A stretch of DNA of 64,000 bases from Leisingera sp. M658. GTDB lineage: Bacteria; Pseudomonadota; Alphaproteobacteria; Rhodobacterales; Rhodobacteraceae. Where the stretch lies: NCBI RefSeq assembly GCF_025144145.1, contig NZ_CP083546.1, positions 3,178,501-3,242,500 of the forward strand, in the 5' to 3' direction. Under the pieces are notes generated by a model. It was not told where the DNA came from and did not search any database. It saw nothing but the letters and a program-made list of their open reading frames with translations. Both the position numbers and the translations under genes were made by a program. This document shows, piece after piece, positions 1 to 64,000 of the stretch (position 1 is its first letter; every line of letters starts with the position of its first letter).

Positions 1-1
1 C

Positions 2-412
2 GAGATCGAGGCCTTTGACCTGTCGCACATCCACCAGGCGGTGAAAATGAACCGCGAGGGGCGCATTGCCGGCACGCTTTACGTGCAGTTCGTGATGGGG
101 GTGAAGAACGCGATGCCCGTCGATAAGGACGTGTTCGACTACTACGTCAAAACCATACAGCGTCTGGCGCCGGAGGCCCAGTGGTGCGGCGCCGGTGTCG
201 GGCCGGGGCAGATCCTGGTCAACGAATGGTCCATCGCCGCGGGCGGCCATACCCGCACCGGACTGGAGGACAATATGCGGCTCGACCGCGACACCCTTGC
301 GCCCTCCAATGCCGCGCTGGTGAGGCGGGCAGCGGCGCTGTGCGAAACCTACGAACGCCCTGTCGCCACCTGGCAGCAGGCCCGCAAGATCCTGGAACTC
401 CGGCCCGGCTGA
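2..412 (+). CDS. BKACE family (DUF849) 3-keto-5-aminohexanoate cleavage-type protein, 3' part
   Basis: This is the C-terminal 136 codons of a gene that enters from the left edge, and the frame is open from base 2. Visible pieces typical of beta-keto acid cleavage enzymes are FDLSHIHQ near the edge, a QFVMGVKNAMP stretch, WCGAGVGPGQ, and GGHTRTGLEDN followed by the N-x-ALV region near the end. The family condenses a beta-keto acid with acetyl-CoA to give acetoacetate and a new CoA ester, often in amino acid or carnitine catabolism. The substrate cannot be told from this fragment. A hairpin follows the stop at once. Confidence 0.85.
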   Translation, partial: EIEAFDLSHIHQAVKMNREGRIAGTLYVQFVMGVKNAMPVDKDVFDYYVKTIQRLAPEAQWCGAGVGPGQILVNEWSIAAGGHTRTGLEDNMRLDRDTLAPSNAALVRRAAALCETYERPVATWQQARKILELRPG

Positions 413-420
413 TGCCGCCC

Positions 421-443
421 GCTTCGGGCCGCAGGCCCGAAGC
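421..443 (+). terminator. Hairpin after the BKACE gene, possible terminator
   Basis: A perfect 10-bp inverted repeat (GCTTCGGGCC / GGCCCGAAGC, 3-base loop) begins 8 bases after the stop codon at 412. No run of T follows, so intrinsic termination is uncertain. It could also stabilise the mRNA end. Confidence 0.45.
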
Positions 444-514
444 CAAGCCCAAGACCGTCAGGCGGCCCGTCAGGGCAGCCGCGGGCGCGGGAGCCCCCCT
501 TCTGCCTGGCTGGC

Positions 515-556
515 CAACTGGCGCCGGTCAACTGGTGCTGGTCAACTCCCGCCGGA
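515..556. repeat. Three-copy 14-bp tandem repeat at the 3' end of cueR
   Basis: Units CAACTGGCGCCGGT, CAACTGGTGCTGGT and a decayed third copy starting CAACTCCCGCCGG lie head to tail. The repeat covers the cueR stop codon (542-544). It looks like a local duplication with no clear function. Confidence 0.6.
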
Positions 557-931
557 AAGATCCCTGAGGATCGGGCAATCCGGACGGCTGTCGCCTGCAC
601 AGCCTTTGACCAACTCTCTCAATGTGCCGCGCATCGCCTGCAGATCGGCGATCTTTTCCTCGATCTTTGCCAGATGCTCCAACGCCAGCTGCTTCACATC
701 GGCGCTGGCGCGGGTTTCGTCCTCGTAAAGCGCCATCAGGGTGCGGCAGTCCTCGATGGTGAAGCCCAGCGCCCGGGCGCGGCCCAAAAAGGCCAGCTTA
801 TGCAGATCAGTCCCGGCAAAGCAGCGATAGCCATTGGCGCTGCGATGCGGTTTGATCAGCCCGATGTCCTCATAATAGCGGATGGTCTTGGCTGGCAGGC
901 CGGAGCGGCGGGATACATCTCCGATATTCAT
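542..931 (-). CDS. cueR: CueR-type copper-responsive MerR regulator
   Basis: This 129-residue protein is a MerR-family activator that senses cytoplasmic Cu(I) and turns on copper efflux. The N-terminal winged helix-turn-helix begins MNIGDVSRRSGLPAKTIRYY. A long dimerisation helix follows, and the metal loop holds C112 and C120 (CAGDSRPDC), the two-cysteine spacing of CueR/monovalent-metal sensors. The start overlaps the copA stop by 4 bp (ATGA), so the two are translationally coupled with cueR second. A matching operator lies in front of copA, so the unit is probably self-regulated. Length is normal for the family. Confidence 0.93.
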   Translation of the reverse strand: MNIGDVSRRSGLPAKTIRYYEDIGLIKPHRSANGYRCFAGTDLHKLAFLGRARALGFTIEDCRTLMALYEDETRASADVKQLALEHLAKIEEKIADLQAMRGTLRELVKGCAGDSRPDCPILRDLSGGS

Positions 932-3435
932 GCGCGCACCTCCTGCTTGCCGGCCGCAAGGACCGCCGGCCCGGCCTGCCCTTCATCCAGGGCCGGTTTC
1001 AGGCGGCGCAAGCGCAGGGCATTGGACAGGACAAACACGCTCGACAGTGCCATTGCGCCTGCCGCAAGTGCCGGCGACAAAAGAGGCCCCCCATGAGGGT
1101 ACAGAACCCCGGCCGCCACCGGCACCAGCAGCACGTTGTAGCCAAAAGCCCAGCCCAGGTTCTGGCGGATGTTGCGCATGGTGGCGCGGCTGACGGTCAG
1201 CGCGTTCACCACCCCGCGCAGATCACCCGAGACCAGCACCACATCCGCCGCCTCGATCGCCACATCGGTGCCGGTGCCGATGGCAATTCCAGCATCCGCC
1301 GCCGCCAGCGCCGGGGCGTCGTTTATGCCGTCGCCCACAAATGCCAGCGAACCATGCTCTGCCTGCAGCTCCAGGATCGCGGCAACCTTATCAGCAGGCA
1401 GGCATTCAGCTTTCACTGCATCAATACCCAGCCGCGCGGCAATCGCCTGCGCCGTCCCCAAAGCATCACCGGTGATCATTGCCACCTTCAATCCTTGGTC
1501 ATGAAAGGCTTTGATTGCCGCCGGGGTACCCGGCTTGATCGGATCCGCCACCGCAATCACCGCCGCCGCCTGGCCGTCAACGGCGGCGAAAAGCGGGGTT
1601 TCGCCGCGCTCTGCCAGTTTCAGCCCCTCCGCCTCCAGCGCACCAAGCGCAATGCCTTCGCGCGCCATCAGCCGGGCGGCACCGGCCAGCACCACGCGCC
1701 CCTCGACCTCTGCGCGCAGGCCATAGCCCGGGATAGCCTTGAAAGCGTCCACCTTGGGCAGCCCCTTGCCCGCCGCTGCCGTGATAGCGCGGGCGATGGG
1801 GTGTTCCGACTGCGCCTCAGCGGCACCGGTCAGGCGCAGCACCTCGTCGCGGGTGAATCCTTCGGCGCAGATCAATTCGGTCAGCACCGGCCGGCCCTCA
1901 GTCAAAGTGCCGGTCTTGTCGAGCGCCACCACGCGTGCTTCCTGCAAGTGCTGTAGCGCATCGCCCTTGCGGAACAGAACCCCCATCTGCGCCGCGCGGC
2001 CGATGCCGACCATGATAGAGGTCGGCGTCGCCAGCCCCATGGCGCAGGGACAGGCGATAATCAGCACCGAAACACCGGCCACCAGGGCCAGCGGCAGGGC
2101 CGGCGCAGGGCCGAACAGAGACCACACCAGCACGGTCAGCGCCGCAACCGTGATCACTGCGGGTACGAACCACAGGGTGATGCGGTCGACCAGCCCTTGC
2201 ACCGGCAGCTTGGCACCCTGCGCCTGCTCGACCATGCGGATGATTTGCGCCAGTACCGTGTCGCGGCCAACACGGGTGGCCCGGAATTCCAGCGCGGAAT
2301 TGCCGTTGATGGTGCCCGCCGTCACTTCATCACCGCGGGACTTGGCGACGGGTACCGGCTCGCCGCTGATCATGCTTTCGTCGATGTAGGAGCCGCCGGA
2401 GGTGATCTCGCCATCCACCGCGATGCGCTCTCCCGGACGGACCCGGATCAGGTCGCCTGGGCCGATTTCTTCCACCGGAGTTTCAATTGCATCCCCGCCC
2501 GAGACCACCCTGGCGGTTTTCGGCTGCAGCCCGGCCAGCTTGCGGATCGCGGCGCCGGTGCGGCCCTTGGCGCGGGCCTCCAGGAAGCGGCCCGTGAGAA
2601 TAAGGGCGACGATCACCACCGCCGCCTCGTAATAGACATTGGCGGTGCCCGCGGGCAGCAGCCTGGGCGCGAAGGTGGAAATCACCGAGAACCCATAGGC
2701 CGCGGAGGTCCCCAGCGCCACCAGCGCGTTCATGTCGGGAGCGCCGCGGAGCAAGGCCGGAAACCCCTTAGTATAGAACTGCCGACCCGGCCCGGCCAGC
2801 ACCGCGGTAGCCAGGGCGAATTGCAGCAAGTAGCTGTTATGCGTGCCTATATTTTCCATAACCCAATGATGCAGCGCCGGGACCATGTGGCCGCCCATTT
2901 CGATCAGGAACACCGGCAGTGTCAGAAGCGCGGCGATCAGAACCTGCCGGCCCAGTGCGGAAATCTCATCCGCGTTGCGGCGGCCGGCCTGCTCCGCTTC
3001 ATCCTCTGCCGCGCCGCTGAGACGGGCCGGATAGCCGGTATCCGACAATGTGCGGGCGAGATCGGCGGCGCGGGCCATGCCGGTTAAATAACGGATTTGT
3101 GCAGTCTCATTCGCCAGGTTCACGCTGGCCGATAGCACCCCCGGCACCGCCAGCAGCGCCCGTTCCACCCGGCCCACGCAGGACGCACAGCTCATACCGC
3201 TGATCACCAGGGAAGCTTGCGCCTCTGCCGCCGGATAACCCGCAGAGGCCAAGGCCCCGGTCAGATCCATCAGCGGAACCTCCGCGGCAGCCTCCACCTG
3301 GCCGGTGGCATTGGCGAGGTTGACGGAGGCGCTCTGCACGCCTTTGACCGCCGCCAAGGCGCGCTCAGCACGCCCTGCACAGCCCGCACAGCTGAGGCCG
3401 GTGATATTCAGTGAAATCCTGCTAAGTTCAGACAT
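928..3435 (-). CDS. copA: Copper-exporting P1B-type ATPase CopA
   Basis: This 835-residue inner-membrane ATPase pumps Cu(I) from cytoplasm to periplasm. Two N-terminal heavy-metal-associated domains carry CxxC pairs at C16/C19 and C83/C86. The transmembrane CPC motif is C462-P463-C464 (ACPCAMG). The phosphorylation site is D506 in DKTGTLT, the actuator motif is ISGEPVPV, and the ATP-binding hinge GDGINDAP is near residue 700. All key residues are present. The start has AGGA about 8 bases upstream, and the promoter has the long spacer expected for CueR control. It is the first gene of a copA-cueR unit. Confidence 0.96.
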   Translation of the reverse strand: MSELSRISLNITGLSCAGCAGRAERALAAVKGVQSASVNLANATGQVEAAAEVPLMDLTGALASAGYPAAEAQASLVISGMSCASCVGRVERALLAVPGVLSASVNLANETAQIRYLTGMARAADLARTLSDTGYPARLSGAAEDEAEQAGRRNADEISALGRQVLIAALLTLPVFLIEMGGHMVPALHHWVMENIGTHNSYLLQFALATAVLAGPGRQFYTKGFPALLRGAPDMNALVALGTSAAYGFSVISTFAPRLLPAGTANVYYEAAVVIVALILTGRFLEARAKGRTGAAIRKLAGLQPKTARVVSGGDAIETPVEEIGPGDLIRVRPGERIAVDGEITSGGSYIDESMISGEPVPVAKSRGDEVTAGTINGNSALEFRATRVGRDTVLAQIIRMVEQAQGAKLPVQGLVDRITLWFVPAVITVAALTVLVWSLFGPAPALPLALVAGVSVLIIACPCAMGLATPTSIMVGIGRAAQMGVLFRKGDALQHLQEARVVALDKTGTLTEGRPVLTELICAEGFTRDEVLRLTGAAEAQSEHPIARAITAAAGKGLPKVDAFKAIPGYGLRAEVEGRVVLAGAARLMAREGIALGALEAEGLKLAERGETPLFAAVDGQAAAVIAVADPIKPGTPAAIKAFHDQGLKVAMITGDALGTAQAIAARLGIDAVKAECLPADKVAAILELQAEHGSLAFVGDGINDAPALAAADAGIAIGTGTDVAIEAADVVLVSGDLRGVVNALTVSRATMRNIRQNLGWAFGYNVLLVPVAAGVLYPHGGPLLSPALAAGAMALSSVFVLSNALRLRRLKPALDEGQAGPAVLAAGKQEVRA

Positions 3436-3468
3436 CGGAATCCTGCCGCTTCTGGTCCTTTGACAAGA

Positions 3469-3499
3469 GATATGAGGGTTCCAGCGAGGGGAAGGTCAA
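3469..3499 (-). promoter_or_regulatory. copA promoter with CueR-type operator
   Basis: Read on the minus strand, a -35 TTGACC (3499-3494) and a -10 CATATC (3474-3469) are separated by 19 bp. That is the abnormally long spacer of MerR-activated promoters. Inside it lies the dyad TTCC-N7-GGAA (3479-3493), the core of known CueR/HMTR boxes. The right half matches the consensus less well further out. Confidence 0.75.
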
Positions 3500-3788
3500 G
3501 ACCCGGCATTCAATTTCCTTCCCATAACTGGAATCTTTCCAGCAAGCTGCTGGGAACCGGCAGTTTTTCATCACGCGGGAATGGCGCGGACCGTTGGCCG
3601 GCTGTCGCATTCAGGGCAAGGCCCGATACCCTGCTCCTGATAGTGTGCCGAGGCAAAGCTTGCGTGCGCCAGCCTGCAAATGTAACGCTGGGTCATTCCG
3701 GCCCGCGGCCTTGCTGCTGGCTACGCATTCAACCGGATCCGCTTCGCGGCGGCCCGGCCCCGCAGAATTTGGACGAAGGACCAGTCAC

Positions 3789-4904
3789 ATGATCAAGACC
3801 CGCGCCGCCGTTGCGGTTGCCCCCGGCAAACCGCTGGAAATCATGGAAGTGAACCTCGAAGGCCCGAAAGCGGGCGAGGTTCTGGTGGAAATCAAGGCAA
3901 CCGGCCTGTGCCACACCGACGAATTCACCCGTTCGGGCGATGACCCCGAAGGCATTTTCCCGGCGATCCTGGGCCATGAGGGCGCAGGCGTCGTGGTTGA
4001 GGTCGGCGAAGGCGTCACCAGCCTGAAGCCGGGCGATCATGTGATCCCGCTGTATACGCCCGAGTGCCGCGAGTGCGAGTACTGCCTCAACCCGAAAACC
4101 AACCTGTGCCAGGCGATCCGCTCGACCCAGGGGCAAGGCCTGCTGCCCGACGGCACCACCCGGTTTTCAATGCAGGACGGCACCCCGATCCACCACTACA
4201 TGGGCTGCTCGACCTTCGCCAACCACACCGTGGTGCCGGAAATCGCGCTGGCGAAAATCCGTGAGGACGCGCCGTTCGACAAGGTCTGCTACATCGGCTG
4301 CGGCGTCACCACCGGTATCGGTGCAGTGATCAACACTGCCAAGGTGGAAATCGGCTCGCGGGCTATCGTGTTCGGCCTCGGCGGCATCGGCCTCAACGTG
4401 ATCCAGGGCCTGCGGCTGGCCGGGGCTGACCAGATCGTTGGTGTCGACCTGAACCCCGGTAAGGTGGAAATGGCCACAAGGTTCGGCATGACCGATTTCG
4501 TCAATCCTGCCGAGGTCGAGGGCGACTTGGTGGCGCATCTGGTCGAGGTGACCGGCGGCGGTGCCGATTACACCTTTGACGCGACCGGCAACGTCAACGT
4601 GATGCGCACCGCATTGGAAGCGGCGCACAAGGGCTGGGGTGAATCGATCATCATCGGCGTGGCGCCCGCCGGTGCCGAGATTTCGACCCGGCCGTTCCAG
4701 CTGGTCACCGGCCGGTCCTGGCGCGGCACCGCCTTCGGTGGCGCCTCGGGCCGTACTGACGTGCCCAAGATCGTGGACTGGTACATGGACGGCAAAATCG
4801 AGATCGATCCGATGATCACCCACAAGCTGACCTTGGATCAGATCAACGAAGGCTTCGAGCTGATGCACGAAGGCAAATCCATCCGCGCCGTGGTGGAATT
4901 CTAA
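3789..4904 (+). CDS. adhC: S-(hydroxymethyl)glutathione dehydrogenase / class III alcohol dehydrogenase
   Basis: This 371-residue zinc- and NAD-dependent enzyme oxidises the formaldehyde-glutathione adduct to S-formylglutathione and also reduces S-nitrosoglutathione in this family. Catalytic zinc ligands C41, H63 and C171 are present, with E64. The structural zinc loop has C93, C96, C99 and C107. The Rossmann motif is [12 protein letters not shown]. An upstream in-frame start at 3594 was rejected: the family N-terminus begins at MIKTRAA, and GAAGGA lies 8-10 bases before 3789. A terminator follows. The enzyme would handle formaldehyde from oxidative demethylation, which suits the FAD/GcvT genes later in the window, although they are far away. 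Confidence 0.95.
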
Positions 4905-4928
4905 GCCCTATCCAGTTTGCAAACAGCA

Positions 4929-4955
4929 AAACGCAGGCCCCTGGGCCTGCGTTTT
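4929..4955. terminator. Bidirectional terminator between adhC and spoVR
   Basis: A perfect 12-bp stem (AAACGCAGGCCC / GGGCCTGCGTTT) with a tiny loop is flanked by A-rich sequence on the left and T-rich sequence on the right. It sits between convergent genes. Confidence 0.85.
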
Positions 4956-5016
4956 CGTTTCCGCAGCAAGGCTGAAAACCTGCCGCCATAAGCCGGATCC
5001 GGCCCTGTGGAGAGCG

Positions 5017-6531
5017 TCAGTTTTCGAAGGCGGTCTCCACCGCGTCCAAGCTGACATCATACCCCCAAAGACGGCGCAAGTGCTTCAGCACCTCTTCCTG
5101 ATCCTCCTCATCCAAATGAATGCCATCCCGCACAGTATGGGTCAGCTTCAATTCCCGGTCACCGCGCAGATCCGCGTCTGTCACCTGAATATCAGGTTCC
5201 AAGTAAGCCAGATCATACTGTTTTGCCAAATCGCGGCGGATCGCCTTGTATCCCGCGCGGTTATGGATCTGGCTCACCACCAGGTTGGGCAGGTCGGCGT
5301 CATTGGTCAGCGTGAACAGCTTGAACTTACGGATCAGATGCGGCGACAGGAACTGCTGGATAAAGCTCTCATCGCGGTAATTCGCCCATGCATCGCGCAT
5401 CACTTTCCGCCAGTCGGGATCACCGGCGAAATCGGGGAACCATTCGCGGTCCTCATCAGTCGGGTCCTGACAGATCCGGCGGATGTCCTGCATCATCGCA
5501 AACCCCAGCGCATAAGGATTAAGACCGGAGAAACGCGGATCGTCAAATTCCGGCTGCAGCACCACATTGGTGTGGCTGTGCATAATCTCCATAAAGGCGC
5601 CTTCGGTGATTTGGCCCTGCTCAAAAAGCTTGTTAATGATGTAGTAATGCACGAAGGTCGCGCAGCCCTCGTTCATCACTTTGGTCTGTTTCTGCGGGTA
5701 AAAATACTGCGCCAGCATCCGCACGATGCGCAGCAGCTCACACTGCCAGGCCTCCAGCACCGGGCTGTGCTTTTCCAGGAAATAAAGCACGTTCTCCTGC
5801 GGCAGATTCATCTGCTTGCGGCGCGCACTGAAATCAGCATCCTCGACCAGTTCCAGCTTGTCGCGGCCCAGGGTTGTGTCGGTCCAGATATCCAGCACGC
5901 TTTGGCTGCTTTCATACCCTTCGCGCACCTTTTGCATCGCCACCAGCTCTTCCGCGGTCGGCTTGGGCGGGCGTCCGTAGCGGAACACGCCTTGGGATTG
6001 CAGCGCATGGGCCGCGTCCAGAATCTCTTCGACCGCACAAGGGCCATACCGTTCCTCGCAAGCGGCGATGTAATTCTTGGCAAAAGCCAAGTAATCATGA
6101 ATACCAGCGGCATCTGTCCACTGCTGAAACAAATAATTGTTCTTGAAGAAATGGTTATGCCCGAATGCCGCATGCGCCATCACCAGCGTCTGCATCGCCA
6201 TGGTGTTTTCTTCCATGTTGTAGCTGATGCAGGGGTTGGAATTGATGACGATTTCATAGGCCAGACCCTGGCGGCCAGTGCGGTACAGTGCCTCGTCGCG
6301 GGCGAAATGCTTGCCGAATGACCAATGCTGATACATCAGCGGCAGGCCGACACAGGAATAGGCATCAAGCATCTGCTCAGCCGAAATGATTTCGATCTGA
6401 TTGGGATAAACATCCAGCCCAAGGTCGCCCAGCGCGATCTCCTCAATCGCGTCGCGCGCTGTTTCCATCAATTCAAAGGTCCATTCCGGCCCGTCGAACA
6501 ACGGCTTGCGCGCCTTTTCAGCTGCCTGCAT
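5017..6531 (-). CDS. SpoVR family protein
   Basis: This 504-residue protein belongs to the SpoVR family, named for a Bacillus spore-cortex gene but widespread in non-sporulating bacteria. Its biochemical role is unknown. The family core is seen in the NPCISYNMEENT stretch, the MAHAAFGHNHFFKNNYLF segment and the NEGCATFVHYYI motif, all rich in conserved His, Asn and Glu. Length is typical. It is the last gene of a prkA-yeaH-spoVR set and its start overlaps the end of yeaH by 14 bp. AAGGGG sits about 8 bases before the start. The set is linked to starvation and stress in enterobacteria. Confidence 0.93.
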   Translation of the reverse strand: MQAAEKARKPLFDGPEWTFELMETARDAIEEIALGDLGLDVYPNQIEIISAEQMLDAYSCVGLPLMYQHWSFGKHFARDEALYRTGRQGLAYEIVINSNPCISYNMEENTMAMQTLVMAHAAFGHNHFFKNNYLFQQWTDAAGIHDYLAFAKNYIAACEERYGPCAVEEILDAAHALQSQGVFRYGRPPKPTAEELVAMQKVREGYESSQSVLDIWTDTTLGRDKLELVEDADFSARRKQMNLPQENVLYFLEKHSPVLEAWQCELLRIVRMLAQYFYPQKQTKVMNEGCATFVHYYIINKLFEQGQITEGAFMEIMHSHTNVVLQPEFDDPRFSGLNPYALGFAMMQDIRRICQDPTDEDREWFPDFAGDPDWRKVMRDAWANYRDESFIQQFLSPHLIRKFKLFTLTNDADLPNLVVSQIHNRAGYKAIRRDLAKQYDLAYLEPDIQVTDADLRGDRELKLTHTVRDGIHLDEEDQEEVLKHLRRLWGYDVSLDAVETAFEN

Positions 6532-7855
6532 ACTGCGCCCCTTTCACCTTGGGGAGGAAGAACTCCCGGAAAATCGGATAGATGTGGCCGGGTTGCGAGA
6601 CACGCTGCATTTCAAAATGCTGCGCCTGGCCCTTCACGTCACGGTAGTTCTGCCACAGGTCTTCGCCTGCTTCGGGATTGTTCAGCAGCATTTCCGCCGC
6701 CTCATCGACGATTTCCACATAGGCATAAAACTGGCTGACCGGCAGCAGTTCGTTCAGCAGCAGATTTTTGCAACGCACCGAGTCATTGCCGAAGTTCTCG
6801 CCATCCGAGGCCTGCGCGCCGTAGATGTTCCATTCATCCGGCGGATAGCGCTCTTCGATGATCTCCTTCATTTTCTCCAGCGCGGTGGACACAATGGTGC
6901 CGCCGGTTTCCCGGGCATAGAAGAAGGTTTCCTCGTCGACTTCCTGAGCGTGATGGGTGTGCCGCACAAACACCAGTTCGGTGTGCTCATAGCAGCGTTC
7001 CAGGAACAGGTGCAGCAGCAGGAAGAACCGTTTGGCCAGATCCTTTTCCCTTTCCTGCATGGAGCCTGAGACATCCATCAGGCAGAATACCACCGCACGG
7101 GAATTGCGGATCTTTTCCGGCACAAAGGTATCATACCGCAGGTCCAGCGGGTCAATATAGCCGACGACCTTGCGCTTGCGGAGAATGCCTTCGAGTTTCT
7201 TTTGCAATTCGGCCAGAAATGCCTCTTGCGGCGGGCTGCGTTCCTCCAGCGCTTCCAGCTCGGCGATCTGCTCTTCCAAGTCCCGCTGCGACTTGGTGGT
7301 CGGACGCTGCAACGCGATCCGGCGCCCCAGAGAATTGCGCATGGTGCGCACCAGATTGAGGTTGTTGGGTGTGCCCGCAGTGGTCAGGCCGGCCCGGCGG
7401 GTGCCGATGGTTTCGGTCTCCACCGTGGCCTTTTCCACCAGGTCCGGCAGCTCCAGCCCTTCAAACAGGATTTCCAGGTATTCTTCCTGCGTGAGTGTGA
7501 AGGAAAATTCGTCCGCACCATCCCCGTCCTCGGAGGCCTTGCGGCCGCCCTCGCCCGCACCGCCGTCCGGGCGTTTGATGGTGTCGCCGACAACAAAATC
7601 CTTGTTGCCGGGCAGAACATGACGGCGCATGCCGCCCTTGGAAGAGTGAAAGAACCGCGGCTCCTTCAGCCCTCTGGTCGGGATAGTGACCTTTTCGCCT
7701 TCGTCCGGGACGCCGCTTCCGCTTTGGATCGATTTCCCCCGGACCGACTGGTCGACGCGTTCTTTAATGTTCTCCCGGGCCCGCCGCAGGAACCGCTGGC
7801 GGTTCCCGAGGCTCTTGCCCTTCGGATTGGCGCGCCTGTCGATGAAATGATGCAT
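6518..7855 (-). CDS. YeaH/YhbH family (DUF444) von Willebrand-type protein
   Basis: This 445-residue DUF444 protein has a basic N-terminus (FIDRRANPKGKSLGNRQRF), a glycine-rich acidic linker near residues 85-115, and a C-terminal von Willebrand factor A-like fold. The metal-site motif is DVSGSM in a FCLMDVSGSMQ strand. Homologues are always found next to PrkA and SpoVR and are thought to act with the kinase, but the mechanism is not settled. GAGGAG lies about 11 bases upstream of the start. There are 18 bases to prkA upstream and a 14-bp overlap with spoVR downstream, which supports one operon. Confidence 0.93.
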   Translation of the reverse strand: MHHFIDRRANPKGKSLGNRQRFLRRARENIKERVDQSVRGKSIQSGSGVPDEGEKVTIPTRGLKEPRFFHSSKGGMRRHVLPGNKDFVVGDTIKRPDGGAGEGGRKASEDGDGADEFSFTLTQEEYLEILFEGLELPDLVEKATVETETIGTRRAGLTTAGTPNNLNLVRTMRNSLGRRIALQRPTTKSQRDLEEQIAELEALEERSPPQEAFLAELQKKLEGILRKRKVVGYIDPLDLRYDTFVPEKIRNSRAVVFCLMDVSGSMQEREKDLAKRFFLLLHLFLERCYEHTELVFVRHTHHAQEVDEETFFYARETGGTIVSTALEKMKEIIEERYPPDEWNIYGAQASDGENFGNDSVRCKNLLLNELLPVSQFYAYVEIVDEAAEMLLNNPEAGEDLWQNYRDVKGQAQHFEMQRVSQPGHIYPIFREFFLPKVKGAQYAGS

Positions 7856-7873
7856 ATGCCACAGCGCTCCTCT

Positions 7874-9808
7874 TTAGCCCGCCTTGTTAACGCGCATGTA
7901 CCATTCGACCAGACGCCGCACTTGGCGGTCGGTATAGCCATGGCTGCGCATACGCTCGACGAACTCCTGATGTTTGCCTTCGGTCTTGCTGTCCTTCTTG
8001 CTGCCGAAACTGATCACCGGAAGCAGCTCCTCGACCTGGCTGAACATGTGTTTTTCAATCACATCGCGCAGCTTTTCATAGGAGTTCCAGGCCGGGTTTC
8101 TGCCGGTGTTTGCGCGATGGCGCAGAGCAAATTTCACGACCTCGTTGCGGAAGTCCTTGGGATTGGCGATGCCAACCGGCTTTTCGATCTTTGAAAGCTC
8201 CGCATCCAGCACTTCGCGGTTATAGAGCTGACCGGTATCAGGATCCTTGTAATCCTGCTCTTCGATCCAGGCATCAGCGTAGGAGATATAGCGGTCAAAG
8301 ACGTTCTGGCCGTACTCCGTATAGCTTTCGAGGTACGCCTTCTGAATTTCGTTGCCGATGAACTCTTCATAACGCGGCGCCAGTTCCGTCTTGATGAACT
8401 CAAGGTACTTCTGCTCGGTCTCCTGCGGAAACTGCTCGCGCTTGATCATCTGCTCCAGCACATACATCAGATGCACCGGATCCGCTGCCACTTCGTCCGT
8501 GTCGAAGTTGAAAGTAGTGGACAGCACCTTGAAGGCGAAGCGGGTTGAGATGCCGTTCATCCCTTCGTCCACGCCGGCGCGGTCCTGATACTCCTGCACG
8601 GTCTTGGCTTTGGGGTCGGTGTCCTTCAGGCTTTCGCCGTCATAGACCCGCATCTTGGAGTAAAGGTTTGAGTTCTCATGCGGCTTCAGGCGGGTCAGCA
8701 CCGAGAAGCGGCTAAGAATCTTCAGCGTCTCCGGCGCACAGGGCGCATCCCGCAATTCGCTGAACTCGATCAGTTTTTCGTAGATTGAGGATTCATCCGA
8801 GACCCGCAGGCAATACGGCACCTTGACGATAGACACCCGGTCGATGAAGGCCTCGTTGTTCTTGTTATTCTTGAACGACTGCCATTCGCTCTCGTTGGAG
8901 TGCGCCAGGATCAGGCCGTTAAAGGGGATCGCACCAAAGCTTTCGGTGCCCATATAGTTGCCTTCCTGGGTCGCCGTCAGCAGCGGGTGCAGCATCTTGA
9001 TCGGCGCCTTGAACATCTCGACAAATTCCAGAACACCCTGGCTCGCCCGGTTCAACCCGCCGGAGAAGCTGTAGGCATCCGGGTTGTCCTGGCTGAAATG
9101 CTCCAGCTGGCGGATATCAACCTTGCCAACCAGCGTAGAGATGTCCTGATTGTTCTCATCACCCGGCTCCACTTTGGCCACGCAGATGCGGCGCAGGCGG
9201 GAAGGGTACATGCGAACAACAGAAAACTTGTTGATATCGCCTTCAAATTCATCCAGCCGCTGGACGGCCCAAGGCGACATCAGCCCCGGCAGCCGGTGCT
9301 GGACAATGCCGTATTCCTCTTCCAGAACCTTGCCCATGCGGACAGGATCAAACAGGCCCAGCGGACTTTCGAAAATCGGCGAGATCTGATCGCCGGCTTT
9401 CAGCACATAGATCGGCTGTTCTTCGACCAGGCGCTTCAGCCGCTCCGCCAGAGACGATTTACCGCCGCCGACCGGGCCCAAGAGATAAAGGATCTGCTTT
9501 CGCTCTTCCAGGCCTTGCGCGGCGTGGCGGAAATAGCCGACGATCCGTTCGATGGTGTCTTCCATGCCGTAGAAGTCGTGGAAAGCGCTGTAGCGCTTGA
9601 TTGTCCGGTTCTGAAAGATCGGCCCGAGCCGCGCGTCCTTGGACGTGTCTACCAGTTCCTCTTCGCCAATTGCCTTCAACATCCTCTCGGCGACGTTGGC
9701 GTACATGCTTGGATCGTCGCGGCAGGCGTTCAAATAATCCTGCAGCGGCATCTCCTGCTCGCGGGTTTCGCCGTACTGCTCTGCAAAAAGTTCGGCAATG
9801 TCTTTCAT
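7874..9808 (-). CDS. prkA: PrkA family serine protein kinase (AAA+ domain)
   Basis: This 644-residue cytoplasmic protein has an N-terminal AAA+ module and a C-terminal PrkA domain. The Walker A motif is GPVGGGKSS at residues 111-119. The VEWYMRVN end and the YISYADAW segment are typical. In other bacteria PrkA affects stress survival and nitrogen-starvation responses; recent work treats some members as ATP-dependent proteases rather than kinases, so the activity is open. It is the first gene of prkA-yeaH-spoVR. An AGGAGG lies 12 bases before the start. A long leader with two related repeats precedes it. Confidence 0.94.
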   Translation of the reverse strand: MKDIAELFAEQYGETREQEMPLQDYLNACRDDPSMYANVAERMLKAIGEEELVDTSKDARLGPIFQNRTIKRYSAFHDFYGMEDTIERIVGYFRHAAQGLEERKQILYLLGPVGGGKSSLAERLKRLVEEQPIYVLKAGDQISPIFESPLGLFDPVRMGKVLEEEYGIVQHRLPGLMSPWAVQRLDEFEGDINKFSVVRMYPSRLRRICVAKVEPGDENNQDISTLVGKVDIRQLEHFSQDNPDAYSFSGGLNRASQGVLEFVEMFKAPIKMLHPLLTATQEGNYMGTESFGAIPFNGLILAHSNESEWQSFKNNKNNEAFIDRVSIVKVPYCLRVSDESSIYEKLIEFSELRDAPCAPETLKILSRFSVLTRLKPHENSNLYSKMRVYDGESLKDTDPKAKTVQEYQDRAGVDEGMNGISTRFAFKVLSTTFNFDTDEVAADPVHLMYVLEQMIKREQFPQETEQKYLEFIKTELAPRYEEFIGNEIQKAYLESYTEYGQNVFDRYISYADAWIEEQDYKDPDTGQLYNREVLDAELSKIEKPVGIANPKDFRNEVVKFALRHRANTGRNPAWNSYEKLRDVIEKHMFSQVEELLPVISFGSKKDSKTEGKHQEFVERMRSHGYTDRQVRRLVEWYMRVNKAG

Positions 9809-10535
9809 CTTGAATCAAGCCTCCTGGTTATCTGGCGCCGTTCCTCCTGGCGTTTTAGGTCGCGAACAGACAGACTGCGCCCGGTACGTGGGCATGGATG
9901 TCCGCGTTAGTGTTGAGTTCTGATTTCTGCTCGGCGCCGTTTCTGGCGTTCTACGTCCGGCTGGCCGCTCTTTGCGGCGGCCTGCGCCCGGATACCAGGC
10001 TGGCGGCGTGTTGCTTACTCTCAAGCTTACACCAATTACGTACTTCTTACTATCTGAAAGTGGTGTACTTTTAATTAATTGCCAGAAACTTTTGCGGGAA
10101 ATTTTCATCACATCGCGGCGATCACTGTTGTTGCGGCCGCCTTACGCGCCGCGGCAAATCAAGAGCCTCCAGCCGCGCGTCCACTGTTGATCAGAGGGGT
10201 GCTGGGGGCTTTCCCCTACTGCTTCTGAAGTCCAGGCAACAGGGTTAGCAGTGCCTACGGCAAGGCAAAACGGCCAATTCTCCCGCGCCAGCCATACGTC
10301 CGCCCCATATCACGGCTGCGTGAAAAAGCTTAGAAATTCTGCGGCACTCAGGACACGGTTGCCGCCCAAACTGCATGAATCCCGTCCCTGATGCACTGGA
10401 CAGGACAATAAAAATCATCACAGTATGGCCTCAAAATGGCCGCAAAAGACGGCCGATGGGCAAACGTACAGGCAACGGAACGACGCGGCACCCGCCAGAT
10501 TACGGCGGCGCAGCGCACAGATGAGTGGTATTACA
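9809..10535. other. Long intergenic region between divergent prkA and adhesin genes
   Basis: These 727 bases contain no convincing gene; small open frames on both strands lack codon structure and family features. The part next to prkA has two related leader repeats (9831-9862 and 9931-9960). The middle (about 10015-10110) is AT-rich and probably holds one or both promoters. The part near the adhesin shows no clear signal. Confidence 0.6.
9831..9960 (-). repeat. Two related leader repeats upstream of prkA
   Basis: Copy 1 (9831-9862) and copy 2 (9931-9960) share GGCGCCGTT, then CTGGCGTT, then TA-GTC, with a short insertion (CCTC) in copy 1. In mRNA sense each reads as AACGCCAG followed by CGGCGCC. 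They lie 23-150 bases ahead of the prkA start and could form a structured leader. Confidence 0.45.
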
Positions 10536-13058
10536 ATGAGCACGGTCGCATTTATTACCCGCGATATGGCGGGCACTACACAGCATGGGAACTTTTCCGA
10601 AGGCACCCCGGCACGTATTGACGCCGCCCATGCCAAGGATATCTCGCTGAACCTCAGCCCTGCTGATGTCGAAAGCTATTCCCGCCAGGGCGGCAACCTG
10701 CACATCACCCTGGCCGATGGCCAGGAACTGGTGATTGAGAACTACTATTCCTACGGCTCATCCGGCGGGAAGAACCTGTTCCTCAGCCAGGACGGCGAAT
10801 TCACCGAAGTTGTCCTGGAAGACAAATCCAGCGGCATGCTCTTTGCCACATACGAGCCGCTGGATCTGACCGGAAAGTGGAGCGCCTACGATGAGATGGT
10901 GTTCCTGGACGTTGACCGCATCGAACCGGTGGTTGCACCGCTGGCCGCGCCGCTGTTCGGCGGGCTGGGTGCGGCCGGGGCCGCGGCGGGCGTCGTTGGT
11001 GCGGCTGTAATTGCCGGCGGAGGCGGCGGTGACGGCGGCGAAGGGACAGGTGGCATTGTGCCAACGGTCGACAACCCCGATGCCAGCTACCCGGTTTCTG
11101 ACTCCACCACCGAACCGGTGGTTATCACCGGCACCGGTGCGCCTGGATCCGATGTGACTGTCAATGTCGGAACCTCCACAGCCACCACAACCGTTGATGA
11201 CGACGGCAATTGGAGCGTCAGCTTCCCGGTCGATGATCTGCCGGAGGACGGCAATTATGACACAACTGTGCATGTGGTTGACCCGAACGGGACTGAGTTC
11301 GATCTGGATGGCCCCGCCGTCGTAATCGACACGGTTGCCACTGTCGGCCTCGACGAGGGCCAGGCAGGCGGCGACGACATGATCAATGCCGCCGAAGCAG
11401 CTGATGGCGTTACCCTGACCGGAACCGCCGAAGCGGGCGCCACAGTGGAAGTCACTTTTCAGGGTGTGACCCGGACGGTTACCGCAACCGAAAGCGGGAC
11501 TTGGAGCGCTGACTTTGCAGCTTCGGAAATTGCCTCCGGGGAATACGACTCAGAAGTCAGCGTCACCGCGACCGATACTTTCGGCAATACGGACAGCGTC
11601 ACCGGCACAATTCGCGTAGACACGACCACGGCCGTAGACATCGACAATGGACAAGCGGGCGGTGATGACATTGTCAGCAACGCCGAAGCTACCGCTGGTC
11701 TGACATTGACCGGAACCGGCGAGGCCGGCGCAAGTGTCAGCGTCACCGTTGAGGGCGTGACCCGCACCGCAACCGTGGATGCAGACGGCAACTGGGCCGC
11801 AGACTTCGAAGCCGGCTCCCTGCCTGCCGGTGAATACGACACCACTGTCAGCGTGACCTCCACCGACGAAGCCGGCAACACGGCAACCGCCACGGCGGAT
11901 CTGCATGTGGACACTGTGGTCGATCCCCTCACCCTGAATTCCGGCAGCATCGAAGGCGACAATATCGTCAACGAGACCGAACGCAGCGACGGGGTGACCC
12001 TGACCGGCACGGTTGAGCCCGGCTCGACGGTTGTTGTGCAACTGGGTGATGCAACCGAAACTGCCACAGTTGATGCCGATGGCAATTGGAGCGCATCCTT
12101 TGCTGCCGCTGACATTGCTGAGGGCAGCTACGATGCAGCGGTGGTTGTGTCCGCCACGGACGCCGTGGGCAATACGTCGGAAATCACTGACACTCTGGCC
12201 ATCGACACCGAGGTGGTGCCTTTCACCTCGGACAGCGTGACCGATGATGATGTGGTGAGCCTCGCGGAAAGTGCTGCGGGCCTCTCGATGTCCGGCACCG
12301 TCGAACCCGGATCGGCAGTACAAGTCACCATTCAAGGTGTAACCCGGGACGCGCTGGTGGATGCGGACGGCAACTGGACTGCCGAGTTTGAACCCGGCGA
12401 TCTGCGCGAAGGCACCTATGAGGCCACAGCCGAAATTACGGCCACCGACCCGGCAGGCAACACGCAGACCCTGACCGAGGGCTTCAGCGTCGACACCGAA
12501 TACGATGCCCCCAACATTGGCGACGTGATCAGCACCGGCACCAGTGTCAGCGGTGTTTTCAGCGACGATTTCGAGGCCGGCGACACAATCCATGAGCTGA
12601 CCAGCACAGGCAGTGTCTCGGATGTCAGCGGCACCGAAACCGATCTTGGCAACGGCCAGACCCTGTACGACTTCGATGCAGACGTGCCGGACGGCTCGCA
12701 TCTTGTTGTGAACCGGGTGGATGACGCCGGCAACAGCTCTGGCACAATGGTGGTGCTCGAAGACGGCGCCGGCGCATCTGTGCTGGATCATTCGGGCCTC
12801 TCGCAGTTCAACATCGACGAGCTGAACCTGGTTCATGCCGACGCCGTCGATCTGACCCTGACCGAGGCCGATATCAATGCGCTGTCAGGCAATTCCGACA
12901 AGCTCACTGTGCATGGGGAAGCTGACGACACGCTCACCATAACCGGGGCAACCGCCGCGGGAACCGAGACTGTCGATGGCGAGACGTACAATGTCTATAC
13001 AATCGGCGATGACGGCACCACGCTGTCCGTGGATGAAGACGTCAACGTTGTGATCTGA
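10536..13058 (+). CDS. Type I-secreted BapA-prefix adhesin with Ig-like repeats
   Basis: This is a surface or secreted adhesin of about 840 residues. An N-terminal BapA/LapF-type prefix domain (about residues 1-125; DISLNLSPADVESYSRQGG, ITLADGQELVIENYY) is followed by a Gly/Ala-rich stretch (about 137-173) and five Ig-like repeats of about 97 residues with the signature T(V/A)DADGNW. The C-terminal section has an LTEADINALSG motif and ends NVVI; Asp-rich tails ending in hydrophobics are typical of type I secretion signals. The proposed start at 10536 (MSTVAFITRD) fits related proteins. 10521 and 10425 are in-frame alternatives, none with a strong ribosome site. Secretion genes follow directly. 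A role in biofilm or attachment is inferred. Confidence 0.85.
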   Translation: MSTVAFITRDMAGTTQHGNFSEGTPARIDAAHAKDISLNLSPADVESYSRQGGNLHITLADGQELVIENYYSYGSSGGKNLFLSQDGEFTEVVLEDKSSGMLFATYEPLDLTGKWSAYDEMVFLDVDRIEPVVAPLAAPLFGGLGAAGAAAGVVGAAVIAGGGGGDGGEGTGGIVPTVDNPDASYPVSDSTTEPVVITGTGAPGSDVTVNVGTSTATTTVDDDGNWSVSFPVDDLPEDGNYDTTVHVVDPNGTEFDLDGPAVVIDTVATVGLDEGQAGGDDMINAAEAADGVTLTGTAEAGATVEVTFQGVTRTVTATESGTWSADFAASEIASGEYDSEVSVTATDTFGNTDSVTGTIRVDTTTAVDIDNGQAGGDDIVSNAEATAGLTLTGTGEAGASVSVTVEGVTRTATVDADGNWAADFEAGSLPAGEYDTTVSVTSTDEAGNTATATADLHVDTVVDPLTLNSGSIEGDNIVNETERSDGVTLTGTVEPGSTVVVQLGDATETATVDADGNWSASFAAADIAEGSYDAAVVVSATDAVGNTSEITDTLAIDTEVVPFTSDSVTDDDVVSLAESAAGLSMSGTVEPGSAVQVTIQGVTRDALVDADGNWTAEFEPGDLREGTYEATAEITATDPAGNTQTLTEGFSVDTEYDAPNIGDVISTGTSVSGVFSDDFEAGDTIHELTSTGSVSDVSGTETDLGNGQTLYDFDADVPDGSHLVVNRVDDAGNSSGTMVVLEDGAGASVLDHSGLSQFNIDELNLVHADAVDLTLTEADINALSGNSDKLTVHGEADDTLTITGATAAGTETVDGETYNVYTIGDDGTTLSVDEDVNVVI
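11065..12510 (+). repeat. Five tandem Ig-like repeat units in the adhesin gene
   Basis: Units of about 290 bp begin near 11065, 11346, 11639, 11926 and 12217. Each encodes a GDD/GDN acidic start, a TLTGT strand, and GNW-S/A-x-F, and ends in a VDT or IDT strand. DNA identity between units is moderate, so they are old duplications. Confidence 0.8.
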
Positions 13059-13064
13059 TCTATC

Positions 13065-13090
13065 GGCCCGGCAGTCATTTCTGCCGGGCC
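13065..13090 (+). terminator. Strong hairpin between adhesin and TolC genes
   Basis: A 10-bp stem GGCCCGGCAG / CTGCCGGGCC with a 6-base loop lies 7 bases after the adhesin stop. No T run follows. It may act as a partial terminator or mRNA stabiliser, giving more adhesin than exporter. Confidence 0.5.
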
Positions 13091-13130
13091 CAATACATCA
13101 AAAGCCTAAAACAAAAGGGCATATGGCAGG

Positions 13131-14420
13131 ATGCAACCGGGACGCTTTTTTTGCGCCATCGCAGTGACGTGCAGCCTGTCGGCTTGCGCCCATACGCTGC
13201 CGTTCGGCGGCGGAGAAAGCGCAGAAACCGCGCCGCGCAGCAATTTCGCACAATCCGGCGAGGCCTCCTCCGAGGTGATCCACAAGCTGATGGAGCGCCG
13301 CTCCTTGCTGGCGCAGGACAGCGCCTATGGGCAAGTGGCCGAGGCCGCAATTGCCGCCTCTTCCCGCGCTGCCGAAGCAGAGCTGATCGGCGCCAAGCTG
13401 CGCGCCGAGGCGGCCTCAAAGAACTGGCTGCCAACCCTTGGCCCATCCGTCAGCCTGACCGATCTGGGGGATTTGGTGGCCGGCCTGCTGATTGAGCAGG
13501 TCCTGTTTGACAATGGCCGCCGCAAGGCCGAACGCGCCTTTGCCGCCGCCGATGTCGAAGTGGCCGCCGTCAGCCTGTCCGAGGACATGAACAGCCGCGT
13601 CGAAACCGCTGTCGGGCTGTATGCAGCGGCATTGCGCGGCGATGAAAAGGCCGCCTATGGCAACCGCGCCCTGCGCCGGATGCAGGAATTCCGCCGCATC
13701 GTGCAGGGCCGTGTCGACGGCGGCGTGTCGGACCGCGCCGACCTCAATGTGGTGGACAGCAAGATCAGCGGCATCCGCACGGCTACGGCCACCGCCCGTG
13801 ACGCCGCCGCCACCGCACGCGCGGAATTGCAGGCGATGACCGGCCAGTCCTTTGCGCAGAAACCCTCGCATCTGGGCATAGCCACGCCGCCGGAGCAGGT
13901 GCAGTTCCTGGCCGTGCTGAAGGCCAGCGCCGAAGCGGACCGCACCATTGCCCAAGCCAAGTCCGGCCGCGCCGGGCTGCTGCCCCAGATTGCGGCCTCG
14001 GGCAATGTGACCTCCGACGGATCCGGTGCCGGGCTGACGCTGGGCGTTGGCCAGCCGCTGGGATTGGGCACACCCGCCGCCATTCAAGCGCTGGAGGCCA
14101 CCAAGGAGGCCGCCACCCGCCAGATTGGCGAGACCGAAGAGATTGCCCGCCGCACCTACAGCCGCCAGGTCCAGCAAATTGCATCCTATCAGCGCCAGGA
14201 GGGCGAGACCGCCGCGCTGGTGCGCCGCAGCCGCGAGACCTACGGCCTGTTCCAAAAACAGTTCGAAGCGGGCCAGCGCCCGGTGATGGAGGTGATCCAG
14301 GTCTACGAAGAGCTGGTGCGCCGAGAACAAGCCTATATCGACGCGAAATATGAGGCGGTGCTGATTCAGCTGCAGCTGGCACGCGACCTGGGGCTGCTGG
14401 CCGATGGGGACAAGATTTGA
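13131..14420 (+). CDS. TolC family outer-membrane channel of type I secretion
   Basis: This 429-residue outer-membrane efflux protein would form the exit duct for the adhesin. The N-terminus MQPGRFFCAIAVTCSLSACA has a lipoprotein-type signal with a lipobox LSAC and C19, so it may be a lipidated TolC homologue. Two repeated alpha-helical segments follow (for example residues 140-215 and 330-425), with beta stretches such as LGPSVSLTDLGDLVAGLLIEQ between them. Its stop overlaps the next gene by 4 bp. It is the second gene of the secretion operon. Confidence 0.88.
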   Translation: MQPGRFFCAIAVTCSLSACAHTLPFGGGESAETAPRSNFAQSGEASSEVIHKLMERRSLLAQDSAYGQVAEAAIAASSRAAEAELIGAKLRAEAASKNWLPTLGPSVSLTDLGDLVAGLLIEQVLFDNGRRKAERAFAAADVEVAAVSLSEDMNSRVETAVGLYAAALRGDEKAAYGNRALRRMQEFRRIVQGRVDGGVSDRADLNVVDSKISGIRTATATARDAAATARAELQAMTGQSFAQKPSHLGIATPPEQVQFLAVLKASAEADRTIAQAKSGRAGLLPQIAASGNVTSDGSGAGLTLGVGQPLGLGTPAAIQALEATKEAATRQIGETEEIARRTYSRQVQQIASYQRQEGETAALVRRSRETYGLFQKQFEAGQRPVMEVIQVYEELVRREQAYIDAKYEAVLIQLQLARDLGLLADGDKI

Positions 14421-16735
14421 CCGACACGACCCAAAATCCGCCCCGCCCGCTGTCCGCTTCCGGCAAAAAGCCGGTGCTGCGGGCGGTGCCTGTATCCGGA
14501 ACCGGAGCACCGGAGGCGATGCAGCCGGCCAACACGCCCGCCCCTGCGCCCGTCCCCGCTCCGGACGCCAATCCGCTGCCAAAAGCCCCGCCGCAGGACG
14601 CCCAGCCTGAAGTCGGCTCGTTGCTGGAGGGCGCAGCAACGCGCATTCAGCACCGCGCCAGCCTGATTGCCACCCTGGCCGCTCTGAAGGGCAGCGAAGT
14701 GCCGGTCAGCGACGTCGCCGCCTTTCTGTGGAGTGAAACACCGGGCGACCTGTCGCTGCATTCACTGGCCAAGGCGTTGCACACGACCGGGCTGCAGCCG
14801 AAGATCCTGGAAAAGCAAACCTTGAACCCGGCCCTCTGGCCTGCGCTTGCGGTCATGTCCGGCGGCCAATGCGTGCTGGTGCTGAGCCAGACCGAAGAAA
14901 CACTGACCATCTACGACACCGCCTGCGCGGACAACCGCACCGAAGTGCCGCTGGGTGAATTCGGCCCCTATTTCACCGGCACCGTGCTGTCGGCCCGCCC
15001 CTCGCTGAAGCAGATGGCGGCGAAACACACACCGCAGATCGACCCCGGCCATTGGTTCTGGAGCGAGTTTCCGAAATACCGCCGCCAGGTGGGCGAGATC
15101 ATGCTGGGATCGCTGGTCGCCAACATCCTGGCGGTTTCGGTCGCGCTGTTCTCGCTTCAGGTCTACGACCGCGTAGTGCCGCATCAGTCGCAAGCCACAC
15201 TGTGGGTGCTTGCAGTCGGTGCCTTTTTGGCAATTGCGCTGGAGGCGATGCTGAAGCTGGCCCGCGCCCGGCTGACCGATGCCGCCGGCCGCCAGATCGA
15301 GCTGTCGGTGCAGCACAACCTGATGCGCCGCCTGATCGGCATGCGCTCGGACAAGAAGCCGCTGCCGCCGTCCGGCCTGTTTGCCGCGATGCGCGATTTC
15401 GGCTCGGTACGGGAGTTCTTTACCTCCTCCACCATCTCCACCCTGGCCGATATCCCGTTTATCGCGGTCTTCCTGCTGCTGGTTGCCTCCATCGCTGGGC
15501 CGGTGGTCTGGGTGATTGTCGCGGGCGGCGTTCTGATGCTGCTGCCTGCCTATTTCATGCAGAAGAAGATGATCGCCCTGACCCGCCAGACCCAGGGCGC
15601 CAATGCCAAGGCCGGGCGGCTGCTGCATGAGGTGGTGACGGAACTCGACACCGTCAAAACCCAGCGCGGCGAGGAACGGGTGCTGCGGCTGTGGGATGAG
15701 CTGAACACGCTGTCCTCCCATTCCGCGACTGAGCAGCGCAAGCTGTCCAGCGCCCTCACCTATTGGTCGCAAGGGGTGCAGCAGGCCACCTATATCACCG
15801 CTGTGGTGCTGGGCACGCTGCTGGTTTTCGCGGGTGAATTCACCGTCGGCACCATTATCGCCACCGGCATCCTGACCAGCCGCACCTTGGCACCGCTGAC
15901 GCAATTTGCCGGCACTTTGGCGCGCTGGAGCAACGTCAAGGCCGCACTCGAAGGGCTGGATGCGATTGCACAGGCGCCGCAGGAGAAGGAGAAGGAACGC
16001 ACCTACCTGCGCCGTCAGAAAATCGAGGGCCGGTTCGACCTGCGCGAGATCCTGTTTCGCTATGAGGACGACGCCGCACCGACGCTGGATGTGCAGGCGG
16101 TGGCAGTTACCCCCGGTCAGCGGGTTGCGGTGCTGGGTGTCAATGGCTCAGGCAAATCCACCCTTCTCAAGCTGCTGTCGGGGCTTTATGCGCCCGATCA
16201 TGGCCGGATCCTGCTGGATGGCACTGACATGGCGCAGATCGACCCGCGCGACCTGCGCGCAAACATTGGATATCTCAGCCAGGACGTGCGCCTGTTTGCC
16301 GGCACCCTGCGCGACAACTTGAACCTTAACCAGCTGGAGCGTGATGACGACCGGCTGATGGAAGCGCTGGAGTTTGCCGGCCTCGGCGCCCATGTGCGCA
16401 ACCACCACAAGGGTCTGGATCTGGAAATCAGCGATGGCGGCCATGGTCTGTCGATCGGCCAGCGCCAATCCATCGGCTGGGCACAGCTGTGGCTGCAGGA
16501 TCCTTCGGTGGTACTGCTGGACGAGCCCACCGCTGCGTTGGACCAAACACTGGAGCGTACCCTTGTCAGCCGCCTGGAAACCTGGCTGGACGGCCGCACC
16601 GCTGTGATCGCCACCCACCGGATGCCAATCCTATCACTGACCAACCGCACCCTGATCCTGCAATCGGGCCGGATGGTTGTGGACGGGCCGCGGGACCAGG
16701 TCCTGGCCCATCTGGCCGCTGGAGAGGGCAAATGA
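14417..16735 (+). CDS. Type I secretion ABC transporter (LapB-type permease/ATPase)
   Basis: This 772-residue inner-membrane exporter has a Pro/Ala-rich N-terminal stretch (about 1-60), a C39-peptidase-like domain (about 70-195), a six-helix membrane domain (about 215-500) and a C-terminal ATPase. Walker A is GVNGSGKST near 575, the signature is LSIGQRQSIG near 678 and Walker B is VVLLDEPTAALD near 697. The peptidase-like domain has no catalytic cysteine in the expected LIATLAALKG region, so it probably binds substrate without cutting, as in RTX exporters. It overlaps its neighbours by 4 bp on both sides. Confidence 0.94.
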   Translation: MTDTTQNPPRPLSASGKKPVLRAVPVSGTGAPEAMQPANTPAPAPVPAPDANPLPKAPPQDAQPEVGSLLEGAATRIQHRASLIATLAALKGSEVPVSDVAAFLWSETPGDLSLHSLAKALHTTGLQPKILEKQTLNPALWPALAVMSGGQCVLVLSQTEETLTIYDTACADNRTEVPLGEFGPYFTGTVLSARPSLKQMAAKHTPQIDPGHWFWSEFPKYRRQVGEIMLGSLVANILAVSVALFSLQVYDRVVPHQSQATLWVLAVGAFLAIALEAMLKLARARLTDAAGRQIELSVQHNLMRRLIGMRSDKKPLPPSGLFAAMRDFGSVREFFTSSTISTLADIPFIAVFLLLVASIAGPVVWVIVAGGVLMLLPAYFMQKKMIALTRQTQGANAKAGRLLHEVVTELDTVKTQRGEERVLRLWDELNTLSSHSATEQRKLSSALTYWSQGVQQATYITAVVLGTLLVFAGEFTVGTIIATGILTSRTLAPLTQFAGTLARWSNVKAALEGLDAIAQAPQEKEKERTYLRRQKIEGRFDLREILFRYEDDAAPTLDVQAVAVTPGQRVAVLGVNGSGKSTLLKLLSGLYAPDHGRILLDGTDMAQIDPRDLRANIGYLSQDVRLFAGTLRDNLNLNQLERDDDRLMEALEFAGLGAHVRNHHKGLDLEISDGGHGLSIGQRQSIGWAQLWLQDPSVVLLDEPTAALDQTLERTLVSRLETWLDGRTAVIATHRMPILSLTNRTLILQSGRMVVDGPRDQVLAHLAAGEGK

Positions 16736-17910
16736 CCATGTCTTTGCACGACCCCTACGGCAACGCCGAGACTCCGCGCAGTGCCAGCCGCATCATCTAT
16801 CTGGTGCTTGCCGCCTTGCTCACCTTCCTGATCTGGGCGGCTTTTGCCTCAATTGACGAAATTGTCCGCGGCGAAGGCCAGGTGGTGTCCTCATCGCGCG
16901 CCCAGATCGTTCAGAACCTCGAAGGCGGCATTCTGGCTGAACTCCAGGTGCGCCAGGGCGACATCGTCACCGCAGGCCAGGTGCTGGCCAAGCTGCAGGA
17001 CACCAAATTCCGCGCCGCGGCTGATGAGCTGCAAAACCAGATCGATGCGCTCGAAATCAAACGCTACCGGCTGGAGGCGCAAATGAAGGGCGCCTTTGAA
17101 TTTGCCGTGCCGGAGATGCTGGCGCAGCGCTCCCCCGGCATCCTTTCCTCTGAACGCGGGCTGCTGACTGCCCGCCAGACCGATTTCACCAGCCGCCGTG
17201 ACAGCGCCAAACAGATCCTTGACCAGCAAAATGCCGAGCTGGCCAATATGGAGCGGCTCTACAAGCAGAAGATCGTGGCCTTGATCGAAGTGAACAAGGC
17301 CCGCAAACTGTCCACCGACGCCCGCGCCAAATACAACGAGATCGGCACCCAGGCAGAGCTGGAACAGGCCGAGGAATACTCCCGGACGTTGCGCGAACTC
17401 ACTACCCTGCGCCAGGAACAACGGCTGGCGGTGGATCAGCTGAACCGCACCATCATCACCTCGCCGATGGCCGGTATTGTCAACAGCCTGTCCGTCACCA
17501 CCATCGGCGGCGTGATCCGTCCCGGCGAAGAAATTCTGGAGATCATCCCGCTGGGCGAAGAGCTGTTTGTCGAGGCCCGCATCAAGCCGGAGAACATCGC
17601 CAGTGTACAGCCCGGCCAGGACGCCACGATCAAGCTTTCAGCTTATGATTACACCATCTACGGTTCCCTGCGCGGCAAGGTGGATTTCGTTTCCGCCGAC
17701 ACTTTCGAGGACGAACGCAATCCGCGCGCCGAACCTTATTACCGGGTAACCGTCCGGGTCGACAAATCCGGCTTTACCGAACGCCAGCAAACTATCGAAA
17801 TCCGCCCGGGAATGCGGGCAACCGCTGAATTGCAGACCGGCGCCAAAACCGTGCTGCAATATCTGCTGAAACCGCTTTACAAGTCCCGCGAAGCCCTGCG
17901 CGAGCCTTGA
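16732..17910 (+). CDS. HlyD family type I secretion periplasmic adaptor
   Basis: This 392-residue membrane fusion protein links the ABC exporter to TolC. There is a short cytoplasmic N-terminus, one membrane helix (about residues 22-44, IIYLVLAALLTFLIWAAF), a split lipoyl/barrel domain (GEGQVVSSSRAQIVQNLEGG, later ITSPMAGIVNSL) and a coiled-coil hairpin between about 85 and 240. The start at 16732 overlaps the exporter stop (ATGA); an open frame reaching further upstream lies inside the exporter gene and was rejected. It is the last gene of the secretion operon. Confidence 0.95.
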   Translation: MTMSLHDPYGNAETPRSASRIIYLVLAALLTFLIWAAFASIDEIVRGEGQVVSSSRAQIVQNLEGGILAELQVRQGDIVTAGQVLAKLQDTKFRAAADELQNQIDALEIKRYRLEAQMKGAFEFAVPEMLAQRSPGILSSERGLLTARQTDFTSRRDSAKQILDQQNAELANMERLYKQKIVALIEVNKARKLSTDARAKYNEIGTQAELEQAEEYSRTLRELTTLRQEQRLAVDQLNRTIITSPMAGIVNSLSVTTIGGVIRPGEEILEIIPLGEELFVEARIKPENIASVQPGQDATIKLSAYDYTIYGSLRGKVDFVSADTFEDERNPRAEPYYRVTVRVDKSGFTERQQTIEIRPGMRATAELQTGAKTVLQYLLKPLYKSREALREP

Positions 17911-17923
17911 TGCCAAGGAAAAC

Positions 17924-17948
17924 GCCTGCCCCCAGCACGGCGGCAGGC
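17924..17948. terminator. Weak hairpin between hlyD-type gene and protease gene
   Basis: GCCTGCC and GGCAGGC are separated by 11 bases, between convergent genes. There is no T run, so termination is only possible. Confidence 0.3.
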
Positions 17949-17978
17949 AGAAAGCGGTCCTGTCTCTGAATGGGGTCC

Positions 17979-18692
17979 CTAGCCCGCCCGCCGTATCAGA
18001 TCCCGCAGCGTCGAATCCAGCGCCGTGCCAATCGACACCCGGCGGTTGCCCATCGCGGCCTTGGCCGAAATCACCGAAACCAGCCGCGGCGGCAATCCCG
18101 GGCGCATTTCCAGCACCGGCGAGCCTGAAGCACCGAAATCCACCAGGCAGGACATCACCAAGGTCCGGCTCTGCCGCGCCAGGACGCTGCAGGACCGCTC
18201 CAGATTGGGCCGGGTCGCATGCCTGCGGGTATAGGACAGAACCCCCAGGATATCCCCCCGCGCGGCGCCGCTGGACATTGTCAGCGGCTGAACCTGGCTG
18301 CCGCTGATCGGCCGGTCAAGTTTCAGTACCGCCAGATCGCTGCCGATCTGATGGGTTCCTGCAGGCCGGTACCGGTACTGCGGATGCATCACCGCTTTCA
18401 CCACTTGCCGCAGGGCCACGGCCTGCCGCCCGGACAGGCCCGCTTCGAAGCGGATCGTGGACGGGTCAACCCGCGCCCCCGTCCTAGGATCGAACAGGCA
18501 ATGCGCCGCTGTCAGCACCAAGTCCGGTGCAACCAGCGCCCCGGTGCACATGTTTTTGTTGGAGATGTTCAGCCGTCCCACGGCCTCCCACCCTTCCATT
18601 GATCTGACGTTGGACCGCGAATCATCCGCATCCACGCCATCGGGCATGCCCAATGACAGGCACGCCGCAATCGCAGCAATAAGAAGTCTCAT
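17979..18692 (-). CDS. Secreted trypsin-like serine protease (S1 family)
   Basis: This 237-residue protein has a signal peptide (MRLLIAAIAACLSLGMPDGVDA) and a chymotrypsin fold. The catalytic triad is H64 (LTAAHC), D119 (GSDLAVLKL) and S189 (FGASGSP). The usual Asp just before the serine is Ala188, as in some V8/HtrA-like members. There is no PDZ domain. Cysteine pairs C49/C65 and C168/C182 could form disulphides. It faces the type I secretion operon tail to tail. A role in processing surface proteins is possible but unproven. Confidence 0.88.
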   Translation of the reverse strand: MRLLIAAIAACLSLGMPDGVDADDSRSNVRSMEGWEAVGRLNISNKNMCTGALVAPDLVLTAAHCLFDPRTGARVDPSTIRFEAGLSGRQAVALRQVVKAVMHPQYRYRPAGTHQIGSDLAVLKLDRPISGSQVQPLTMSSGAARGDILGVLSYTRRHATRPNLERSCSVLARQSRTLVMSCLVDFGASGSPVLEMRPGLPPRLVSVISAKAAMGNRRVSIGTALDSTLRDLIRRAG

Positions 18693-19236
18693 TATCCACT
18701 CCAGCTTCCCACAGACGCATCGTTATTCAGGCGTGCGGCTGGAATGAGGCCCAATGTTGCCAGGCTGAGACAGATTCATGGACAGAATGTGGCAGCGTTA
18801 ACAATTCCCTAACCCCCCGGTTATTGATGCTTAACCATGGCAAAAAAGCCCCCCGCAGCGCTAGGGAAAGTAAACAATTCGTTAATATTTTTTCCAAACC
18901 ATGAACAAACAAAGAGAATTCCGCAGCCGTTCACCGGCTTGAGCCCCCTGGATCTGGACTGCACCCCCCCGAATCGAGGCTCCCGATTTTCTGATACGTT
19001 AATGTTTTTCGTGTTTTCGAAGCAGAACGTTGCACTGGGCACATCAGCCCGCTGGCAGCGAGACCGCCCAATTGGTTAACGCGATCTGTCCGGGACCGAT
19101 GCTGCCTGCCCAGCTCATTTCTGGAAATTGCAGGTGTCTTAACAGATCGAAAATCTATCTGGCGTTGTATCAGGGGCAATATCAATGCCTGCATCCACTG
19201 CCCGGCGGATGCATTCCGGAGGTCGCAAAGTTAGAA
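18693..19236. other. AT-rich intergenic region before the chemotaxis receptor gene
   Basis: These 544 bases lie between divergent genes, and no coding frame fits. The central part (18790-19020) is AT-rich with GTTAAC/GTTAAT motifs (for example near 18797 and 18889) that may belong to promoters of either gene. GGAGG at 19218-19222 is the likely ribosome site of the receptor. Confidence 0.5.
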
Positions 19237-21570
19237 ATGTTCCGTTCCTTGAAACTGGCTCACAAGCTGCCAATGCTTGTCATCGGCTCTGCACTTACCC
19301 TGACAATTGTCCTGATTGCTTTCAGCAGCAGCTACTTCCGTCGCAGTGTTGTTCACGATGCCGAAATATTCATGCAATCGATGATACAGGACCGCGAGGC
19401 GGCGCTTCAATCCTATCTCGCCTCTATCGAGGCCGCGATCCTGACAATTTCTTCAGTCCCATCAACCGCCAAGGCAATGAAAGACCTAAGCGTGACCTGG
19501 GCCACCCGGGAAGGATCCGGTCAAGAAGAGGTTCAGAACCTTTCGATGTTTGCCTCTGCCGCGTCGCCTTATGACATTCACTTCGAACGCAACCACCCAG
19601 CCTTCAAAAAGATGATGGAGCGGCTTGGGTTTTACGACATATTCCTGATCAGCCCGTCGGGCGACGTTATCTTTTCTGTCGCCAAGGAAGCCGATTACTC
19701 GACGAACTTGTCTGCCGGCCCCTTCAAGGAGTCTGGTCTTGCCCATGCGTTCCAGCTGGCTGCGGCCGGGGAGAAAGACACGGTCTATTTTTCCGACATC
19801 GCATCTTATGAGCCCAGTGCTGGTGCTCCCGCGGCATTTGCTGCCACCCGTATCGTGGACAGCGGCGGGCGCTACATCGGTGTCTTTGCGCTGCAGGCCG
19901 CAATTGACGGCATCGCCGGGATCACCTCCAGCTATGCTGGGGAGCTGAACACGCTGGACGTCTACCTTGCCGGGCAAGACCTCAAGGCACGGACTCCTTC
20001 CCGGCTTGAAGACGGGCATGCTCTGCTGGAGGAATTGCCGCCTCTGCCCCATATCCAAGGTGCCTTTGCCGCAGCGCCCCTGCCGGCCGCAGACGAAGAA
20101 ATCACATCTGCCGGAACATTTTACCCTTCTATTGCCAAGGCCGATGGCCGGGAAATTGCTGCGGTTTCAATGCCGGTGGCTTTCCGCAACCTCCAGTGGG
20201 CGCTGGTCGCAGAGCTTGACCGGGCCGAAATTCTGACCCCGGCAGTAACGCAACGGCGATTGATGATCCTGATATCCCTCAGCTGTGCAGCATTGGTTTC
20301 GGTGGCGGGCTGGCTGTTGGCGCGTTCAGTCACCAAGCCGATCGACCGTATTTGCACCGATATGGAAGCGGTTTCGTCAGGAAACCTGGAGACCGATGTC
20401 GAAGCGGCCCACCGGTCCGATGAGATTGGCAAAATCGGCAAGACGCTTGTCTCGATGCAATTAGACCTTAGACAGGCCCGCAGCGCCGAGGAGCATCGCA
20501 ACAAACTGCAGCTGGAACAGCAAATGGTGGTCGAAAGCCTCAGCGCCGGACTGGTCAGGCTATCGGCCGGGGATTTTTCCCGCCCAATAACTGAAACGTT
20601 CCCCAAAGATCACGAGCAACTGCGCCATGACTATAATCTGACGCTCGAAACCCTGAACGAGACTGTGCAGAAAGTTGTCGAAGCTGCTGCCAGTATCCGC
20701 AGCGGCGCTGCCGAGATCAGTCAAGCGTCTGATGATCTGTCGCACCGCACCGAAAGCCAGGCTGCAACGCTGGAACAGACAGCCGCGGCGCTGGATGAGC
20801 TGACTGCGTCGGTGAAATCCGCCGCAGACGGCGCCCGCAGCGTCGAGTCCACCATGGACGAAGCGCGTTCGGAAGCTGAGACCAGCGACTCGGTTGTACA
20901 GAACGCCGTTTCCGCAATGACTGAGATCGAGCAGAGTTCGAACCACATTTCCCAGATCATTTCCGTCATCGACGACATCGCCTTCCAGACCAACTTGCTG
21001 GCCTTGAATGCAGGCGTCGAGGCCGCGCGGGCAGGCGAAGCCGGTAAGGGGTTTGCCGTGGTCGCCTCTGAAGTGCGCGCGCTGGCGCAGCGGTCTTCGG
21101 ACGCGGCAATGGAGATCAAAACGCTGATCGGCGACAGTTCCAAACAGGTGAAGCGCGGGGTCGATCTGGTCGGCAAGGCCGGCGAGGCGCTGCAGAGCAT
21201 TGTTACGCGGGTTGCTCAAATCACAGAGCTTGTCTCCGGCATTGCCGAAGGGGCTGCGGAGCAGTCGACAGGACTGCATGAGATCAACACTGGTGTTACT
21301 CAGCTGGATCAGGTGACCCAGCAAAACGCGGCAATGGTGGAACAGGCAACCGCCGCAGGTCACATGCTGAACAGTGATGCGGGCAAATTGGCAGAACTTG
21401 TGGCGCATTTCACGATCAACAGCCAATCCCGGGCTGCACAGGGCATTCAGCTACCCGTCCGGAACAGCACTTCCGCTGACAACGCTGCGGCGGAGATGGC
21501 CGCCACAGACCAGCCAGCCCCGCCTGCAGCAACAGGAACGGACGGTATCGCCAAGTGGGAGAATTTCTAA
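19237..21570 (+). CDS. Methyl-accepting chemotaxis protein with a periplasmic sensor domain
   Basis: This 777-residue inner-membrane receptor has helix 1 at about 11-33, a periplasmic Cache-like domain (about 40-335), helix 2 at about 342-362, HAMP (about 363-420) and a cytoplasmic signalling domain. The conserved hairpin tip reads IAFQTNLLALNAGVEAARAGE. The protein ends in KWENF, which matches the xWxxF pentapeptide that tethers CheR/CheB. The start at 19237 (MFRSLKLAHK) was chosen because GGAGG lies 14 bases upstream; an in-frame upstream start at 19030 would add a sequence with no family features. No other chemotaxis genes are next to it. The ligand is unknown. Confidence 0.92.
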   Translation: MFRSLKLAHKLPMLVIGSALTLTIVLIAFSSSYFRRSVVHDAEIFMQSMIQDREAALQSYLASIEAAILTISSVPSTAKAMKDLSVTWATREGSGQEEVQNLSMFASAASPYDIHFERNHPAFKKMMERLGFYDIFLISPSGDVIFSVAKEADYSTNLSAGPFKESGLAHAFQLAAAGEKDTVYFSDIASYEPSAGAPAAFAATRIVDSGGRYIGVFALQAAIDGIAGITSSYAGELNTLDVYLAGQDLKARTPSRLEDGHALLEELPPLPHIQGAFAAAPLPAADEEITSAGTFYPSIAKADGREIAAVSMPVAFRNLQWALVAELDRAEILTPAVTQRRLMILISLSCAALVSVAGWLLARSVTKPIDRICTDMEAVSSGNLETDVEAAHRSDEIGKIGKTLVSMQLDLRQARSAEEHRNKLQLEQQMVVESLSAGLVRLSAGDFSRPITETFPKDHEQLRHDYNLTLETLNETVQKVVEAAASIRSGAAEISQASDDLSHRTESQAATLEQTAAALDELTASVKSAADGARSVESTMDEARSEAETSDSVVQNAVSAMTEIEQSSNHISQIISVIDDIAFQTNLLALNAGVEAARAGEAGKGFAVVASEVRALAQRSSDAAMEIKTLIGDSSKQVKRGVDLVGKAGEALQSIVTRVAQITELVSGIAEGAAEQSTGLHEINTGVTQLDQVTQQNAAMVEQATAAGHMLNSDAGKLAELVAHFTINSQSRAAQGIQLPVRNSTSADNAAAEMAATDQPAPPAATGTDGIAKWENF

Positions 21571-22048
21571 CCCCAGCCGAAAGAACAGAGCACCATGAAG
21601 GCCGGCAAAGGCCTGACTTCCTGTGTTCCCGCCTTTCAAATGCGGTGTATCCGGACTTCGGGCATGCCGCTTTCTGCCCAAAAAACTGTAACCCGCGGGC
21701 TGGCATACTGACTGCACAATTCTGAACAGTGCTCAATCAAACGGGCGAGGCCGTCCTTGCAAAGGCAATTCTGTCCAAACTGCCGAAAATCCTCCTCATT
21801 CCCGCTCGGCAGCAGAGCTGTTTCCAATCCGCTCACATTCCGAAACGCAAAGATTTCACAAAATGGGCTGTCACAACGCAATTTGGCGCAAAAAAATCCC
21901 AAACTCTATCCACAGCTTCGGATTTCTTTAGTCAAATTCGTCAGGGTAATTAACCTATGCGACAGTCAACATATGGTACGTTACCCTTATACGAGTGGAC
22001 CCGGATACTCACACCCCCGGGCAAAATGTGTTTCACAAGGGGAAGATA
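21571..22048. other. Intergenic region between receptor and response regulator genes
   Basis: These 478 bases have no supported gene. The second half is AT-rich and likely contains the promoter for the three-gene signalling set. AAGGGGAAG at 22037-22045 is the ribosome site of the next gene. Confidence 0.5.
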
Positions 22049-22780
22049 ATGAGAAATGTTAGCTATTCGGACATGACTGCCCCGCCGGCGCTGCAGCCGG
22101 TCATACTCAACATCCTGTCTGTGGATGATGATGAAATCGACAGGCTACGCTTAAGCAAACTATGCCGCAAAGCCGGGATGAAAGCTGAATTCTTTGAGGC
22201 TGCCAACCTGGAAGAAATGCGCCAGCAGCTGGAGATAGAGCAATATGATCTGGTGTTTCTGGATCATAACCTTGGCATGGACACCGGGCTTGACGCACTC
22301 AAAATTCTGCTGACGCATGAAGAGCAAGTCCAGGCCGTGCCGATCATGCTGACAAGCATGACCAACTATCAGATTGCCGTTGAAGCCATGCGGCGCGGCT
22401 GCGCCGACTACATAGTCAAGGAAGAGCTGTCCGCCGACACGCTGATCAAATCCATCGCCTCCGCGATTGAACGGCGGGCGCTTTATGGCCAGCTCAGCAG
22501 CGCGCGCGCATCTGAAAAAGAGCTCCGGCGGATATTCAAGCGCTTCATTGTCGGCTGCGGCCCAGACCTTCGGCTGCTGCTGAGCCGCACGCTTGCCGGT
22601 GTCCGAATGATCAAGACACAAGCCCGGCAGGATGACACCGTGCCTTCCGCCATTCTGTCCGACGTCTCACTTCTTGAGCGAAGCTGCAAGGATCTGGTTG
22701 TGTTCATGGATGACCTGGACAGCGTTATTTCAGACACCCGGGAAATCACTGCGAAGGCGAATCCCAGCCTGCTCCAATAA
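22049..22780 (+). CDS. Response regulator with a degenerate histidine-kinase-like C-terminus
   Basis: This 243-residue protein has an N-terminal receiver domain (about residues 18-142; acidic VDDDE, phospho-acceptor D72 in VFLDHN, conserved Lys in DYIVKEE). The C-terminal part (about 150-235) is helical. It contains GPDLRLLLSRTL at 171-182, which lines up with the HisKA H-box HDMRAPI of the kinase downstream but has Pro172 where the phospho-histidine should be. No ATPase domain follows. The start at 22049 follows AAGGGGAAG. It may be a docking or dimerising partner for the kinase. Confidence 0.82.
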   Translation: MRNVSYSDMTAPPALQPVILNILSVDDDEIDRLRLSKLCRKAGMKAEFFEAANLEEMRQQLEIEQYDLVFLDHNLGMDTGLDALKILLTHEEQVQAVPIMLTSMTNYQIAVEAMRRGCADYIVKEELSADTLIKSIASAIERRALYGQLSSARASEKELRRIFKRFIVGCGPDLRLLLSRTLAGVRMIKTQARQDDTVPSAILSDVSLLERSCKDLVVFMDDLDSVISDTREITAKANPSLLQ

Positions 22781-23038
22781 CATTCCGCTTCACGGGTCTG
22801 CACAAAAGAACCTTAGATATGTCCAAGGCGTTCATGAAACTGAAGGTCAAAGTTGTGTTCATATTCTTTTGTGCCATCCGGGTCACTCGCCCGCGACATT
22901 CCCTTGCCGGCCACCCCGTTCCAAGATGCCGGGTTCAGAGACTGGCTGCTATGATGCCGGGCCTCAACCAGGACGACCCAGAGGGGCATTCTGCAGGGTG
23001 AAGTAGCCGCAGGAAACGCCAATAAAGGACATGGCGAC

Positions 23039-23533
23039 ATGATTTCCAGTTCCCAAACCGCTAGCCGCCCGGCCCTGAACATTATCCTTGTCGAAGATGA
23101 CGACGGTGATGCAAAAGCCCTGAACCGCGCATTCGACCGGGCCCGGATTGCCAACCCGATCAAACGGTTCGTGGACGGAGTTGAGGCTCTGGCGTTTCTG
23201 CGCGGTGAAATGCACCAAGTGCCGCCGCCCAACTTTGTTGTGTTGAGCGATATCAATATGCCCCGCAAGAACGGGATTGAGCTTCTGAAGGAAATCCGCG
23301 CTGATCCGGTGCTGCACAAGGTCCTTTTTATTGTGCTGACAACCTCTGCCGACGAACGGGATATTTCCGCCGCCTACGCCAACAATGTCGCTGGATACAT
23401 TCTCAAATCCAATGCCGGCGGCATGTTTGTCGACTTGATGGCAACCCTCGACAACTACTGGCGCATAGTAGAACTGCCCGATATCCACGTCAGAAAGGTG
23501 TCCGATGACGGTCCTCAACATTCTGGTCATTGA
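23039..23533 (+). CDS. Single-domain response regulator (Rcp1-like)
   Basis: This 164-residue protein is a lone receiver domain. VEDDDGD acidic residues sit near 19-24, the phospho-acceptor is D71 (LSDINMP), the Thr/Ser switch is in VLTTSAD, and the Lys is in YILKSN. The IN-MPRKNG loop and the inserted FLRGE segment resemble Rcp1-type regulators that work with bacteriophytochrome-like kinases. There is no output domain. Its end overlaps the next gene by 29 bp in another frame, which implies coupling. Confidence 0.9.
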   Translation: MISSSQTASRPALNIILVEDDDGDAKALNRAFDRARIANPIKRFVDGVEALAFLRGEMHQVPPPNFVVLSDINMPRKNGIELLKEIRADPVLHKVLFIVLTTSADERDISAAYANNVAGYILKSNAGGMFVDLMATLDNYWRIVELPDIHVRKVSDDGPQHSGH

Positions 23534-24596
23534 TGATGACGCCGGTGACCGGAAACTAGCGCGCAGACTGCTGCAGCATCTGTATCCGGATGCCAATGTA
23601 ATTGAGGCCGACTGCGGAGAGGCCGCCTTGTCTCACTCCGGCCTTCCTGTGGAAGTGATCCTGCTGGACTATCTCCTGCCGGATGGCACCGGACTCGACC
23701 TGATTGCGCGGCTGACCGAAACCTGGCCGCGGGCGGTTTTGTTCATGACGACCGGTCAGGGGGATGAGGAAATCGCCAAAAGTGTCATTTTGGCCGGCGC
23801 AAGTGACTACATCCCAAAATCTGCGATCACTTCTGAAGCCCTGATGCGGATGATCAAGAACGGGCAGAAAGTTGCAGACATGCGCTGGCGGATCCAGGAA
23901 CAGCAGAACGAGCTGCGCCTTTTCTCCGATGTGCTGGTACATGATATGCGGGCGCCGATCCGGGCCATAAAATTCCTTAGCGATCAGATACACGAGGACT
24001 ACCAGAACGGCGATCTTGAGGAAGTGGCCCGGCAATTCGAACTGATGAAAAAATCGGTGCGCAAAACGTCTGAATTGATCGAAGGGCTGGCCTCCCATAT
24101 CAACCCGCACAGCAATGGCAAGCCTGCCCATGTGACCGTCGAAAGCCTCTTTGACAGCTTGCGGGCAGTCATGGCCCAGGATCTTGTGCAATCCGGCGTC
24201 CGGATACGATGGCATTCCGGCGGGCTGGCCGGCTTGTGCTTTCCGCCGGACATCGTGCAATTGCTGCAAAACCTGATCGGCAATGCGATCAAATACAGCG
24301 GTGGCAAAACCGCTGAGGTTTCCGTGACTGCGGAACGTGCCGGGTCCGGATTGATGATATCCGTTGCCGACAACGGAATCGGCGTTCCAGCGCAATACCG
24401 GGAAAAGATTTTTGAGCCGTTCAAGCGGCTGCAGCGTGGCAGTGATCAACCAGGCAGCGGTCTGGGTCTGGCGACCTGCGCCAAGATCGCCAAGCGTCAC
24501 AACGGAACGATCTGGTGCGATCCAGAGGCGGACGCAGGCACCACAATCCGCTTCACAATCGACCTTGAGGCCGGACTGGCACGGGAAACGGCCTGA
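23505..24596 (+). CDS. Hybrid sensor: receiver-HisKA-HATPase kinase
   Basis: This soluble 363-residue protein has a receiver domain first (about 1-120; D55 in LLDYLLPDG), then a coiled linker, a HisKA domain with H146 (VHDMRAPIR) and a HATPase domain with N-box QNLIGNAIKYS, G1 DNGIGVP and G2 GSGLGLA. It has no transmembrane segment and no PAS or GAF sensor, so its input must arrive through its receiver domain or by protein contact. It is the last gene of the three-gene set. Confidence 0.9.
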   Translation: MTVLNILVIDDDAGDRKLARRLLQHLYPDANVIEADCGEAALSHSGLPVEVILLDYLLPDGTGLDLIARLTETWPRAVLFMTTGQGDEEIAKSVILAGASDYIPKSAITSEALMRMIKNGQKVADMRWRIQEQQNELRLFSDVLVHDMRAPIRAIKFLSDQIHEDYQNGDLEEVARQFELMKKSVRKTSELIEGLASHINPHSNGKPAHVTVESLFDSLRAVMAQDLVQSGVRIRWHSGGLAGLCFPPDIVQLLQNLIGNAIKYSGGKTAEVSVTAERAGSGLMISVADNGIGVPAQYREKIFEPFKRLQRGSDQPGSGLGLATCAKIAKRHNGTIWCDPEADAGTTIRFTIDLEAGLARETA

Positions 24597-25302
24597 TTGT
24601 TGTATTGCTCCTTCCCGCGGCAAGCAGCACTATACAAGGAAAGGCAGATCACGATTGCACCCCGCCCGGTGCCTGCAGGGCCAAAGAGCATTCAGATGTC
24701 CTTCACCCAGCCCCTTCAGAGCGGACAGCAAATACGCAGTTTCCTGCTCTGGGTTCCAATGCCAAATAAAACTTTGATGTAATCCGGCCGCCCCAAGGGA
24801 CCCGGCACATTACCACAATAGTGACCGACCGTGCAGGTATCCCGCTTGCGCATCCGCTGTTTCGGCAGCAGTCATCCCGGTTGGGACAGTCGACAGCGGA
24901 TGCGCAAAGAAGACCGCTCAGGACTCTGCTTTTCCATGGCGGCATTGTTGAACAGAATTCCGCTCATCTTCCCTGTTCCGCGCATAATTTCCTCCGTAGT
25001 CATTCTGCTAAGAGAGAACTATGTTTATTGAACCGCATTGAAGCCAGACTTCTTCAGCAACCTCTTTATGGATATTGCCGCAGGTCCGGCAATGCGCGTA
25101 AGGCCAAAATGATCCCGCAGATGGGCTTTTGGAAAGACAGGCTGTGCGCGCCCTGTTCCGCGGCCTTTGAGTTGAAAACTATTCCTTAATGCCCTTTTTG
25201 GCGAACCTGCTTCCGGCACGCATTCTTAAGCTTGCGCTGCGTTCAAATGAAACGGGCCAGGATATCGTCCAGCGCGTTGCGATTACTCGGTCTATCAGAC
25301 TG
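24597..25302. other. Long intergenic region, possibly degraded sequence
   Basis: These 706 bases lie between converging genes. Short open frames occur on both strands but none has recognisable domains. A GGCATTGTTGAACAGAAT stretch at about 24941-24958 looks like the terminal repeats of some IS5-family elements, but no partner end or transposase remnant was found. The composition is lower in GC than in flanking genes. Confidence 0.4.
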
Positions 25303-26388
25303 CTAATTACCTGCCGCGTCCTTGATCAGTGCCGCAAGACGAAAGAACCCATGCGCCATTTTGGTGTAGGGCATCAGCAGAAAAAAGGTCAGCACCGCGC
25401 CAAGATGCAACGGCAGCAAAACCGCAACCGCCGCAGTGCCCGCAGAAGCATAAAGCAACAAACCGCTGAGCGATACGAACCCCAGCAGCAGCACAAACCC
25501 CATTTCTCCGGCCCATACCCGTCTGGCTCCCAAGGCCGGTTCAGCCTTAAGCTTCAGCCGGGCCAGTTCCAGGCAGCCTGCTGTCAGCAGCAGCCCGCCT
25601 GGAACGCCCAGCAGCTTAGGCAGGCTGAGCAGCCCGTAGGGCGCGGGCCAATCGAAAACGTAATGCATAATGGTACCCGATATGGTTGACCCGAAGCACA
25701 TGAAGACCCCCCACACAACCGCCTGATGTGCGTATCTGCGTGCGTTGGAAAAGCGGTCTTCGTCTTCAAAATTGCACCCCTGCCCCTGACCGCCTGACAG
25801 GTCCTTCATATATGCGGCACGGCTCAATGCCTGACGGATTTGGGACCTCCCAACCCCCTGCCCGCCCACATGGCGCCAATATCGGCGCAAGGACACAAAC
25901 AGCGCCAGAAGCGGCAGCAGGAAGGCGGGCATGAACACCGAGACCATCAGCCCGTGGCTCATCACCGCATAAAAACCTTCACCGCTTTCGGGGCGCAGCG
26001 TCTGCGCGGCCCAGAACAGCACTGCAAACCCCAGCATCAGGGCCACGGCCAGCGCCGTGCCGCTGCGCTGGAACAGCCTGGCCAAGGGGCTGGGCCAGGC
26101 AAAGCGCTCCCAGCTTTCGGTGCGCACTTCTGCCAGAATACCGGGCAGGTTCAGGTCGAACTCATGCGGTTCGGTGTATTGGCAGGCGTAGTAGCAGCCA
26201 CGGCAGTTGTGGCAGAGGTTGGCGAATTGGGTAACATCGGCGTCAGCAAAGCTGCGCTGCCGCATGATTGCCGGAAAGACTGAACAATAGCCCTCGCAGT
26301 AACGGCAGGCATTGCAGATCTCGATCTGGCGGCGGGCTTCGTCGATCCGGGCCGCCGCCTTGCGCTCCATTTGGCTCTGTTCAAACAT
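25303..26388 (-). CDS. TcuB-like membrane iron-sulfur electron-transfer protein
   Basis: This 361-residue protein resembles TcuB of tricarballylate use, which re-oxidises the flavin of its dehydrogenase partner. The N-terminus carries two ferredoxin-like clusters: CNACRYCEGYC (about 30-40), then CHNCRGCYYAC (about 63-73). The rest is membrane helices with His residues that may bind haem (for example in the VMSHGLMVSVF and YAHQAVVWGVF segments). Its start overlaps the dehydrogenase gene by 8 bp. It is the last gene of the operon. The electron donor may not be tricarballylate here. Confidence 0.82.
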   Translation of the reverse strand: MFEQSQMERKAAARIDEARRQIEICNACRYCEGYCSVFPAIMRQRSFADADVTQFANLCHNCRGCYYACQYTEPHEFDLNLPGILAEVRTESWERFAWPSPLARLFQRSGTALAVALMLGFAVLFWAAQTLRPESGEGFYAVMSHGLMVSVFMPAFLLPLLALFVSLRRYWRHVGGQGVGRSQIRQALSRAAYMKDLSGGQGQGCNFEDEDRFSNARRYAHQAVVWGVFMCFGSTISGTIMHYVFDWPAPYGLLSLPKLLGVPGGLLLTAGCLELARLKLKAEPALGARRVWAGEMGFVLLLGFVSLSGLLLYASAGTAAVAVLLPLHLGAVLTFFLLMPYTKMAHGFFRLAALIKDAAGN

Positions 26389-27760
26389 ATCGGGCGGCCT
26401 CCCGGCCCGCGATACGGCCGAAAACCGTGCCGATGGTCATGCCGAAGCCGGCCAGATAGCCCTGCCCCAGGATCGAACCGGCCATAGTCTCGCCTGCGGC
26501 CCAAAGGTTTTCAACCGGTCCATCCGCACCTTGCACCTGGGCGGTCTCGTCCACCTTGAATCCCAGATAGGTAAAGGTCACGCCGGGGCGCAGCGAGTAG
26601 CCGTAAAACGGCGGCTCGGTGATCGGGCGGGCCCAGTTGGTCTTGGGAGGAGTGAGGCCTTCGGTCGCCAGCCCATCCAGCTCGGTCGGGTGAAAAGTCC
26701 CGGGGCGGCAGGAGGCGTTGAAGGTTCCGATAGTCCTCGCGAGCTTCTGCGGGTCCAGCCCCAGCTTGCCCGCCAGTTCCGGAATCGTGTCCGCAGTGAC
26801 CGGCGGGAAGACCGAGGGCATGAACAGGTCCTTGGATTTCGAGTCGATGATCGAATAGGCCACCTGCTCCGGCTCGGCAGCCACCAGCCGCCCCCAGATC
26901 GCATAGCGCTTGGGCCAGACATCCTCGCCCTCGTTATAGAAACGGTCGCCATGTTTGTTCACCACCACTGAGAACGGCACGCAGTCGAGCCGGGTGACAA
27001 TGCCGCCATCGAACTTGGGCGCGCGGCCGTCGATCGCCACCGCGTGGCATTGGGTCGGATCGCCGATGGACTGCACCCCCTGCCCCAGCAGATTGAACAG
27101 CACATCGCCGCGGTTGTAAGGCGTGCCGCGGATCAGGAAGTTCTCCGCCTCCGGCCCCCAGGCCTCGACCAGCCGTTCGATATTGCCTTGAAAACCGCCA
27201 GAGGCCGCCACCACCGCGGGCGGGCTGAGACTGTGGCGCGCGCCGCCATGGGTGAAATCAACCCTGGTAATCCGGTCCCTGTCCAGTTCGATATGGGTGA
27301 CTGGCGCCTCATAGAGCACCTCGACCCCCAGCGCCTCCGCGGTGCGGTAATAGGCGTTGACCAGCGCCTTGCCGCCGCCAAGGAAAAAGGCGTTGGTGCG
27401 GCTCAGCGACAAGGTGCCCGACAGCGAGGGCTGGAACCGCACCCCATGCGCCTCCATCCAGGGCTGGCTCTCCTGGCTGCCGCGGATCGCCATGCGGGCC
27501 AGGCGCTCGTCGGTATTGCCTTTTGTCACCAGCAAGAGGTCGTTGTAATATTCATCCTCTCCGTAGGTGCCGGTCAGCACCGACAGAGGCCCGTCATGCA
27601 TGCAGCGGAAGTTGCGGGTGTGGCGCGAGTTGCCACCGCGGTAGGGCTTGGGCGCGGCCTCCAGCATCAGCACGCGCTTGCCCGCCTCCGCCGCGGTGAT
27701 CGCAGCGCAAAGGGCGGCATTGCCGCCGCCCGCCACAACGATATCGGGATAGCTCATCAT
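26381..27760 (-). CDS. TcuA-like FAD-dependent dehydrogenase
   Basis: This 459-residue soluble flavoprotein is of the fumarate reductase/succinate dehydrogenase type (FAD_binding_2). The N-terminal dinucleotide fold is VVAGGGNAALCAAITAAEAG, the closing FAD contact is LWAAGETMAGSILGQGYLAG, and there is a GGFQGNIERL segment. The nearest named family is TcuA, which oxidises tricarballylate to cis-aconitate together with TcuB. Here it sits in an operon with amine-demethylating enzymes, so its substrate is likely a different carboxylate. It overlaps neighbours by 8 bp (tcuB-like) and 4 bp (ThDP enzyme). Confidence 0.85.
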   Translation of the reverse strand: MMSYPDIVVAGGGNAALCAAITAAEAGKRVLMLEAAPKPYRGGNSRHTRNFRCMHDGPLSVLTGTYGEDEYYNDLLLVTKGNTDERLARMAIRGSQESQPWMEAHGVRFQPSLSGTLSLSRTNAFFLGGGKALVNAYYRTAEALGVEVLYEAPVTHIELDRDRITRVDFTHGGARHSLSPPAVVAASGGFQGNIERLVEAWGPEAENFLIRGTPYNRGDVLFNLLGQGVQSIGDPTQCHAVAIDGRAPKFDGGIVTRLDCVPFSVVVNKHGDRFYNEGEDVWPKRYAIWGRLVAAEPEQVAYSIIDSKSKDLFMPSVFPPVTADTIPELAGKLGLDPQKLARTIGTFNASCRPGTFHPTELDGLATEGLTPPKTNWARPITEPPFYGYSLRPGVTFTYLGFKVDETAQVQGADGPVENLWAAGETMAGSILGQGYLAGFGMTIGTVFGRIAGREAARYV

Positions 27761-29430
27761 CGGGGCTGCTTTGGCGCCTTGAACAGGTCCTTGCGCAGGG
27801 TCATCAGCGCACCGGGGTCGATTTTTCCCTGGATGATGGTGGTCTCGCCACTGGCCAGTGCGGCCTCCAGCGCCGGGCCCATTTCACCGGGACCAGCGAC
27901 CCAGATTCCCTTGCCGCCGCAAAGCTCCGCAAATTTGTCATAGCGCGGCGAGGTGATCTCAGCCCCCAAGAGACGCCCGCCATAAAACTCCTGCTGATAG
28001 GCTTTCTCGGCGCCCCAGGCCTCGTTGTCCAAGACCACCACCACAATTGGCAGCTTGTGCTGAATGGCGGTCTGGATTTCGATCATGGTGTAACCGGCAG
28101 CGCCATCGCCCATTATTGCGACCACCGGGCGGTCCGGCGCGGCAGCCTTGGCGCCAATCGCAGCAGCCAGGCCAAAACCGACCAGGCCGAAGTCCAGCGG
28201 CGTGATCAGGCTGAGGGGGTCGTAATGCGCCAGCCGGTCGGCGGCCTGCAGGCAGGTGTTGCCGGTGTCCAGAGTGACGATTGCGTTTTCGGGCAGTGCT
28301 GCGCGGATTTCGCCCAGCGCCCGGCGCGGGTGCATCGGCAGGGTGGCGATTTGCGCTTCTTCTTGGCGTTCTGCAGCGAGGCTGGCCATATCCGCCTTGA
28401 ACGCCGCGCGCCATTCATCCGCGGCAGGTTTCGACGCCGCAGTGGCCAGCGCCTCGGCAGTCAGCCTGGCATCGGCCTGCACCGAAATTTCCGCCGGGAA
28501 GTAGCGCCCAACGGCAGAGCCGTCGATGTCCACATGGGCGATGCGGGTGTCTGCACCGACATAATCGTTGCTGTGAAAGGTGGAGTTGAAGCCCAGCCGC
28601 GCGCCCAGCACCACCATCACGTCGGCTTCCTTGGTCAGACGGCTGGCCACCCGGTTGCCGCGCGGACCGGCCTGGCCTGCAAACCACGGATGGCCGTGGC
28701 GCATCACGTCGGCATGGCCGGTCGAGGCCACCACCGGCACCTCCAGCGTTTCCGCCAAGGCGGTCAGCGCCTCGCGTCCCTTGCCCCACTTGAAGCCGCC
28801 GCCCGCAAAGATCACCGGGCGCTGCGCGCTTGCGAGCAGATTTGCGATGGCGCTGATGTCTTCCGGCGCCGCAGGCCCCGGGCGGGCGATGTTCACTGGC
28901 TTGGGGTCGATGGCGGGTACGCCGGCGGCAAACAGATCGCGCGGCACATGCAGCACCACCGGCCCGCGGCGGCCCGAGTTGGCCAGCCGGATCGCGTCCT
29001 CCAGCATCGGTGCCAGGCGCGCAGGATCCGTGACCATGACCGAGCGTTTCGAGATCGGTGCGAATAAGGCAACCTGGTCAACCTCCTGAAAGGTATCCTT
29101 GGCCTGATCGCAGCGGCTGATGGCCCCGGCAATCACCACCAGCGGCGAATAGGCCAGCTGCGCCTCGGCTACCGCGGTCACAATGTTGACCACGCCGGGG
29201 CCTGCCTGCGCCCCCAGCACCACACCGGGCTTACCGGTCATTCGCGCCCAGGCATCGGCCATATGACCCGCCGCACGCTCATCCCGCGCGCCGACATAGC
29301 CGATGCCGCCGCCCTGATACATCGCGTCGTAAAGTTCCAGCATCGAGCCGCCCAACAGGCCGAACACAGTGTCGATGCCATTCGCCTGCAGCACGCGGTA
29401 GACGGCCTCGCCGCCATTGATCATGGTCAT
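27757..29430 (-). CDS. Thiamine diphosphate-dependent enzyme (acetolactate synthase-like)
   Basis: This 557-residue protein has the three-domain layout of the acetolactate synthase/decarboxylase family. The catalytic glutamate lies in the DERAAGHMADAW region, the central domain is PVIFAGGGFKWG, and the cofactor motif is GDGAAGYTMIEIQ followed by LDNEAWG. It lacks the sequence marks that fix one substrate. It could decarboxylate a 2-keto acid, an oxalyl-type CoA ester, or act as a ligase. It lies 3 bases after the oxidoreductase gene and overlaps the next by 4 bp. The start at 29430 has a poor ribosome site; coupling or the in-frame ATG at 29424 are possible. Confidence 0.85.
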   Translation of the reverse strand: MTMINGGEAVYRVLQANGIDTVFGLLGGSMLELYDAMYQGGGIGYVGARDERAAGHMADAWARMTGKPGVVLGAQAGPGVVNIVTAVAEAQLAYSPLVVIAGAISRCDQAKDTFQEVDQVALFAPISKRSVMVTDPARLAPMLEDAIRLANSGRRGPVVLHVPRDLFAAGVPAIDPKPVNIARPGPAAPEDISAIANLLASAQRPVIFAGGGFKWGKGREALTALAETLEVPVVASTGHADVMRHGHPWFAGQAGPRGNRVASRLTKEADVMVVLGARLGFNSTFHSNDYVGADTRIAHVDIDGSAVGRYFPAEISVQADARLTAEALATAASKPAADEWRAAFKADMASLAAERQEEAQIATLPMHPRRALGEIRAALPENAIVTLDTGNTCLQAADRLAHYDPLSLITPLDFGLVGFGLAAAIGAKAAAPDRPVVAIMGDGAAGYTMIEIQTAIQHKLPIVVVVLDNEAWGAEKAYQQEFYGGRLLGAEITSPRYDKFAELCGGKGIWVAGPGEMGPALEAALASGETTIIQGKIDPGALMTLRKDLFKAPKQPR

Positions 29431-29433
29431 GTC

Positions 29434-31845
29434 TTAATCCTCGGATCGGGGCCGCAGGTTCTGCGGGTCAAACAGGGCGTCCGGGTGGACGGTCACGGGA
29501 AATTCGCGGTTCAGGATCTGCACACAGAGGCCCTCTTGCGGGGTGCCCTTGCGGACAAACAGCCAGCCCAGCGATTTGCCGACGGTAAAGCCATAGCCGC
29601 CCGAGGTGGTCAGACCGACTGGTTTGCCATCCAGCAGCACCGGCTCGCCGCCGTGGATGCCGATGCCTTCCGCATGCAGTTCGGCGTAGAACAGCTCCCA
29701 GCCCGGATCGCGGGCCAGCAGCGCCTCCTTGCCCAGGAAGGTCCGGCCCTCTGTCACCACAAACCGCTCCAGCCCAACGTCCAGCGGCCCCACGTCGGTG
29801 GTCAGCTCGCCGGAGGCGCGATAAGCCTTCTCCATCCGCATACCGTTGAAGGCATAGGAGCCAAGGTCGCTCAACCCGTGTTTCTCTCCAGCGGCAAACA
29901 GCGCGTCATAGAGTTCACCGATCTGCTCCAGCGGCGCGTGCAGCTCCCAGCCGAGTTCGCCCACAAAAGAGACCCGCAACGCATAGCAGGGAATGCTCGC
30001 CACGGTGATCTCCTGCCCGGACAGCCAGGGGAAAGCCTGGTTCGTGAGGTCTGCATAGGTAAGCTCCGCCAGGATCCGGCGCGAGGCTGGGCCGGAGAGC
30101 GCCAGCATGCCCCAATCGTGGGTGCGGTTGATCATCTGCACGTCTTCGCCATCGCGGATGTGCGACTTGATCCAGTCGAAATCCGGATTGGCGCGGGCAA
30201 TTGGCGAACCAGTGAAATATCGGCCCTCAGACATCCGCCAAATGGTGATCTCGGTCTCAAACCGGCCCTTTTCGGTCAGCAGGTGATTGAGGCTCATCCG
30301 CCCGTCGCGCGCGGGGATCTTGTTGGCCGACAGCCGGTTCAGCAGCACGCCTGCGTCCCTGCCGGTGATCTCGAACTGGGCAAAGGCGCAAAGGTCGATG
30401 ACGCCGGCTGCCTCCCGCGCCGCCTTGGCCTCTGCCATGGCATTGGCGTGCCAGGGCTGATGGCCCCAGCCGATCTGCTCTGTCTCGCCCACCTCGCCAA
30501 AGTAACGCGGGCGCTCCCAGCCTGCGACCTCGCCGAAAACCGCGCCCTTGGCGGCCAGCCGGTCATAAAGCACATGGCGGTTCAGCGGGCGCAAGCTGTT
30601 GAACTGCTTGCCGGGGCACGGGGTATCATGGCGGCGCATGAACTCATCCTTGGTGCGCTCGACAATGAAATGATCGGTCGAGAAATTGCCATAGCGGCGC
30701 GGATCCATGCCGCGGGTGTTGATCGGCGTTTCGCCATGCACCATCCAATCGGCCAGCACCTTGCTAGCACCGCCGCCCCAGGCGAGGCCAATGGAAGACC
30801 CGCAGGACAGCCAGACATTCGGCGCGCCCGACGGCCCCACCAGCATGCCGCCGTCCGGCGTATGGGTGATGGCGCCGCGCACCACGCGCTTGATACCCAG
30901 CTCCGCCAGCACCGGCATCTTCTCAAACGCCATCATCAGAAAATCACCGATGGAGTCGTAATCCGCCTCGAACAGCTCATTCTCGGCGGCCCAAGGCGCG
31001 CCGCCCGGCATCTCCCAGACCGTAGGGCAGACGTGGCCTTCATAGATGCCGATCAGGCCGGATTTCTGCTCCTGCCGGATATAGCCGCCATAGGCGTTGT
31101 CGCGCATCACCGGCAGTTCCGGGCGGCCGGTAAACTCCGGCACCGTATCCGTGACCAGATAGTGATGCAGGCAGCTGACCGAGGGGATCTTCAGCCCGAA
31201 CCACTCACCCACCTGATTGGCATAGGAACCTGCAGCAATCACCACATGTTCGGCCAGCACATCGCCCTTTTCCGTGCGCAATAGCCACATGTCTCCCTTG
31301 CGGGAGGCGCCCAGAACCTGATTGCGGCGTTCAATCCTGGCTCCGCGCGCGCGGGTGGCCGCGGCCAGCGCCATGGTGACGGATGAGGGGTCGATATGGC
31401 CGTCCTCAAAGGTGCGCACAGCCGCCTTGACGTCATCCGTCTTGTAGAAAGGGTTCACGCTGGCGACCTCCTTCGGGCCGACCAGTTCCATCGGCAGGTC
31501 CAGCAGTTTGCCGACGCCCATGATGGACTTCATCCAATCCACCTCGTCATCGTTGGTGGCAATGCGGAAGCCGCCGACCTCATGCCAGCCGATGGATTGG
31601 CCGGTTTCCTTCTCAACTTTCTTGTAGGTATCGATCGAGGTCTTGTTGATCCAGCCCGCCAGACGGCTGCCCACCGCATGGGCGATCTGCCCCGCCGCGT
31701 GCCAGGTGGAGCCGGAAGTAAGTTCCGCCTTCTCGAACAGGATCGTGTCGGTCCAGCCGTTCTCGGCCAGCTGGAACTGGGCGGCCACGCCCATGATGCC
31801 GCCGCCGATGATAGCAACCTGTGTGGTGCGGGGGATGTCAGTCAT
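29434..31845 (-). CDS. FAD-dependent demethylating oxidoreductase fused to GcvT domain
   Basis: This 803-residue two-module protein is of the dimethylglycine/sarcosine dehydrogenase type. Module one (about 1-430) is a DAO-fold flavoprotein with the FAD motif VAIIGGGIMGVAAQ; the His in SGSTWHAAG matches the residue that holds FAD covalently in that family. Module two (about 430-800) is GcvT-like and should pass the oxidised methyl group to tetrahydrofolate. It is 37-40% longer than a lone GcvT plus oxidase would need in linker. The substrate is an N-methylated amino acid, but which one is not clear. The start overlaps the previous gene by 4 bp. Confidence 0.9.
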   Translation of the reverse strand: MTDIPRTTQVAIIGGGIMGVAAQFQLAENGWTDTILFEKAELTSGSTWHAAGQIAHAVGSRLAGWINKTSIDTYKKVEKETGQSIGWHEVGGFRIATNDDEVDWMKSIMGVGKLLDLPMELVGPKEVASVNPFYKTDDVKAAVRTFEDGHIDPSSVTMALAAATRARGARIERRNQVLGASRKGDMWLLRTEKGDVLAEHVVIAAGSYANQVGEWFGLKIPSVSCLHHYLVTDTVPEFTGRPELPVMRDNAYGGYIRQEQKSGLIGIYEGHVCPTVWEMPGGAPWAAENELFEADYDSIGDFLMMAFEKMPVLAELGIKRVVRGAITHTPDGGMLVGPSGAPNVWLSCGSSIGLAWGGGASKVLADWMVHGETPINTRGMDPRRYGNFSTDHFIVERTKDEFMRRHDTPCPGKQFNSLRPLNRHVLYDRLAAKGAVFGEVAGWERPRYFGEVGETEQIGWGHQPWHANAMAEAKAAREAAGVIDLCAFAQFEITGRDAGVLLNRLSANKIPARDGRMSLNHLLTEKGRFETEITIWRMSEGRYFTGSPIARANPDFDWIKSHIRDGEDVQMINRTHDWGMLALSGPASRRILAELTYADLTNQAFPWLSGQEITVASIPCYALRVSFVGELGWELHAPLEQIGELYDALFAAGEKHGLSDLGSYAFNGMRMEKAYRASGELTTDVGPLDVGLERFVVTEGRTFLGKEALLARDPGWELFYAELHAEGIGIHGGEPVLLDGKPVGLTTSGGYGFTVGKSLGWLFVRKGTPQEGLCVQILNREFPVTVHPDALFDPQNLRPRSED

Positions 31846-34244
31846 GTGCGAAACGCCTCTTTGGCGGGTTTCAGAGATGCCTTAGCGCCATAGCGGGTGC
31901 AGGCGATTTCGACCTCAAATCCCGGGACAACGGTGTTTTTGGAAAGCAGGCCCAGGGGTGCATCAATCATCGCCAATGCCAACGAACGCCCGTAGCGATA
32001 GCTCCACGCGGCCGAGGTGATCTGCCCCACCACATCGCCGCCGAAATAGACCGGCTCGTCGTGGATCGGGATGGCCTCCGGATCATCAAACAGGATTGAG
32101 ACAATCCGGCGCTTCGGGGTGTGCGACATCAATGCCTCTTCGCCTACAAACCCGGTGCCAAAGGCGCAGAAAACACCCAGGCCCGCCTCCTGCGGCGTGA
32201 TGCCGGGGCTGAGCTCATGGCCAAAGGCGCAAAAGCGGCTTTCGATCCGCAAGGACCCGCTGGCGTACAGACCTGCATGGCTTGCACCTGCCGCCAACAG
32301 TGCCTCATAGGCGGCCATGGCCATGTCGGCGGGGATGTACAGTTCATACCCCTCCTCGCCGGTGAAACTCTGCCGCCCGGCCCAGCCGCGCGCCAGGCCG
32401 ATCTCGACAGCGGCGAACTGGAAGCGTTTCAAATCCGGCACCGGGCTGTTCGAGGTCGCTTGCAGTACCTCGCGAGCCTTTGCGCCTGCTAGACCGATGA
32501 TCGCGTAGCCGCTGGTGACATCGGTGAATTCCACGTGAAACGCATCTTTGGTCTCACGCATCCGCTTCAGGTCGCGCACCACCTCACCGGCGCCGGCGAT
32601 CATGAGGTAAGCGTTTGCCCCGTGCCGTTGCACGGTGATGTCGCTTTCCACCCCGCCTTTGCGGTTCAGGATCTGGGTATAGGCGATGCGGCCCTCGGCG
32701 ATATCCATCTGCGCCGCACAGAGATGGTTGAGGAAGGCACAGGCATCCGGCCCCTGCACCATGATCTTGCCGAATGCGCTTTGGTCCAGAATGGCGGCGC
32801 CGTTGCGGCAGGCGTCTACCTCTCGGCCCACTTGATCGCGCCAGGCAGGCACGCCGAAGGTCAGCGGCAGATGCGCGTCCGCACCGCCAAAGTGCACAGC
32901 GCGCTCCCAGCCGCCACGGCTCTCAAAACGCGCACCGGCAGCCGCAAGGCCAGCGTGGATGGGCGAGCGGCGCTGGCCGCGGGCGGTCTCCATGGAACGC
33001 CCTGGATAGGGGTTGTCATAGTGACGGCCCAGCACCTCGGGGATGCGGGCCTCCAGCGCGCCCAGCACGTTCATTTCGGGGCTGAAGCGGCGGATGTCAG
33101 CCTCGTTCAGCTCGATCGCCGGCTCACCCGCAATGATCCATTCCGCCATCGCGCGCCCCGCGCCGCCGGCCAGTGCGATGCCAGTGGAGTTCATGCCGCC
33201 CATCAGGAACAGCCCCGGCACCTCGGGGCTTTCGCCCAGCATGAACTGGCTGTCGAGGGTGAAGCTTTCCGGGCCGTTCAGCAGCATCCGAACCTCGGCC
33301 TTCTCCAACGCCGGGATGCGGCGCAGGGCATTTTCCATCATCGGCATGAAATGGTCCCAGTCCTCGTCCAGCAGGTCGAACGAGAAGTCCTTGGGCAGAC
33401 GGTCCAGGGGCAGGCCTTTGGCGTGGGGTTCGAAACAGCCGACCAGCAGGCCCTCCACATCGTCGCGGGCATAGAGGAAGGCGTCCTGGTCATTCAGCGT
33501 CGGCAGATGCGCGCCCTTGCCAAGCGCCTGCACCTCTTCCAATGGTTTGGTCAGGATGTAGAAATGCTCGCAGGCGTAAAGCGGCATATGGGCGCCCGCC
33601 ATGGCGGCAACCTCGCGGGACCAGAGGCCGCAGGCGATGACCACCTCGTCGGCCTCAATCAGATGCTCGCCCACTTCGACGCCGGAAATGCGTCCGCCTT
33701 TCTTCTGCAACCCGGTGACGGCGGTATCTTCAAAGAACTGCACCCCCCGCGCCCGCGCGCCCTTGGACAGCGCCAAAGCCACGTCCGAGGGGTTCACCCG
33801 GCCATCGGCAGGCGACCAGACCGCGCCGATCACATCATCGGTTTCGATCAGCGGCCACAGCTCCTTGGCGCGTTTGGCATCCACCACTTCCGCCTCCAGC
33901 CCAAAGGCGCGGCCCAGCGAGACCTGGCGTTTAATGTTGGTCAGCCGGTCGGGGTTGGTGGCCAAAGTCAGCGAGCCGGTCTGGGTCCAGCCGGTGGCCT
34001 GGCCGGTCTCCACCTCCAGCTCTCTGTACAGATCAATGGAATAGTCGATCAGCTTGGTCAGCGTTGCCGAAGGCCGCAGGCGGCGTACCAGCCCGGCGGC
34101 GTGCCAAGTGGTGCCGGAGGTGAGTTTCGAACGCTCCAGCACCACGATATCCTTCCGCCCTTCGCGGGCCAGGTGATAAGCGATGGAACATCCGATGACA
34201 CCGCCGCCGATGATGACAGTGCGGGCGTGAGAAGGAAGGCTCAT
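31842..34244 (-). CDS. Second FAD-dependent demethylating oxidoreductase fused to GcvT domain
   Basis: This 800-residue protein has the same layout as its downstream neighbour. The FAD motif is VIIGGGVIGCSIAYHLA and the candidate covalent-flavin His is in SGTTWHAAG. The C-terminal GcvT region includes FVGEEALMSH and a glycine-rich tail. The two neighbours are clearly diverged, so they are not a recent duplication and may act on successive substrates such as a dimethyl then a monomethyl amine. Both flanks overlap by 4 bp, so translation is coupled in the operon. Confidence 0.9.
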   Translation of the reverse strand: MSLPSHARTVIIGGGVIGCSIAYHLAREGRKDIVVLERSKLTSGTTWHAAGLVRRLRPSATLTKLIDYSIDLYRELEVETGQATGWTQTGSLTLATNPDRLTNIKRQVSLGRAFGLEAEVVDAKRAKELWPLIETDDVIGAVWSPADGRVNPSDVALALSKGARARGVQFFEDTAVTGLQKKGGRISGVEVGEHLIEADEVVIACGLWSREVAAMAGAHMPLYACEHFYILTKPLEEVQALGKGAHLPTLNDQDAFLYARDDVEGLLVGCFEPHAKGLPLDRLPKDFSFDLLDEDWDHFMPMMENALRRIPALEKAEVRMLLNGPESFTLDSQFMLGESPEVPGLFLMGGMNSTGIALAGGAGRAMAEWIIAGEPAIELNEADIRRFSPEMNVLGALEARIPEVLGRHYDNPYPGRSMETARGQRRSPIHAGLAAAGARFESRGGWERAVHFGGADAHLPLTFGVPAWRDQVGREVDACRNGAAILDQSAFGKIMVQGPDACAFLNHLCAAQMDIAEGRIAYTQILNRKGGVESDITVQRHGANAYLMIAGAGEVVRDLKRMRETKDAFHVEFTDVTSGYAIIGLAGAKAREVLQATSNSPVPDLKRFQFAAVEIGLARGWAGRQSFTGEEGYELYIPADMAMAAYEALLAAGASHAGLYASGSLRIESRFCAFGHELSPGITPQEAGLGVFCAFGTGFVGEEALMSHTPKRRIVSILFDDPEAIPIHDEPVYFGGDVVGQITSAAWSYRYGRSLALAMIDAPLGLLSKNTVVPGFEVEIACTRYGAKASLKPAKEAFRT

Positions 34245-35536
34245 TGCAGTACTCCGTCACGGATGAGCGCGGAAAGGGTGCCGCGGAAATGCTCCACAGC
34301 CTCGTCGATCAATTCCGGGGTATGCGGCAGGCCGGTCACGCAAGAGGTGAAAGACATGAAATCCACCCCCCGCTCCAGCAGCCCGTCGCGCAGGCCCTTG
34401 ACGACGGTAGGCGGGGTTTTCCGGATGGCCGCTGTGTCCAGCCCGTCAATTGAGGTGCCGCCGAAATAGATGTGGCAGGTAGAGCTGCCGCCATAGGCCA
34501 GCGCCTGCACCTCCAGTTCGCCGAATACAGCGTTGAAGCCGTCGCGCAGCCGGGCCGCCATCGCATCGGCCTGGGCTTGGACCGCGCCGGTGGACAGGAT
34601 CTCCATCGCCTTGACGGCACCCGCCGCGACCATTGGGGCTGCATTGAAAGTCCCCTTGTGGCTGACTGGCGGCGACAGCCCGTCGCGGGTCTCGCCCGGG
34701 TTCAAGAGCTCCATGATTTCCGCTTTTCCGACAACTGCGCCGCCGGGCAGGCCACCGGTTACGGCCTTGGCCAGGGTGGTCAGGTCCGGCACCACACCGT
34801 CGCGGGCCTGACGCCCGCCGGGCGCCCAGCGCAGACCGGTAATCACCTCGTCAAAGATCAGCACATGGCCGCTTTGATCAGCCAGCGCGCGGATGCCTTG
34901 CAGGAACCCTTCGGGCAGCGGCACCGAGCCGTAGTTGGCGCCCGAAGCCTCGACAAACACCGTGCCGATCTGCGGGTCGCTATCCAACAGCGCGGCAATG
35001 GCGTCCAGATCCGGCGGGGCCACCACGGTCAGGTCGCAGACCGCCTGCGGCACCCCCAGCGAGGGCACGGTAGTGGTGCCGGGTTTGGCACCCTTGATCA
35101 GCATGTCGTGCCAGCCATGGAAATGGCCGTCGATGCGCAGCACCTTGTCGCGGCGCGAGTGCGCCCGGCCCAGCCGCAGCGCCAGCATAGTGGACTCGGT
35201 GCCGGACCCGGTGAAACGCACCCGCTCCGCCGAGGGGAACAGACGGTTCAGCCACTCGGCCCATTCCACCTCCAGCGGGTGGCAATCGCCGGTATAGGGC
35301 ATACGCCCCATCTGGGCTGCCACCGCGGCGGCGACCTCAGGGTGGGCATGGCCCAGGATCTGGCTGGCCGCGCCCAGCTTGAAATCGATATAGCGCTTGC
35401 CGTCCGCGTCCCATTTCTCAGCCCCCTTGGCGCGGGTGAAATAGACCGGATGCGGAGTCTTGTAGCGCAGCTCATGGCTGACCCCGCCCGGCATGACAAG
35501 GCGGGCGCGCTCAGCAAGGGATTGGCTGGTGTTCAT
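34241..35536 (-). CDS. Class III aminotransferase (glutamate-1-semialdehyde aminomutase-like)
   Basis: This 431-residue PLP enzyme has the cofactor lysine in DLTTLAKAVTGGLPGG and conserved segments RFTGSGTESTMLALRLGRA and DEVITGLRW. It resembles HemL but lies in a catabolic operon, so transamination or deamination of an amino intermediate is more likely than haem synthesis. The start at 35536 was preferred to an upstream frame because AGGAG lies 8 bases before it and the family N-terminus matches. It begins 8 bases after the deleted aldehyde dehydrogenase frame and overlaps the next gene by 4 bp. Confidence 0.87.
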   Translation of the reverse strand: MNTSQSLAERARLVMPGGVSHELRYKTPHPVYFTRAKGAEKWDADGKRYIDFKLGAASQILGHAHPEVAAAVAAQMGRMPYTGDCHPLEVEWAEWLNRLFPSAERVRFTGSGTESTMLALRLGRAHSRRDKVLRIDGHFHGWHDMLIKGAKPGTTTVPSLGVPQAVCDLTVVAPPDLDAIAALLDSDPQIGTVFVEASGANYGSVPLPEGFLQGIRALADQSGHVLIFDEVITGLRWAPGGRQARDGVVPDLTTLAKAVTGGLPGGAVVGKAEIMELLNPGETRDGLSPPVSHKGTFNAAPMVAAGAVKAMEILSTGAVQAQADAMAARLRDGFNAVFGELEVQALAYGGSSTCHIYFGGTSIDGLDTAAIRKTPPTVVKGLRDGLLERGVDFMSFTSCVTGLPHTPELIDEAVEHFRGTLSALIRDGVLQ

Positions 35537-35544
35537 GCCGGCTC

Positions 35545-35832
35545 CTAGTGGTTCAAAACAAAGGATTTTGTGGCGCAACAAGCACTGATGCCGGGAAACC
35601 CCTTTTCACGCCCCAAGCCGCTGTCCTTGACACCGCCGAAGGGGATGGTGCCGCCGCCTTTTAGGAAGCCATTGACGAACAGCTGCCCCGCCTTTGCCTT
35701 GCGGGCAATGCGCATGGCCTGGGTGGTACCCGCATCCCGGCATTCGGTAATGCTCCAACCGGCGGCCGTGCCGTCTGTCCAGCAATGCGGTATGAGGTCC
35801 AGCTGCCGGGGAAAAAGCGGGTGGTCCAGCAT
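35545..35832 (-). pseudogene. Aldehyde dehydrogenase remnant with a large in-frame internal deletion
   Basis: A 95-codon frame starts at the ATG of a TGATG overlap with the mttB-like stop. Its first 30 residues (MLDHPLFPRQLDL, then CWTDGTAAGW) look like an aldehyde dehydrogenase N-terminus (x-W-x-D-G-x-x-G). The last 60 (AMRIARKAKAGQLFVNG, PFGGVKDSGLGRE, ATKSFVLNH) are the family C-terminus. About 390 residues between, with the NAD fold and catalytic Cys/Glu, are missing, yet the frame is kept. It cannot be an active dehydrogenase. A small translated leftover is possible because the start and the operon spacing remain intact. Confidence 0.75.
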
Positions 35833-37376
35833 CACGCCCGCCCGATTTGCGCCCGGCTCAGACGAATATTGAACCGCGCGCGCAGTTCCTGGTCCTTGCC
35901 GTCCGGAATATGGGCGGGGAAGTGGCCGGCCAGCAGCTCCCGCGCCTTGTCCCTGGCCACTTCGCCAATCGCGCGCGCGCCCTGCTCTTCCCACTCCCTC
36001 GGGGTCTGGCGGTCACCCAGATGCGGATAGAAGTAGTCGGACTTCATCCGGCTGAAGGTGTGGCGGTGGCCCAGATAGTGGCCTTCACCACGGCAGACTT
36101 CGGCAATCACCTCGGCGCCGATATTCTCCGCATTCACCTCTACTCCGCGCAGGGTCCGCAGGATGTTGCCGATCATGTCGTTGTCGACCACATAAGCCTC
36201 CAGCGACACGCCCAGAAGGCTTGCCTGCATGCCGCAGGCCTGGGTGATCAGGTTGGAACCGGCATGGGCTGCGGAAGACACGGCCAGGTTCTTCTCGCTG
36301 CCATACTGGGCATCCAGCGTCTTGGAGTCGGTGATGCCGGCAATCGAGGTCACGGGCAGATCATAGAACCGGCCCATCTGTGCCGCGGCCGCCATCAAGA
36401 TCGCCTGCTCGCCGCCGCCTGCGCACATTGATCCGGTGCGCAGGTCGGCAATCAGCGGCTTGGCACCATAGATCGCGGCGGCATCCGGGTCGACGAGCCG
36501 GGCAAACACCAGCCCGGCCAGAGTTTCCGCCACAGCCTGCACCAGCGAGCCCGCAATGGTTGCCGGGCTGGTGGCGCCCGCTTGGCCTGCCGAGATCAGC
36601 TGCACCGGGAAACCCGCCAGAACCGCGGCCTCCAGCGTGTCCAGCGCCTCCTCGGCAAAGCGCATCGGCGGCACCACGTGGCAGACCATCACAGTCAGGA
36701 AGGGGCGCGCGCGAAAGGCCTCTTCGGATCCGGCCAGCGCATAACACATCTCCGCCAGCTGCTGCACATTCTGCGGTTCGGAAACCGACACCGACACATG
36801 TTTGGAGGTGCCCATCAGGCAGGCATAGGCAGTGTTCAGGTCCATATCCGCCACGTCCCCGACATCGCGGGCCACCACCGAGCGGCTGAAATGGTGAATA
36901 TTTTCCATCGCATCGCAAATGCGCGCCGCGTCATAGAGGTCTTTCAGCGTGCTATCCCGGTAGCGCCCGTCCTCAAGGTCAAATACCCCGGGCGCGCCGC
37001 CGCCCGAGCTCATGTGGACACGTTTGCCGGACAGGTTCAGATCATGGCGCGGATCCTGGCCATAGAGCACCACATCGCGGCGGGCTTCCTTGATGGTTTT
37101 CAGAACCAGCGCCCGCGGGAACAGCAGCCGCTTGTCTTGCGTATAGCTGCCACCCGCAGCGCAGACTTTCTCGATCATCGAAGGTGTTGCCTGGCTCAGC
37201 CCCAGCGTTTCCAGCAGCGACAGCACCGCCTCGTTGATCTCAGCCTCATCGGCGTCGCTGAGAGGCCGGAACCGGCCGCCCTCAATGCCGCTCCAGACCG
37301 GCGGGTTGTCTTCTGCCGGTGCGCTTTCGGCTTCGATCCGGGCTTCTCTGCCGCGGCGGCGCGCTCTTGCAGCCAT
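35832..37376 (-). CDS. MttB-family methyltransferase without pyrrolysine
   Basis: This 514-residue protein is of the trimethylamine methyltransferase superfamily. Family marks are the SSGGGAPGVFDLEDG segment, the SISxxQAGATSPATIAGSL-type run, the GSMCAGGGEQAIL segment and the C-terminal GEGHYLGHRHTFSRMKSDYFYP. There is no in-frame TAG, so it is of the non-pyrrolysine type, some of which use glycine betaine, proline betaine or carnitine and pass methyl to a corrinoid protein. No corrinoid protein gene is visible in the window. The start at 37376 follows GGGGAAG. It is first in the long operon and divergent from a LysR gene. Confidence 0.9.
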   Translation of the reverse strand: MAARARRRGREARIEAESAPAEDNPPVWSGIEGGRFRPLSDADEAEINEAVLSLLETLGLSQATPSMIEKVCAAGGSYTQDKRLLFPRALVLKTIKEARRDVVLYGQDPRHDLNLSGKRVHMSSGGGAPGVFDLEDGRYRDSTLKDLYDAARICDAMENIHHFSRSVVARDVGDVADMDLNTAYACLMGTSKHVSVSVSEPQNVQQLAEMCYALAGSEEAFRARPFLTVMVCHVVPPMRFAEEALDTLEAAVLAGFPVQLISAGQAGATSPATIAGSLVQAVAETLAGLVFARLVDPDAAAIYGAKPLIADLRTGSMCAGGGEQAILMAAAAQMGRFYDLPVTSIAGITDSKTLDAQYGSEKNLAVSSAAHAGSNLITQACGMQASLLGVSLEAYVVDNDMIGNILRTLRGVEVNAENIGAEVIAEVCRGEGHYLGHRHTFSRMKSDYFYPHLGDRQTPREWEEQGARAIGEVARDKARELLAGHFPAHIPDGKDQELRARFNIRLSRAQIGRA

Positions 37377-37484
37377 TGTCTTCCCCTGGCGGAATTCCTT
37401 TGCGCTTAGGCTACGCAGCCGCCGCCCGCGGCACAAAAACAAGTTTCTCTTGCTACTGATGAGAAAAACTCATTCAACTCAAGC
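37377..37484. promoter_or_regulatory. Divergent promoter region with a LysR-type dyad
   Basis: This 108-bp spacer separates mttB-like and lysR-like starts. TTTCTC-N11-GAGAAA at 37444-37466 is a dyad of the size bound by LysR proteins and lies 18 bases from the regulator start, which suits self-repression with activation of the operon. Confidence 0.6.
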
Positions 37485-38378
37485 ATGGTCAATCTTCCCT
37501 CCCTCCCCGCCCTGCGCGCGTTTGAGGCCGCGGCCCGTCTCGGCAGCTTCCGCGCGGCGGCTGAGGCGATTGGCGTCTCGCCCACCGCTGTCAGCCATCA
37601 CATTCGCGGGCTGGAGGCCTATTTGAACATCCGGCTTTTCACCCGTGATGGCCGCCAGGTGCATCTGACGGACGAAGGCGCGCGGCTGGCGGATGGCGCC
37701 TCACAGGCGTTCAGGATCCTGGAGGCCACAGTGAACTCAGTGGCCCGGTGGCCCGAGAAAACCACGATCCGCATTGCCTTGGGCCCCAGCTTTGCCACCC
37801 GCTGGCTGCTGCCCCGCTTTGCCGATTTCTGTGCAAAATTCCCGGATGTAGAACTGAAGCTGGTGCAGACCCCGCTGATGGTCTCGCCGCAGAATGTGGA
37901 CGCCGATATCTTTATCACCTGGGGCGACGGGCGGTTTCCCGGCATGATTTCCGAACCATTGGTCAGCGTGCTGTCGGCACCAGTCGCCAGCCCGGCCCTG
38001 CTGGACCGGCTGGGGCATCCGCAGTCACCTGCCGACCTGATGCGCTTTCCGCTCATCCACCAGCGTGACACCCTGGGCTGGAACGCCTGGTTCATGCAGG
38101 CCGGGGTCCGGCTGGACGGCCCGTTGCACGGTCCGGTCATTGAGGACACAAATGTGGTGCTGCAGGCCGCTGCGTCCGGGCAGGGTATCGTGATGGGGTG
38201 GATCCCGCTGATCGACACTGATCTGCAAAGCGGGGTGCTTGTGCAGTTGTTCGATAAAACCGTCAGCGAGAACCGCGCTTATTACCTGGTCCGGCCGGAA
38301 GCAGGCCCGAATGACAAGGTCACCAGCGCTATCAGCGACTGGCTGCTTGCCCAGACATCACCAGCAACGGCAGTCTGA
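37485..38378 (+). CDS. LysR family regulator (GcvA-like)
   Basis: This 297-residue protein has an N-terminal winged helix-turn-helix (about 5-65; LPALRAFEAAARLGSFRAAA, ISPTAVSHHIRGLE-type) and a C-terminal effector-binding domain (about 90-290). The closest layout is GcvA/AmpR-type regulators. It lies divergent to the mttB-led operon and most likely controls it. There is no strong ribosome site before the ATG at 37485. The effector is unknown. Confidence 0.9.
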   Translation: MVNLPSLPALRAFEAAARLGSFRAAAEAIGVSPTAVSHHIRGLEAYLNIRLFTRDGRQVHLTDEGARLADGASQAFRILEATVNSVARWPEKTTIRIALGPSFATRWLLPRFADFCAKFPDVELKLVQTPLMVSPQNVDADIFITWGDGRFPGMISEPLVSVLSAPVASPALLDRLGHPQSPADLMRFPLIHQRDTLGWNAWFMQAGVRLDGPLHGPVIEDTNVVLQAAASGQGIVMGWIPLIDTDLQSGVLVQLFDKTVSENRAYYLVRPEAGPNDKVTSAISDWLLAQTSPATAV

Positions 38379-38387
38379 GAACAGGTG

Positions 38388-39056
38388 TCAGGACCGGATC
38401 AGAACGGGGAAATGCGCCAGCAACGAGGTTTTGGCCGCTTGAACATGCGCTTTGGTCAGTTCTGCAGCACGAGTGGCATCGCCCTCTTCGCAGGCCGACA
38501 GGATCGCAATATGCTCCCGCTCGGCGCGCTCCATTCCGTCGCTCATGACCAGCTGCGCACGGATGTAGCGGTCGATCCGGTCCATCGCGCTGCGGGCTGC
38601 TTCGCGAAAATAGGTCAGCGCACTGGCACTGTAGAGCGCGTCGTGGAACTCCCGGTTCAGAACACCCCACTCCATCGGGTTCTTGCAGCCGGCAAAGGCC
38701 TCGCAATGCAACCGCGCACTGGCAAGCAGTTCCTGTGACATCCGCGGGACCGCATCACGGATGATCTCCGGCTCCAGCAGCGCGCGGAAATCAAAGATCT
38801 CTGCCGCCTCATCCGCCGACAGCCCGGCAACAACCGCGCCCTTGAAGCGCTGAGTCTTGACCAGCCCGTATTCCTCCAGCCGCGAGATTGCCTCCCGCAC
38901 CGGGATCCGGCTGGTGTTGAAGCGGCGTGCGATTTCCTCCTGGCGCAGCGGTTCGCCCTCTTCCAGCCGGCCATCGATGATCGCACTGCGCAACGCCTCA
39001 AACACTGCAGCCGAAGCCGAAGCTGCTGTAGAGGTATCAATCGGGTCCAGTTTCAT
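38388..39056 (-). CDS. GntR family regulator with FCD domain
   Basis: This 222-residue protein has an N-terminal winged helix (about 15-80; EIARRFNTSRIPVREAISRLE) and an all-helical FCD domain (about 85-215). The FCD metal-site residues are suggested by the D70s-80s Asp, HDALYS and HIAIL histidines. FCD regulators usually sense small organic acids or amino acids. It converges on the LysR gene with a 9-bp gap and may control nearby catabolic genes. Confidence 0.9.
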   Translation of the reverse strand: MKLDPIDTSTAASASAAVFEALRSAIIDGRLEEGEPLRQEEIARRFNTSRIPVREAISRLEEYGLVKTQRFKGAVVAGLSADEAAEIFDFRALLEPEIIRDAVPRMSQELLASARLHCEAFAGCKNPMEWGVLNREFHDALYSASALTYFREAARSAMDRIDRYIRAQLVMSDGMERAEREHIAILSACEEGDATRAAELTKAHVQAAKTSLLAHFPVLIRS

Positions 39057-39159
39057 CGCAATGCCTCTCCTTTCAGACAGGTGTATGCGAACCTGCCCGC
39101 CCGGAAAAGCGGCTTAGCTGCCAGCAGAGGGGTTTGCACCACTTCCGGCGGCTTGGCCG

Positions 39160-39774
39160 TCACACTTCCAGCGACACCCACAGCACCCTGGCGTCTTCTT
39201 TGCTGACCGACACACAGCCGTGGCCCATACCGCTGTCATAATAGACTGAGTCCCCCGCCCCCATGCGAAGCGGCCGGTAGTGTTCCGTGTAAAGGATCAG
39301 CTCGCCGCTCAGCACAAACATAAACTCTTCACCCTGGTGGCGGACCCAATTGTCGAACTCCGTCACGTCGCGCGCCTTGATGGTGCTGATGTACGGCACC
39401 ATGCGCTTGCTGGTCAGCTCGCTGCACAGCAGTTCGTGATCATAGGTCGAAGTTTCCTTGTGCTCACCCAATCCGGTGCGGGTGAAATCCCGGCGCCCGG
39501 TGACGCCGCTTTGCCCGGACTGTACAAACAACTGCGGCGTTTCCAGTTCCAGCGTCTGCATCAGGCGGCGGATAATCTCGAAACTGGGGCGGGTCTGGTT
39601 GTTCTCGATCTTCGACAAAGTCGACCGACCAATGGCCGCAGCGCGCGCTGCTTCCTCCAACGTCAGCCCCTTTTCCTTGCGGGCATCGCGAATCATTTTC
39701 CCCAGGACTTCACCGTCCGGAGCCTCCAGCGCCTCCGGGCCCAGCCCTGTTTCTTCTGAGGGAATTGGTTCCAT
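39160..39774 (-). CDS. XRE-type regulator with C-terminal cupin domain
   Basis: This 204-residue protein has a helix-turn-helix (about 25-80; TLEEAARAAAIGRSTLSKIE) and a cupin barrel (about 115-203; WVRHQGEEFMFVLSGEL). Such XRE-cupin proteins often repress amino acid or amine catabolic genes and are released by a small ligand held in the cupin. It is divergent from lpdA, and dyads lie between them, so it probably regulates the glycine cleavage operon. AGGAGA lies upstream of the start. Confidence 0.92.
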   Translation of the reverse strand: MEPIPSEETGLGPEALEAPDGEVLGKMIRDARKEKGLTLEEAARAAAIGRSTLSKIENNQTRPSFEIIRRLMQTLELETPQLFVQSGQSGVTGRRDFTRTGLGEHKETSTYDHELLCSELTSKRMVPYISTIKARDVTEFDNWVRHQGEEFMFVLSGELILYTEHYRPLRMGAGDSVYYDSGMGHGCVSVSKEDARVLWVSLEV

Positions 39775-39842
39775 TCGTGTAAATTCTCCTGTTCCGCAAA
39801 CAGCTTAGCTTTGATGTATTCAGGGGTCAAAATTTCCGTGAT

Positions 39843-39890
39843 GGAACTTTTTGTTTGCAAGAGGGAAAAAGTTTCCTATAGGAGACGAAA
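39843..39890. promoter_or_regulatory. Overlapping dyads in the XRE-cupin/lpdA divergent region
   Basis: GGAACTTTTT (39843-39852) and AAAAAGTTTCC (39866-39876) form one inverted repeat. TCCTATAGGA (39874-39883) is a second palindrome sharing the right arm. Both lie 65-105 bases before the lpdA start. They are likely operators for the XRE-cupin protein and/or the core promoter. Confidence 0.55.
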
Positions 39891-39947
39891 CGTCGTATGC
39901 GGAAGCGTACGTGCCGGTCCTGAACCGCATTTCGGAGGAGAATCCAC

Positions 39948-41330
39948 ATGAGCGCATATGATCTGATTGTGATCGGGGCCGGGCCGGGCGGTTATGTCGC
40001 AGCAATCCGTGCTGCACAACTGGGTCTTAAGGTCGCCTGCGTCGAAGGCCGCGGGTCGCTGGGCGGCACCTGCCTTAATGTTGGCTGCATCCCCTCCAAA
40101 GCGCTGCTGACCTCCTCTGGCAAGTATGCCGAACTGTCCCATCTTGCTGCGCATGGCATTGCCGTTGAGGGCGCCAGCCTGGACCTGGGGGCGCTGATGG
40201 CGCGCAAGGACAAGATTGTCGGCGACCTGACCAAGGGCATCGCCTTCCTGTTCAAAAAGAACGGTGTCGACCATATCGAAGGCTGGGCCAGCATCCCCGC
40301 CCCCGGCCAGGTGCAGGTTGGCGGCGACACTTACACAGCAAAGAACATCCTGATTGCCACTGGTTCGGAACCCGCCGCCCTCCCCGGCGTGGACATCGAC
40401 GAAGTGGACGTGCTGAGCAGCACTGGTGCACTGGCGCTTGAAGCCGCGCCAGAGCATCTGGTGGTGATCGGCGCCGGCGTGATCGGGCTTGAACTCGGTC
40501 AGGTCTGGTCACGCCTCGGATCCAAAGTGACAGTTGTGGAATACTTCGACCGTATCCTGCCCGGCATCGACGGCGAGATCGCCAAGCTGTCCCAGCGGGC
40601 GTTGAGCAAGCGCGGGCTGAAATTCCAGCTGGGCCGCGCGCTGAAGACCATTGAGAAGGGCGAAAACGGCCTGACCCTGACGCTGGACCGTGTCGGCAAG
40701 GACAAGGAAGAGCAGGTTGAGGCCGACAAGGTGCTGATCGCCATCGGCCGCCGCCCGGTGACCCGCGGTCTGGGTCTGGAAGACCTCGGTGTCTCGATCA
40801 ACGCCCGCGGCTTTGTCGAGGTGGATGAAACGTTCCAGACCTCAGTGCCCGGCATCTTTGCAATCGGCGACTGCGTGCCCGGCCCGATGCTGGCCCACAA
40901 GGCTGAGGAAGACGGCGTTGCCTGCGTCGAAATCATCGCGGGCGAGCACGGCCATGTGGATTACAACACCGTCCCCGGCGTTGTGTACACCGATCCCGAA
41001 GTTGCCTCGGTCGGTCTGACCGAAGAGGCTTTGAAAGAGGCCGGCACCAACTACATCACAGGCAAGTTTGCCTTCATGGCCAACTCCCGCGCGCGCTCCA
41101 CCGGCGAGACCGACGGCGCAGTCAAAGTGCTGGCCACGCCCGATGGCAAGATCCTGGGCGCACATATCTGCGGCGCGCATGGTGGTGATTTAATTGCCGA
41201 ATTGGTGCTTGCGATGACAAAAGGTGCTACTATCGAGGAGGTTGCACGGACTTGCCATGCGCATCCTGCGATGGGTGAGGCGGTGAAAGAAGCCTGCCTT
41301 GATGCACTTGGCCGCGCCATCCACGCCTGA
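39948..41330 (+). CDS. lpdA: Dihydrolipoyl dehydrogenase (glycine cleavage L protein)
   Basis: This 460-residue FAD/NAD enzyme re-oxidises the dihydrolipoyl arm of GcvH. The redox pair is C42 and C47 (GTCLNVGC), the FAD fold is IVIGAGPGGYVAAIRAAQ, the NAD fold is VVIGAGVIGLELG, and the catalytic His-Glu lies in CHAHPAMGEAVKEA. GGAGGAG is 7 bases before the start. As first gene of the lpdA-lipA-agcS-usp-gcvTHP unit it is likely the dedicated L protein, although it could also serve keto-acid dehydrogenases. Confidence 0.96.
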   Translation: MSAYDLIVIGAGPGGYVAAIRAAQLGLKVACVEGRGSLGGTCLNVGCIPSKALLTSSGKYAELSHLAAHGIAVEGASLDLGALMARKDKIVGDLTKGIAFLFKKNGVDHIEGWASIPAPGQVQVGGDTYTAKNILIATGSEPAALPGVDIDEVDVLSSTGALALEAAPEHLVVIGAGVIGLELGQVWSRLGSKVTVVEYFDRILPGIDGEIAKLSQRALSKRGLKFQLGRALKTIEKGENGLTLTLDRVGKDKEEQVEADKVLIAIGRRPVTRGLGLEDLGVSINARGFVEVDETFQTSVPGIFAIGDCVPGPMLAHKAEEDGVACVEIIAGEHGHVDYNTVPGVVYTDPEVASVGLTEEALKEAGTNYITGKFAFMANSRARSTGETDGAVKVLATPDGKILGAHICGAHGGDLIAELVLAMTKGATIEEVARTCHAHPAMGEAVKEACLDALGRAIHA

Positions 41331-41348
41331 TCCGGAGGGATATGCCAG

Positions 41349-42293
41349 ATGACGATCCAGCTAAGACCCCGCCACCCGGAAAAGGCCCATAAGGCCGACA
41401 GCGCGATCCCGCGCAAACCGAAGTGGATCCGCAAGAAGAAGATCGAAAGCGCCGAGTACTATGAAACCCGCAAGCTGATGCGGGAGCATGATCTGGCAAC
41501 CGTCTGCGAAGAGGCCGCCTGCCCCAATATCGGCGAATGCTGGTCCAAGCGCCACGCCACCATGATGATCATGGGTGAGGTCTGTACCCGCGGCTGCTCG
41601 TTCTGCAATGTGACCACCGGCAGGCCGGACACGCTGGACGCGTTTGAGCCGGGCCGGGTGGCGGCGGCCGTCAAAAAACTGGGCCTGCGCCATGTGGTGA
41701 TCACCTCAGTTGACCGGGATGATCTGGCCGACGGCGGCGCTGAACATATCGCCCAGACCATCCGTGCTACCCGCCATCAGAACCCGGGCACTACAATCGA
41801 GGTCCTGACACCGGATTTCCTGGGCAAGGGTGAAGCGGCGGATGCGGTCTTTGAAGCAGCGCCTGATGTGTTCAACCACAACCTGGAAACCGTACCGCGC
41901 CTCTACCCGCGCGTCCGTCCCGGTGCGCGCTACTATACCTCGCTGCGGCTGCTGGACGACGCCAAACGCGCCAACCCGCAGCTGTTCACCAAGTCGGGCA
42001 TCATGGTCGGCCTTGGCGAGACACTGGACGATGTGCGCCAGGTGATGGATGATCTGCGTGCGGCACAGGTCGATTTCCTGACCGTGGGCCAGTACCTGCA
42101 GCCAACCCCCAAGCATCACCCGATCGACCGCTTCTGGTCGCCGGAAGAATTCGCGCAGCTGGAACAGATTGCCCGGTCCAAGGGCTTTCTTCACGTGTCG
42201 GCCACGCCGCTGACCCGTTCCTCGTTCCACGCGGATGAAGACTTTGCCGCCCTGAAAGAGGCCCGTCAGATGGCCTTGGCGAAGGGCATTTAA
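41349..42293 (+). CDS. lipA: Lipoyl synthase
   Basis: This 314-residue radical SAM enzyme inserts two sulfurs into the octanoyl group on lipoyl domains. The auxiliary cluster cysteines are C53, C58 and C64 and the radical SAM cysteines are C79, C83 and C86 (CTRGCSFC); a C-terminal RSSFHADE motif is present. GGAGGG lies 9 bases upstream. Placing it in the glycine cleavage operon supplies lipoate for GcvH. Length is typical. Confidence 0.96.
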
Positions 42294-42318
42294 CCAAGAC
42301 GTTATCGGGAGGAGACCC

Positions 42319-43689
42319 ATGGAAGCGTTAAGTAATGCAGTAGGCTGGATCAACGGGATTGTTTGGGGGCCGCTTATGCTGGTTCTCATTCTGGGCGTTG
42401 GCTTTTTCCTGCAGGTCGGCCTGAAATTCATGCCGATCCTCAAACTGGGCATGGGCTTCAGCCTGCTGTTCAAAGGCCGTGAAGCAAGCGGTGAAGGCCA
42501 GATCAGCCCGTTCAACGCGCTGATGACTTCGCTGTCGGCCACAATCGGCACCGGCAACATTGCCGGTGTTGCGACCGCCGTTTTCCTGGGCGGTCCCGGT
42601 GCTTTGTTCTGGATGTGGATGACCGCTCTGGTCGGCATGGCCACCAAATACGCCGAAGCTGTTCTGGCGGTGAAATACCGTGAGCAGGACGAGCTGGGCA
42701 ACTACGTCGGCGGCCCGATGTACTACATCAAGAACGGCCTTGGCGCAAAATGGGCCTGGCTTGGCGGTGCGTTTGCGCTGTTTGGCGCCATCGCAGCCTT
42801 CGGCATCGGCAACGGTGTGCAGGCCAATGGCGTGGCACAGGTTCTGGACTCGAACTTTGGCGTGAACACCTCGGTGACCGGCGTGATCCTGATGGTTCTG
42901 ACCGCAGCCGTGATCCTGGGCGGCATCACCCGTATCGGTGCTGTGGCTGGTAAACTGGTGCCTTTCATGGCCGTCAGCTACATCATCGCCGGCCTGCTGG
43001 TTCTGCTGATCAATGCAGGCGCTATCGGCGACGCGCTGAGCCTGGTCTTCACCCATGCCTTCACCCCCTCTGCTGCCGAAGGCGGTTTTGCTGGTGCGGC
43101 GGTTTGGGCGGCGATCCGCTTTGGTGTGGCCCGCGGCGTGTTCTCGAACGAAGCCGGTCTGGGCTCTGCCCCGATTGCGCATGCTGCAGCCTCGACTGCC
43201 GGCCCAGTGAACCAGGGTCTGGTTGCCATGCTCGGCACCTTCATCGACACCATCATCGTTTGCTCGATCACCGGTCTGGCGATCATCGCATCCGGTGCCT
43301 GGACATCCGGTGAATCCGGTGCGGCGCTGACCTCGCTGGCCTTTGAGACCTCCCTGCCCGGAATTGGCGGAGCATTGATCGCAGTTGCCCTGTCGATCTT
43401 TGCCTTCACCACCATCCTCGGCTGGTCTTTTTACGGCGAGAAATGCGTGGGCTTCTTCTTTGGCGCCAAAGCACTGATGCCCTACCGCGTGCTGTGGATT
43501 GTTGCGATTTACTTTGGCGCAACTGCGGACCTCGGTTTTGTCTGGCTGCTGGCGGATACGCTGAACGCCATGATGGCCATTCCGAACCTGATCGCCCTGG
43601 CCCTGCTGAGCCCGATCGTCTTCAAACTGACGAAAGCGTTCTTTGCCTCGGGCGGCGCGTCCGAAGGCACTGGCACAGCCGCCAAGTAA
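42319..43689 (+). CDS. Glycine/alanine:sodium symporter (AgcS family)
   Basis: This 456-residue membrane protein has about ten helices and the family signature GTGNIAGVATA near 75-85 and NEAGLGSAPIAHAAA near 278-292. The family imports alanine or glycine with Na+. Its place inside the glycine cleavage operon points to glycine. GGGAGGAG precedes the start. A hairpin follows the stop. Confidence 0.93.
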   Translation: MEALSNAVGWINGIVWGPLMLVLILGVGFFLQVGLKFMPILKLGMGFSLLFKGREASGEGQISPFNALMTSLSATIGTGNIAGVATAVFLGGPGALFWMWMTALVGMATKYAEAVLAVKYREQDELGNYVGGPMYYIKNGLGAKWAWLGGAFALFGAIAAFGIGNGVQANGVAQVLDSNFGVNTSVTGVILMVLTAAVILGGITRIGAVAGKLVPFMAVSYIIAGLLVLLINAGAIGDALSLVFTHAFTPSAAEGGFAGAAVWAAIRFGVARGVFSNEAGLGSAPIAHAAASTAGPVNQGLVAMLGTFIDTIIVCSITGLAIIASGAWTSGESGAALTSLAFETSLPGIGGALIAVALSIFAFTTILGWSFYGEKCVGFFFGAKALMPYRVLWIVAIYFGATADLGFVWLLADTLNAMMAIPNLIALALLSPIVFKLTKAFFASGGASEGTGTAAK

Positions 43690-43700
43690 CCGACCTCCTT

Positions 43701-43721
43701 GGGGGGCTGTAGCGGCCCCCC
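43701..43721 (+). terminator. Hairpin after the AgcS symporter gene
   Basis: A 7-bp stem GGGGGGC / GCCCCCC with a 7-base loop lies between agcS and usp. No T run follows, so it is likely an intercistronic processing or partial-stop element. Confidence 0.4.
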
Positions 43722-43760
43722 AGCCCCTTGCACTCATTTTACCACCTGAGGTGATGACAG

Positions 43761-44174
43761 ATGGCCACGAAAATCCTGCTGACACTTGATCACAACGATG
43801 ACCGGTCCTGGAAAAAGGCGCTTCCGCTTGCTCTGGAGCAGGCCAAGTTCTACGGCGCGGAGCTGCACGCTGTTTCGGTCATCCCCGAAATCATCCAACT
43901 GCCCAACCTGCCCGCCAACTATGGCGCAGGCGCCAAGGACCATGTGCGCAAGGCCGTGCAGGCGATCCTAGACAACGCCAGCGCTTCCGATGTGCCGGTG
44001 CATATCGAAGAAGGCAGCGTTTACCGTGAAATTCTCAAGCTTGCCCACAAAGAAGGCTTTGACATGATCGTCATGGCCTCGGCCAAGGGCGACTTCCCGA
44101 ACTATGAAATCGGCCCGAACCTGGCTCGTGTGGTGCGCAACGCGCATTGCACCGTTATGGTTGTCCGCGACTGA
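43761..44174 (+). CDS. Universal stress protein (UspA family)
   Basis: This 137-residue single-domain Usp has an alpha/beta fold with MATKILLTLDHND at the start and GPNLARVVRNAHCTVMVV at the end, in line with the ATP-type G-x9-G(S) site. Its partner and signal are unknown. It is read through within the glycine cleavage operon, 23 bases before gcvT. Confidence 0.92.
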   Translation: MATKILLTLDHNDDRSWKKALPLALEQAKFYGAELHAVSVIPEIIQLPNLPANYGAGAKDHVRKAVQAILDNASASDVPVHIEEGSVYREILKLAHKEGFDMIVMASAKGDFPNYEIGPNLARVVRNAHCTVMVVRD

Positions 44175-44197
44175 TCCCGCTTGAAAGGCTCAAGACT

Positions 44198-45295
44198 ATG
44201 ACCGATGCACCCAAACGCACCCCGCTTTATGACCTGCACGTCGAGCTTGGCGGCAAGATCGTCGATTTCGCCGGCTGGGAAATGCCGGTTCAGTACCCCA
44301 TGGGCATCATGGGTGAGCACAAACAGTGCCGCGAGAAGGCCGCGCTGTTTGATGTCTCCCACATGGGTCAGGTGATCCTGCGCGGCGACAATGTGGGCGA
44401 GAAGCTGGAAACGCTCTGCCCGCAGGCTTTTGCCACTTTGAAAGAGGGCAAAGCGCGCTACGGCTTCTTCACCAATGATGATGGCGGCATCATGGACGAC
44501 CTGATCGTCTCCAATGCCGGTGACCACTACTTTGTCGTGGTGAACGCCGCCCTGCGCCACCAGGACATCCCGCATATGCAGGCCAACCTGGACGGCATTG
44601 AGGTAACAGAGATCTTCGACCGCGCGCTAGTTGCCGTCCAAGGCCCCAAGGCCGAGGACGTGGTGGGCGAACTGTGCCCCGCTGCCCGCGATCTGAAGTT
44701 CATGGAAACCGCCATCGCCGATATCGGCGGCGTCGAATGCCGCATCTCGCGCCTCGGCTACACCGGTGAAGACGGCTACGAGATTTCGATCCCCGAAGCA
44801 GACGCCATCCGTGTGTCCAAACTGTTCCTGGCCCACGACGACTGCGAACCTGCAGGCCTGGGCGCCCGCGACAGCCTGCGCCTTGAGGCCGGCCTTTGCC
44901 TTTATGGCAACGACATCGACCAGTCCACCTCCCCGATCGAGGCCTCGCTGAACTGGGCCATCCAAAAGCGCCGCCGCGAAGAAGGCGGCTTTCCCGGTGC
45001 GGCCCGCATCCAGAAAGAACTGGCCGAAGGCACGGCCAAAAAGCTGGTCGGCATCAAGCCCGAAGGCCGGGCACCGGCCCGCCAAGGCGTGGAAGTCCAG
45101 AGCGAAGGCGGTGATACCCTTGGTGCCATCACCTCGGGCAGCTTCGGCCCCACCGTCGGCGGCCCGGTTGCCATGGGCTATGTTGCGGCAGATCATAGCG
45201 CAGCAGGCACCAAGGTGAACCTCATCATCCGCGGCAAGGCACAGCCGGCTGAGATCGTCGCCCTGCCCTTCGTCACACAGAACTACAAACGCTAA
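44198..45295 (+). CDS. gcvT: Glycine cleavage system T protein (aminomethyltransferase)
   Basis: This 365-residue tetrahydrofolate-dependent enzyme releases ammonia from the aminomethyl-lipoyl arm of GcvH and makes methylene-THF. Typical segments are HVELGGKIVDFAGWEMPVQY, DVSHMGQ, GYTGEDGYEI and RDSLRLEAGLCLYGNDI. The start at 44198 was chosen over an in-frame start at 44147 because the family begins at MTDAPKRTPLYDLH and GAAAGG precedes it. Confidence 0.96.
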   Translation: MTDAPKRTPLYDLHVELGGKIVDFAGWEMPVQYPMGIMGEHKQCREKAALFDVSHMGQVILRGDNVGEKLETLCPQAFATLKEGKARYGFFTNDDGGIMDDLIVSNAGDHYFVVVNAALRHQDIPHMQANLDGIEVTEIFDRALVAVQGPKAEDVVGELCPAARDLKFMETAIADIGGVECRISRLGYTGEDGYEISIPEADAIRVSKLFLAHDDCEPAGLGARDSLRLEAGLCLYGNDIDQSTSPIEASLNWAIQKRRREEGGFPGAARIQKELAEGTAKKLVGIKPEGRAPARQGVEVQSEGGDTLGAITSGSFGPTVGGPVAMGYVAADHSAAGTKVNLIIRGKAQPAEIVALPFVTQNYKR

Positions 45296-45316
45296 GACAT
45301 CATCAGGAGAGTCAAA

Positions 45317-45682
45317 ATGGCCACCTATTATTCCGAAGACCATGAATGGATCACCGTTGAAGGCGATGTGGCAACCCTGGGCATCACCCAGCACGCCGCC
45401 GATCAGCTGGGCGAAGTCGTCTTTGTCGAGCAGCGTGAAACCGGAGACGAGTTCGAAAAAGGCGGCGAAATCGGTGTGATCGAGTCGGTGAAAGCAGCCT
45501 CCGAAATCTACGCGCCGCTGGACGGTGAAGTGGTCGAGGTGAACGAAACCCTGGCCGACAACCCCGGCGCTCTGAACGAAAGCCCGGAAGGCGACGCCTG
45601 GATTTACAAGATCAAACTGTCGGATGCGTCCCAGCTGGACGATCTGATGGATCTGGACGGCTACAAAGCCCTGATCGGTTAA
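45317..45682 (+). CDS. gcvH: Glycine cleavage system H protein
   Basis: This 121-residue lipoyl carrier has lipoyl lysine K59 in ESVKAAS. The full H-protein fold is present (DHEWITVEGDVATLGIT at the start, SQLDDLMD near the end). AGGAGA precedes the start. It lies 21 bases after gcvT and 60 before gcvP. Confidence 0.97.
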   Translation: MATYYSEDHEWITVEGDVATLGITQHAADQLGEVVFVEQRETGDEFEKGGEIGVIESVKAASEIYAPLDGEVVEVNETLADNPGALNESPEGDAWIYKIKLSDASQLDDLMDLDGYKALIG

Positions 45683-45691
45683 GCACCCCCT

Positions 45692-45714
45692 CCCCGCCGG
45701 CACCCCCGGCGGGG
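45692..45714 (+). terminator. Hairpin between gcvH and gcvP
   Basis: CCCCGCCGG / CCGGCGGGG, a 9-bp stem with a 5-base loop, has no T run. It probably tunes the H to P ratio, since H protein is needed in excess. Confidence 0.45.
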
Positions 45715-45742
45715 TCCATTGCCCCAGACAAGGACCTATGAA

Positions 45743-48601
45743 ATGGCCTTCAAACTTACCGATTACGAAGCCTATGACTTCGCCAACCGGCGCCACATCG
45801 GCCCGTCTCCGCAAGAGATGGCCGACATGCTGCAGGTGATCGGCTTCAAAACCCTGGACGAGCTGATCGACGCCACTGTGCCGCCCGCCATCCGCCAGAA
45901 AGAGGCGCTGGACTGGGGCCCGGCAATGACCGAGCGCGACGCCCTCTTCCACATGAAAGAGATCGCCTCTAAAAACAAGGTTCTGACCACACTGATCGGC
46001 CAGGGCTATTATGGCACCACCACTCCGGCGCCGATCCTGCGCAACATCCTGGAAAACCCGGCCTGGTACACCGCCTATACCCCCTACCAGCCGGAAATCT
46101 CCCAGGGCCGTCTCGAGGCGCTCTTGAACTTCCAGACCATGGTCAGCGACCTGACCGGCCTGGACATCGCCAACGCCTCGCTGCTGGACGAAGCCACCGC
46201 CGCCGCCGAAGCCATGTCGATGGCACACCGCGGTTCGCGCTCCAAGGCCAACAACGCCGCCTTCTTCGTCGACAAGAACTGCCACCCGCAGACCGTCGCC
46301 GTGATCCAAACCCGCGCCGAGCCTCTGGGCATCGACGTGGTGGTTGCTGACCCCGATGATCTGGATCCCGGCGCAGTCTTTGGCGCCATCTTCCAGTATC
46401 CCGGCACCTACGGCCATGTGCGCGATTTCACATCGGAAATCGAAGCCATCCACGAGCACAAGGGCATCGCCGTTGTCGCCGCCGACATTCTGTCGCTGGC
46501 GCTGCTGAAATCGCCCGGTGAAATGGGTGCGGATATCGCCATCGGCTCGACCCAGCGTTTTGGCGTTCCGATGGGCTACGGCGGCCCGCACGCGGCCTAT
46601 ATGGCGACCACCGACAAGCTGAAGCGCGCCATGCCCGGCCGCATTATTGGTGTGTCCGTCGACGCCCGCGGCAACAAGGCCTACCGCCTGGCGCTGCAAA
46701 CCCGCGAACAGCACATCCGCCGCGAAAAAGCCAACTCCAACGTCTGTACCGCACAGGCGCTGCTGGCCGTCATCGCGTCGATGTATGCAGTCTATCACGG
46801 TCCCGACGGCATCAAGGCGATTGCCCAGTCGGTGCACCGCAAGACCTCGCGCCTGGCCGCCGGCCTGGAGGAGAACGGTTTCAAGGTGGAACCGGAAGTC
46901 TTCTTCGATACCATCACCGTCGACGTTGGCCCGCTGCAGAAAACCGTCATGGAAGCGGCTGTCGCCCGCGGCGTGAACCTGCGCAAAGTGGGTGAAGACC
47001 GCATCGGCATTTCGCTGGACGAACAGACCCGCGCCGGGACCATCGAAGCCGTCTGGGCAGCCTTTGGCATCGACAAGAAAGACGATAGCGTCGCAAACCG
47101 CGCCTACCGCCTGCCCGATTATGCGCTGCGCGAAAGCGAGTATCTGACTCACCCGATCTTCCACAAGAACCGGGCCGAAGCAGAAATCACCCGCTACATG
47201 CGCCGTCTGGCCGACCGCGACCTGGCGCTGGACCGTGCGATGATCCCGCTGGGTTCTTGCACCATGAAGCTCAATGCGACCATCGAGATGATCCCGGTCA
47301 CTTGGCCGGAATTCGGCAACCTGCACCCCTTCTGCCCCGAAGATCAGGCGCAGGGCTATCATCAGATGATCGACGATCTGAACGACAAACTGTGCCAGAT
47401 CACCGGCTATGATGCGATCTCCCAGCAGCCGAACTCCGGTGCGCAGGGCGAATATGCGGGTCTTCTGACCATCCGCAGCTACCACGCGTCGCGCGGCGAA
47501 GCGCACCGCAACATCTGCCTGATCCCGACCTCCGCACACGGCACCAACCCGGCGTCGGCACAGATGGTGGGCTACAAGGTGATCCCGGTCAAAGCGGACG
47601 ACAGCGGCAACATCGATGTCGCCGACTTCCGTGCCAAGGCCGAGCAGCACAGCGACAATCTCGCGGCTTGCATGATCACCTACCCGTCGACCCACGGTGT
47701 GTTCGAGGAAACCGTGCAGGAGGTCTGCCAGATCACCCATGATCACGGCGGCCAGGTCTATATCGACGGCGCCAACATGAACGCCATGGTGGGCCTGGCC
47801 CAGCCGGGCAAAATCGGCGGCGACGTTTCGCACCTGAACCTGCACAAGACCTTCTGCATTCCGCACGGCGGCGGCGGCCCCGGCATGGGTCCGATCGGCG
47901 TCAAGGCGCACCTGACCGAGCACCTGCCAGGCCACCCGGAATACGGCACTGCCGTAGGGCCGGTTTCGGCGGCTCCGTTCGGTTCGCCCTCGATCCTGCC
48001 GGTCAGCTGGGCCTATTGCCTGCTGATGGGCGGTTCGGGCCTGACCCAGGCGACCAAGGTTGCGATCCTGAACGCCAACTACATCGCAGCGCGCCTCAAG
48101 GATGCATATAAGATCCTCTACACCTCGGAAACGGGCCGTGTGGCGCATGAGTGCATCCTGGACACCCGCCCGCTGGATGAGGAAGGCCACGTCACCGTGG
48201 ACGATATCGCCAAGCGTCTGGTCGACTCGGGCTTCCACGCCCCGACCATGTCCTGGCCGGTGGCGGGCACGCTGATGGTAGAGCCGACTGAATCCGAGCC
48301 CAAGGACGAGCTAGACCGCTTCTGCGAGGCCATGCTGTCGATCCGCTCGGAGGCGCAGGACATCATCGACGGCAAGATCGATCCCGAAAACAACCCGCTG
48401 AAGCACGCGCCGCACACGGTGCGCGATCTGGTGGGTGAATGGGACCGTCCCTACAGCCGCGAACAGGCCTGTTTCCCTCCGGGCAACCTTGGTGTCGACA
48501 AATACTGGCCGGCTGTGAACCGGGTGGACAACGCCTATGGCGACCGCCACCTGATCTGCACCTGCCCGCCGATGTCGGACTACGAAGAAAACGAAGCCTG
48601 A
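45743..48601 (+). CDS. gcvP: Glycine dehydrogenase (decarboxylating), P protein
   Basis: This 952-residue PLP enzyme decarboxylates glycine and loads the methylamine on GcvH. The PLP lysine is K702 ([15 protein letters not shown]). The fused alpha-beta form is complete, with RHIGPS at the N-terminus and a CxCPPM end. The start at 45743 has AAGGA 8 bases upstream; the in-frame start at 45719 adds residues not seen in the family. Confidence 0.97.
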
Positions 48602-48615
48602 TCTTTTCAGGCTCC

Positions 48616-48645
48616 GTGCCCTGCCGGCCCCGCCCGGCAGGGCAC
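48616..48645 (+). terminator. Strong hairpin after gcvP
   Basis: A perfect 12-bp stem GTGCCCTGCCGG / CCGGCAGGGCAC with a 6-base loop begins 14 bases after the gcvP stop. No T run follows, and the araC-type gene starts 31 bases later, so some read-through is likely. Confidence 0.5.
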
Positions 48646-48675
48646 CCCCGCATGACCCGCTCAGAGGAGAGAATG

Positions 48676-49680
48676 ATGTTCCGTCTCGAACCGCTGACCG
48701 TGCCAGCTTTCCAGCGCTCTGCTGACAGCGCGGCACACGCCCGCTTCCACGACGTCGAAATCATCCTGCCGCAGTCAGAACCCCCTGCCGCGGCGCAAAT
48801 GATTTGCGAAGTTTTCCGCGCCGCCAATGATCTGTTTCCCGACAGCGGATACCGAACAGCCGTGCGCAACCTCAGCTCGCAAATGCGCGCCGTGCCCGCG
48901 GGGTGGAAACCGCAGACGGTCATCTTCCTCGGTGGTATCTCCAGCCGCTGGCCGCTGAACTCAGGTGAAAAGGCCAGCCTGCAGCGGATCTGCCGCCAGG
49001 CCCAACGCTGCCTGTTTGCCGGCAGTGCCATCTTTCTGCTGGCCGAGTCCGGTCTGCAGGCGGCATTCGAGACTGCCGTGCATTCGAATTTCGCTGCCGC
49101 CGCAGAGGAAGAGCAGCTGACCTGCGCCCCGGCAGGCACGCTGACAACTGCCGCCGGACGCATCAACACTGCCGTCAGCAGTTTTGCCGCCCTGCGCCTG
49201 CTGGCCGGTTTCCTGCGCGCCGACCGCGGACCGTTCATCGCCGATGCGGTCTGTGATTACCTCGGCCTGGCCTTTGGCCCGGCATCGGAACAGTCAAAAA
49301 TATCGCTGCAACTGCGCCAGACCGCCGGCGGCGACGCGCTGATTGTCAAGATCCTTGACCTGATGCAACAGAACCTGGAAGAGCCGCTTTTGATCCGCGA
49401 TATAGCCCAGCAGGCCGGCGTCTCTCCGCGCAAGCTGGAGCGCCGTTTTCAGCAAAAGACCCGCACCAGCCCGCTGGCTGCCTATCGCAAGCTGCGGATT
49501 GAGAAGGCCCGCCAGCTGCTGCTGCACACCACCCTGCCGCTGGCCGAGATTGTCGCCGCCACCGGATTTGGCTCGCGCAGCAACCTCACCGAATGGTTCA
49601 AGCGGGAATACAAGACCAGCCCGCAGGCCTTCCGCAAACAATACTACGCAGACAGCCACCCGGCAGGTTCCGCCGCCTGA
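48676..49680 (+). CDS. AraC family regulator with DJ-1-like N-terminal domain (GlxA-type)
   Basis: This 334-residue protein has a degenerate DJ-1/PfpI-like sensor (about 15-190) and two AraC helix-turn-helix motifs at the C-terminus (about 230-325; IRDIAQQAGVSPRKLERRFQ, then ATGFGSRSNLTEWFKREY). GbdR-type members of this group activate glycine betaine and dimethylglycine catabolism in pseudomonads, which fits the surroundings. The start at 48676 has GAGGAG 6 bases upstream; the ATG at 48673 is too close. Confidence 0.88.
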   Translation: MFRLEPLTVPAFQRSADSAAHARFHDVEIILPQSEPPAAAQMICEVFRAANDLFPDSGYRTAVRNLSSQMRAVPAGWKPQTVIFLGGISSRWPLNSGEKASLQRICRQAQRCLFAGSAIFLLAESGLQAAFETAVHSNFAAAAEEEQLTCAPAGTLTTAAGRINTAVSSFAALRLLAGFLRADRGPFIADAVCDYLGLAFGPASEQSKISLQLRQTAGGDALIVKILDLMQQNLEEPLLIRDIAQQAGVSPRKLERRFQQKTRTSPLAAYRKLRIEKARQLLLHTTLPLAEIVAATGFGSRSNLTEWFKREYKTSPQAFRKQYYADSHPAGSAA

Positions 49681-49703
49681 AGACAAACTGGGTCATTCAT
49701 GAA

Positions 49704-49733
49704 AAAAGGCGGCCCCAAGGCCGCCTTTTGTTT
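49704..49733. terminator. Bidirectional terminator
   Basis: AAAAGGCGGCC / GGCCGCCTTTT, an 11-bp stem with a 4-base loop, is flanked by A and T runs between converging genes. Confidence 0.88.
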
Positions 49734-49746
49734 GTTTGGAGCCGGT

Positions 49747-51033
49747 TCAGTTATCTGATCCGCTTTCCTCGCCGTCGTTGGAGAGGGCACCGGGGTCAAA
49801 AACATTGCCGAAACCGGAGCTGTTGCCCTGCGGCTCCTGCTCTGCCTCCGCGCCATCCTCTTCATCCCCCGATAGGCTGCCCGGCGCAAAGACGCCGCCA
49901 AAGCCGGAGTTGTTGCCACCTGAAGGCGCAGTTTGTGCAGGGGCTTCGCCCTGCTGCTCTTGCTGCTGCTGACGGCGCAGATCCCGCTGGCGGCGCAGCT
50001 CCTGGATGCGTTCCTGGGCTTCCAGCTGCTTCTGCTCCTGAACGTTCGCGATACATTGCGCCGGACTGTAGACCGTCGCGGTGCCGACCACCGCCACCGT
50101 CGCGCAGGCCACTATCACCAGCCCCACCGCTGCAACATTGGAGCTGAGGAAACCCGGCAGCCGCAGCTTGCCGCTTTCCAGTTCCTCGACCGTGGCCTGT
50201 TTGCGCGCAGCCGCCACCAGTTCGCGGCGGCGGATGCCGGCCTCGTTGAACAGCGCCGCAATCACCGTCAGCACCACGATGATAAAGGCCAGCGCCGAGA
50301 TCGCCGGGGTGATGCCATAGCGCACTTTCTGCGCCAGCTCGATGGTCAGCGTCGGGTATTCGCCGAAGGTGAAGGTGGTGGTGTTGTAGTTCTCGAAACT
50401 GGCCAGGAACGCCAGCACCGCGGCCGAAGCGATGGCAGGCCGCATGAACGGCAGCAGCACCTTGCGGAAAGCCTGGGCATGGGTGGCGCCCAGATCCAGT
50501 GCTGCCTCGGTCAGCGCGATATCATAACGCTGCAGGCGCGCCACCAAGACCAGCATGCAGTAACTGGCGATAAAGGTGGACTGGCCGATGATGGTCAGGA
50601 ACAGACCGTTCGACAGCCAGCTGTCCGCGCCCAGTCCCAGCATCCGGTTGATCCGGTCCCAGAACACCAGGGTCGAGATGCCAATGACCACGCCGGGGAT
50701 CAGGATCGGCGCGATGATGATGGTGTAATAGGTCGCGCGCAGTTTCGGCCAGATCTGGGTCAGCATCAGCGCCCCTGCCAGCCCCATCGACACCGACAGC
50801 ACAATCGTGCCCGCCCCCACCAGGACCGAGTTCCAGATCCCGTTCAGGATCCGCTCGTCCTGGAACAGAGCCGAGAACCACTCGAACGTCAGGCATTCCC
50901 AAGGGGTCATCCGCGGGAACGAAGGCGAGTTGAATGCGGTCGCCGACATGATCACCAGCGGGCCAAGCAGATAGGCAAAAAAGATCGCCAGATAGACCCA
51001 AAGGCTTACGCGCATAAAGGAGAAGTTCTTCAT
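49747..51033 (-). CDS. ABC permease, PotC-type, with an unusual C-terminal extension
   Basis: This 428-residue permease is about 150 longer than usual. Residues about 1-285 are a normal binding-protein-dependent permease with an EAALDLGATHAQAFRKVLLP loop. An extra hydrophobic helix follows (about 299-321). Then comes a Gln/Arg/Glu-rich stretch and two copies of a SGFGxVFxPGxLS motif (about 376-388 and 406-418) in an acidic tail ending in SDN. The start at 51033 matches the family N-terminus, and it overlaps the preceding permease by 4 bp. The tail is not known in PotC. Confidence 0.9.
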   Translation of the reverse strand: MKNFSFMRVSLWVYLAIFFAYLLGPLVIMSATAFNSPSFPRMTPWECLTFEWFSALFQDERILNGIWNSVLVGAGTIVLSVSMGLAGALMLTQIWPKLRATYYTIIIAPILIPGVVIGISTLVFWDRINRMLGLGADSWLSNGLFLTIIGQSTFIASYCMLVLVARLQRYDIALTEAALDLGATHAQAFRKVLLPFMRPAIASAAVLAFLASFENYNTTTFTFGEYPTLTIELAQKVRYGITPAISALAFIIVVLTVIAALFNEAGIRRRELVAAARKQATVEELESGKLRLPGFLSSNVAAVGLVIVACATVAVVGTATVYSPAQCIANVQEQKQLEAQERIQELRRQRDLRRQQQQEQQGEAPAQTAPSGGNNSGFGGVFAPGSLSGDEEDGAEAEQEPQGNSSGFGNVFDPGALSNDGEESGSDN

Positions 51034-51950
51034 TTGCCGATATCCCCCATGTTCACCTTGAACAGGCGCATGATCGCCAAAACAAGCAGGATACAGGTGA
51101 CCAGCAGCACCACCGCATAAGCGGCGCCCTGCGGCCAGTCGGAGTTGTCGTTGAACTGCTGATAGATCAGCTGGGTGAACCACAGGGAAGACGGTCCGCC
51201 AAGGATCTGCGGCGCCGCCAAAGCACCGGCGGACAGCATGAATACCATGGTGCAGCCCGAGGAAATGCCCGGCTTGGCGTAAGGAATGACCACCCGCTGA
51301 TGAATCTTGGCCCAGCTGGCGCCCATGTCCCGCGCCGCCTCGATCTGGTTGCGGTCGAGGCTTTCGATCACGTTGTAGATCGGGAAGATCATCAAGAGGA
51401 TGTAGGCATAGCCCAGACCCGCATAAAGCGCGATGTCATTGCGGATAAAGTCAAACGGAGTGTCGAAAACCCCCAGCCCCACCAAAAAGTTGTTGAGGAC
51501 CCCGGTCTCGCCGAAGATGATGCGCAGCGCAAAGGCCCGCAGGATCTCGTTGATCCAGTAGGGGATGATCAGCATCAGCGCGAAGATGCGGATGTGATTG
51601 CCTTTGGTCTGGGCCAGATAATAGGCGATCGGGTAGCACAGGATCAGGTTGAAGATGGTGACGCAGACCGCTGCCACCAGGGTACGGAAAAACACATTGA
51701 GGTCGACGGCGTTGTAGCTTTGGCTGCCGCCCTCCGGTCCGAACACCAGATATTTGTAGTTCTCAACCGTATAGACGTCCTTGGGGCCGCCGATCTCTGG
51801 CGGCGGCAGGTTGGGACGGAAGGAAAAGTCGAGCATCGACAGCTGCGGCAGGATGATCAGGCCGATGGTCCAGAACAGGACCAGGCCCAGCATCAGGCTG
51901 CCCATGCCGACACCGTTGCGTTTAAAGAACTCCCTCAGGAAGCTTGGCAT
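51030..51950 (-). CDS. ABC permease, PotB-type
   Basis: This 306-residue inner-membrane permease of a polyamine-type importer has six helices and the cytoplasmic EAA loop EAARDMGASWAKIHQRVVIP. The start at 51950 follows GAGGAGG 9 bases upstream; a longer in-frame start at 52052 lies inside the ATPase gene and was rejected. It lies 13 bases after the ATPase gene and overlaps the next permease by 4 bp. Confidence 0.93.
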   Translation of the reverse strand: MPSFLREFFKRNGVGMGSLMLGLVLFWTIGLIILPQLSMLDFSFRPNLPPPEIGGPKDVYTVENYKYLVFGPEGGSQSYNAVDLNVFFRTLVAAVCVTIFNLILCYPIAYYLAQTKGNHIRIFALMLIIPYWINEILRAFALRIIFGETGVLNNFLVGLGVFDTPFDFIRNDIALYAGLGYAYILLMIFPIYNVIESLDRNQIEAARDMGASWAKIHQRVVIPYAKPGISSGCTMVFMLSAGALAAPQILGGPSSLWFTQLIYQQFNDNSDWPQGAAYAVVLLVTCILLVLAIMRLFKVNMGDIGK

Positions 51951-51963
51951 AGCGTGGGCCTCC

Positions 51964-53076
51964 TCATTCTGCGGCCAGCTCACCAGCCGGAACACAGACG
52001 GCGTTTTTCGTCTCGTATTCCAGGGTGATATTCTGGCCGGTGTGGTCATCAAAAGACTGGCCCAGATTGGGGATCGAGACCTTCAGCTCCTTACCGCCGT
52101 CGCCTTCCATGAAGATGTTGAAGCTATTGCCCTCAAACTCCTCGTGGTTGACGCGCGCAGTCACGAAATGGTCGCCCGCCGCGCCCTCGGGCGCCAGCGC
52201 AAAGGCCTCGGGACGGATGAACATCATCGCCTCGTCGCCTTCTTTCATGCGGCCCTGGTTGGCGGTGGAAACCCGCGCCACCAGATCGCCTGACCGGTTG
52301 GTGGCGATCAGGGCCTCGTCGCCCATCACCCGCTTCACCTTGCCGCGGAAGACGTTGTTTTCGCCCACGAAAGACGCCGCAAAGGCGGTGGCCGGATCGT
52401 TATAGATGGTTTTGCCATCACCGATCTGGTCAATCACCCCCGCCTTCATAACCGCGATATTGTCGGACATGGTCAGCGCCTCGCCCTGGTCGTGGGTGAT
52501 GTAGATAAAGGTGATGCCGACCCGTTGCTGAATCTCGCGCAGCTCGGTGCGCATGTGCTGGCGCAACTTGAGGTCAAGCGCCGACAGCGGTTCATCAAGC
52601 AGCAGCACATCCGGTTCGGCGCACAAGGCGCGCGCAATCGCCACCCGCTGACGCTGGCCGCCAGACAATTCGGAGGGCAGTTTGTCGCCCTGGCCCGGCA
52701 GCGCGATCATATCCAACAGCTCATCCGCGCGCTTGCGCCGTTCCCTGGCCGAGGCGCCCTTGATCTCCATGGAAAACGTGATGTTTTCCCAGACCTTCAT
52801 CAGCGGGAACAGCGCCAGGTTCTGAAAGATCAGCGCAGTCGGGCGCTTGTTCGGCCCGATCCCCTTCATGTTATTGCCGCCAATCAGCACCCGGCCATCG
52901 CTTGGCTCAAGAAAGCCTGAGACCGCCCGCAGGATGGTGGTTTTGCCGCAGCCCGAGGGCCCCAGGAAGGAGAAGAAATCCCCTCCATTGATGTTCACAT
53001 TGGCATCGCGCACGGCAACAAAGTCACCGAAACGGATCCAAAGATTCTCGAGATCAACGCCGACCCCAGCACTCAT
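51964..53076 (-). CDS. ABC transporter ATPase, PotA-type
   Basis: This 370-residue ATPase subunit has Walker A GPSGCGKTT, signature LSGGQRQRVAIARAL, Walker B LLLDEPLSALD and the H-loop in YITHDQGEAL. A C-terminal TOBE regulatory domain (about 285-365) is present. The start at 53076 follows GGGGAGAAG. It powers the two permeases downstream and works with the binding protein upstream. Confidence 0.94.
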   Translation of the reverse strand: MSAGVGVDLENLWIRFGDFVAVRDANVNINGGDFFSFLGPSGCGKTTILRAVSGFLEPSDGRVLIGGNNMKGIGPNKRPTALIFQNLALFPLMKVWENITFSMEIKGASARERRKRADELLDMIALPGQGDKLPSELSGGQRQRVAIARALCAEPDVLLLDEPLSALDLKLRQHMRTELREIQQRVGITFIYITHDQGEALTMSDNIAVMKAGVIDQIGDGKTIYNDPATAFAASFVGENNVFRGKVKRVMGDEALIATNRSGDLVARVSTANQGRMKEGDEAMMFIRPEAFALAPEGAAGDHFVTARVNHEEFEGNSFNIFMEGDGGKELKVSIPNLGQSFDDHTGQNITLEYETKNAVCVPAGELAAE

Positions 53077-53198
53077 TTGGCTTCTCCCCAGGGTGCAGAT
53101 CCCCATTCCGGTGGCGCTCCACCGGCCCCGCAAGACCTGCTTCCCTTGTATTATTGTTGATTGCGCCGTTCCGGCTGGCTGCCAGCGGCACGAAACCG

Positions 53199-53226
53199 GC
53201 CCCCGGGATAGATCTCCCGGAGGCCC
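53199..53226 (-). other. Intercistronic hairpin after the binding-protein gene
   Basis: CCGGGA / TCCCGG (53203-53220) with flanking pairs sits 20 bases after the binding-protein stop and before the ATPase gene. Such hairpins often keep the binding protein more abundant than the membrane parts. Confidence 0.35.
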
Positions 53227-53245
53227 GCATGATCAGGCGCTTCGC

Positions 53246-54370
53246 TTAGGCGCTTTTGAACTTGTTGACGAACTCGGTCCGCACATCCGCATACCACGGC
53301 GCCTCGGCCGGCCATGGGTTCAGATTGGCCAGCGAGTTGCCCGGATAGGCTTCGGCAAAGTTCTTCTTGTAGACATCGCCCGAGTGGCTGTCGGCGCCCA
53401 GAACCGGCGAGTTGTAGCCATGGCTGTCGATTGCCTTGCCTGCCGGCTCTTGCTCGTAAGCGTAAGAGACAAAGGCATAAACCTGCTCTTCGTTCTTGGC
53501 GCCAACCGGCATCGAGATGCCGTCAACCCAAGCCATCGAGCCTTCGACCGGTGCCTGATAGTGCACAGGTTCGCCAGCGGACTTAAGCGCCAGCGGCGGG
53601 CCGTCCCAAGTCTGACCGACCACAACGCCCTCGTTCAACAGGCCGTTCTTCTGGGTGTCCGCATCGTTCCAGATCAGTTTGATCCGGTTCTTGCGCGCCA
53701 CGCACCAGTCGGTGACCTGGCCCCAGACCTTGCGCATGGTTTCCTCGTCGTCATAGGCCGCCCAGATTGAACCCGGCTCCATCTCGCCCGAGGCTTCCAT
53801 GTAAAGACCCGCGCCCAGCATCATCGAATGCGCCCGGCCCATGGTCTTGCCGGCATTTTCTTCCGACCAGACGTCGCCATAAGACGGCGCGTCACCCGCC
53901 GGCAGCCATTTGTCAGTGCGGTATGCAATGCCCTCGGTGCCCCAGATATGCGGCAGCCAATGCACGCCCGAACCGCCAAAGTTCCAGGCGTCGGTGCCGA
54001 TCTTGGCCATCGCCGGGTTCACCGCGTCAATGTTGACTTTGTTCATGTCGAACGGCTTCAGCAGTTCCAGCGGCCCCCACTGCAGCGAGCGGTTGTTGGT
54101 CGGTGAAACGATGTCAAAGCCTTGGCCTTTGGTGGCCTTCATCTTGTTGATGATTTCTTCGTTGGAACCGATACCGGTGTAATTCACCTTGATGCCGGTC
54201 TTGGCCTCGAAACCCGAAATGAACTCCGGCGGCAGATAGTCCGACCACATCAGAATGTTCACTTCGCCGGAAGACGCCAGCGCGCTTTTTGAGTAAAGCG
54301 GCGCTGCCAGTGCCGCAGCACCTGCGCTTTTGAGCACCGTGCGGCGGCTGATTGAAGTCTTTGCTGTCAT
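53246..54370 (-). CDS. ABC substrate-binding protein, PotD/PotF-type
   Basis: This 374-residue periplasmic binding protein has a twin-arginine-type signal (SISRRTVLKSAGAAALAAPL) with cleavage near ALAS. The mature fold begins EVNILMWSDYLPPEF and contains GFDIVSPTNNRS and WLPHIWGTEGIAYRTDKW. The class binds polyamines, choline-like or other cations. Its place in the cluster suggests a quaternary or methylated amine, but the site residues were not matched to a known ligand. It is the first gene of the importer operon. Confidence 0.9.
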   Translation of the reverse strand: MTAKTSISRRTVLKSAGAAALAAPLYSKSALASSGEVNILMWSDYLPPEFISGFEAKTGIKVNYTGIGSNEEIINKMKATKGQGFDIVSPTNNRSLQWGPLELLKPFDMNKVNIDAVNPAMAKIGTDAWNFGGSGVHWLPHIWGTEGIAYRTDKWLPAGDAPSYGDVWSEENAGKTMGRAHSMMLGAGLYMEASGEMEPGSIWAAYDDEETMRKVWGQVTDWCVARKNRIKLIWNDADTQKNGLLNEGVVVGQTWDGPPLALKSAGEPVHYQAPVEGSMAWVDGISMPVGAKNEEQVYAFVSYAYEQEPAGKAIDSHGYNSPVLGADSHSGDVYKKNFAEAYPGNSLANLNPWPAEAPWYADVRTEFVNKFKSA

Positions 54371-54800
54371 ATCCAGTTATCTCCCTTTGGACTGTTGTTT
54401 GTTGTTCTTATTGTTTCAACCGTGAAACCTTGCGGAGTCATGCGCCCCGCCTACAGTGACAGTTTCCAAAACTGATAAGGCCAGAACTTTCGCAATCCGG
54501 CTTTGCATAACGCCAGTTTCGGTGCAGTTAAATATCCTCCACGACAATGCATCGGCTGAAAAACCATCGCTGTGGCTGCAGTGTGCGCCCGTCGGCGCGA
54601 GGCGTCAATGTTCATAAACCCTTTACAAGGCAGCGGCATTTTCCGCGCGGGCGCACGAAGCAGCTGCGCAAGGAGCGGATTGCCAGCGTAACGGCCCAAC
54701 CGCTCCGGCCCGGCTATGGTGTCCAGCTTATTGGCAAGAATTGGCGGAAATCTGAAAAACGCCTCATGACGCAGCCGCGGAATTGTGGGAGACATATTCG
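54371..54800. promoter_or_regulatory. Divergent region between binding-protein and LysR genes
   Basis: These 430 bases hold no supported gene. Two dyads are visible near the binding-protein start: GTTTCA-N4-TGAAAC (54413-54428) and CAGTTT-N3-AAACTG (54460-54474). They are candidate operators for the importer. The LysR ribosome site GGGAGA is at 54787-54792. Confidence 0.5.
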
Positions 54801-55775
54801 ATGCCCAGCCACTCCACCCGCAAAGATCTGAGCCTGAAAGGGCTGGAACTGTTCCAGATCACGGCCCGCAAAGGGTCTTTGCAGGAAGTCTCCGAGGAGA
54901 CCGGCCTGTCGGTCAGCACCATCTCGCACCATCTGCGCAATCTTGAGGATCATCTGGGTGTGGAGCTGTTCAACCACAGCCGCCGCCCCATGGTTCTGAC
55001 ACCCAAAGGCCAGGTTTTCCTGCGCAGCATCGGCGATGCGCTGCACACGATCCGCAAGGCCAAGGCCGAGGCTTCGGCCGGAAACATTTCCGAGGCCAGC
55101 TATCTTCGGCTTGGCACGATCGAGGATTTTGACAGCGACATCATCCCTGAACTGGCCGTATACCTGTCGACCAGCATGCCGCGCTGCGATTTCATGTATC
55201 AGACCGATTCCAGCCATGCGATCCTGGCCATGCTGCGCGACCGGCAGCTGGATCTGGGCATCACCACCACCCCGTCTGAGCGATTGCGCGATCTTCAAGA
55301 CAGGCCGCTGCTGCGCGATCCCTTTGTTGCGGTGCTGCCCAAATCAGACGAACCCATGCTGCAGGAGGTTATCGAAGGCCGCAGCACGCTGCCCTTCCTG
55401 CGCTTTGCCAGCAACCAGATCATTTCCCGCCAGATCGAAACACAGTTGCGGCGGCTGGGCCTGTCGCTGCCGCACCGGTTCGAATGCGCCAGCAATCAGA
55501 CACTGATGGCCATGGTGGCAGCGGGTGCCGGCTGGACGATCACCACGCCGTTGCTGTTTTCCCGCGCCAAGCTGTTCCAGCCCAAGCTGAGCATGGTCGC
55601 TTTTCCGGGCAAAAGCTTCTCGCGCACTTTGGCCATCGTTTCGACGCCGGATTGCTCGCGCTCGATCCTTGATCTGGTCGACAACCGGATGCGCACGCTG
55701 ATTGCCGACCACGCGATAAAACCGTTCCAGCAAAGCGCGCCCTGGCTTGCGGACAGTTTCACCCTGATCTCTTGA
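54801..55775 (+). CDS. LysR family regulator
   Basis: This 324-residue protein has an N-terminal helix-turn-helix (about 12-70; TGLSVSTISHHLRNLEDHLG, then HSRRPMVLTPKG) and an effector domain (about 95-310). The start at 54801 follows GGGAGA by 8 bases; a TTG frame opens at 54783. It sits between a polyamine-type importer (divergent) and an mttB-like gene (convergent) and resembles the LysR gene at the right edge. Confidence 0.92.
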   Translation: MPSHSTRKDLSLKGLELFQITARKGSLQEVSEETGLSVSTISHHLRNLEDHLGVELFNHSRRPMVLTPKGQVFLRSIGDALHTIRKAKAEASAGNISEASYLRLGTIEDFDSDIIPELAVYLSTSMPRCDFMYQTDSSHAILAMLRDRQLDLGITTTPSERLRDLQDRPLLRDPFVAVLPKSDEPMLQEVIEGRSTLPFLRFASNQIISRQIETQLRRLGLSLPHRFECASNQTLMAMVAAGAGWTITTPLLFSRAKLFQPKLSMVAFPGKSFSRTLAIVSTPDCSRSILDLVDNRMRTLIADHAIKPFQQSAPWLADSFTLIS

Positions 55776-55787
55776 CCGCCCGGCCTC

Positions 55788-57305
55788 TTAATAGATCTTG
55801 AACCGCGCCCGGATCTCCCGGTCCTGCTCTGAAGTCAGATACACGGGCTGATGGGTCCGCAGAATTTCCTGCGCCCGCAACCGTGCCTGTGTCCAGGCAT
55901 CCAACCCGCCCTTTTCCGCCCAGGTGCGCGGCTCGTCCCGGTCCGCTATCACCGGGTAGAAATAATCCCGCTCCATCGCCGCCAAAGTATGCTGACCGCC
56001 CAGGAAATGCCCCTCGCCCAGCACCGCCGCGCAGATCGCCTCGAACCCAAGGTTTTCCTCGCTCACCTCAATCCCGCGCAGGGCACGGTAGGTGTGGGAA
56101 TGCATCTCGTCATCCAGCACGAAACCTTCAAAACTTACCCCCAGAAGCGACGCCGTCATGCCCGAGCTTTCATAGATCAGATTGCCCCCGGCCAGCGCTG
56201 CCGCCAGCGATGTCAGCCCCTTTTCAGCCCCGTATTGCGCGTCAATCGCTTTGGCGTCGGTCATTGAGCAAGCCACGCCCGAGGGCAGCCCCAGCCAGTT
56301 CGACAGCTGCGCCGAGGCCGCATTCAGCACCGCTGTCTCGCCGCTGCCGCCAGAGAACGCGCCTGTGCGCAGGTCAATCACCAAAGGCCAGTTGGAGAAC
56401 ACCATCGGGAAACCCGGCTGGATCGCGTGGACCATTACCAGGCTGGCCAGGGTCTCGGCCAGCGACTGCGCGAGAAATCCCGCCAATGTAGCAGGCGCCG
56501 TTGCCCCCGCCTGGGCCGCAGTTATGCAGGAAATTGGAATGTTGTGCCTGATGCATTCATAGACAACGTCCACCGCATCCTCGCCATAACGCATAGGAGA
56601 GATGACCGGGCTGATATGCGCCTTGACGAAGGGGCGTTTGGAGAACTCCCCCGGACCGCCTGCAGCGATATCCAGCATCTTCACAATCGGTGCCACATGC
56701 TCTGCCAGCGTAAACGACGTCGCCACCGGTTTGGTGGTGTTCTTCAGCAGCGCATAGACCGTGTTCACGTCCAGATCGTAGGTGTCCGGCACATCTGTCG
56801 CCACGCAGCAGCGGGTGAACCAGCTGACATTGGCCAGCGTGTCCTGCAGCCGGGTAAAGTCATGCAGGTCAGCCAGGGTCGAAGGCCGGTACACCCCGCT
56901 TTCCATATCCAGCGTCTGTACTGCCGCGCCGCCGGTGCCGAAATGCACCGCATTGCCGCCCACTGTGATTGAACGGCTGTCATCGCGCCCGTGCAGAACA
57001 AAGGTTTTGGCAGCCTGGTCAATCGCCTGTTCCACCAGTTGCGGCGGGAACAATACCCGCCCGGCACCGTTGTCCTGCGCCCCTGCCGCCAGCAGATCGG
57101 CGTGCAGCCGGGGCGGAACTTCCCCCATGCCAAGCTTGGCCAGCAATTCCAGTGCTGTGGAGTAAACCCGTTCCAGTTCCTCAGGCGTCAGCGGCTTATA
57201 GGCTCCGCCGATCTGGCCCGGCGGACAGGGATCCACGGCAGGCTTTGCCGCCCTCAGCGCCAAACGCTCCCGGCGCCCGCCCCGTTTGGCTCGCTGCTCT
57301 GCCAT
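55788..57305 (-). CDS. Second MttB-family methyltransferase without pyrrolysine
   Basis: This 505-residue relative of the protein at 35832-37376 has the same run of motifs (GTGGAAVQTLDMESG, ITAAQAGATAPATLAGFL, GEGHFLGGQHTLAAMERDYFYP) but is clearly diverged. There is no in-frame TAG. The start at 57305 has AGGAGGT 7 bases upstream. It is divergent from the FAD/GcvT gene at 57493 and converges with a LysR gene with a 12-bp gap. There is no corrinoid protein in sight. Confidence 0.9.
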   Translation of the reverse strand: MAEQRAKRGGRRERLALRAAKPAVDPCPPGQIGGAYKPLTPEELERVYSTALELLAKLGMGEVPPRLHADLLAAGAQDNGAGRVLFPPQLVEQAIDQAAKTFVLHGRDDSRSITVGGNAVHFGTGGAAVQTLDMESGVYRPSTLADLHDFTRLQDTLANVSWFTRCCVATDVPDTYDLDVNTVYALLKNTTKPVATSFTLAEHVAPIVKMLDIAAGGPGEFSKRPFVKAHISPVISPMRYGEDAVDVVYECIRHNIPISCITAAQAGATAPATLAGFLAQSLAETLASLVMVHAIQPGFPMVFSNWPLVIDLRTGAFSGGSGETAVLNAASAQLSNWLGLPSGVACSMTDAKAIDAQYGAEKGLTSLAAALAGGNLIYESSGMTASLLGVSFEGFVLDDEMHSHTYRALRGIEVSEENLGFEAICAAVLGEGHFLGGQHTLAAMERDYFYPVIADRDEPRTWAEKGGLDAWTQARLRAQEILRTHQPVYLTSEQDREIRARFKIY

Positions 57306-57492
57306 TATTGTGACCTCCTGAGGTAAATCTTGCTCCAATGATCCCGCCACAGCCGCAGGCTGGCAATCACCGGATCAATATTCCCAATTCATTCAATAAA
57401 GTTTTCTAATTTTTGATAATTAATCGCCCCTGCATTGCAGCCTGCGCTGACTGGGCGCTTAGTCATGCAAAATCCATCGGGAGGTCCCTTTC
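57306..57492. promoter_or_regulatory. Divergent promoter region between mttB-like and FAD/GcvT genes
   Basis: This is a 187-bp spacer with an AT-rich core (57385-57425) that probably contains both promoters. GGGAGGT before 57493 is the ribosome site of the oxidoreductase gene. Confidence 0.55.
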
Positions 57493-59928
57493 ATGAAATC
57501 GCGCACCAAGGTTGTGGTGATCGGCGGCGGCATCGCAGGCTGCTCCACCCTCTACCACCTCACTCAGGAAGGCTGGAGCGACGTCGTTCTTGTCGAACGC
57601 AACGAACTAACCAGCGGCACCACTTGGCATTCAGCGGCCCAGGTCACGAATTTCGGCATGAACCAGACCATGGTCGGCCTCAAGACCCACTCGATCAACC
57701 TGTACAAGGAACTGGCTGAAGACCCGGATTACCCGATCAACTACCACCACGGCGACGGCGGTATCCGCCTGGCTAATACCGAAGCACAGATGCAGGGCTA
57801 CCGCCACTTTACCTCCATGGCGCGCGGTATGGAGGTGGCGTTCGAGGTGATCGACGCCGAGGAATGCGCCCGCCGCCATCCGCTGATCTCCACCGATAAC
57901 CTGATCGGCGGCTTGTGGGACCCGCTGGACGGCGATATTGACCCGGCCCAGCTGTGCCAGGCGCTGGCGCGGCGCGCCCGCAAGGCCGGCGCCGAGGTCT
58001 ACCGCAACACGCCGGTGACCGCCCTCACCCAGCACCAGGACGACACCTGGACGGTGCATACAGAACACGGCGATATCGATTGCGACATCGTGGTGAACGC
58101 CTGCGGCTACCGGGTGAACGAGGTCGGCGCCATGATGGGCGTGCACCACCCCGTCGCCTCGATGGAGCACCAGTATTTCCTGACCGAGGAGATCCCCGCG
58201 ATCAAGGACGCAGGCCACCGGATGCCGCTGTTGCGCTGCCCGATCAGCGATTACTATTGCCGCCAGGAAAAGAACGGCCTGCTGGTAGGTTTCTACGAAC
58301 AGGACTGCAAAACCTGGGGTATGGACGGAATCGATCCGAATTTCGTGAACGCACTCTGCCCCGATGATCTGGACCGGGTCACGGATGTGCTGGAAGGCGC
58401 ATTTGCCCGGATGCCTGCGCTGATGGACACCGGCATTCACACCGTGGTCAACGGTCCGATCACCTATACCATCGACGGGGCGCCTTTGGTCGGCCCGATC
58501 CCAGGCAAGCGCAACGCGTTCTGCATCATCGGGTTGCGGGCGGGCCTGGGCGAAGGCGGCGGCCACGGCTGGCTTTTGGCACAGCAGATCGTGCATGGCG
58601 AGGCGCAGTACGACACCTGGTGCATTGATCCCCGCCGCTTCACCGGCCACACCAATGTCGAGCTGACCGCGCTGAAGGCGATCGAAGACTACCAGAACGA
58701 ATTCCGCTTCCACTTCCCGCATGAGCACCGCCCGGCGGGCCGCCCAGCCAAAACCACACCGCTGACTCCGGTGATGGCGGCCGAAGGCGCCGAGTTCACC
58801 GTGGTGAACGGCTGGGAGCGGGTCGACTACATCAAGCCAGCACCAGACTTCCATCCTTCGCTGTCCTTCAACTTCGACGAAGCCTTCGAGGTGATCGCGG
58901 CGGAAGTAAGGAACGTTCAGGACAACGCCGGCCTGGCCGAGGTCAACGGCTTCAACCGGTTTGAGATCACCGGCGCCGACCGGCACAGCTACCTTGACCG
59001 GATGTTCTGCGGCACAGTGACGAAACGCGCGGGCCGAGTCGGGCTTGGCTACCTGCTGAACCACCACGGCATGATCAAGGGCGAAGCCACAGTGGCCAAC
59101 CTCCCCGCCTCGGACCGCGGGCCGGAGCGGGTCTGGTACGGCTCGGCGGCGGCCAGCGAATACCATGACATGGACTGGCTGCAGGCGCACATCCGCAGCG
59201 ATGAAGACGTGCAGATCCGTTCTCTCACCAACGACCAGACCATCCTGGTCCTGGCCGGCCCCCGGGCGCGGGACGTGCTCTCAGCCTGCGCCCGGGGCGA
59301 CTGGTCGCGTGACGCCTTCCCTTGGCTGTCGGTGCGCGAATGTTTCATCGGCTTTGCCCCTGCCACGGTGATGGGCGTCAGCTTCTCGGGCGAGCTGGCC
59401 TATGAAATCCACGTCCCCAACGCCTCGCTCTATGCCGCCTACCTGGCGCTGCGGAAGGCGGGCGAGGCACACGGCCTGAAGCTGTTTGGCGCCCGCGCAG
59501 TCGAGTCGATGCGAATGGAGAAGGGATTCCTGCACTGGAAAGCCGACCTGATCACCGAATTCGACCCGTTTGAAACCGGGTTGGACCGTTTCGTGAAGAT
59601 GGAAAAAGGCGGTTTCATCGGCAAGGAGGCGTTGCTGAGGCGTCAAGCCGAAGGGCTGCGCAAGAAGCTGGTAACGCTGCAGATCGACGCCACCCACGCC
59701 CCGGCCCATGGCGGCGCCTCGCTGATGCAAGGTGACAAGGTCGTGGGCACCGTGACGTCCGGCGATTGGGGCCACCGGGTGGGCATGAACCTGGCCTATG
59801 CCTTTGTGGACCCGAAACTGGCAACGGAAGGCCGCAAAATACAACTCGACATGTACGGCGACCTGGTGGGGGCAAGGGTCATCGCCCCCTCCCCCTATGA
59901 CCCGGACTTTGCCCGCATCCGCGGATAA
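57493..59928 (+). CDS. Third FAD-dependent demethylating oxidoreductase fused to GcvT domain
   Basis: This 811-residue protein has an N-terminal flavoprotein module (VVVIGGGIAGCSTLYHLT; candidate covalent-FAD His in SGTTWHSAA) and a C-terminal GcvT module (MRMEKGFLHWKADLITEFDP, FIGKEALLRR). It belongs to the dimethylglycine/sarcosine dehydrogenase type, which gives methylene-THF from N-methyl groups. It is paired with a divergent mttB-like gene. A strong terminator follows. The exact substrate is unknown. Confidence 0.92.
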   Translation: MKSRTKVVVIGGGIAGCSTLYHLTQEGWSDVVLVERNELTSGTTWHSAAQVTNFGMNQTMVGLKTHSINLYKELAEDPDYPINYHHGDGGIRLANTEAQMQGYRHFTSMARGMEVAFEVIDAEECARRHPLISTDNLIGGLWDPLDGDIDPAQLCQALARRARKAGAEVYRNTPVTALTQHQDDTWTVHTEHGDIDCDIVVNACGYRVNEVGAMMGVHHPVASMEHQYFLTEEIPAIKDAGHRMPLLRCPISDYYCRQEKNGLLVGFYEQDCKTWGMDGIDPNFVNALCPDDLDRVTDVLEGAFARMPALMDTGIHTVVNGPITYTIDGAPLVGPIPGKRNAFCIIGLRAGLGEGGGHGWLLAQQIVHGEAQYDTWCIDPRRFTGHTNVELTALKAIEDYQNEFRFHFPHEHRPAGRPAKTTPLTPVMAAEGAEFTVVNGWERVDYIKPAPDFHPSLSFNFDEAFEVIAAEVRNVQDNAGLAEVNGFNRFEITGADRHSYLDRMFCGTVTKRAGRVGLGYLLNHHGMIKGEATVANLPASDRGPERVWYGSAAASEYHDMDWLQAHIRSDEDVQIRSLTNDQTILVLAGPRARDVLSACARGDWSRDAFPWLSVRECFIGFAPATVMGVSFSGELAYEIHVPNASLYAAYLALRKAGEAHGLKLFGARAVESMRMEKGFLHWKADLITEFDPFETGLDRFVKMEKGGFIGKEALLRRQAEGLRKKLVTLQIDATHAPAHGGASLMQGDKVVGTVTSGDWGHRVGMNLAYAFVDPKLATEGRKIQLDMYGDLVGARVIAPSPYDPDFARIRG

Positions 59929-59956
59929 CGCATCGCCCGCCGCCACACCCGAACAA

Positions 59957-59995
59957 AAAGACGCCCGGGGGAAATCCCCGGGCGTCTTTTTTTTT
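59957..59995. terminator. Strong intrinsic terminator
   Basis: A perfect 14-bp stem AAAGACGCCCGGGG / CCCCGGGCGTCTTT with a 5-base loop is followed by a run of T. It lies between converging genes and has an A run on the other side. Confidence 0.95.
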
Positions 59996-60013
59996 GCGCG
60001 GCACGGCACAGGT

Positions 60014-61279
60014 TCAGCTGCGGCCCTTCCACGGCACCAGCCAGTTCTCGGCCATACGCATCAGAATGTCGATGCCATAGCCGATGATGCCAATCAGCAC
60101 GATCCCCATGATTACAATATCCGTCAGCTGGAATTTGGACGCAGCAATGATCATCATGCCTGCACCCTTTTGCGCAGCCACCAGTTCGGCGGCCACAACG
60201 GTGCCCCAGCAAACGCCCATCGCCACCCGCGCGCCGGTAAAGATCTCCGGCAGCGAGTTCGGCACGATCACATGACGCATGATCTGCCACTTGGAGGCAC
60301 CCAGCGAATAGGCCGCGTGGATTTTCGAGATGTTCACCCCGGAAACCCCGGCCCGCGCCGCAATCGTCATGATCCAGAGTGCAGCCAGGAACAGCAGCAC
60401 GATCTTGCCGGTTTCCCAGATGCCGAACCAGATGATCACCAGCGGGATCAGCGCCAAGGGCGGCACCGGGCGCATGAACTCGACAATCGGGTCGAACCAG
60501 CCGCGGAACCAGCCGGACAGGCCCATGGCATAGCCTAGCGGAATGCCGACAATCGCCCCGGTCACAAAACCCACGATCACCCGTGTCAGCGACCAGCCCA
60601 AATGCTGCCACAACGAAAAGTTCTGATAGCCTTCCGAGGCAATCTCAAAGAACCGCGCCACCACCGTTTCCGGCGCCGGCAGCCAGATCGGGTTCATCTG
60701 CAACCCGCTATGCGGGGCAAAACTGATCGCCCCTTTGCCGGTCAGCGTCACCGTGCCGTCGCCAGCGTCCACTTGTGTTCCGGGGCCGATGGGTTTGCCA
60801 TTGATGGCGACGATCTTTGCGCCTTCCTTGCGCTTGACCTCGTCATTACGGTCAAAAATCAGAGTGGTGGAGCGCCCGGCCTGTGCCGCCAGGGCATCGT
60901 TCTTGGCAAAACCATCGCCCGGCTCCACCTCAAACTTGGGGCTTTCCTCGCCGAACCCGGCCACCCTGACCGTGATGTCTGCGTCATCAGTAGCCCCGTC
61001 GGCATTCTCCAAAGTGTAGGTGAATGCGGTTTCGCCGGTGAAGGGCCCCGGCACGTGAATGGGAAGCAGCTTGGAGCCGGTAAAGGCCGCCCAGATCACA
61101 AAGATCACAAGGACCGAGATGATCGAGGCCGCCCGGTCCGGCGTCACGGCACTTTCATCACCAAACGTTACCGTTTTCAAACTAGTGAAATCCTGCTGCG
61201 ACTGCATCCCCTTGCGGATCAGCTGAACCAAAAAGAAAGCACCGGCAAACAGCGCGATATAGAACAGAAGGACCGTCAT
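60014..61279 (-). CDS. ABC permease, TauC/SsuC-type, with an N-terminal extra domain
   Basis: This 421-residue permease is about 160 longer than usual. Residues about 1-22 and 50-74 are extra helices, and 75-190 is a hydrophilic domain with beta-like strands (ADITVRVAGFG, KIVAINGKPIGPG). The normal permease starts near 196 (NPIWLPAPETVVARFFE), with the cytoplasmic loop AAYSLGASKWQIMRHVIVPN. Permeases of this class normally have no such domain. It overlaps the ATPase gene by 4 bp and is last in the importer operon. Confidence 0.9.
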   Translation of the reverse strand: MTVLLFYIALFAGAFFLVQLIRKGMQSQQDFTSLKTVTFGDESAVTPDRAASIISVLVIFVIWAAFTGSKLLPIHVPGPFTGETAFTYTLENADGATDDADITVRVAGFGEESPKFEVEPGDGFAKNDALAAQAGRSTTLIFDRNDEVKRKEGAKIVAINGKPIGPGTQVDAGDGTVTLTGKGAISFAPHSGLQMNPIWLPAPETVVARFFEIASEGYQNFSLWQHLGWSLTRVIVGFVTGAIVGIPLGYAMGLSGWFRGWFDPIVEFMRPVPPLALIPLVIIWFGIWETGKIVLLFLAALWIMTIAARAGVSGVNISKIHAAYSLGASKWQIMRHVIVPNSLPEIFTGARVAMGVCWGTVVAAELVAAQKGAGMMIIAASKFQLTDIVIMGIVLIGIIGYGIDILMRMAENWLVPWKGRS

Positions 61280-62082
61280 GCCACTTGCTCCGTCCGGCCC
61301 ATGATCTCCTCTTCCATCTCCCAGATCATCGAGAGGATCTCATCGCGGGTCTCGGCAAAGCCTTCGGATTTCTTGACATCGCGCAGATCGGCATTCACCC
61401 CGCGTTCCGCAAAAGGCAGCTGGTATTCGCGGTGAATGCGGCCGGGGCGCGGCGCCATCACGATCAGACGCTCGCCCAGCAGCAGTGCTTCCTCCACCGA
61501 GTGGGTGATCAAAATGATGGTCTTGCCGGTCTCTTTCCACAGCTTCAGCACCAGGCCTTGCATCTTCTCCCGCGTCAGCGCATCCAGCGCGCCAAGCGGT
61601 TCGTCCATCAGGATCACGTCCGGCTCATTGGCCAGGCAGCGGGCCAAGGCAACACGCTGCTGCATGCCGCCCGACAGCTCATAGACCGCCTTTTCCTTGA
61701 AATCCTGCAGGCCGACGATATCCAGCAGCCGGTCAGATATCTTTTCCCGTTCCGCCCGCGCCATGCCTTTCATGCGCGGCCCGAATTCCACGTTGTCGCG
61801 CACGTTCATCCATTCAAACAGCGCGCCTTTCTGGAACACCATGCCGCGTTCGGCATCCGGCCCGGTGACACCATGGCCGTTCAGTTCAATCGCGCCTTCC
61901 GTCGGGGCCAGAAACCCGGCCAGAATGTTCAAGAGCGTGGTCTTGCCGCAGCCCGAAGGCCCCAGCACCGACATCAGCTCACCCGCCTTCAAATTCAACG
62001 AAACGTCTTTCAGCGCCTGTACCGAACTGCCATTGGGCAGATCAAAACGCATAGAGACACCTTTGATGTCCAATCCTGACAT
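61276..62082 (-). CDS. ABC transporter ATPase, TauB-type
   Basis: This 268-residue ATPase has Walker A GPSGCGKTT, signature LSGGMQQRVALARCL, Walker B VILMDEPLGALD and H-loop LITHSVEEA. The start at 62082 follows a purine-rich AAGGGGGAGAG; an in-frame start at 62115 would lie upstream of this site. It is likely coupled to the TauC-type permease. Confidence 0.93.
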   Translation of the reverse strand: MSGLDIKGVSMRFDLPNGSSVQALKDVSLNLKAGELMSVLGPSGCGKTTLLNILAGFLAPTEGAIELNGHGVTGPDAERGMVFQKGALFEWMNVRDNVEFGPRMKGMARAEREKISDRLLDIVGLQDFKEKAVYELSGGMQQRVALARCLANEPDVILMDEPLGALDALTREKMQGLVLKLWKETGKTIILITHSVEEALLLGERLIVMAPRPGRIHREYQLPFAERGVNADLRDVKKSEGFAETRDEILSMIWEMEEEIMGRTEQVA

Positions 62083-62116
62083 CTCTCCCCCTTCCTGCTT
62101 CAGCCGCGGATGCAAA

Positions 62117-62135
62117 CGGCCCGGTAACCGGGCCG
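62117..62135 (-). other. Intercistronic palindrome in the TauABC-type operon
   Basis: The perfect palindrome CGGCCCGGT / ACCGGGCCG lies between the binding-protein stop and the ATPase start. It matches in place the hairpin of the other importer and may raise binding-protein level. Confidence 0.45.
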
Positions 62136-62160
62136 CTCATCTCAGCTATTCAGTTGCGGC

Positions 62161-63156
62161 TCAGTTCAGCGCAGCGTCCAGCGGTGCGCTGTCGACGGCG
62201 CCGTCATAGGACTCCAGCGCCGCTTCGATGCTGCCCGCATTCACAAACACATCCGCCACGCCCTTCATGAAGTTTTGAGCGCCGCCGCCCAGCCATTTTT
62301 CGGACAGCTGATCCTCTACCGAGGGGAAGTTGAAGGTGGCTATTGTGGCCTCGGCATCGCCCAAGTCCATACCGGCATCCTTGGCAATCACCGGCAGCAT
62401 CTCGTCCTTGTGATCCCCTGAGTTCCACATGGCGTTGGCGTCTGCCGTCACTTTCAGGAATTTACTCAGCAGTTCGCTGTCCTCAGCGATGAACCCCGCC
62501 GGTGCGCTGGTTACATCAAACACCAGAATTCCCAGTTCTTCTTTCTCGGCGCCGGTCAGCAGCACATTGCCATGCTCCACCATCCGCCGCAACGCGCCGC
62601 CCCAACCGCAGACCATGTCCAGGTTGCCCTGGGCAAAAGCTGCAGCACCGTCCGCGGGCGCCATATCGACGACCTCCATCGAGCCGATATCAACACCGAA
62701 ATGCGACATCTGCGACAGGAAGTTGTAATGCGCAGCGGTGCCGATCGGCACGCCCACTTTCTTGCCGGCCAGCTCACCAGCGCTGGTCTTGTCGATCTCC
62801 AGCGCCTCAGCCACCACGCAATTGTCGTTGTCGGAATAGCTGACGGCCACATCCACAATCTGAATGTCCTGCCCGGCGGACGTTGCTACAACAAATGGCG
62901 GCACGCCCTGGCTCACGGCAATCTGCACATCGCCGGACGCCATCGCCGCCGACATTGCGGTGCCGGTGTCGAACGACACCCAGTTGATCTTGACGCCCAG
63001 TTCCTCCTCATAGGTGCCATTGGCCTTGGCAAACTGGAAAGGCATTGGCCATTCCAGGAAATAGGCCACGGTGATCTCATCCAAATGAGAGGCATTCACG
63101 GCAGAGATGGAGGCAGCGGCGGCGCAGATTGTTGAAAGCAGATACTTTTTGATCAT
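62161..63156 (-). CDS. ABC substrate-binding protein, TauA-type
   Basis: This 331-residue periplasmic protein has signal MIKKYLLSTICAAAASISA and cleavage near NAS. The mature fold begins EITVAYFLEWPMPFQFAKA and contains SGDVQIAVSQGVPPFVV and LDMVCGWGGALRRMVEHG. The family binds taurine, sulfonates or similar small zwitterions. Next to methyl-amine genes the ligand could be a betaine-like compound. It is the first gene of the importer operon. Confidence 0.9.
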   Translation of the reverse strand: MIKKYLLSTICAAAASISAVNASHLDEITVAYFLEWPMPFQFAKANGTYEEELGVKINWVSFDTGTAMSAAMASGDVQIAVSQGVPPFVVATSAGQDIQIVDVAVSYSDNDNCVVAEALEIDKTSAGELAGKKVGVPIGTAAHYNFLSQMSHFGVDIGSMEVVDMAPADGAAAFAQGNLDMVCGWGGALRRMVEHGNVLLTGAEKEELGILVFDVTSAPAGFIAEDSELLSKFLKVTADANAMWNSGDHKDEMLPVIAKDAGMDLGDAEATIATFNFPSVEDQLSEKWLGGGAQNFMKGVADVFVNAGSIEAALESYDGAVDSAPLDAALN

Positions 63157-63364
63157 ATTGATAAGGTCTCCCAGTTAATTCGCCGGGCCCGTTCGTTGCG
63201 GGCCTCATGGCTTTGATTTTTACACGGCAAACCATATCCGGGAAGCCGCTTCACTATAGCAGAAAATTACTCTTGCGACTAAAGCAAAACTTAGATTTGA
63301 TTTTTACGGATATATTGGCGCAAACCTGTGGATAGCATATGCAAAGCGCAAGGGAGGACGGCAT
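63157..63364. promoter_or_regulatory. Divergent promoter region with 12-bp direct repeats
   Basis: TTTGATTTTTAC occurs at 63212-63223 and 63296-63307, 84 bp apart (eight helical turns), between the TauA-type gene and the LysR gene. These are candidate regulator sites. GGGAGG at 63352-63357 serves the LysR start. Confidence 0.55.
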
Positions 63365-64000
63365 ATGCAAAAGACGCTGAGTCTACGCTGGCTGGAAGTG
63401 TTCCAGCTGATCTCCAAATCGGGATCAATACAGAAGGCCGCCGCGGAAACCGGCCTGTCGATCAGCACCGTGTCCAATCACCTGCGCAGCCTGGAAAGCG
63501 CGCTTGGTGTTGATCTGGTGGACCACACCCGCCGTCCAATGGGGTTGACGCCTGCAGGCGTGGTCTATGCCCGCTACGTATTTGACGGGCTGATGACTCT
63601 CAAACGCGGCGAGGCGGAAATCCGCTCCGGCAGCTGGCAGCATGCCACCGACCTGCGGATGGCCTTGCTCGACGATTTCGATAACGAGGTCGGCCCGGAA
63701 CTGTTTCAGTTCCTGTCTACCGCGCTGCCGCGCTGCAGCTTCCGCCACTACACCCGGCCCAGCCACGAGATCATTGAAAAGCTGCAGGAGCAGAAACTGG
63801 ACGCCGGCGTCGCCACCCGCCCGGCCGGGCTGCTGCCGGATCTGATCGAATACCCGCTGATGCGCGATCCCTTTATTCTGGTGGTGCCCACCGGGTATTC
63901 CGGCAGCGTCGAAGACCTGACCAAAGCCGATGCGTCTCTGCCCTTCCTGCGTTATTCCCGCGATCACACCATCGGCAAACAGATCGAAACCCAGCTGACC
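63365..64000 (+). CDS. LysR family regulator, cut off at the window edge
   Basis: The first 212 codons are visible. The helix-turn-helix (about 8-66; TGLSISTVSNHLRSLESALG, then HTRRPMGLTPAG) is very like that of the LysR gene at 54801, and so is the start of the effector domain. GGGAGG precedes the ATG by 7 bases. It is divergent from the TauABC-type importer and likely controls it. Confidence 0.9.
   Translation, partial: MQKTLSLRWLEVFQLISKSGSIQKAAAETGLSISTVSNHLRSLESALGVDLVDHTRRPMGLTPAGVVYARYVFDGLMTLKRGEAEIRSGSWQHATDLRMALLDDFDNEVGPELFQFLSTALPRCSFRHYTRPSHEIIEKLQEQKLDAGVATRPAGLLPDLIEYPLMRDPFILVVPTGYSGSVEDLTKADASLPFLRYSRDHTIGKQIETQLT

Follow-up and report, generated by a model that had tools for sequence, protein, structure and literature searches.

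Positions 25303–37376 of the window (the whole 64,000-nt stretch of Leisingera sp. M658 that was analysed; NZ_CP083546.1, 3,178,501–3,242,500, assembly GCF_025144145.1) carry eight ORFs on the minus strand, reading from 37376 down to 25303, which on balance probably represent an operon under LysR control for the breakdown of a small, acidic compound of the quaternary ammonium type (Me3N+-R); this measured confidence extends to the full route proposed below. The genes encode an MttB-superfamily methyltransferase, an aldehyde dehydrogenase (ALDH) remnant, a class III aminotransferase (AT), two oxidoreductases related to dimethylglycine dehydrogenase (FADa and FADb), a ThDP enzyme, and TcuA-like and TcuB-like proteins. 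MttB (37376–35832) and the ALDH remnant (35832–35545) have one base in common (TGATG), and an 8-bp gap separates the remnant from the AT start codon (ATG at 35536). Overlaps of 4 bp join AT to FADa (34244/34241), FADa to FADb (31845/31842), and the ThDP gene to TcuA (27760/27757); FADb and the ThDP gene are 3 bp apart, and TcuA and TcuB overlap by 8 bp (26388/26381). The eight genes and junctions of the original prediction were thus exact to the base in the ORF list and sequence, and profile matches agreed with the families it had named. Promoter scanning found 2 candidates versus 2.4 in shuffled sequences, and terminator scanning found 12 versus 9.4 (sd 3.1).

A search for the same gene order in other genomes revealed that the core (divergent LysR, MttB, AT, FADa, FADb, and ThDP genes) occurred together in 28 of the 38 sources compared, including Ruegeria pomeroyi DSS-3, with one further decayed copy beyond these 28 intact ones; the operon was common to many marine roseobacters. 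Because the order recurs, the gene set is more than a chance arrangement, and the recurrence argues for the single operon that had been predicted. In five relatives, a single OYE-type flavoenzyme, with NCR and 2,4-dienoyl-CoA reductase as its best solved relatives, replaced AT, FADa, and FADb between orthologous MttB and ThDP genes. The MttB tree (28 AT-form rows) and the ThDP tree (30 AT-form rows, one gene being present twice) concurred in placing the AT form inside the OYE forms, each at 100/100. This swap and the nesting support an order in which B12-dependent demethylation would be followed by loss of what remains of the nitrogen group, presumably through the OYE-type enzyme where present, and then by ThDP chemistry on the resulting carbonyl compound. 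Gene order and the swap likewise favour two earlier proposals, namely that the substrate is N-methylated and that demethylation, amino removal, and the ThDP reaction follow one another, as far as comparative sequence data indicate. No conserved transporter was found in the flanks examined (ten proteins were sampled in one check). Among the literature matches listed, none assigned a pathway to this gene set, the 2026 homarine gene set lying outside the comparison.

An opposite-strand LysR gene was present in all 28 intact core operons and adjoined MttB in the maps; in M658 it encodes a GcvA-like regulator by profile matches (37485–38378, plus strand). The intergenic region contains a candidate LysR operator, TGAGTTTTTCTCA (37460–37472), an exact inverted repeat of the form TGA(G/A)-N5-(C/T)TCA, which recurred exactly and in the corresponding position in 13 of the 24 intergenic regions compared (11 AT forms and the only 2 OYE variants with a LysR gene) and was inexact or absent in the remaining 11. 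A second inverted repeat, CAAGAGAAACTTG (37440–37452), was exact in 4 of the 24 regions, all from close relatives.

MttB (514 aa) belongs to the non-pyrrolysine members of its superfamily: it matched PF06253 with 452 bits (Pfam gathering score, 25), fell below the cut-off for trimethylamine:corrinoid methyltransferase (TIGR02369, 343 < 525), and had a frame open throughout, with no in-frame amber (pyrrolysine) codon. Its closest solved chains were 9yce (glycine betaine methyltransferase) and 2qne (putative methyltransferase), and it was 23–46% identical to the ten other PF06253 genes of the M658 genome. We propose that MttB performs the first N-demethylation via a corrinoid protein encoded elsewhere. 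An MtgC-like corrinoid protein was found in 12 of 12 genomes, none at the curated cut-off (197 < 370), and in M658 its gene adjoins a DUF1638 gene; the model also matched 11 of 14 control genomes, so that naming this protein as the partner is a guess.

FADa (800 aa, 31842–34244) and FADb (803 aa, 29434–31845) share the domains DAO, FAO_M, GCV_T, and GCV_T_C and matched dimethylglycine dehydrogenase 5l46 with E-values of 2e-123 and 3.5e-148, respectively. They carry the motifs SGTTWH (FADa) and SGSTWH (FADb), which we take to be of the histidyl-flavin (covalent-flavin) type. Domain order and flavin motif are thus those of dimethylglycine dehydrogenase and dimethylglycine oxidase, whereas here two paralogues share one operon with AT and ThDP genes. 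AT (PF00202, 431 aa, 34241–35536) is of the glutamate-1-semialdehyde aminomutase/D-phenylglycine aminotransferase type, and its best solved chain was D-phenylglycine aminotransferase 2cy8. It resembles both enzymes in family, lysine, and a conserved N-terminal arginine (K257 and R24 were invariant in 11 aligned sequences) but differs from the aminomutase in scoring below the hemL cut-off (TIGR00713, 265 < 527). The ATs split into two groups, 58–63% and 73–93% identical to that of M658, so that operon copies may differ in substrate.

The ThDP enzyme (TPP_enzyme N/M/C, 557 aa, 27757–29430) falls in a clade resembling sulfoacetaldehyde acetyltransferase (Xsc). Its scores were 409 and 389 bits with the Xsc models and 280 bits with 5-guanidino-2-oxopentanoate decarboxylase, and it has NxxWGAEK and the C-terminal LRKD, of the (F/L)R(R/K)D type, in common with Xsc; WGAEK was present in 48 of 49 clade rows and in M658's own Xsc and in none of 7 other ThDP proteins. 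In the ThDP tree, Xsc joined the operon clade at 99/94, a midpoint-rooted placement on a long Xsc branch (7.89) that may be false, as the tree tool warned of joins by such branches. The enzyme nevertheless remained below both Xsc cut-offs (with TIGR03457, 389 < 676, and 386 < 676 in the genome search), was ~32% identical to M658's own Xsc, and lies in an operon without Xsc-type neighbour genes. Since the cut-off was missed and a true Xsc was also present in 11 of 12 genomes with the operon ThDP gene (which is broken in congener G593), the enzyme may act on another substrate or by another chemistry. Relatives at 44–48% identity belong to another cluster, which did not reveal the substrate. The predicted structure had a mean pLDDT of 64, with loops 389–418 and 471–494 and the C-terminus below 50.

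The reactions and their order, which we infer from these families, would run as follows. MttB would pass one methyl to a shared MtgC-like corrinoid protein encoded elsewhere and then to folate; FADa and FADb would oxidise off the other two methyls as methylene-folate; AT would take the amino group and so produce a carbonyl compound; and the Xsc-like ThDP enzyme would cleave or activate this compound, which is most likely an aldehyde substituted at position 2 that is turned into an acyl phosphate. ALDH, an amidase, and TcuA-like flavoproteins are optional members of the operon that may serve side or downstream steps; the M658 copy has lost ALDH and probably gained TcuAB. A more ambitious form of this proposal, which we advance tentatively, is that the operon represents an undescribed aerobic B12-dependent route for an abundant marine betaine, leading to a new class of Xsc-like ThDP enzymes (2-substituted aldehyde to acyl phosphate), in which the three-enzyme step replaced the OYE step. 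The OYE step would free dimethylamine, and the three-enzyme step would save both methyls and the nitrogen.

A keto-acid route, close to the original prediction, would convert an alpha-amino-acid betaine to the amino acid and then the 2-oxo acid, which the ThDP enzyme would decarboxylate to an aldehyde, to be oxidised by ALDH where it survives. The nearest solved relative of AT is an alpha-aminotransferase, one family of the ThDP superfamily (that of the 280-bit match) decarboxylates a 2-oxo acid, and full-length ALDH was present in 9 of 28 core operons, but the higher Xsc scores and the Xsc motifs, together with the absence or breakage of ALDH in the other 19, leave this route rather doubtful. 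The prediction of a keto acid as ThDP substrate is weakened by the likeness of the enzyme to Xsc, which acts on an aldehyde.

A special case of the favoured aldehyde route, in which taurine betaine (trimethyltaurine) is converted to taurine and sulfoacetaldehyde and the ThDP enzyme is a second Xsc, would suit an operon that combines three enzymes for demethylation with a single aminotransferase and an Xsc-like ThDP enzyme; in addition, genes for an ABC transporter, presumably of the NitT/TauT type and including an NMT1-type binding protein, lie upstream in one OYE variant (L028). This transporter was found at that locus only, the operon showed neither a sulfite gene nor one for phosphotransacetylase (a point that also counts against the favoured route), and the ThDP enzyme is far below the Xsc cut-off and distant from M658's own Xsc, which makes taurine betaine an unlikely substrate.

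TcuA (459 aa, 26381–27760) passed two models (NF006130, 665 > 369; TIGR02485, 590 > 373) and TcuB (361 aa, 25303–26388), an Fe-S membrane protein, one of two (TIGR02484, 336 > 247; NF011607, 368 < 524), without a Pfam match. They resemble tricarballylate TcuAB in this and in the divergent LysR gene alongside TcuA at one locus (L057), but no TcuC was noticed alongside, and here the pair is joined to another operon. TcuA occurred in 4 of 28 intact core operons (flanks examined), and in G593 the ~2.5 kb of TcuAB had no frameshifting indel versus nine in ~9.3 kb of MttB-to-ThDP coding sequence, a split that is only suggestive because chance would give it ~1 time in 11. On this distribution, the separate LysR gene, and the indel pattern, we rejected TcuAB as a core part; the pair looks like a late addition to the operon. 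The final oxidation that had been assigned to it lacks support in view of the 4-of-28 distribution and the separate LysR gene at L057, and Xsc-like cleavage is favoured instead. TcuAB as a CobZ-like B12 enzyme, an idea that came from the name of TIGR02485, is not favoured either, as 24 of 28 core operons had no such TcuA in the flanks examined; M658 TcuA was its genome's only match over the cut-off.

The predicted ALDH remnant (95 aa, 35545–35832) proved to be a true one, with N- and C-terminal ends joined by an internal deletion. Compared with the 486-aa ALDH at the same operon place in Leisingera sp. ANG-M1, it retains ~20 N-terminal and ~60 C-terminal residues; ~390 middle residues are missing, presumably including the catalytic cysteine region, and no functional ALDH domain was found, only profile positions 406–460 of 461 being matched. 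Congener G593 has the same remnant, with an unchanged junction and an open frame, and the L055 remnant is cut at a different place, so ALDH was lost more than once. The M658 copy might itself be being lost and no longer work, which would be compatible with any other reading: ALDH is already reduced, and the G593 copy is broken from MttB to ThDP, where three in-frame deletions (87, 279, and 354 bp) accompany the nine frameshifting indels. However, all other M658 reading frames are intact, and 17 of 28 core operons wholly lacking ALDH still have the core genes, so we consider such loss quite improbable. Apart from the open frame shared with G593, nothing spoke for the remnant as a functional small protein.

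Very improbable, finally, is a glycine betaine route via glycine, glyoxylate (AT), and tartronate semialdehyde (ThDP), despite the glycine betaine methyltransferase among MttB's nearest solved relatives and the two dimethylglycine dehydrogenase-like enzymes: the ThDP enzyme keeps the Glu51-type residue, which glyoxylate carboligase is not known to have, and that enzyme was not among its 25 best models. Published proteomics also speak, though not strongly, against glycine betaine, choline, and carnitine, on which R. pomeroyi is reported to raise SPO2108 and SPO2134, and not the operon's PF06253 protein (PMC12478193). Glycine betaine use in this species involves MtgC, MtgD, RamA, and DUF1638 (PMC12478193). 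The MtgBCD system resembles the operon in its MttB-superfamily protein, corrinoid encoded elsewhere, and aerobic marine host, and its host species also carries the AT/ThDP operon; it differs in that the operon MttB is another protein, followed by AT and ThDP genes, and that operon proteins are absent from those named as raised on glycine betaine (PMC12478193). Counting from SPOA0300 (PMC9870897), we assign the R. pomeroyi operon the tags SPOA0309–0314; SPOA0309 was labelled Xsc in a 2014 annotation (PMC4334477), and SPOA0310, with the label glycine, showed higher expression late in diatom culture (PMC9723723).

Glycine betaine is described as a key exchange currency between phototrophs and heterotrophs (PMC12478193), and the operon would serve another quaternary amine. 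An arrayed mutant library is available for R. pomeroyi (PMC10130141), which carries the operon, so that a rapid search for its substrate is feasible; if the Xsc-like reading is true, the operon would add one more reaction class to the ThDP enzymes.

Re-reading the sequence reproduced exactly the coordinates and junctions of the eight-gene set, which runs on the minus strand from 37376 to 25303 and, by profile scores, encodes MttB, an aldehyde dehydrogenase (ALDH) remnant, a class III aminotransferase (AT), two DMGDH-like FAD/GcvT enzymes (FADa and FADb), a ThDP enzyme, TcuA and TcuB. A LysR gene (37485–38378, plus strand) is divergent from it. The original prediction of a single operon was right: it is real and conserved. 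All components belong to known families, and no pathway assignment for the gene set was found in the literature searched. Within the 4.89-Mb genome, genes for dihydrolipoyl dehydrogenase, lipoyl synthase, an AgcS carrier, GcvT and GcvP adjoin the operon (39948–48601 of the window), with PuuR- and GntR-type regulator genes in between.

Comparison of 38 sources revealed LysR, MttB, AT, FADa, FADb and ThDP together in 28, including one metagenome bin (L057) counted although its ThDP frame is broken. The other ten comprised one decayed copy (L115, in the congener G593), three contig fragments, one locus with ALDH and AT only (L053) and five variants in which an OYE-type flavoenzyme replaces AT, FADa and FADb. 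The closest named copies were from Leisingera, in a comparison that may omit records very near the window. With the window's genome counted throughout, FADa occurred in 9 of 21 genus genomes (broken G593 copy included), and a ThDP search of 385 class genomes at 1e-120 hit 10 (three of them OYE variants). With ThDP at 1e-100, 17 of 198 family genomes matched, eight at no less than 68% identity and nine (44–48%) from another cluster. Identity to the window's proteins was at least 82% for ThDP, FADa and FADb in the core operons, unlike AT, which showed 58–63% in ten of the 28 and at least 73% in the rest; AT may have been exchanged, or may differ in substrate.

The window retains only the ends of ALDH (about 20 and about 60 residues), whereas Leisingera sp. 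ANG-M1 and ANG-Vp carry a full-length gene at this position. Because G593 has the identical 95-codon remnant, without an indel, the deletion probably predates the split of the two strains. Across the 28 core operons ALDH was full in nine, a remnant in two and lacking in 17; the remnant in L055 has deletions different from those of the window.

Other optional genes were an amidase (8 of 28), a full TcuA-like "c8" flavoprotein with 35–37% identity to the window's TcuA (9 of 28; split over two frames in R. pomeroyi DSS-3) and TcuA proper (4 of 28). In L057, TcuA and TcuB have a separate, divergently oriented LysR gene beside them. In the G593 copy, the MttB-to-ThDP region has accumulated nine frameshifting indels, among them a deletion of 187 bp from ThDP, as well as three in-frame deletions (87, 279 and 354 bp), with an unaligned stretch close to the LysR start; TcuA is free of indels, TcuB has one in-frame 39-bp gap, and the nearby PuuR and GntR genes are without indels. 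The rarity of TcuA, its separate regulator in L057 and, suggestively, its spared frame in G593 argue that oxidation of the product through the Tcu pair, as originally proposed, is probably wrong, and we take TcuAB to be a recruited neighbour.

The top-scoring models for the ThDP protein were those of sulfoacetaldehyde acetyltransferase (Xsc), yet it fell below their cut-offs; the genome's own Xsc (L002) scored 929 bits. Since 11 of the 12 genomes searched also had a true Xsc (14 control genomes gave no match over the cut-off), the operon enzyme appears to be a paralogue with its own task. L002 has the motif WGAEK, and so do 48 of the 49 rows in the clade that holds the operon, OYE and luciferase-cluster sequences, all but the prematurely ending L040; none of seven other ThDP proteins has it. 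The WGAEK residues, together with R546 and D548, were invariant in a 14-row alignment including Xsc. Xsc grouped with the operon clade, on a long branch whose join the tree program flagged as unsure. The relatives at 44–48% (L032–L040) lie in a different cluster: all nine loci contain ALDH, luciferase-like monooxygenase and hydrolase clusters, seven also have LysR and DUF1185, and three have flavin reductase (names taken from L039).

An N-methylated substrate is probably right. AT has retained an N-terminal arginine that lines up with a GSAM arginine, presumably the carboxylate-binding Arg32, and this residue points to an acidic substrate. We rank an Xsc-like aldehyde route above a 2-oxo-acid route, with no firm compound. 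A published proteomics study of cells grown on glycine betaine, choline or carnitine names other MttB genes (PMC12478193). PF06253 (MttB-family) genes number eleven in this marine-type genome; a second one in the window (55788–57350; neighbourhood 54783–63156) is flanked by LysR (54783–55775), DMGDH-like (57493–59928) and ABC transporter genes (60014–61279 and 62161–63156).

The operon contains no corrinoid protein gene. The genome encodes an MtgC-like protein with an adjoining DUF1638 gene; MtgC-like matches occurred in 12 of 12 genomes searched, but also in 11 of 14 controls. Because MtgC, MtgD, RamA and DUF1638 serve glycine betaine use in R. pomeroyi from separate loci, according to that study (PMC12478193), a corrinoid protein shared with the operon's MttB is plausible by analogy.

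In L053 (Ruegeria atlantica HKCCD9103), MttB seems cut down to its two ends (8243–8512; E about 1e-6 for the N end and, weakly, about 0.02 for the C end), which adjoin full-length ALDH and AT, followed by a cobalamin riboswitch (11397–11600) directly upstream of GbcA/GbcB-like genes. The same riboswitch–GbcA-like Rieske arrangement was found in 10 of 20 Rieske loci tested (30 fetched), including the window's genome (L130, 1304–1503; C1, about 350 kb), and the literature matches listed reported no such pairing. When B12 is too scarce for MtgBCD/MttB, the riboswitch may activate an N-demethylase that does not need it.

Five loci (L028, L029, L105, L106 and L107) carry a single flavoenzyme of about 645 aa between MttB and ThDP. 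Of the two scanned, both had an OYE-type domain and L028 also a pyridine-nucleotide domain; among solved structures, the L107 enzyme best matched NCR and 2,4-dienoyl-CoA reductase. An exact inverted repeat, TGA(G/A)-N5-(C/T)TCA, occupied a constant position in the LysR–MttB gap in 13 of 24 sequences, including both OYE variants with a divergent LysR gene; no such LysR gene was found at L105 or L106, and L107 has a GntR gene instead. Within the open frame of the L107 MttB gene, an Rfam PYLIS_3 match (4817–4920; 40 bits, cut-off 38) probably reflects sequence homology only. In both the ThDP and MttB trees, AT-form operons formed one clade (100/100 in each) nested in OYE forms, which indicates that MttB and ThDP were kept while the middle genes were exchanged. 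On the simplest reading, the two modules would start from one shared dimethylated intermediate and arrive at an identical carbonyl product; the OYE-type route would free dimethylamine, and the FADa, FADb and AT route would save two one-carbon units and the nitrogen.
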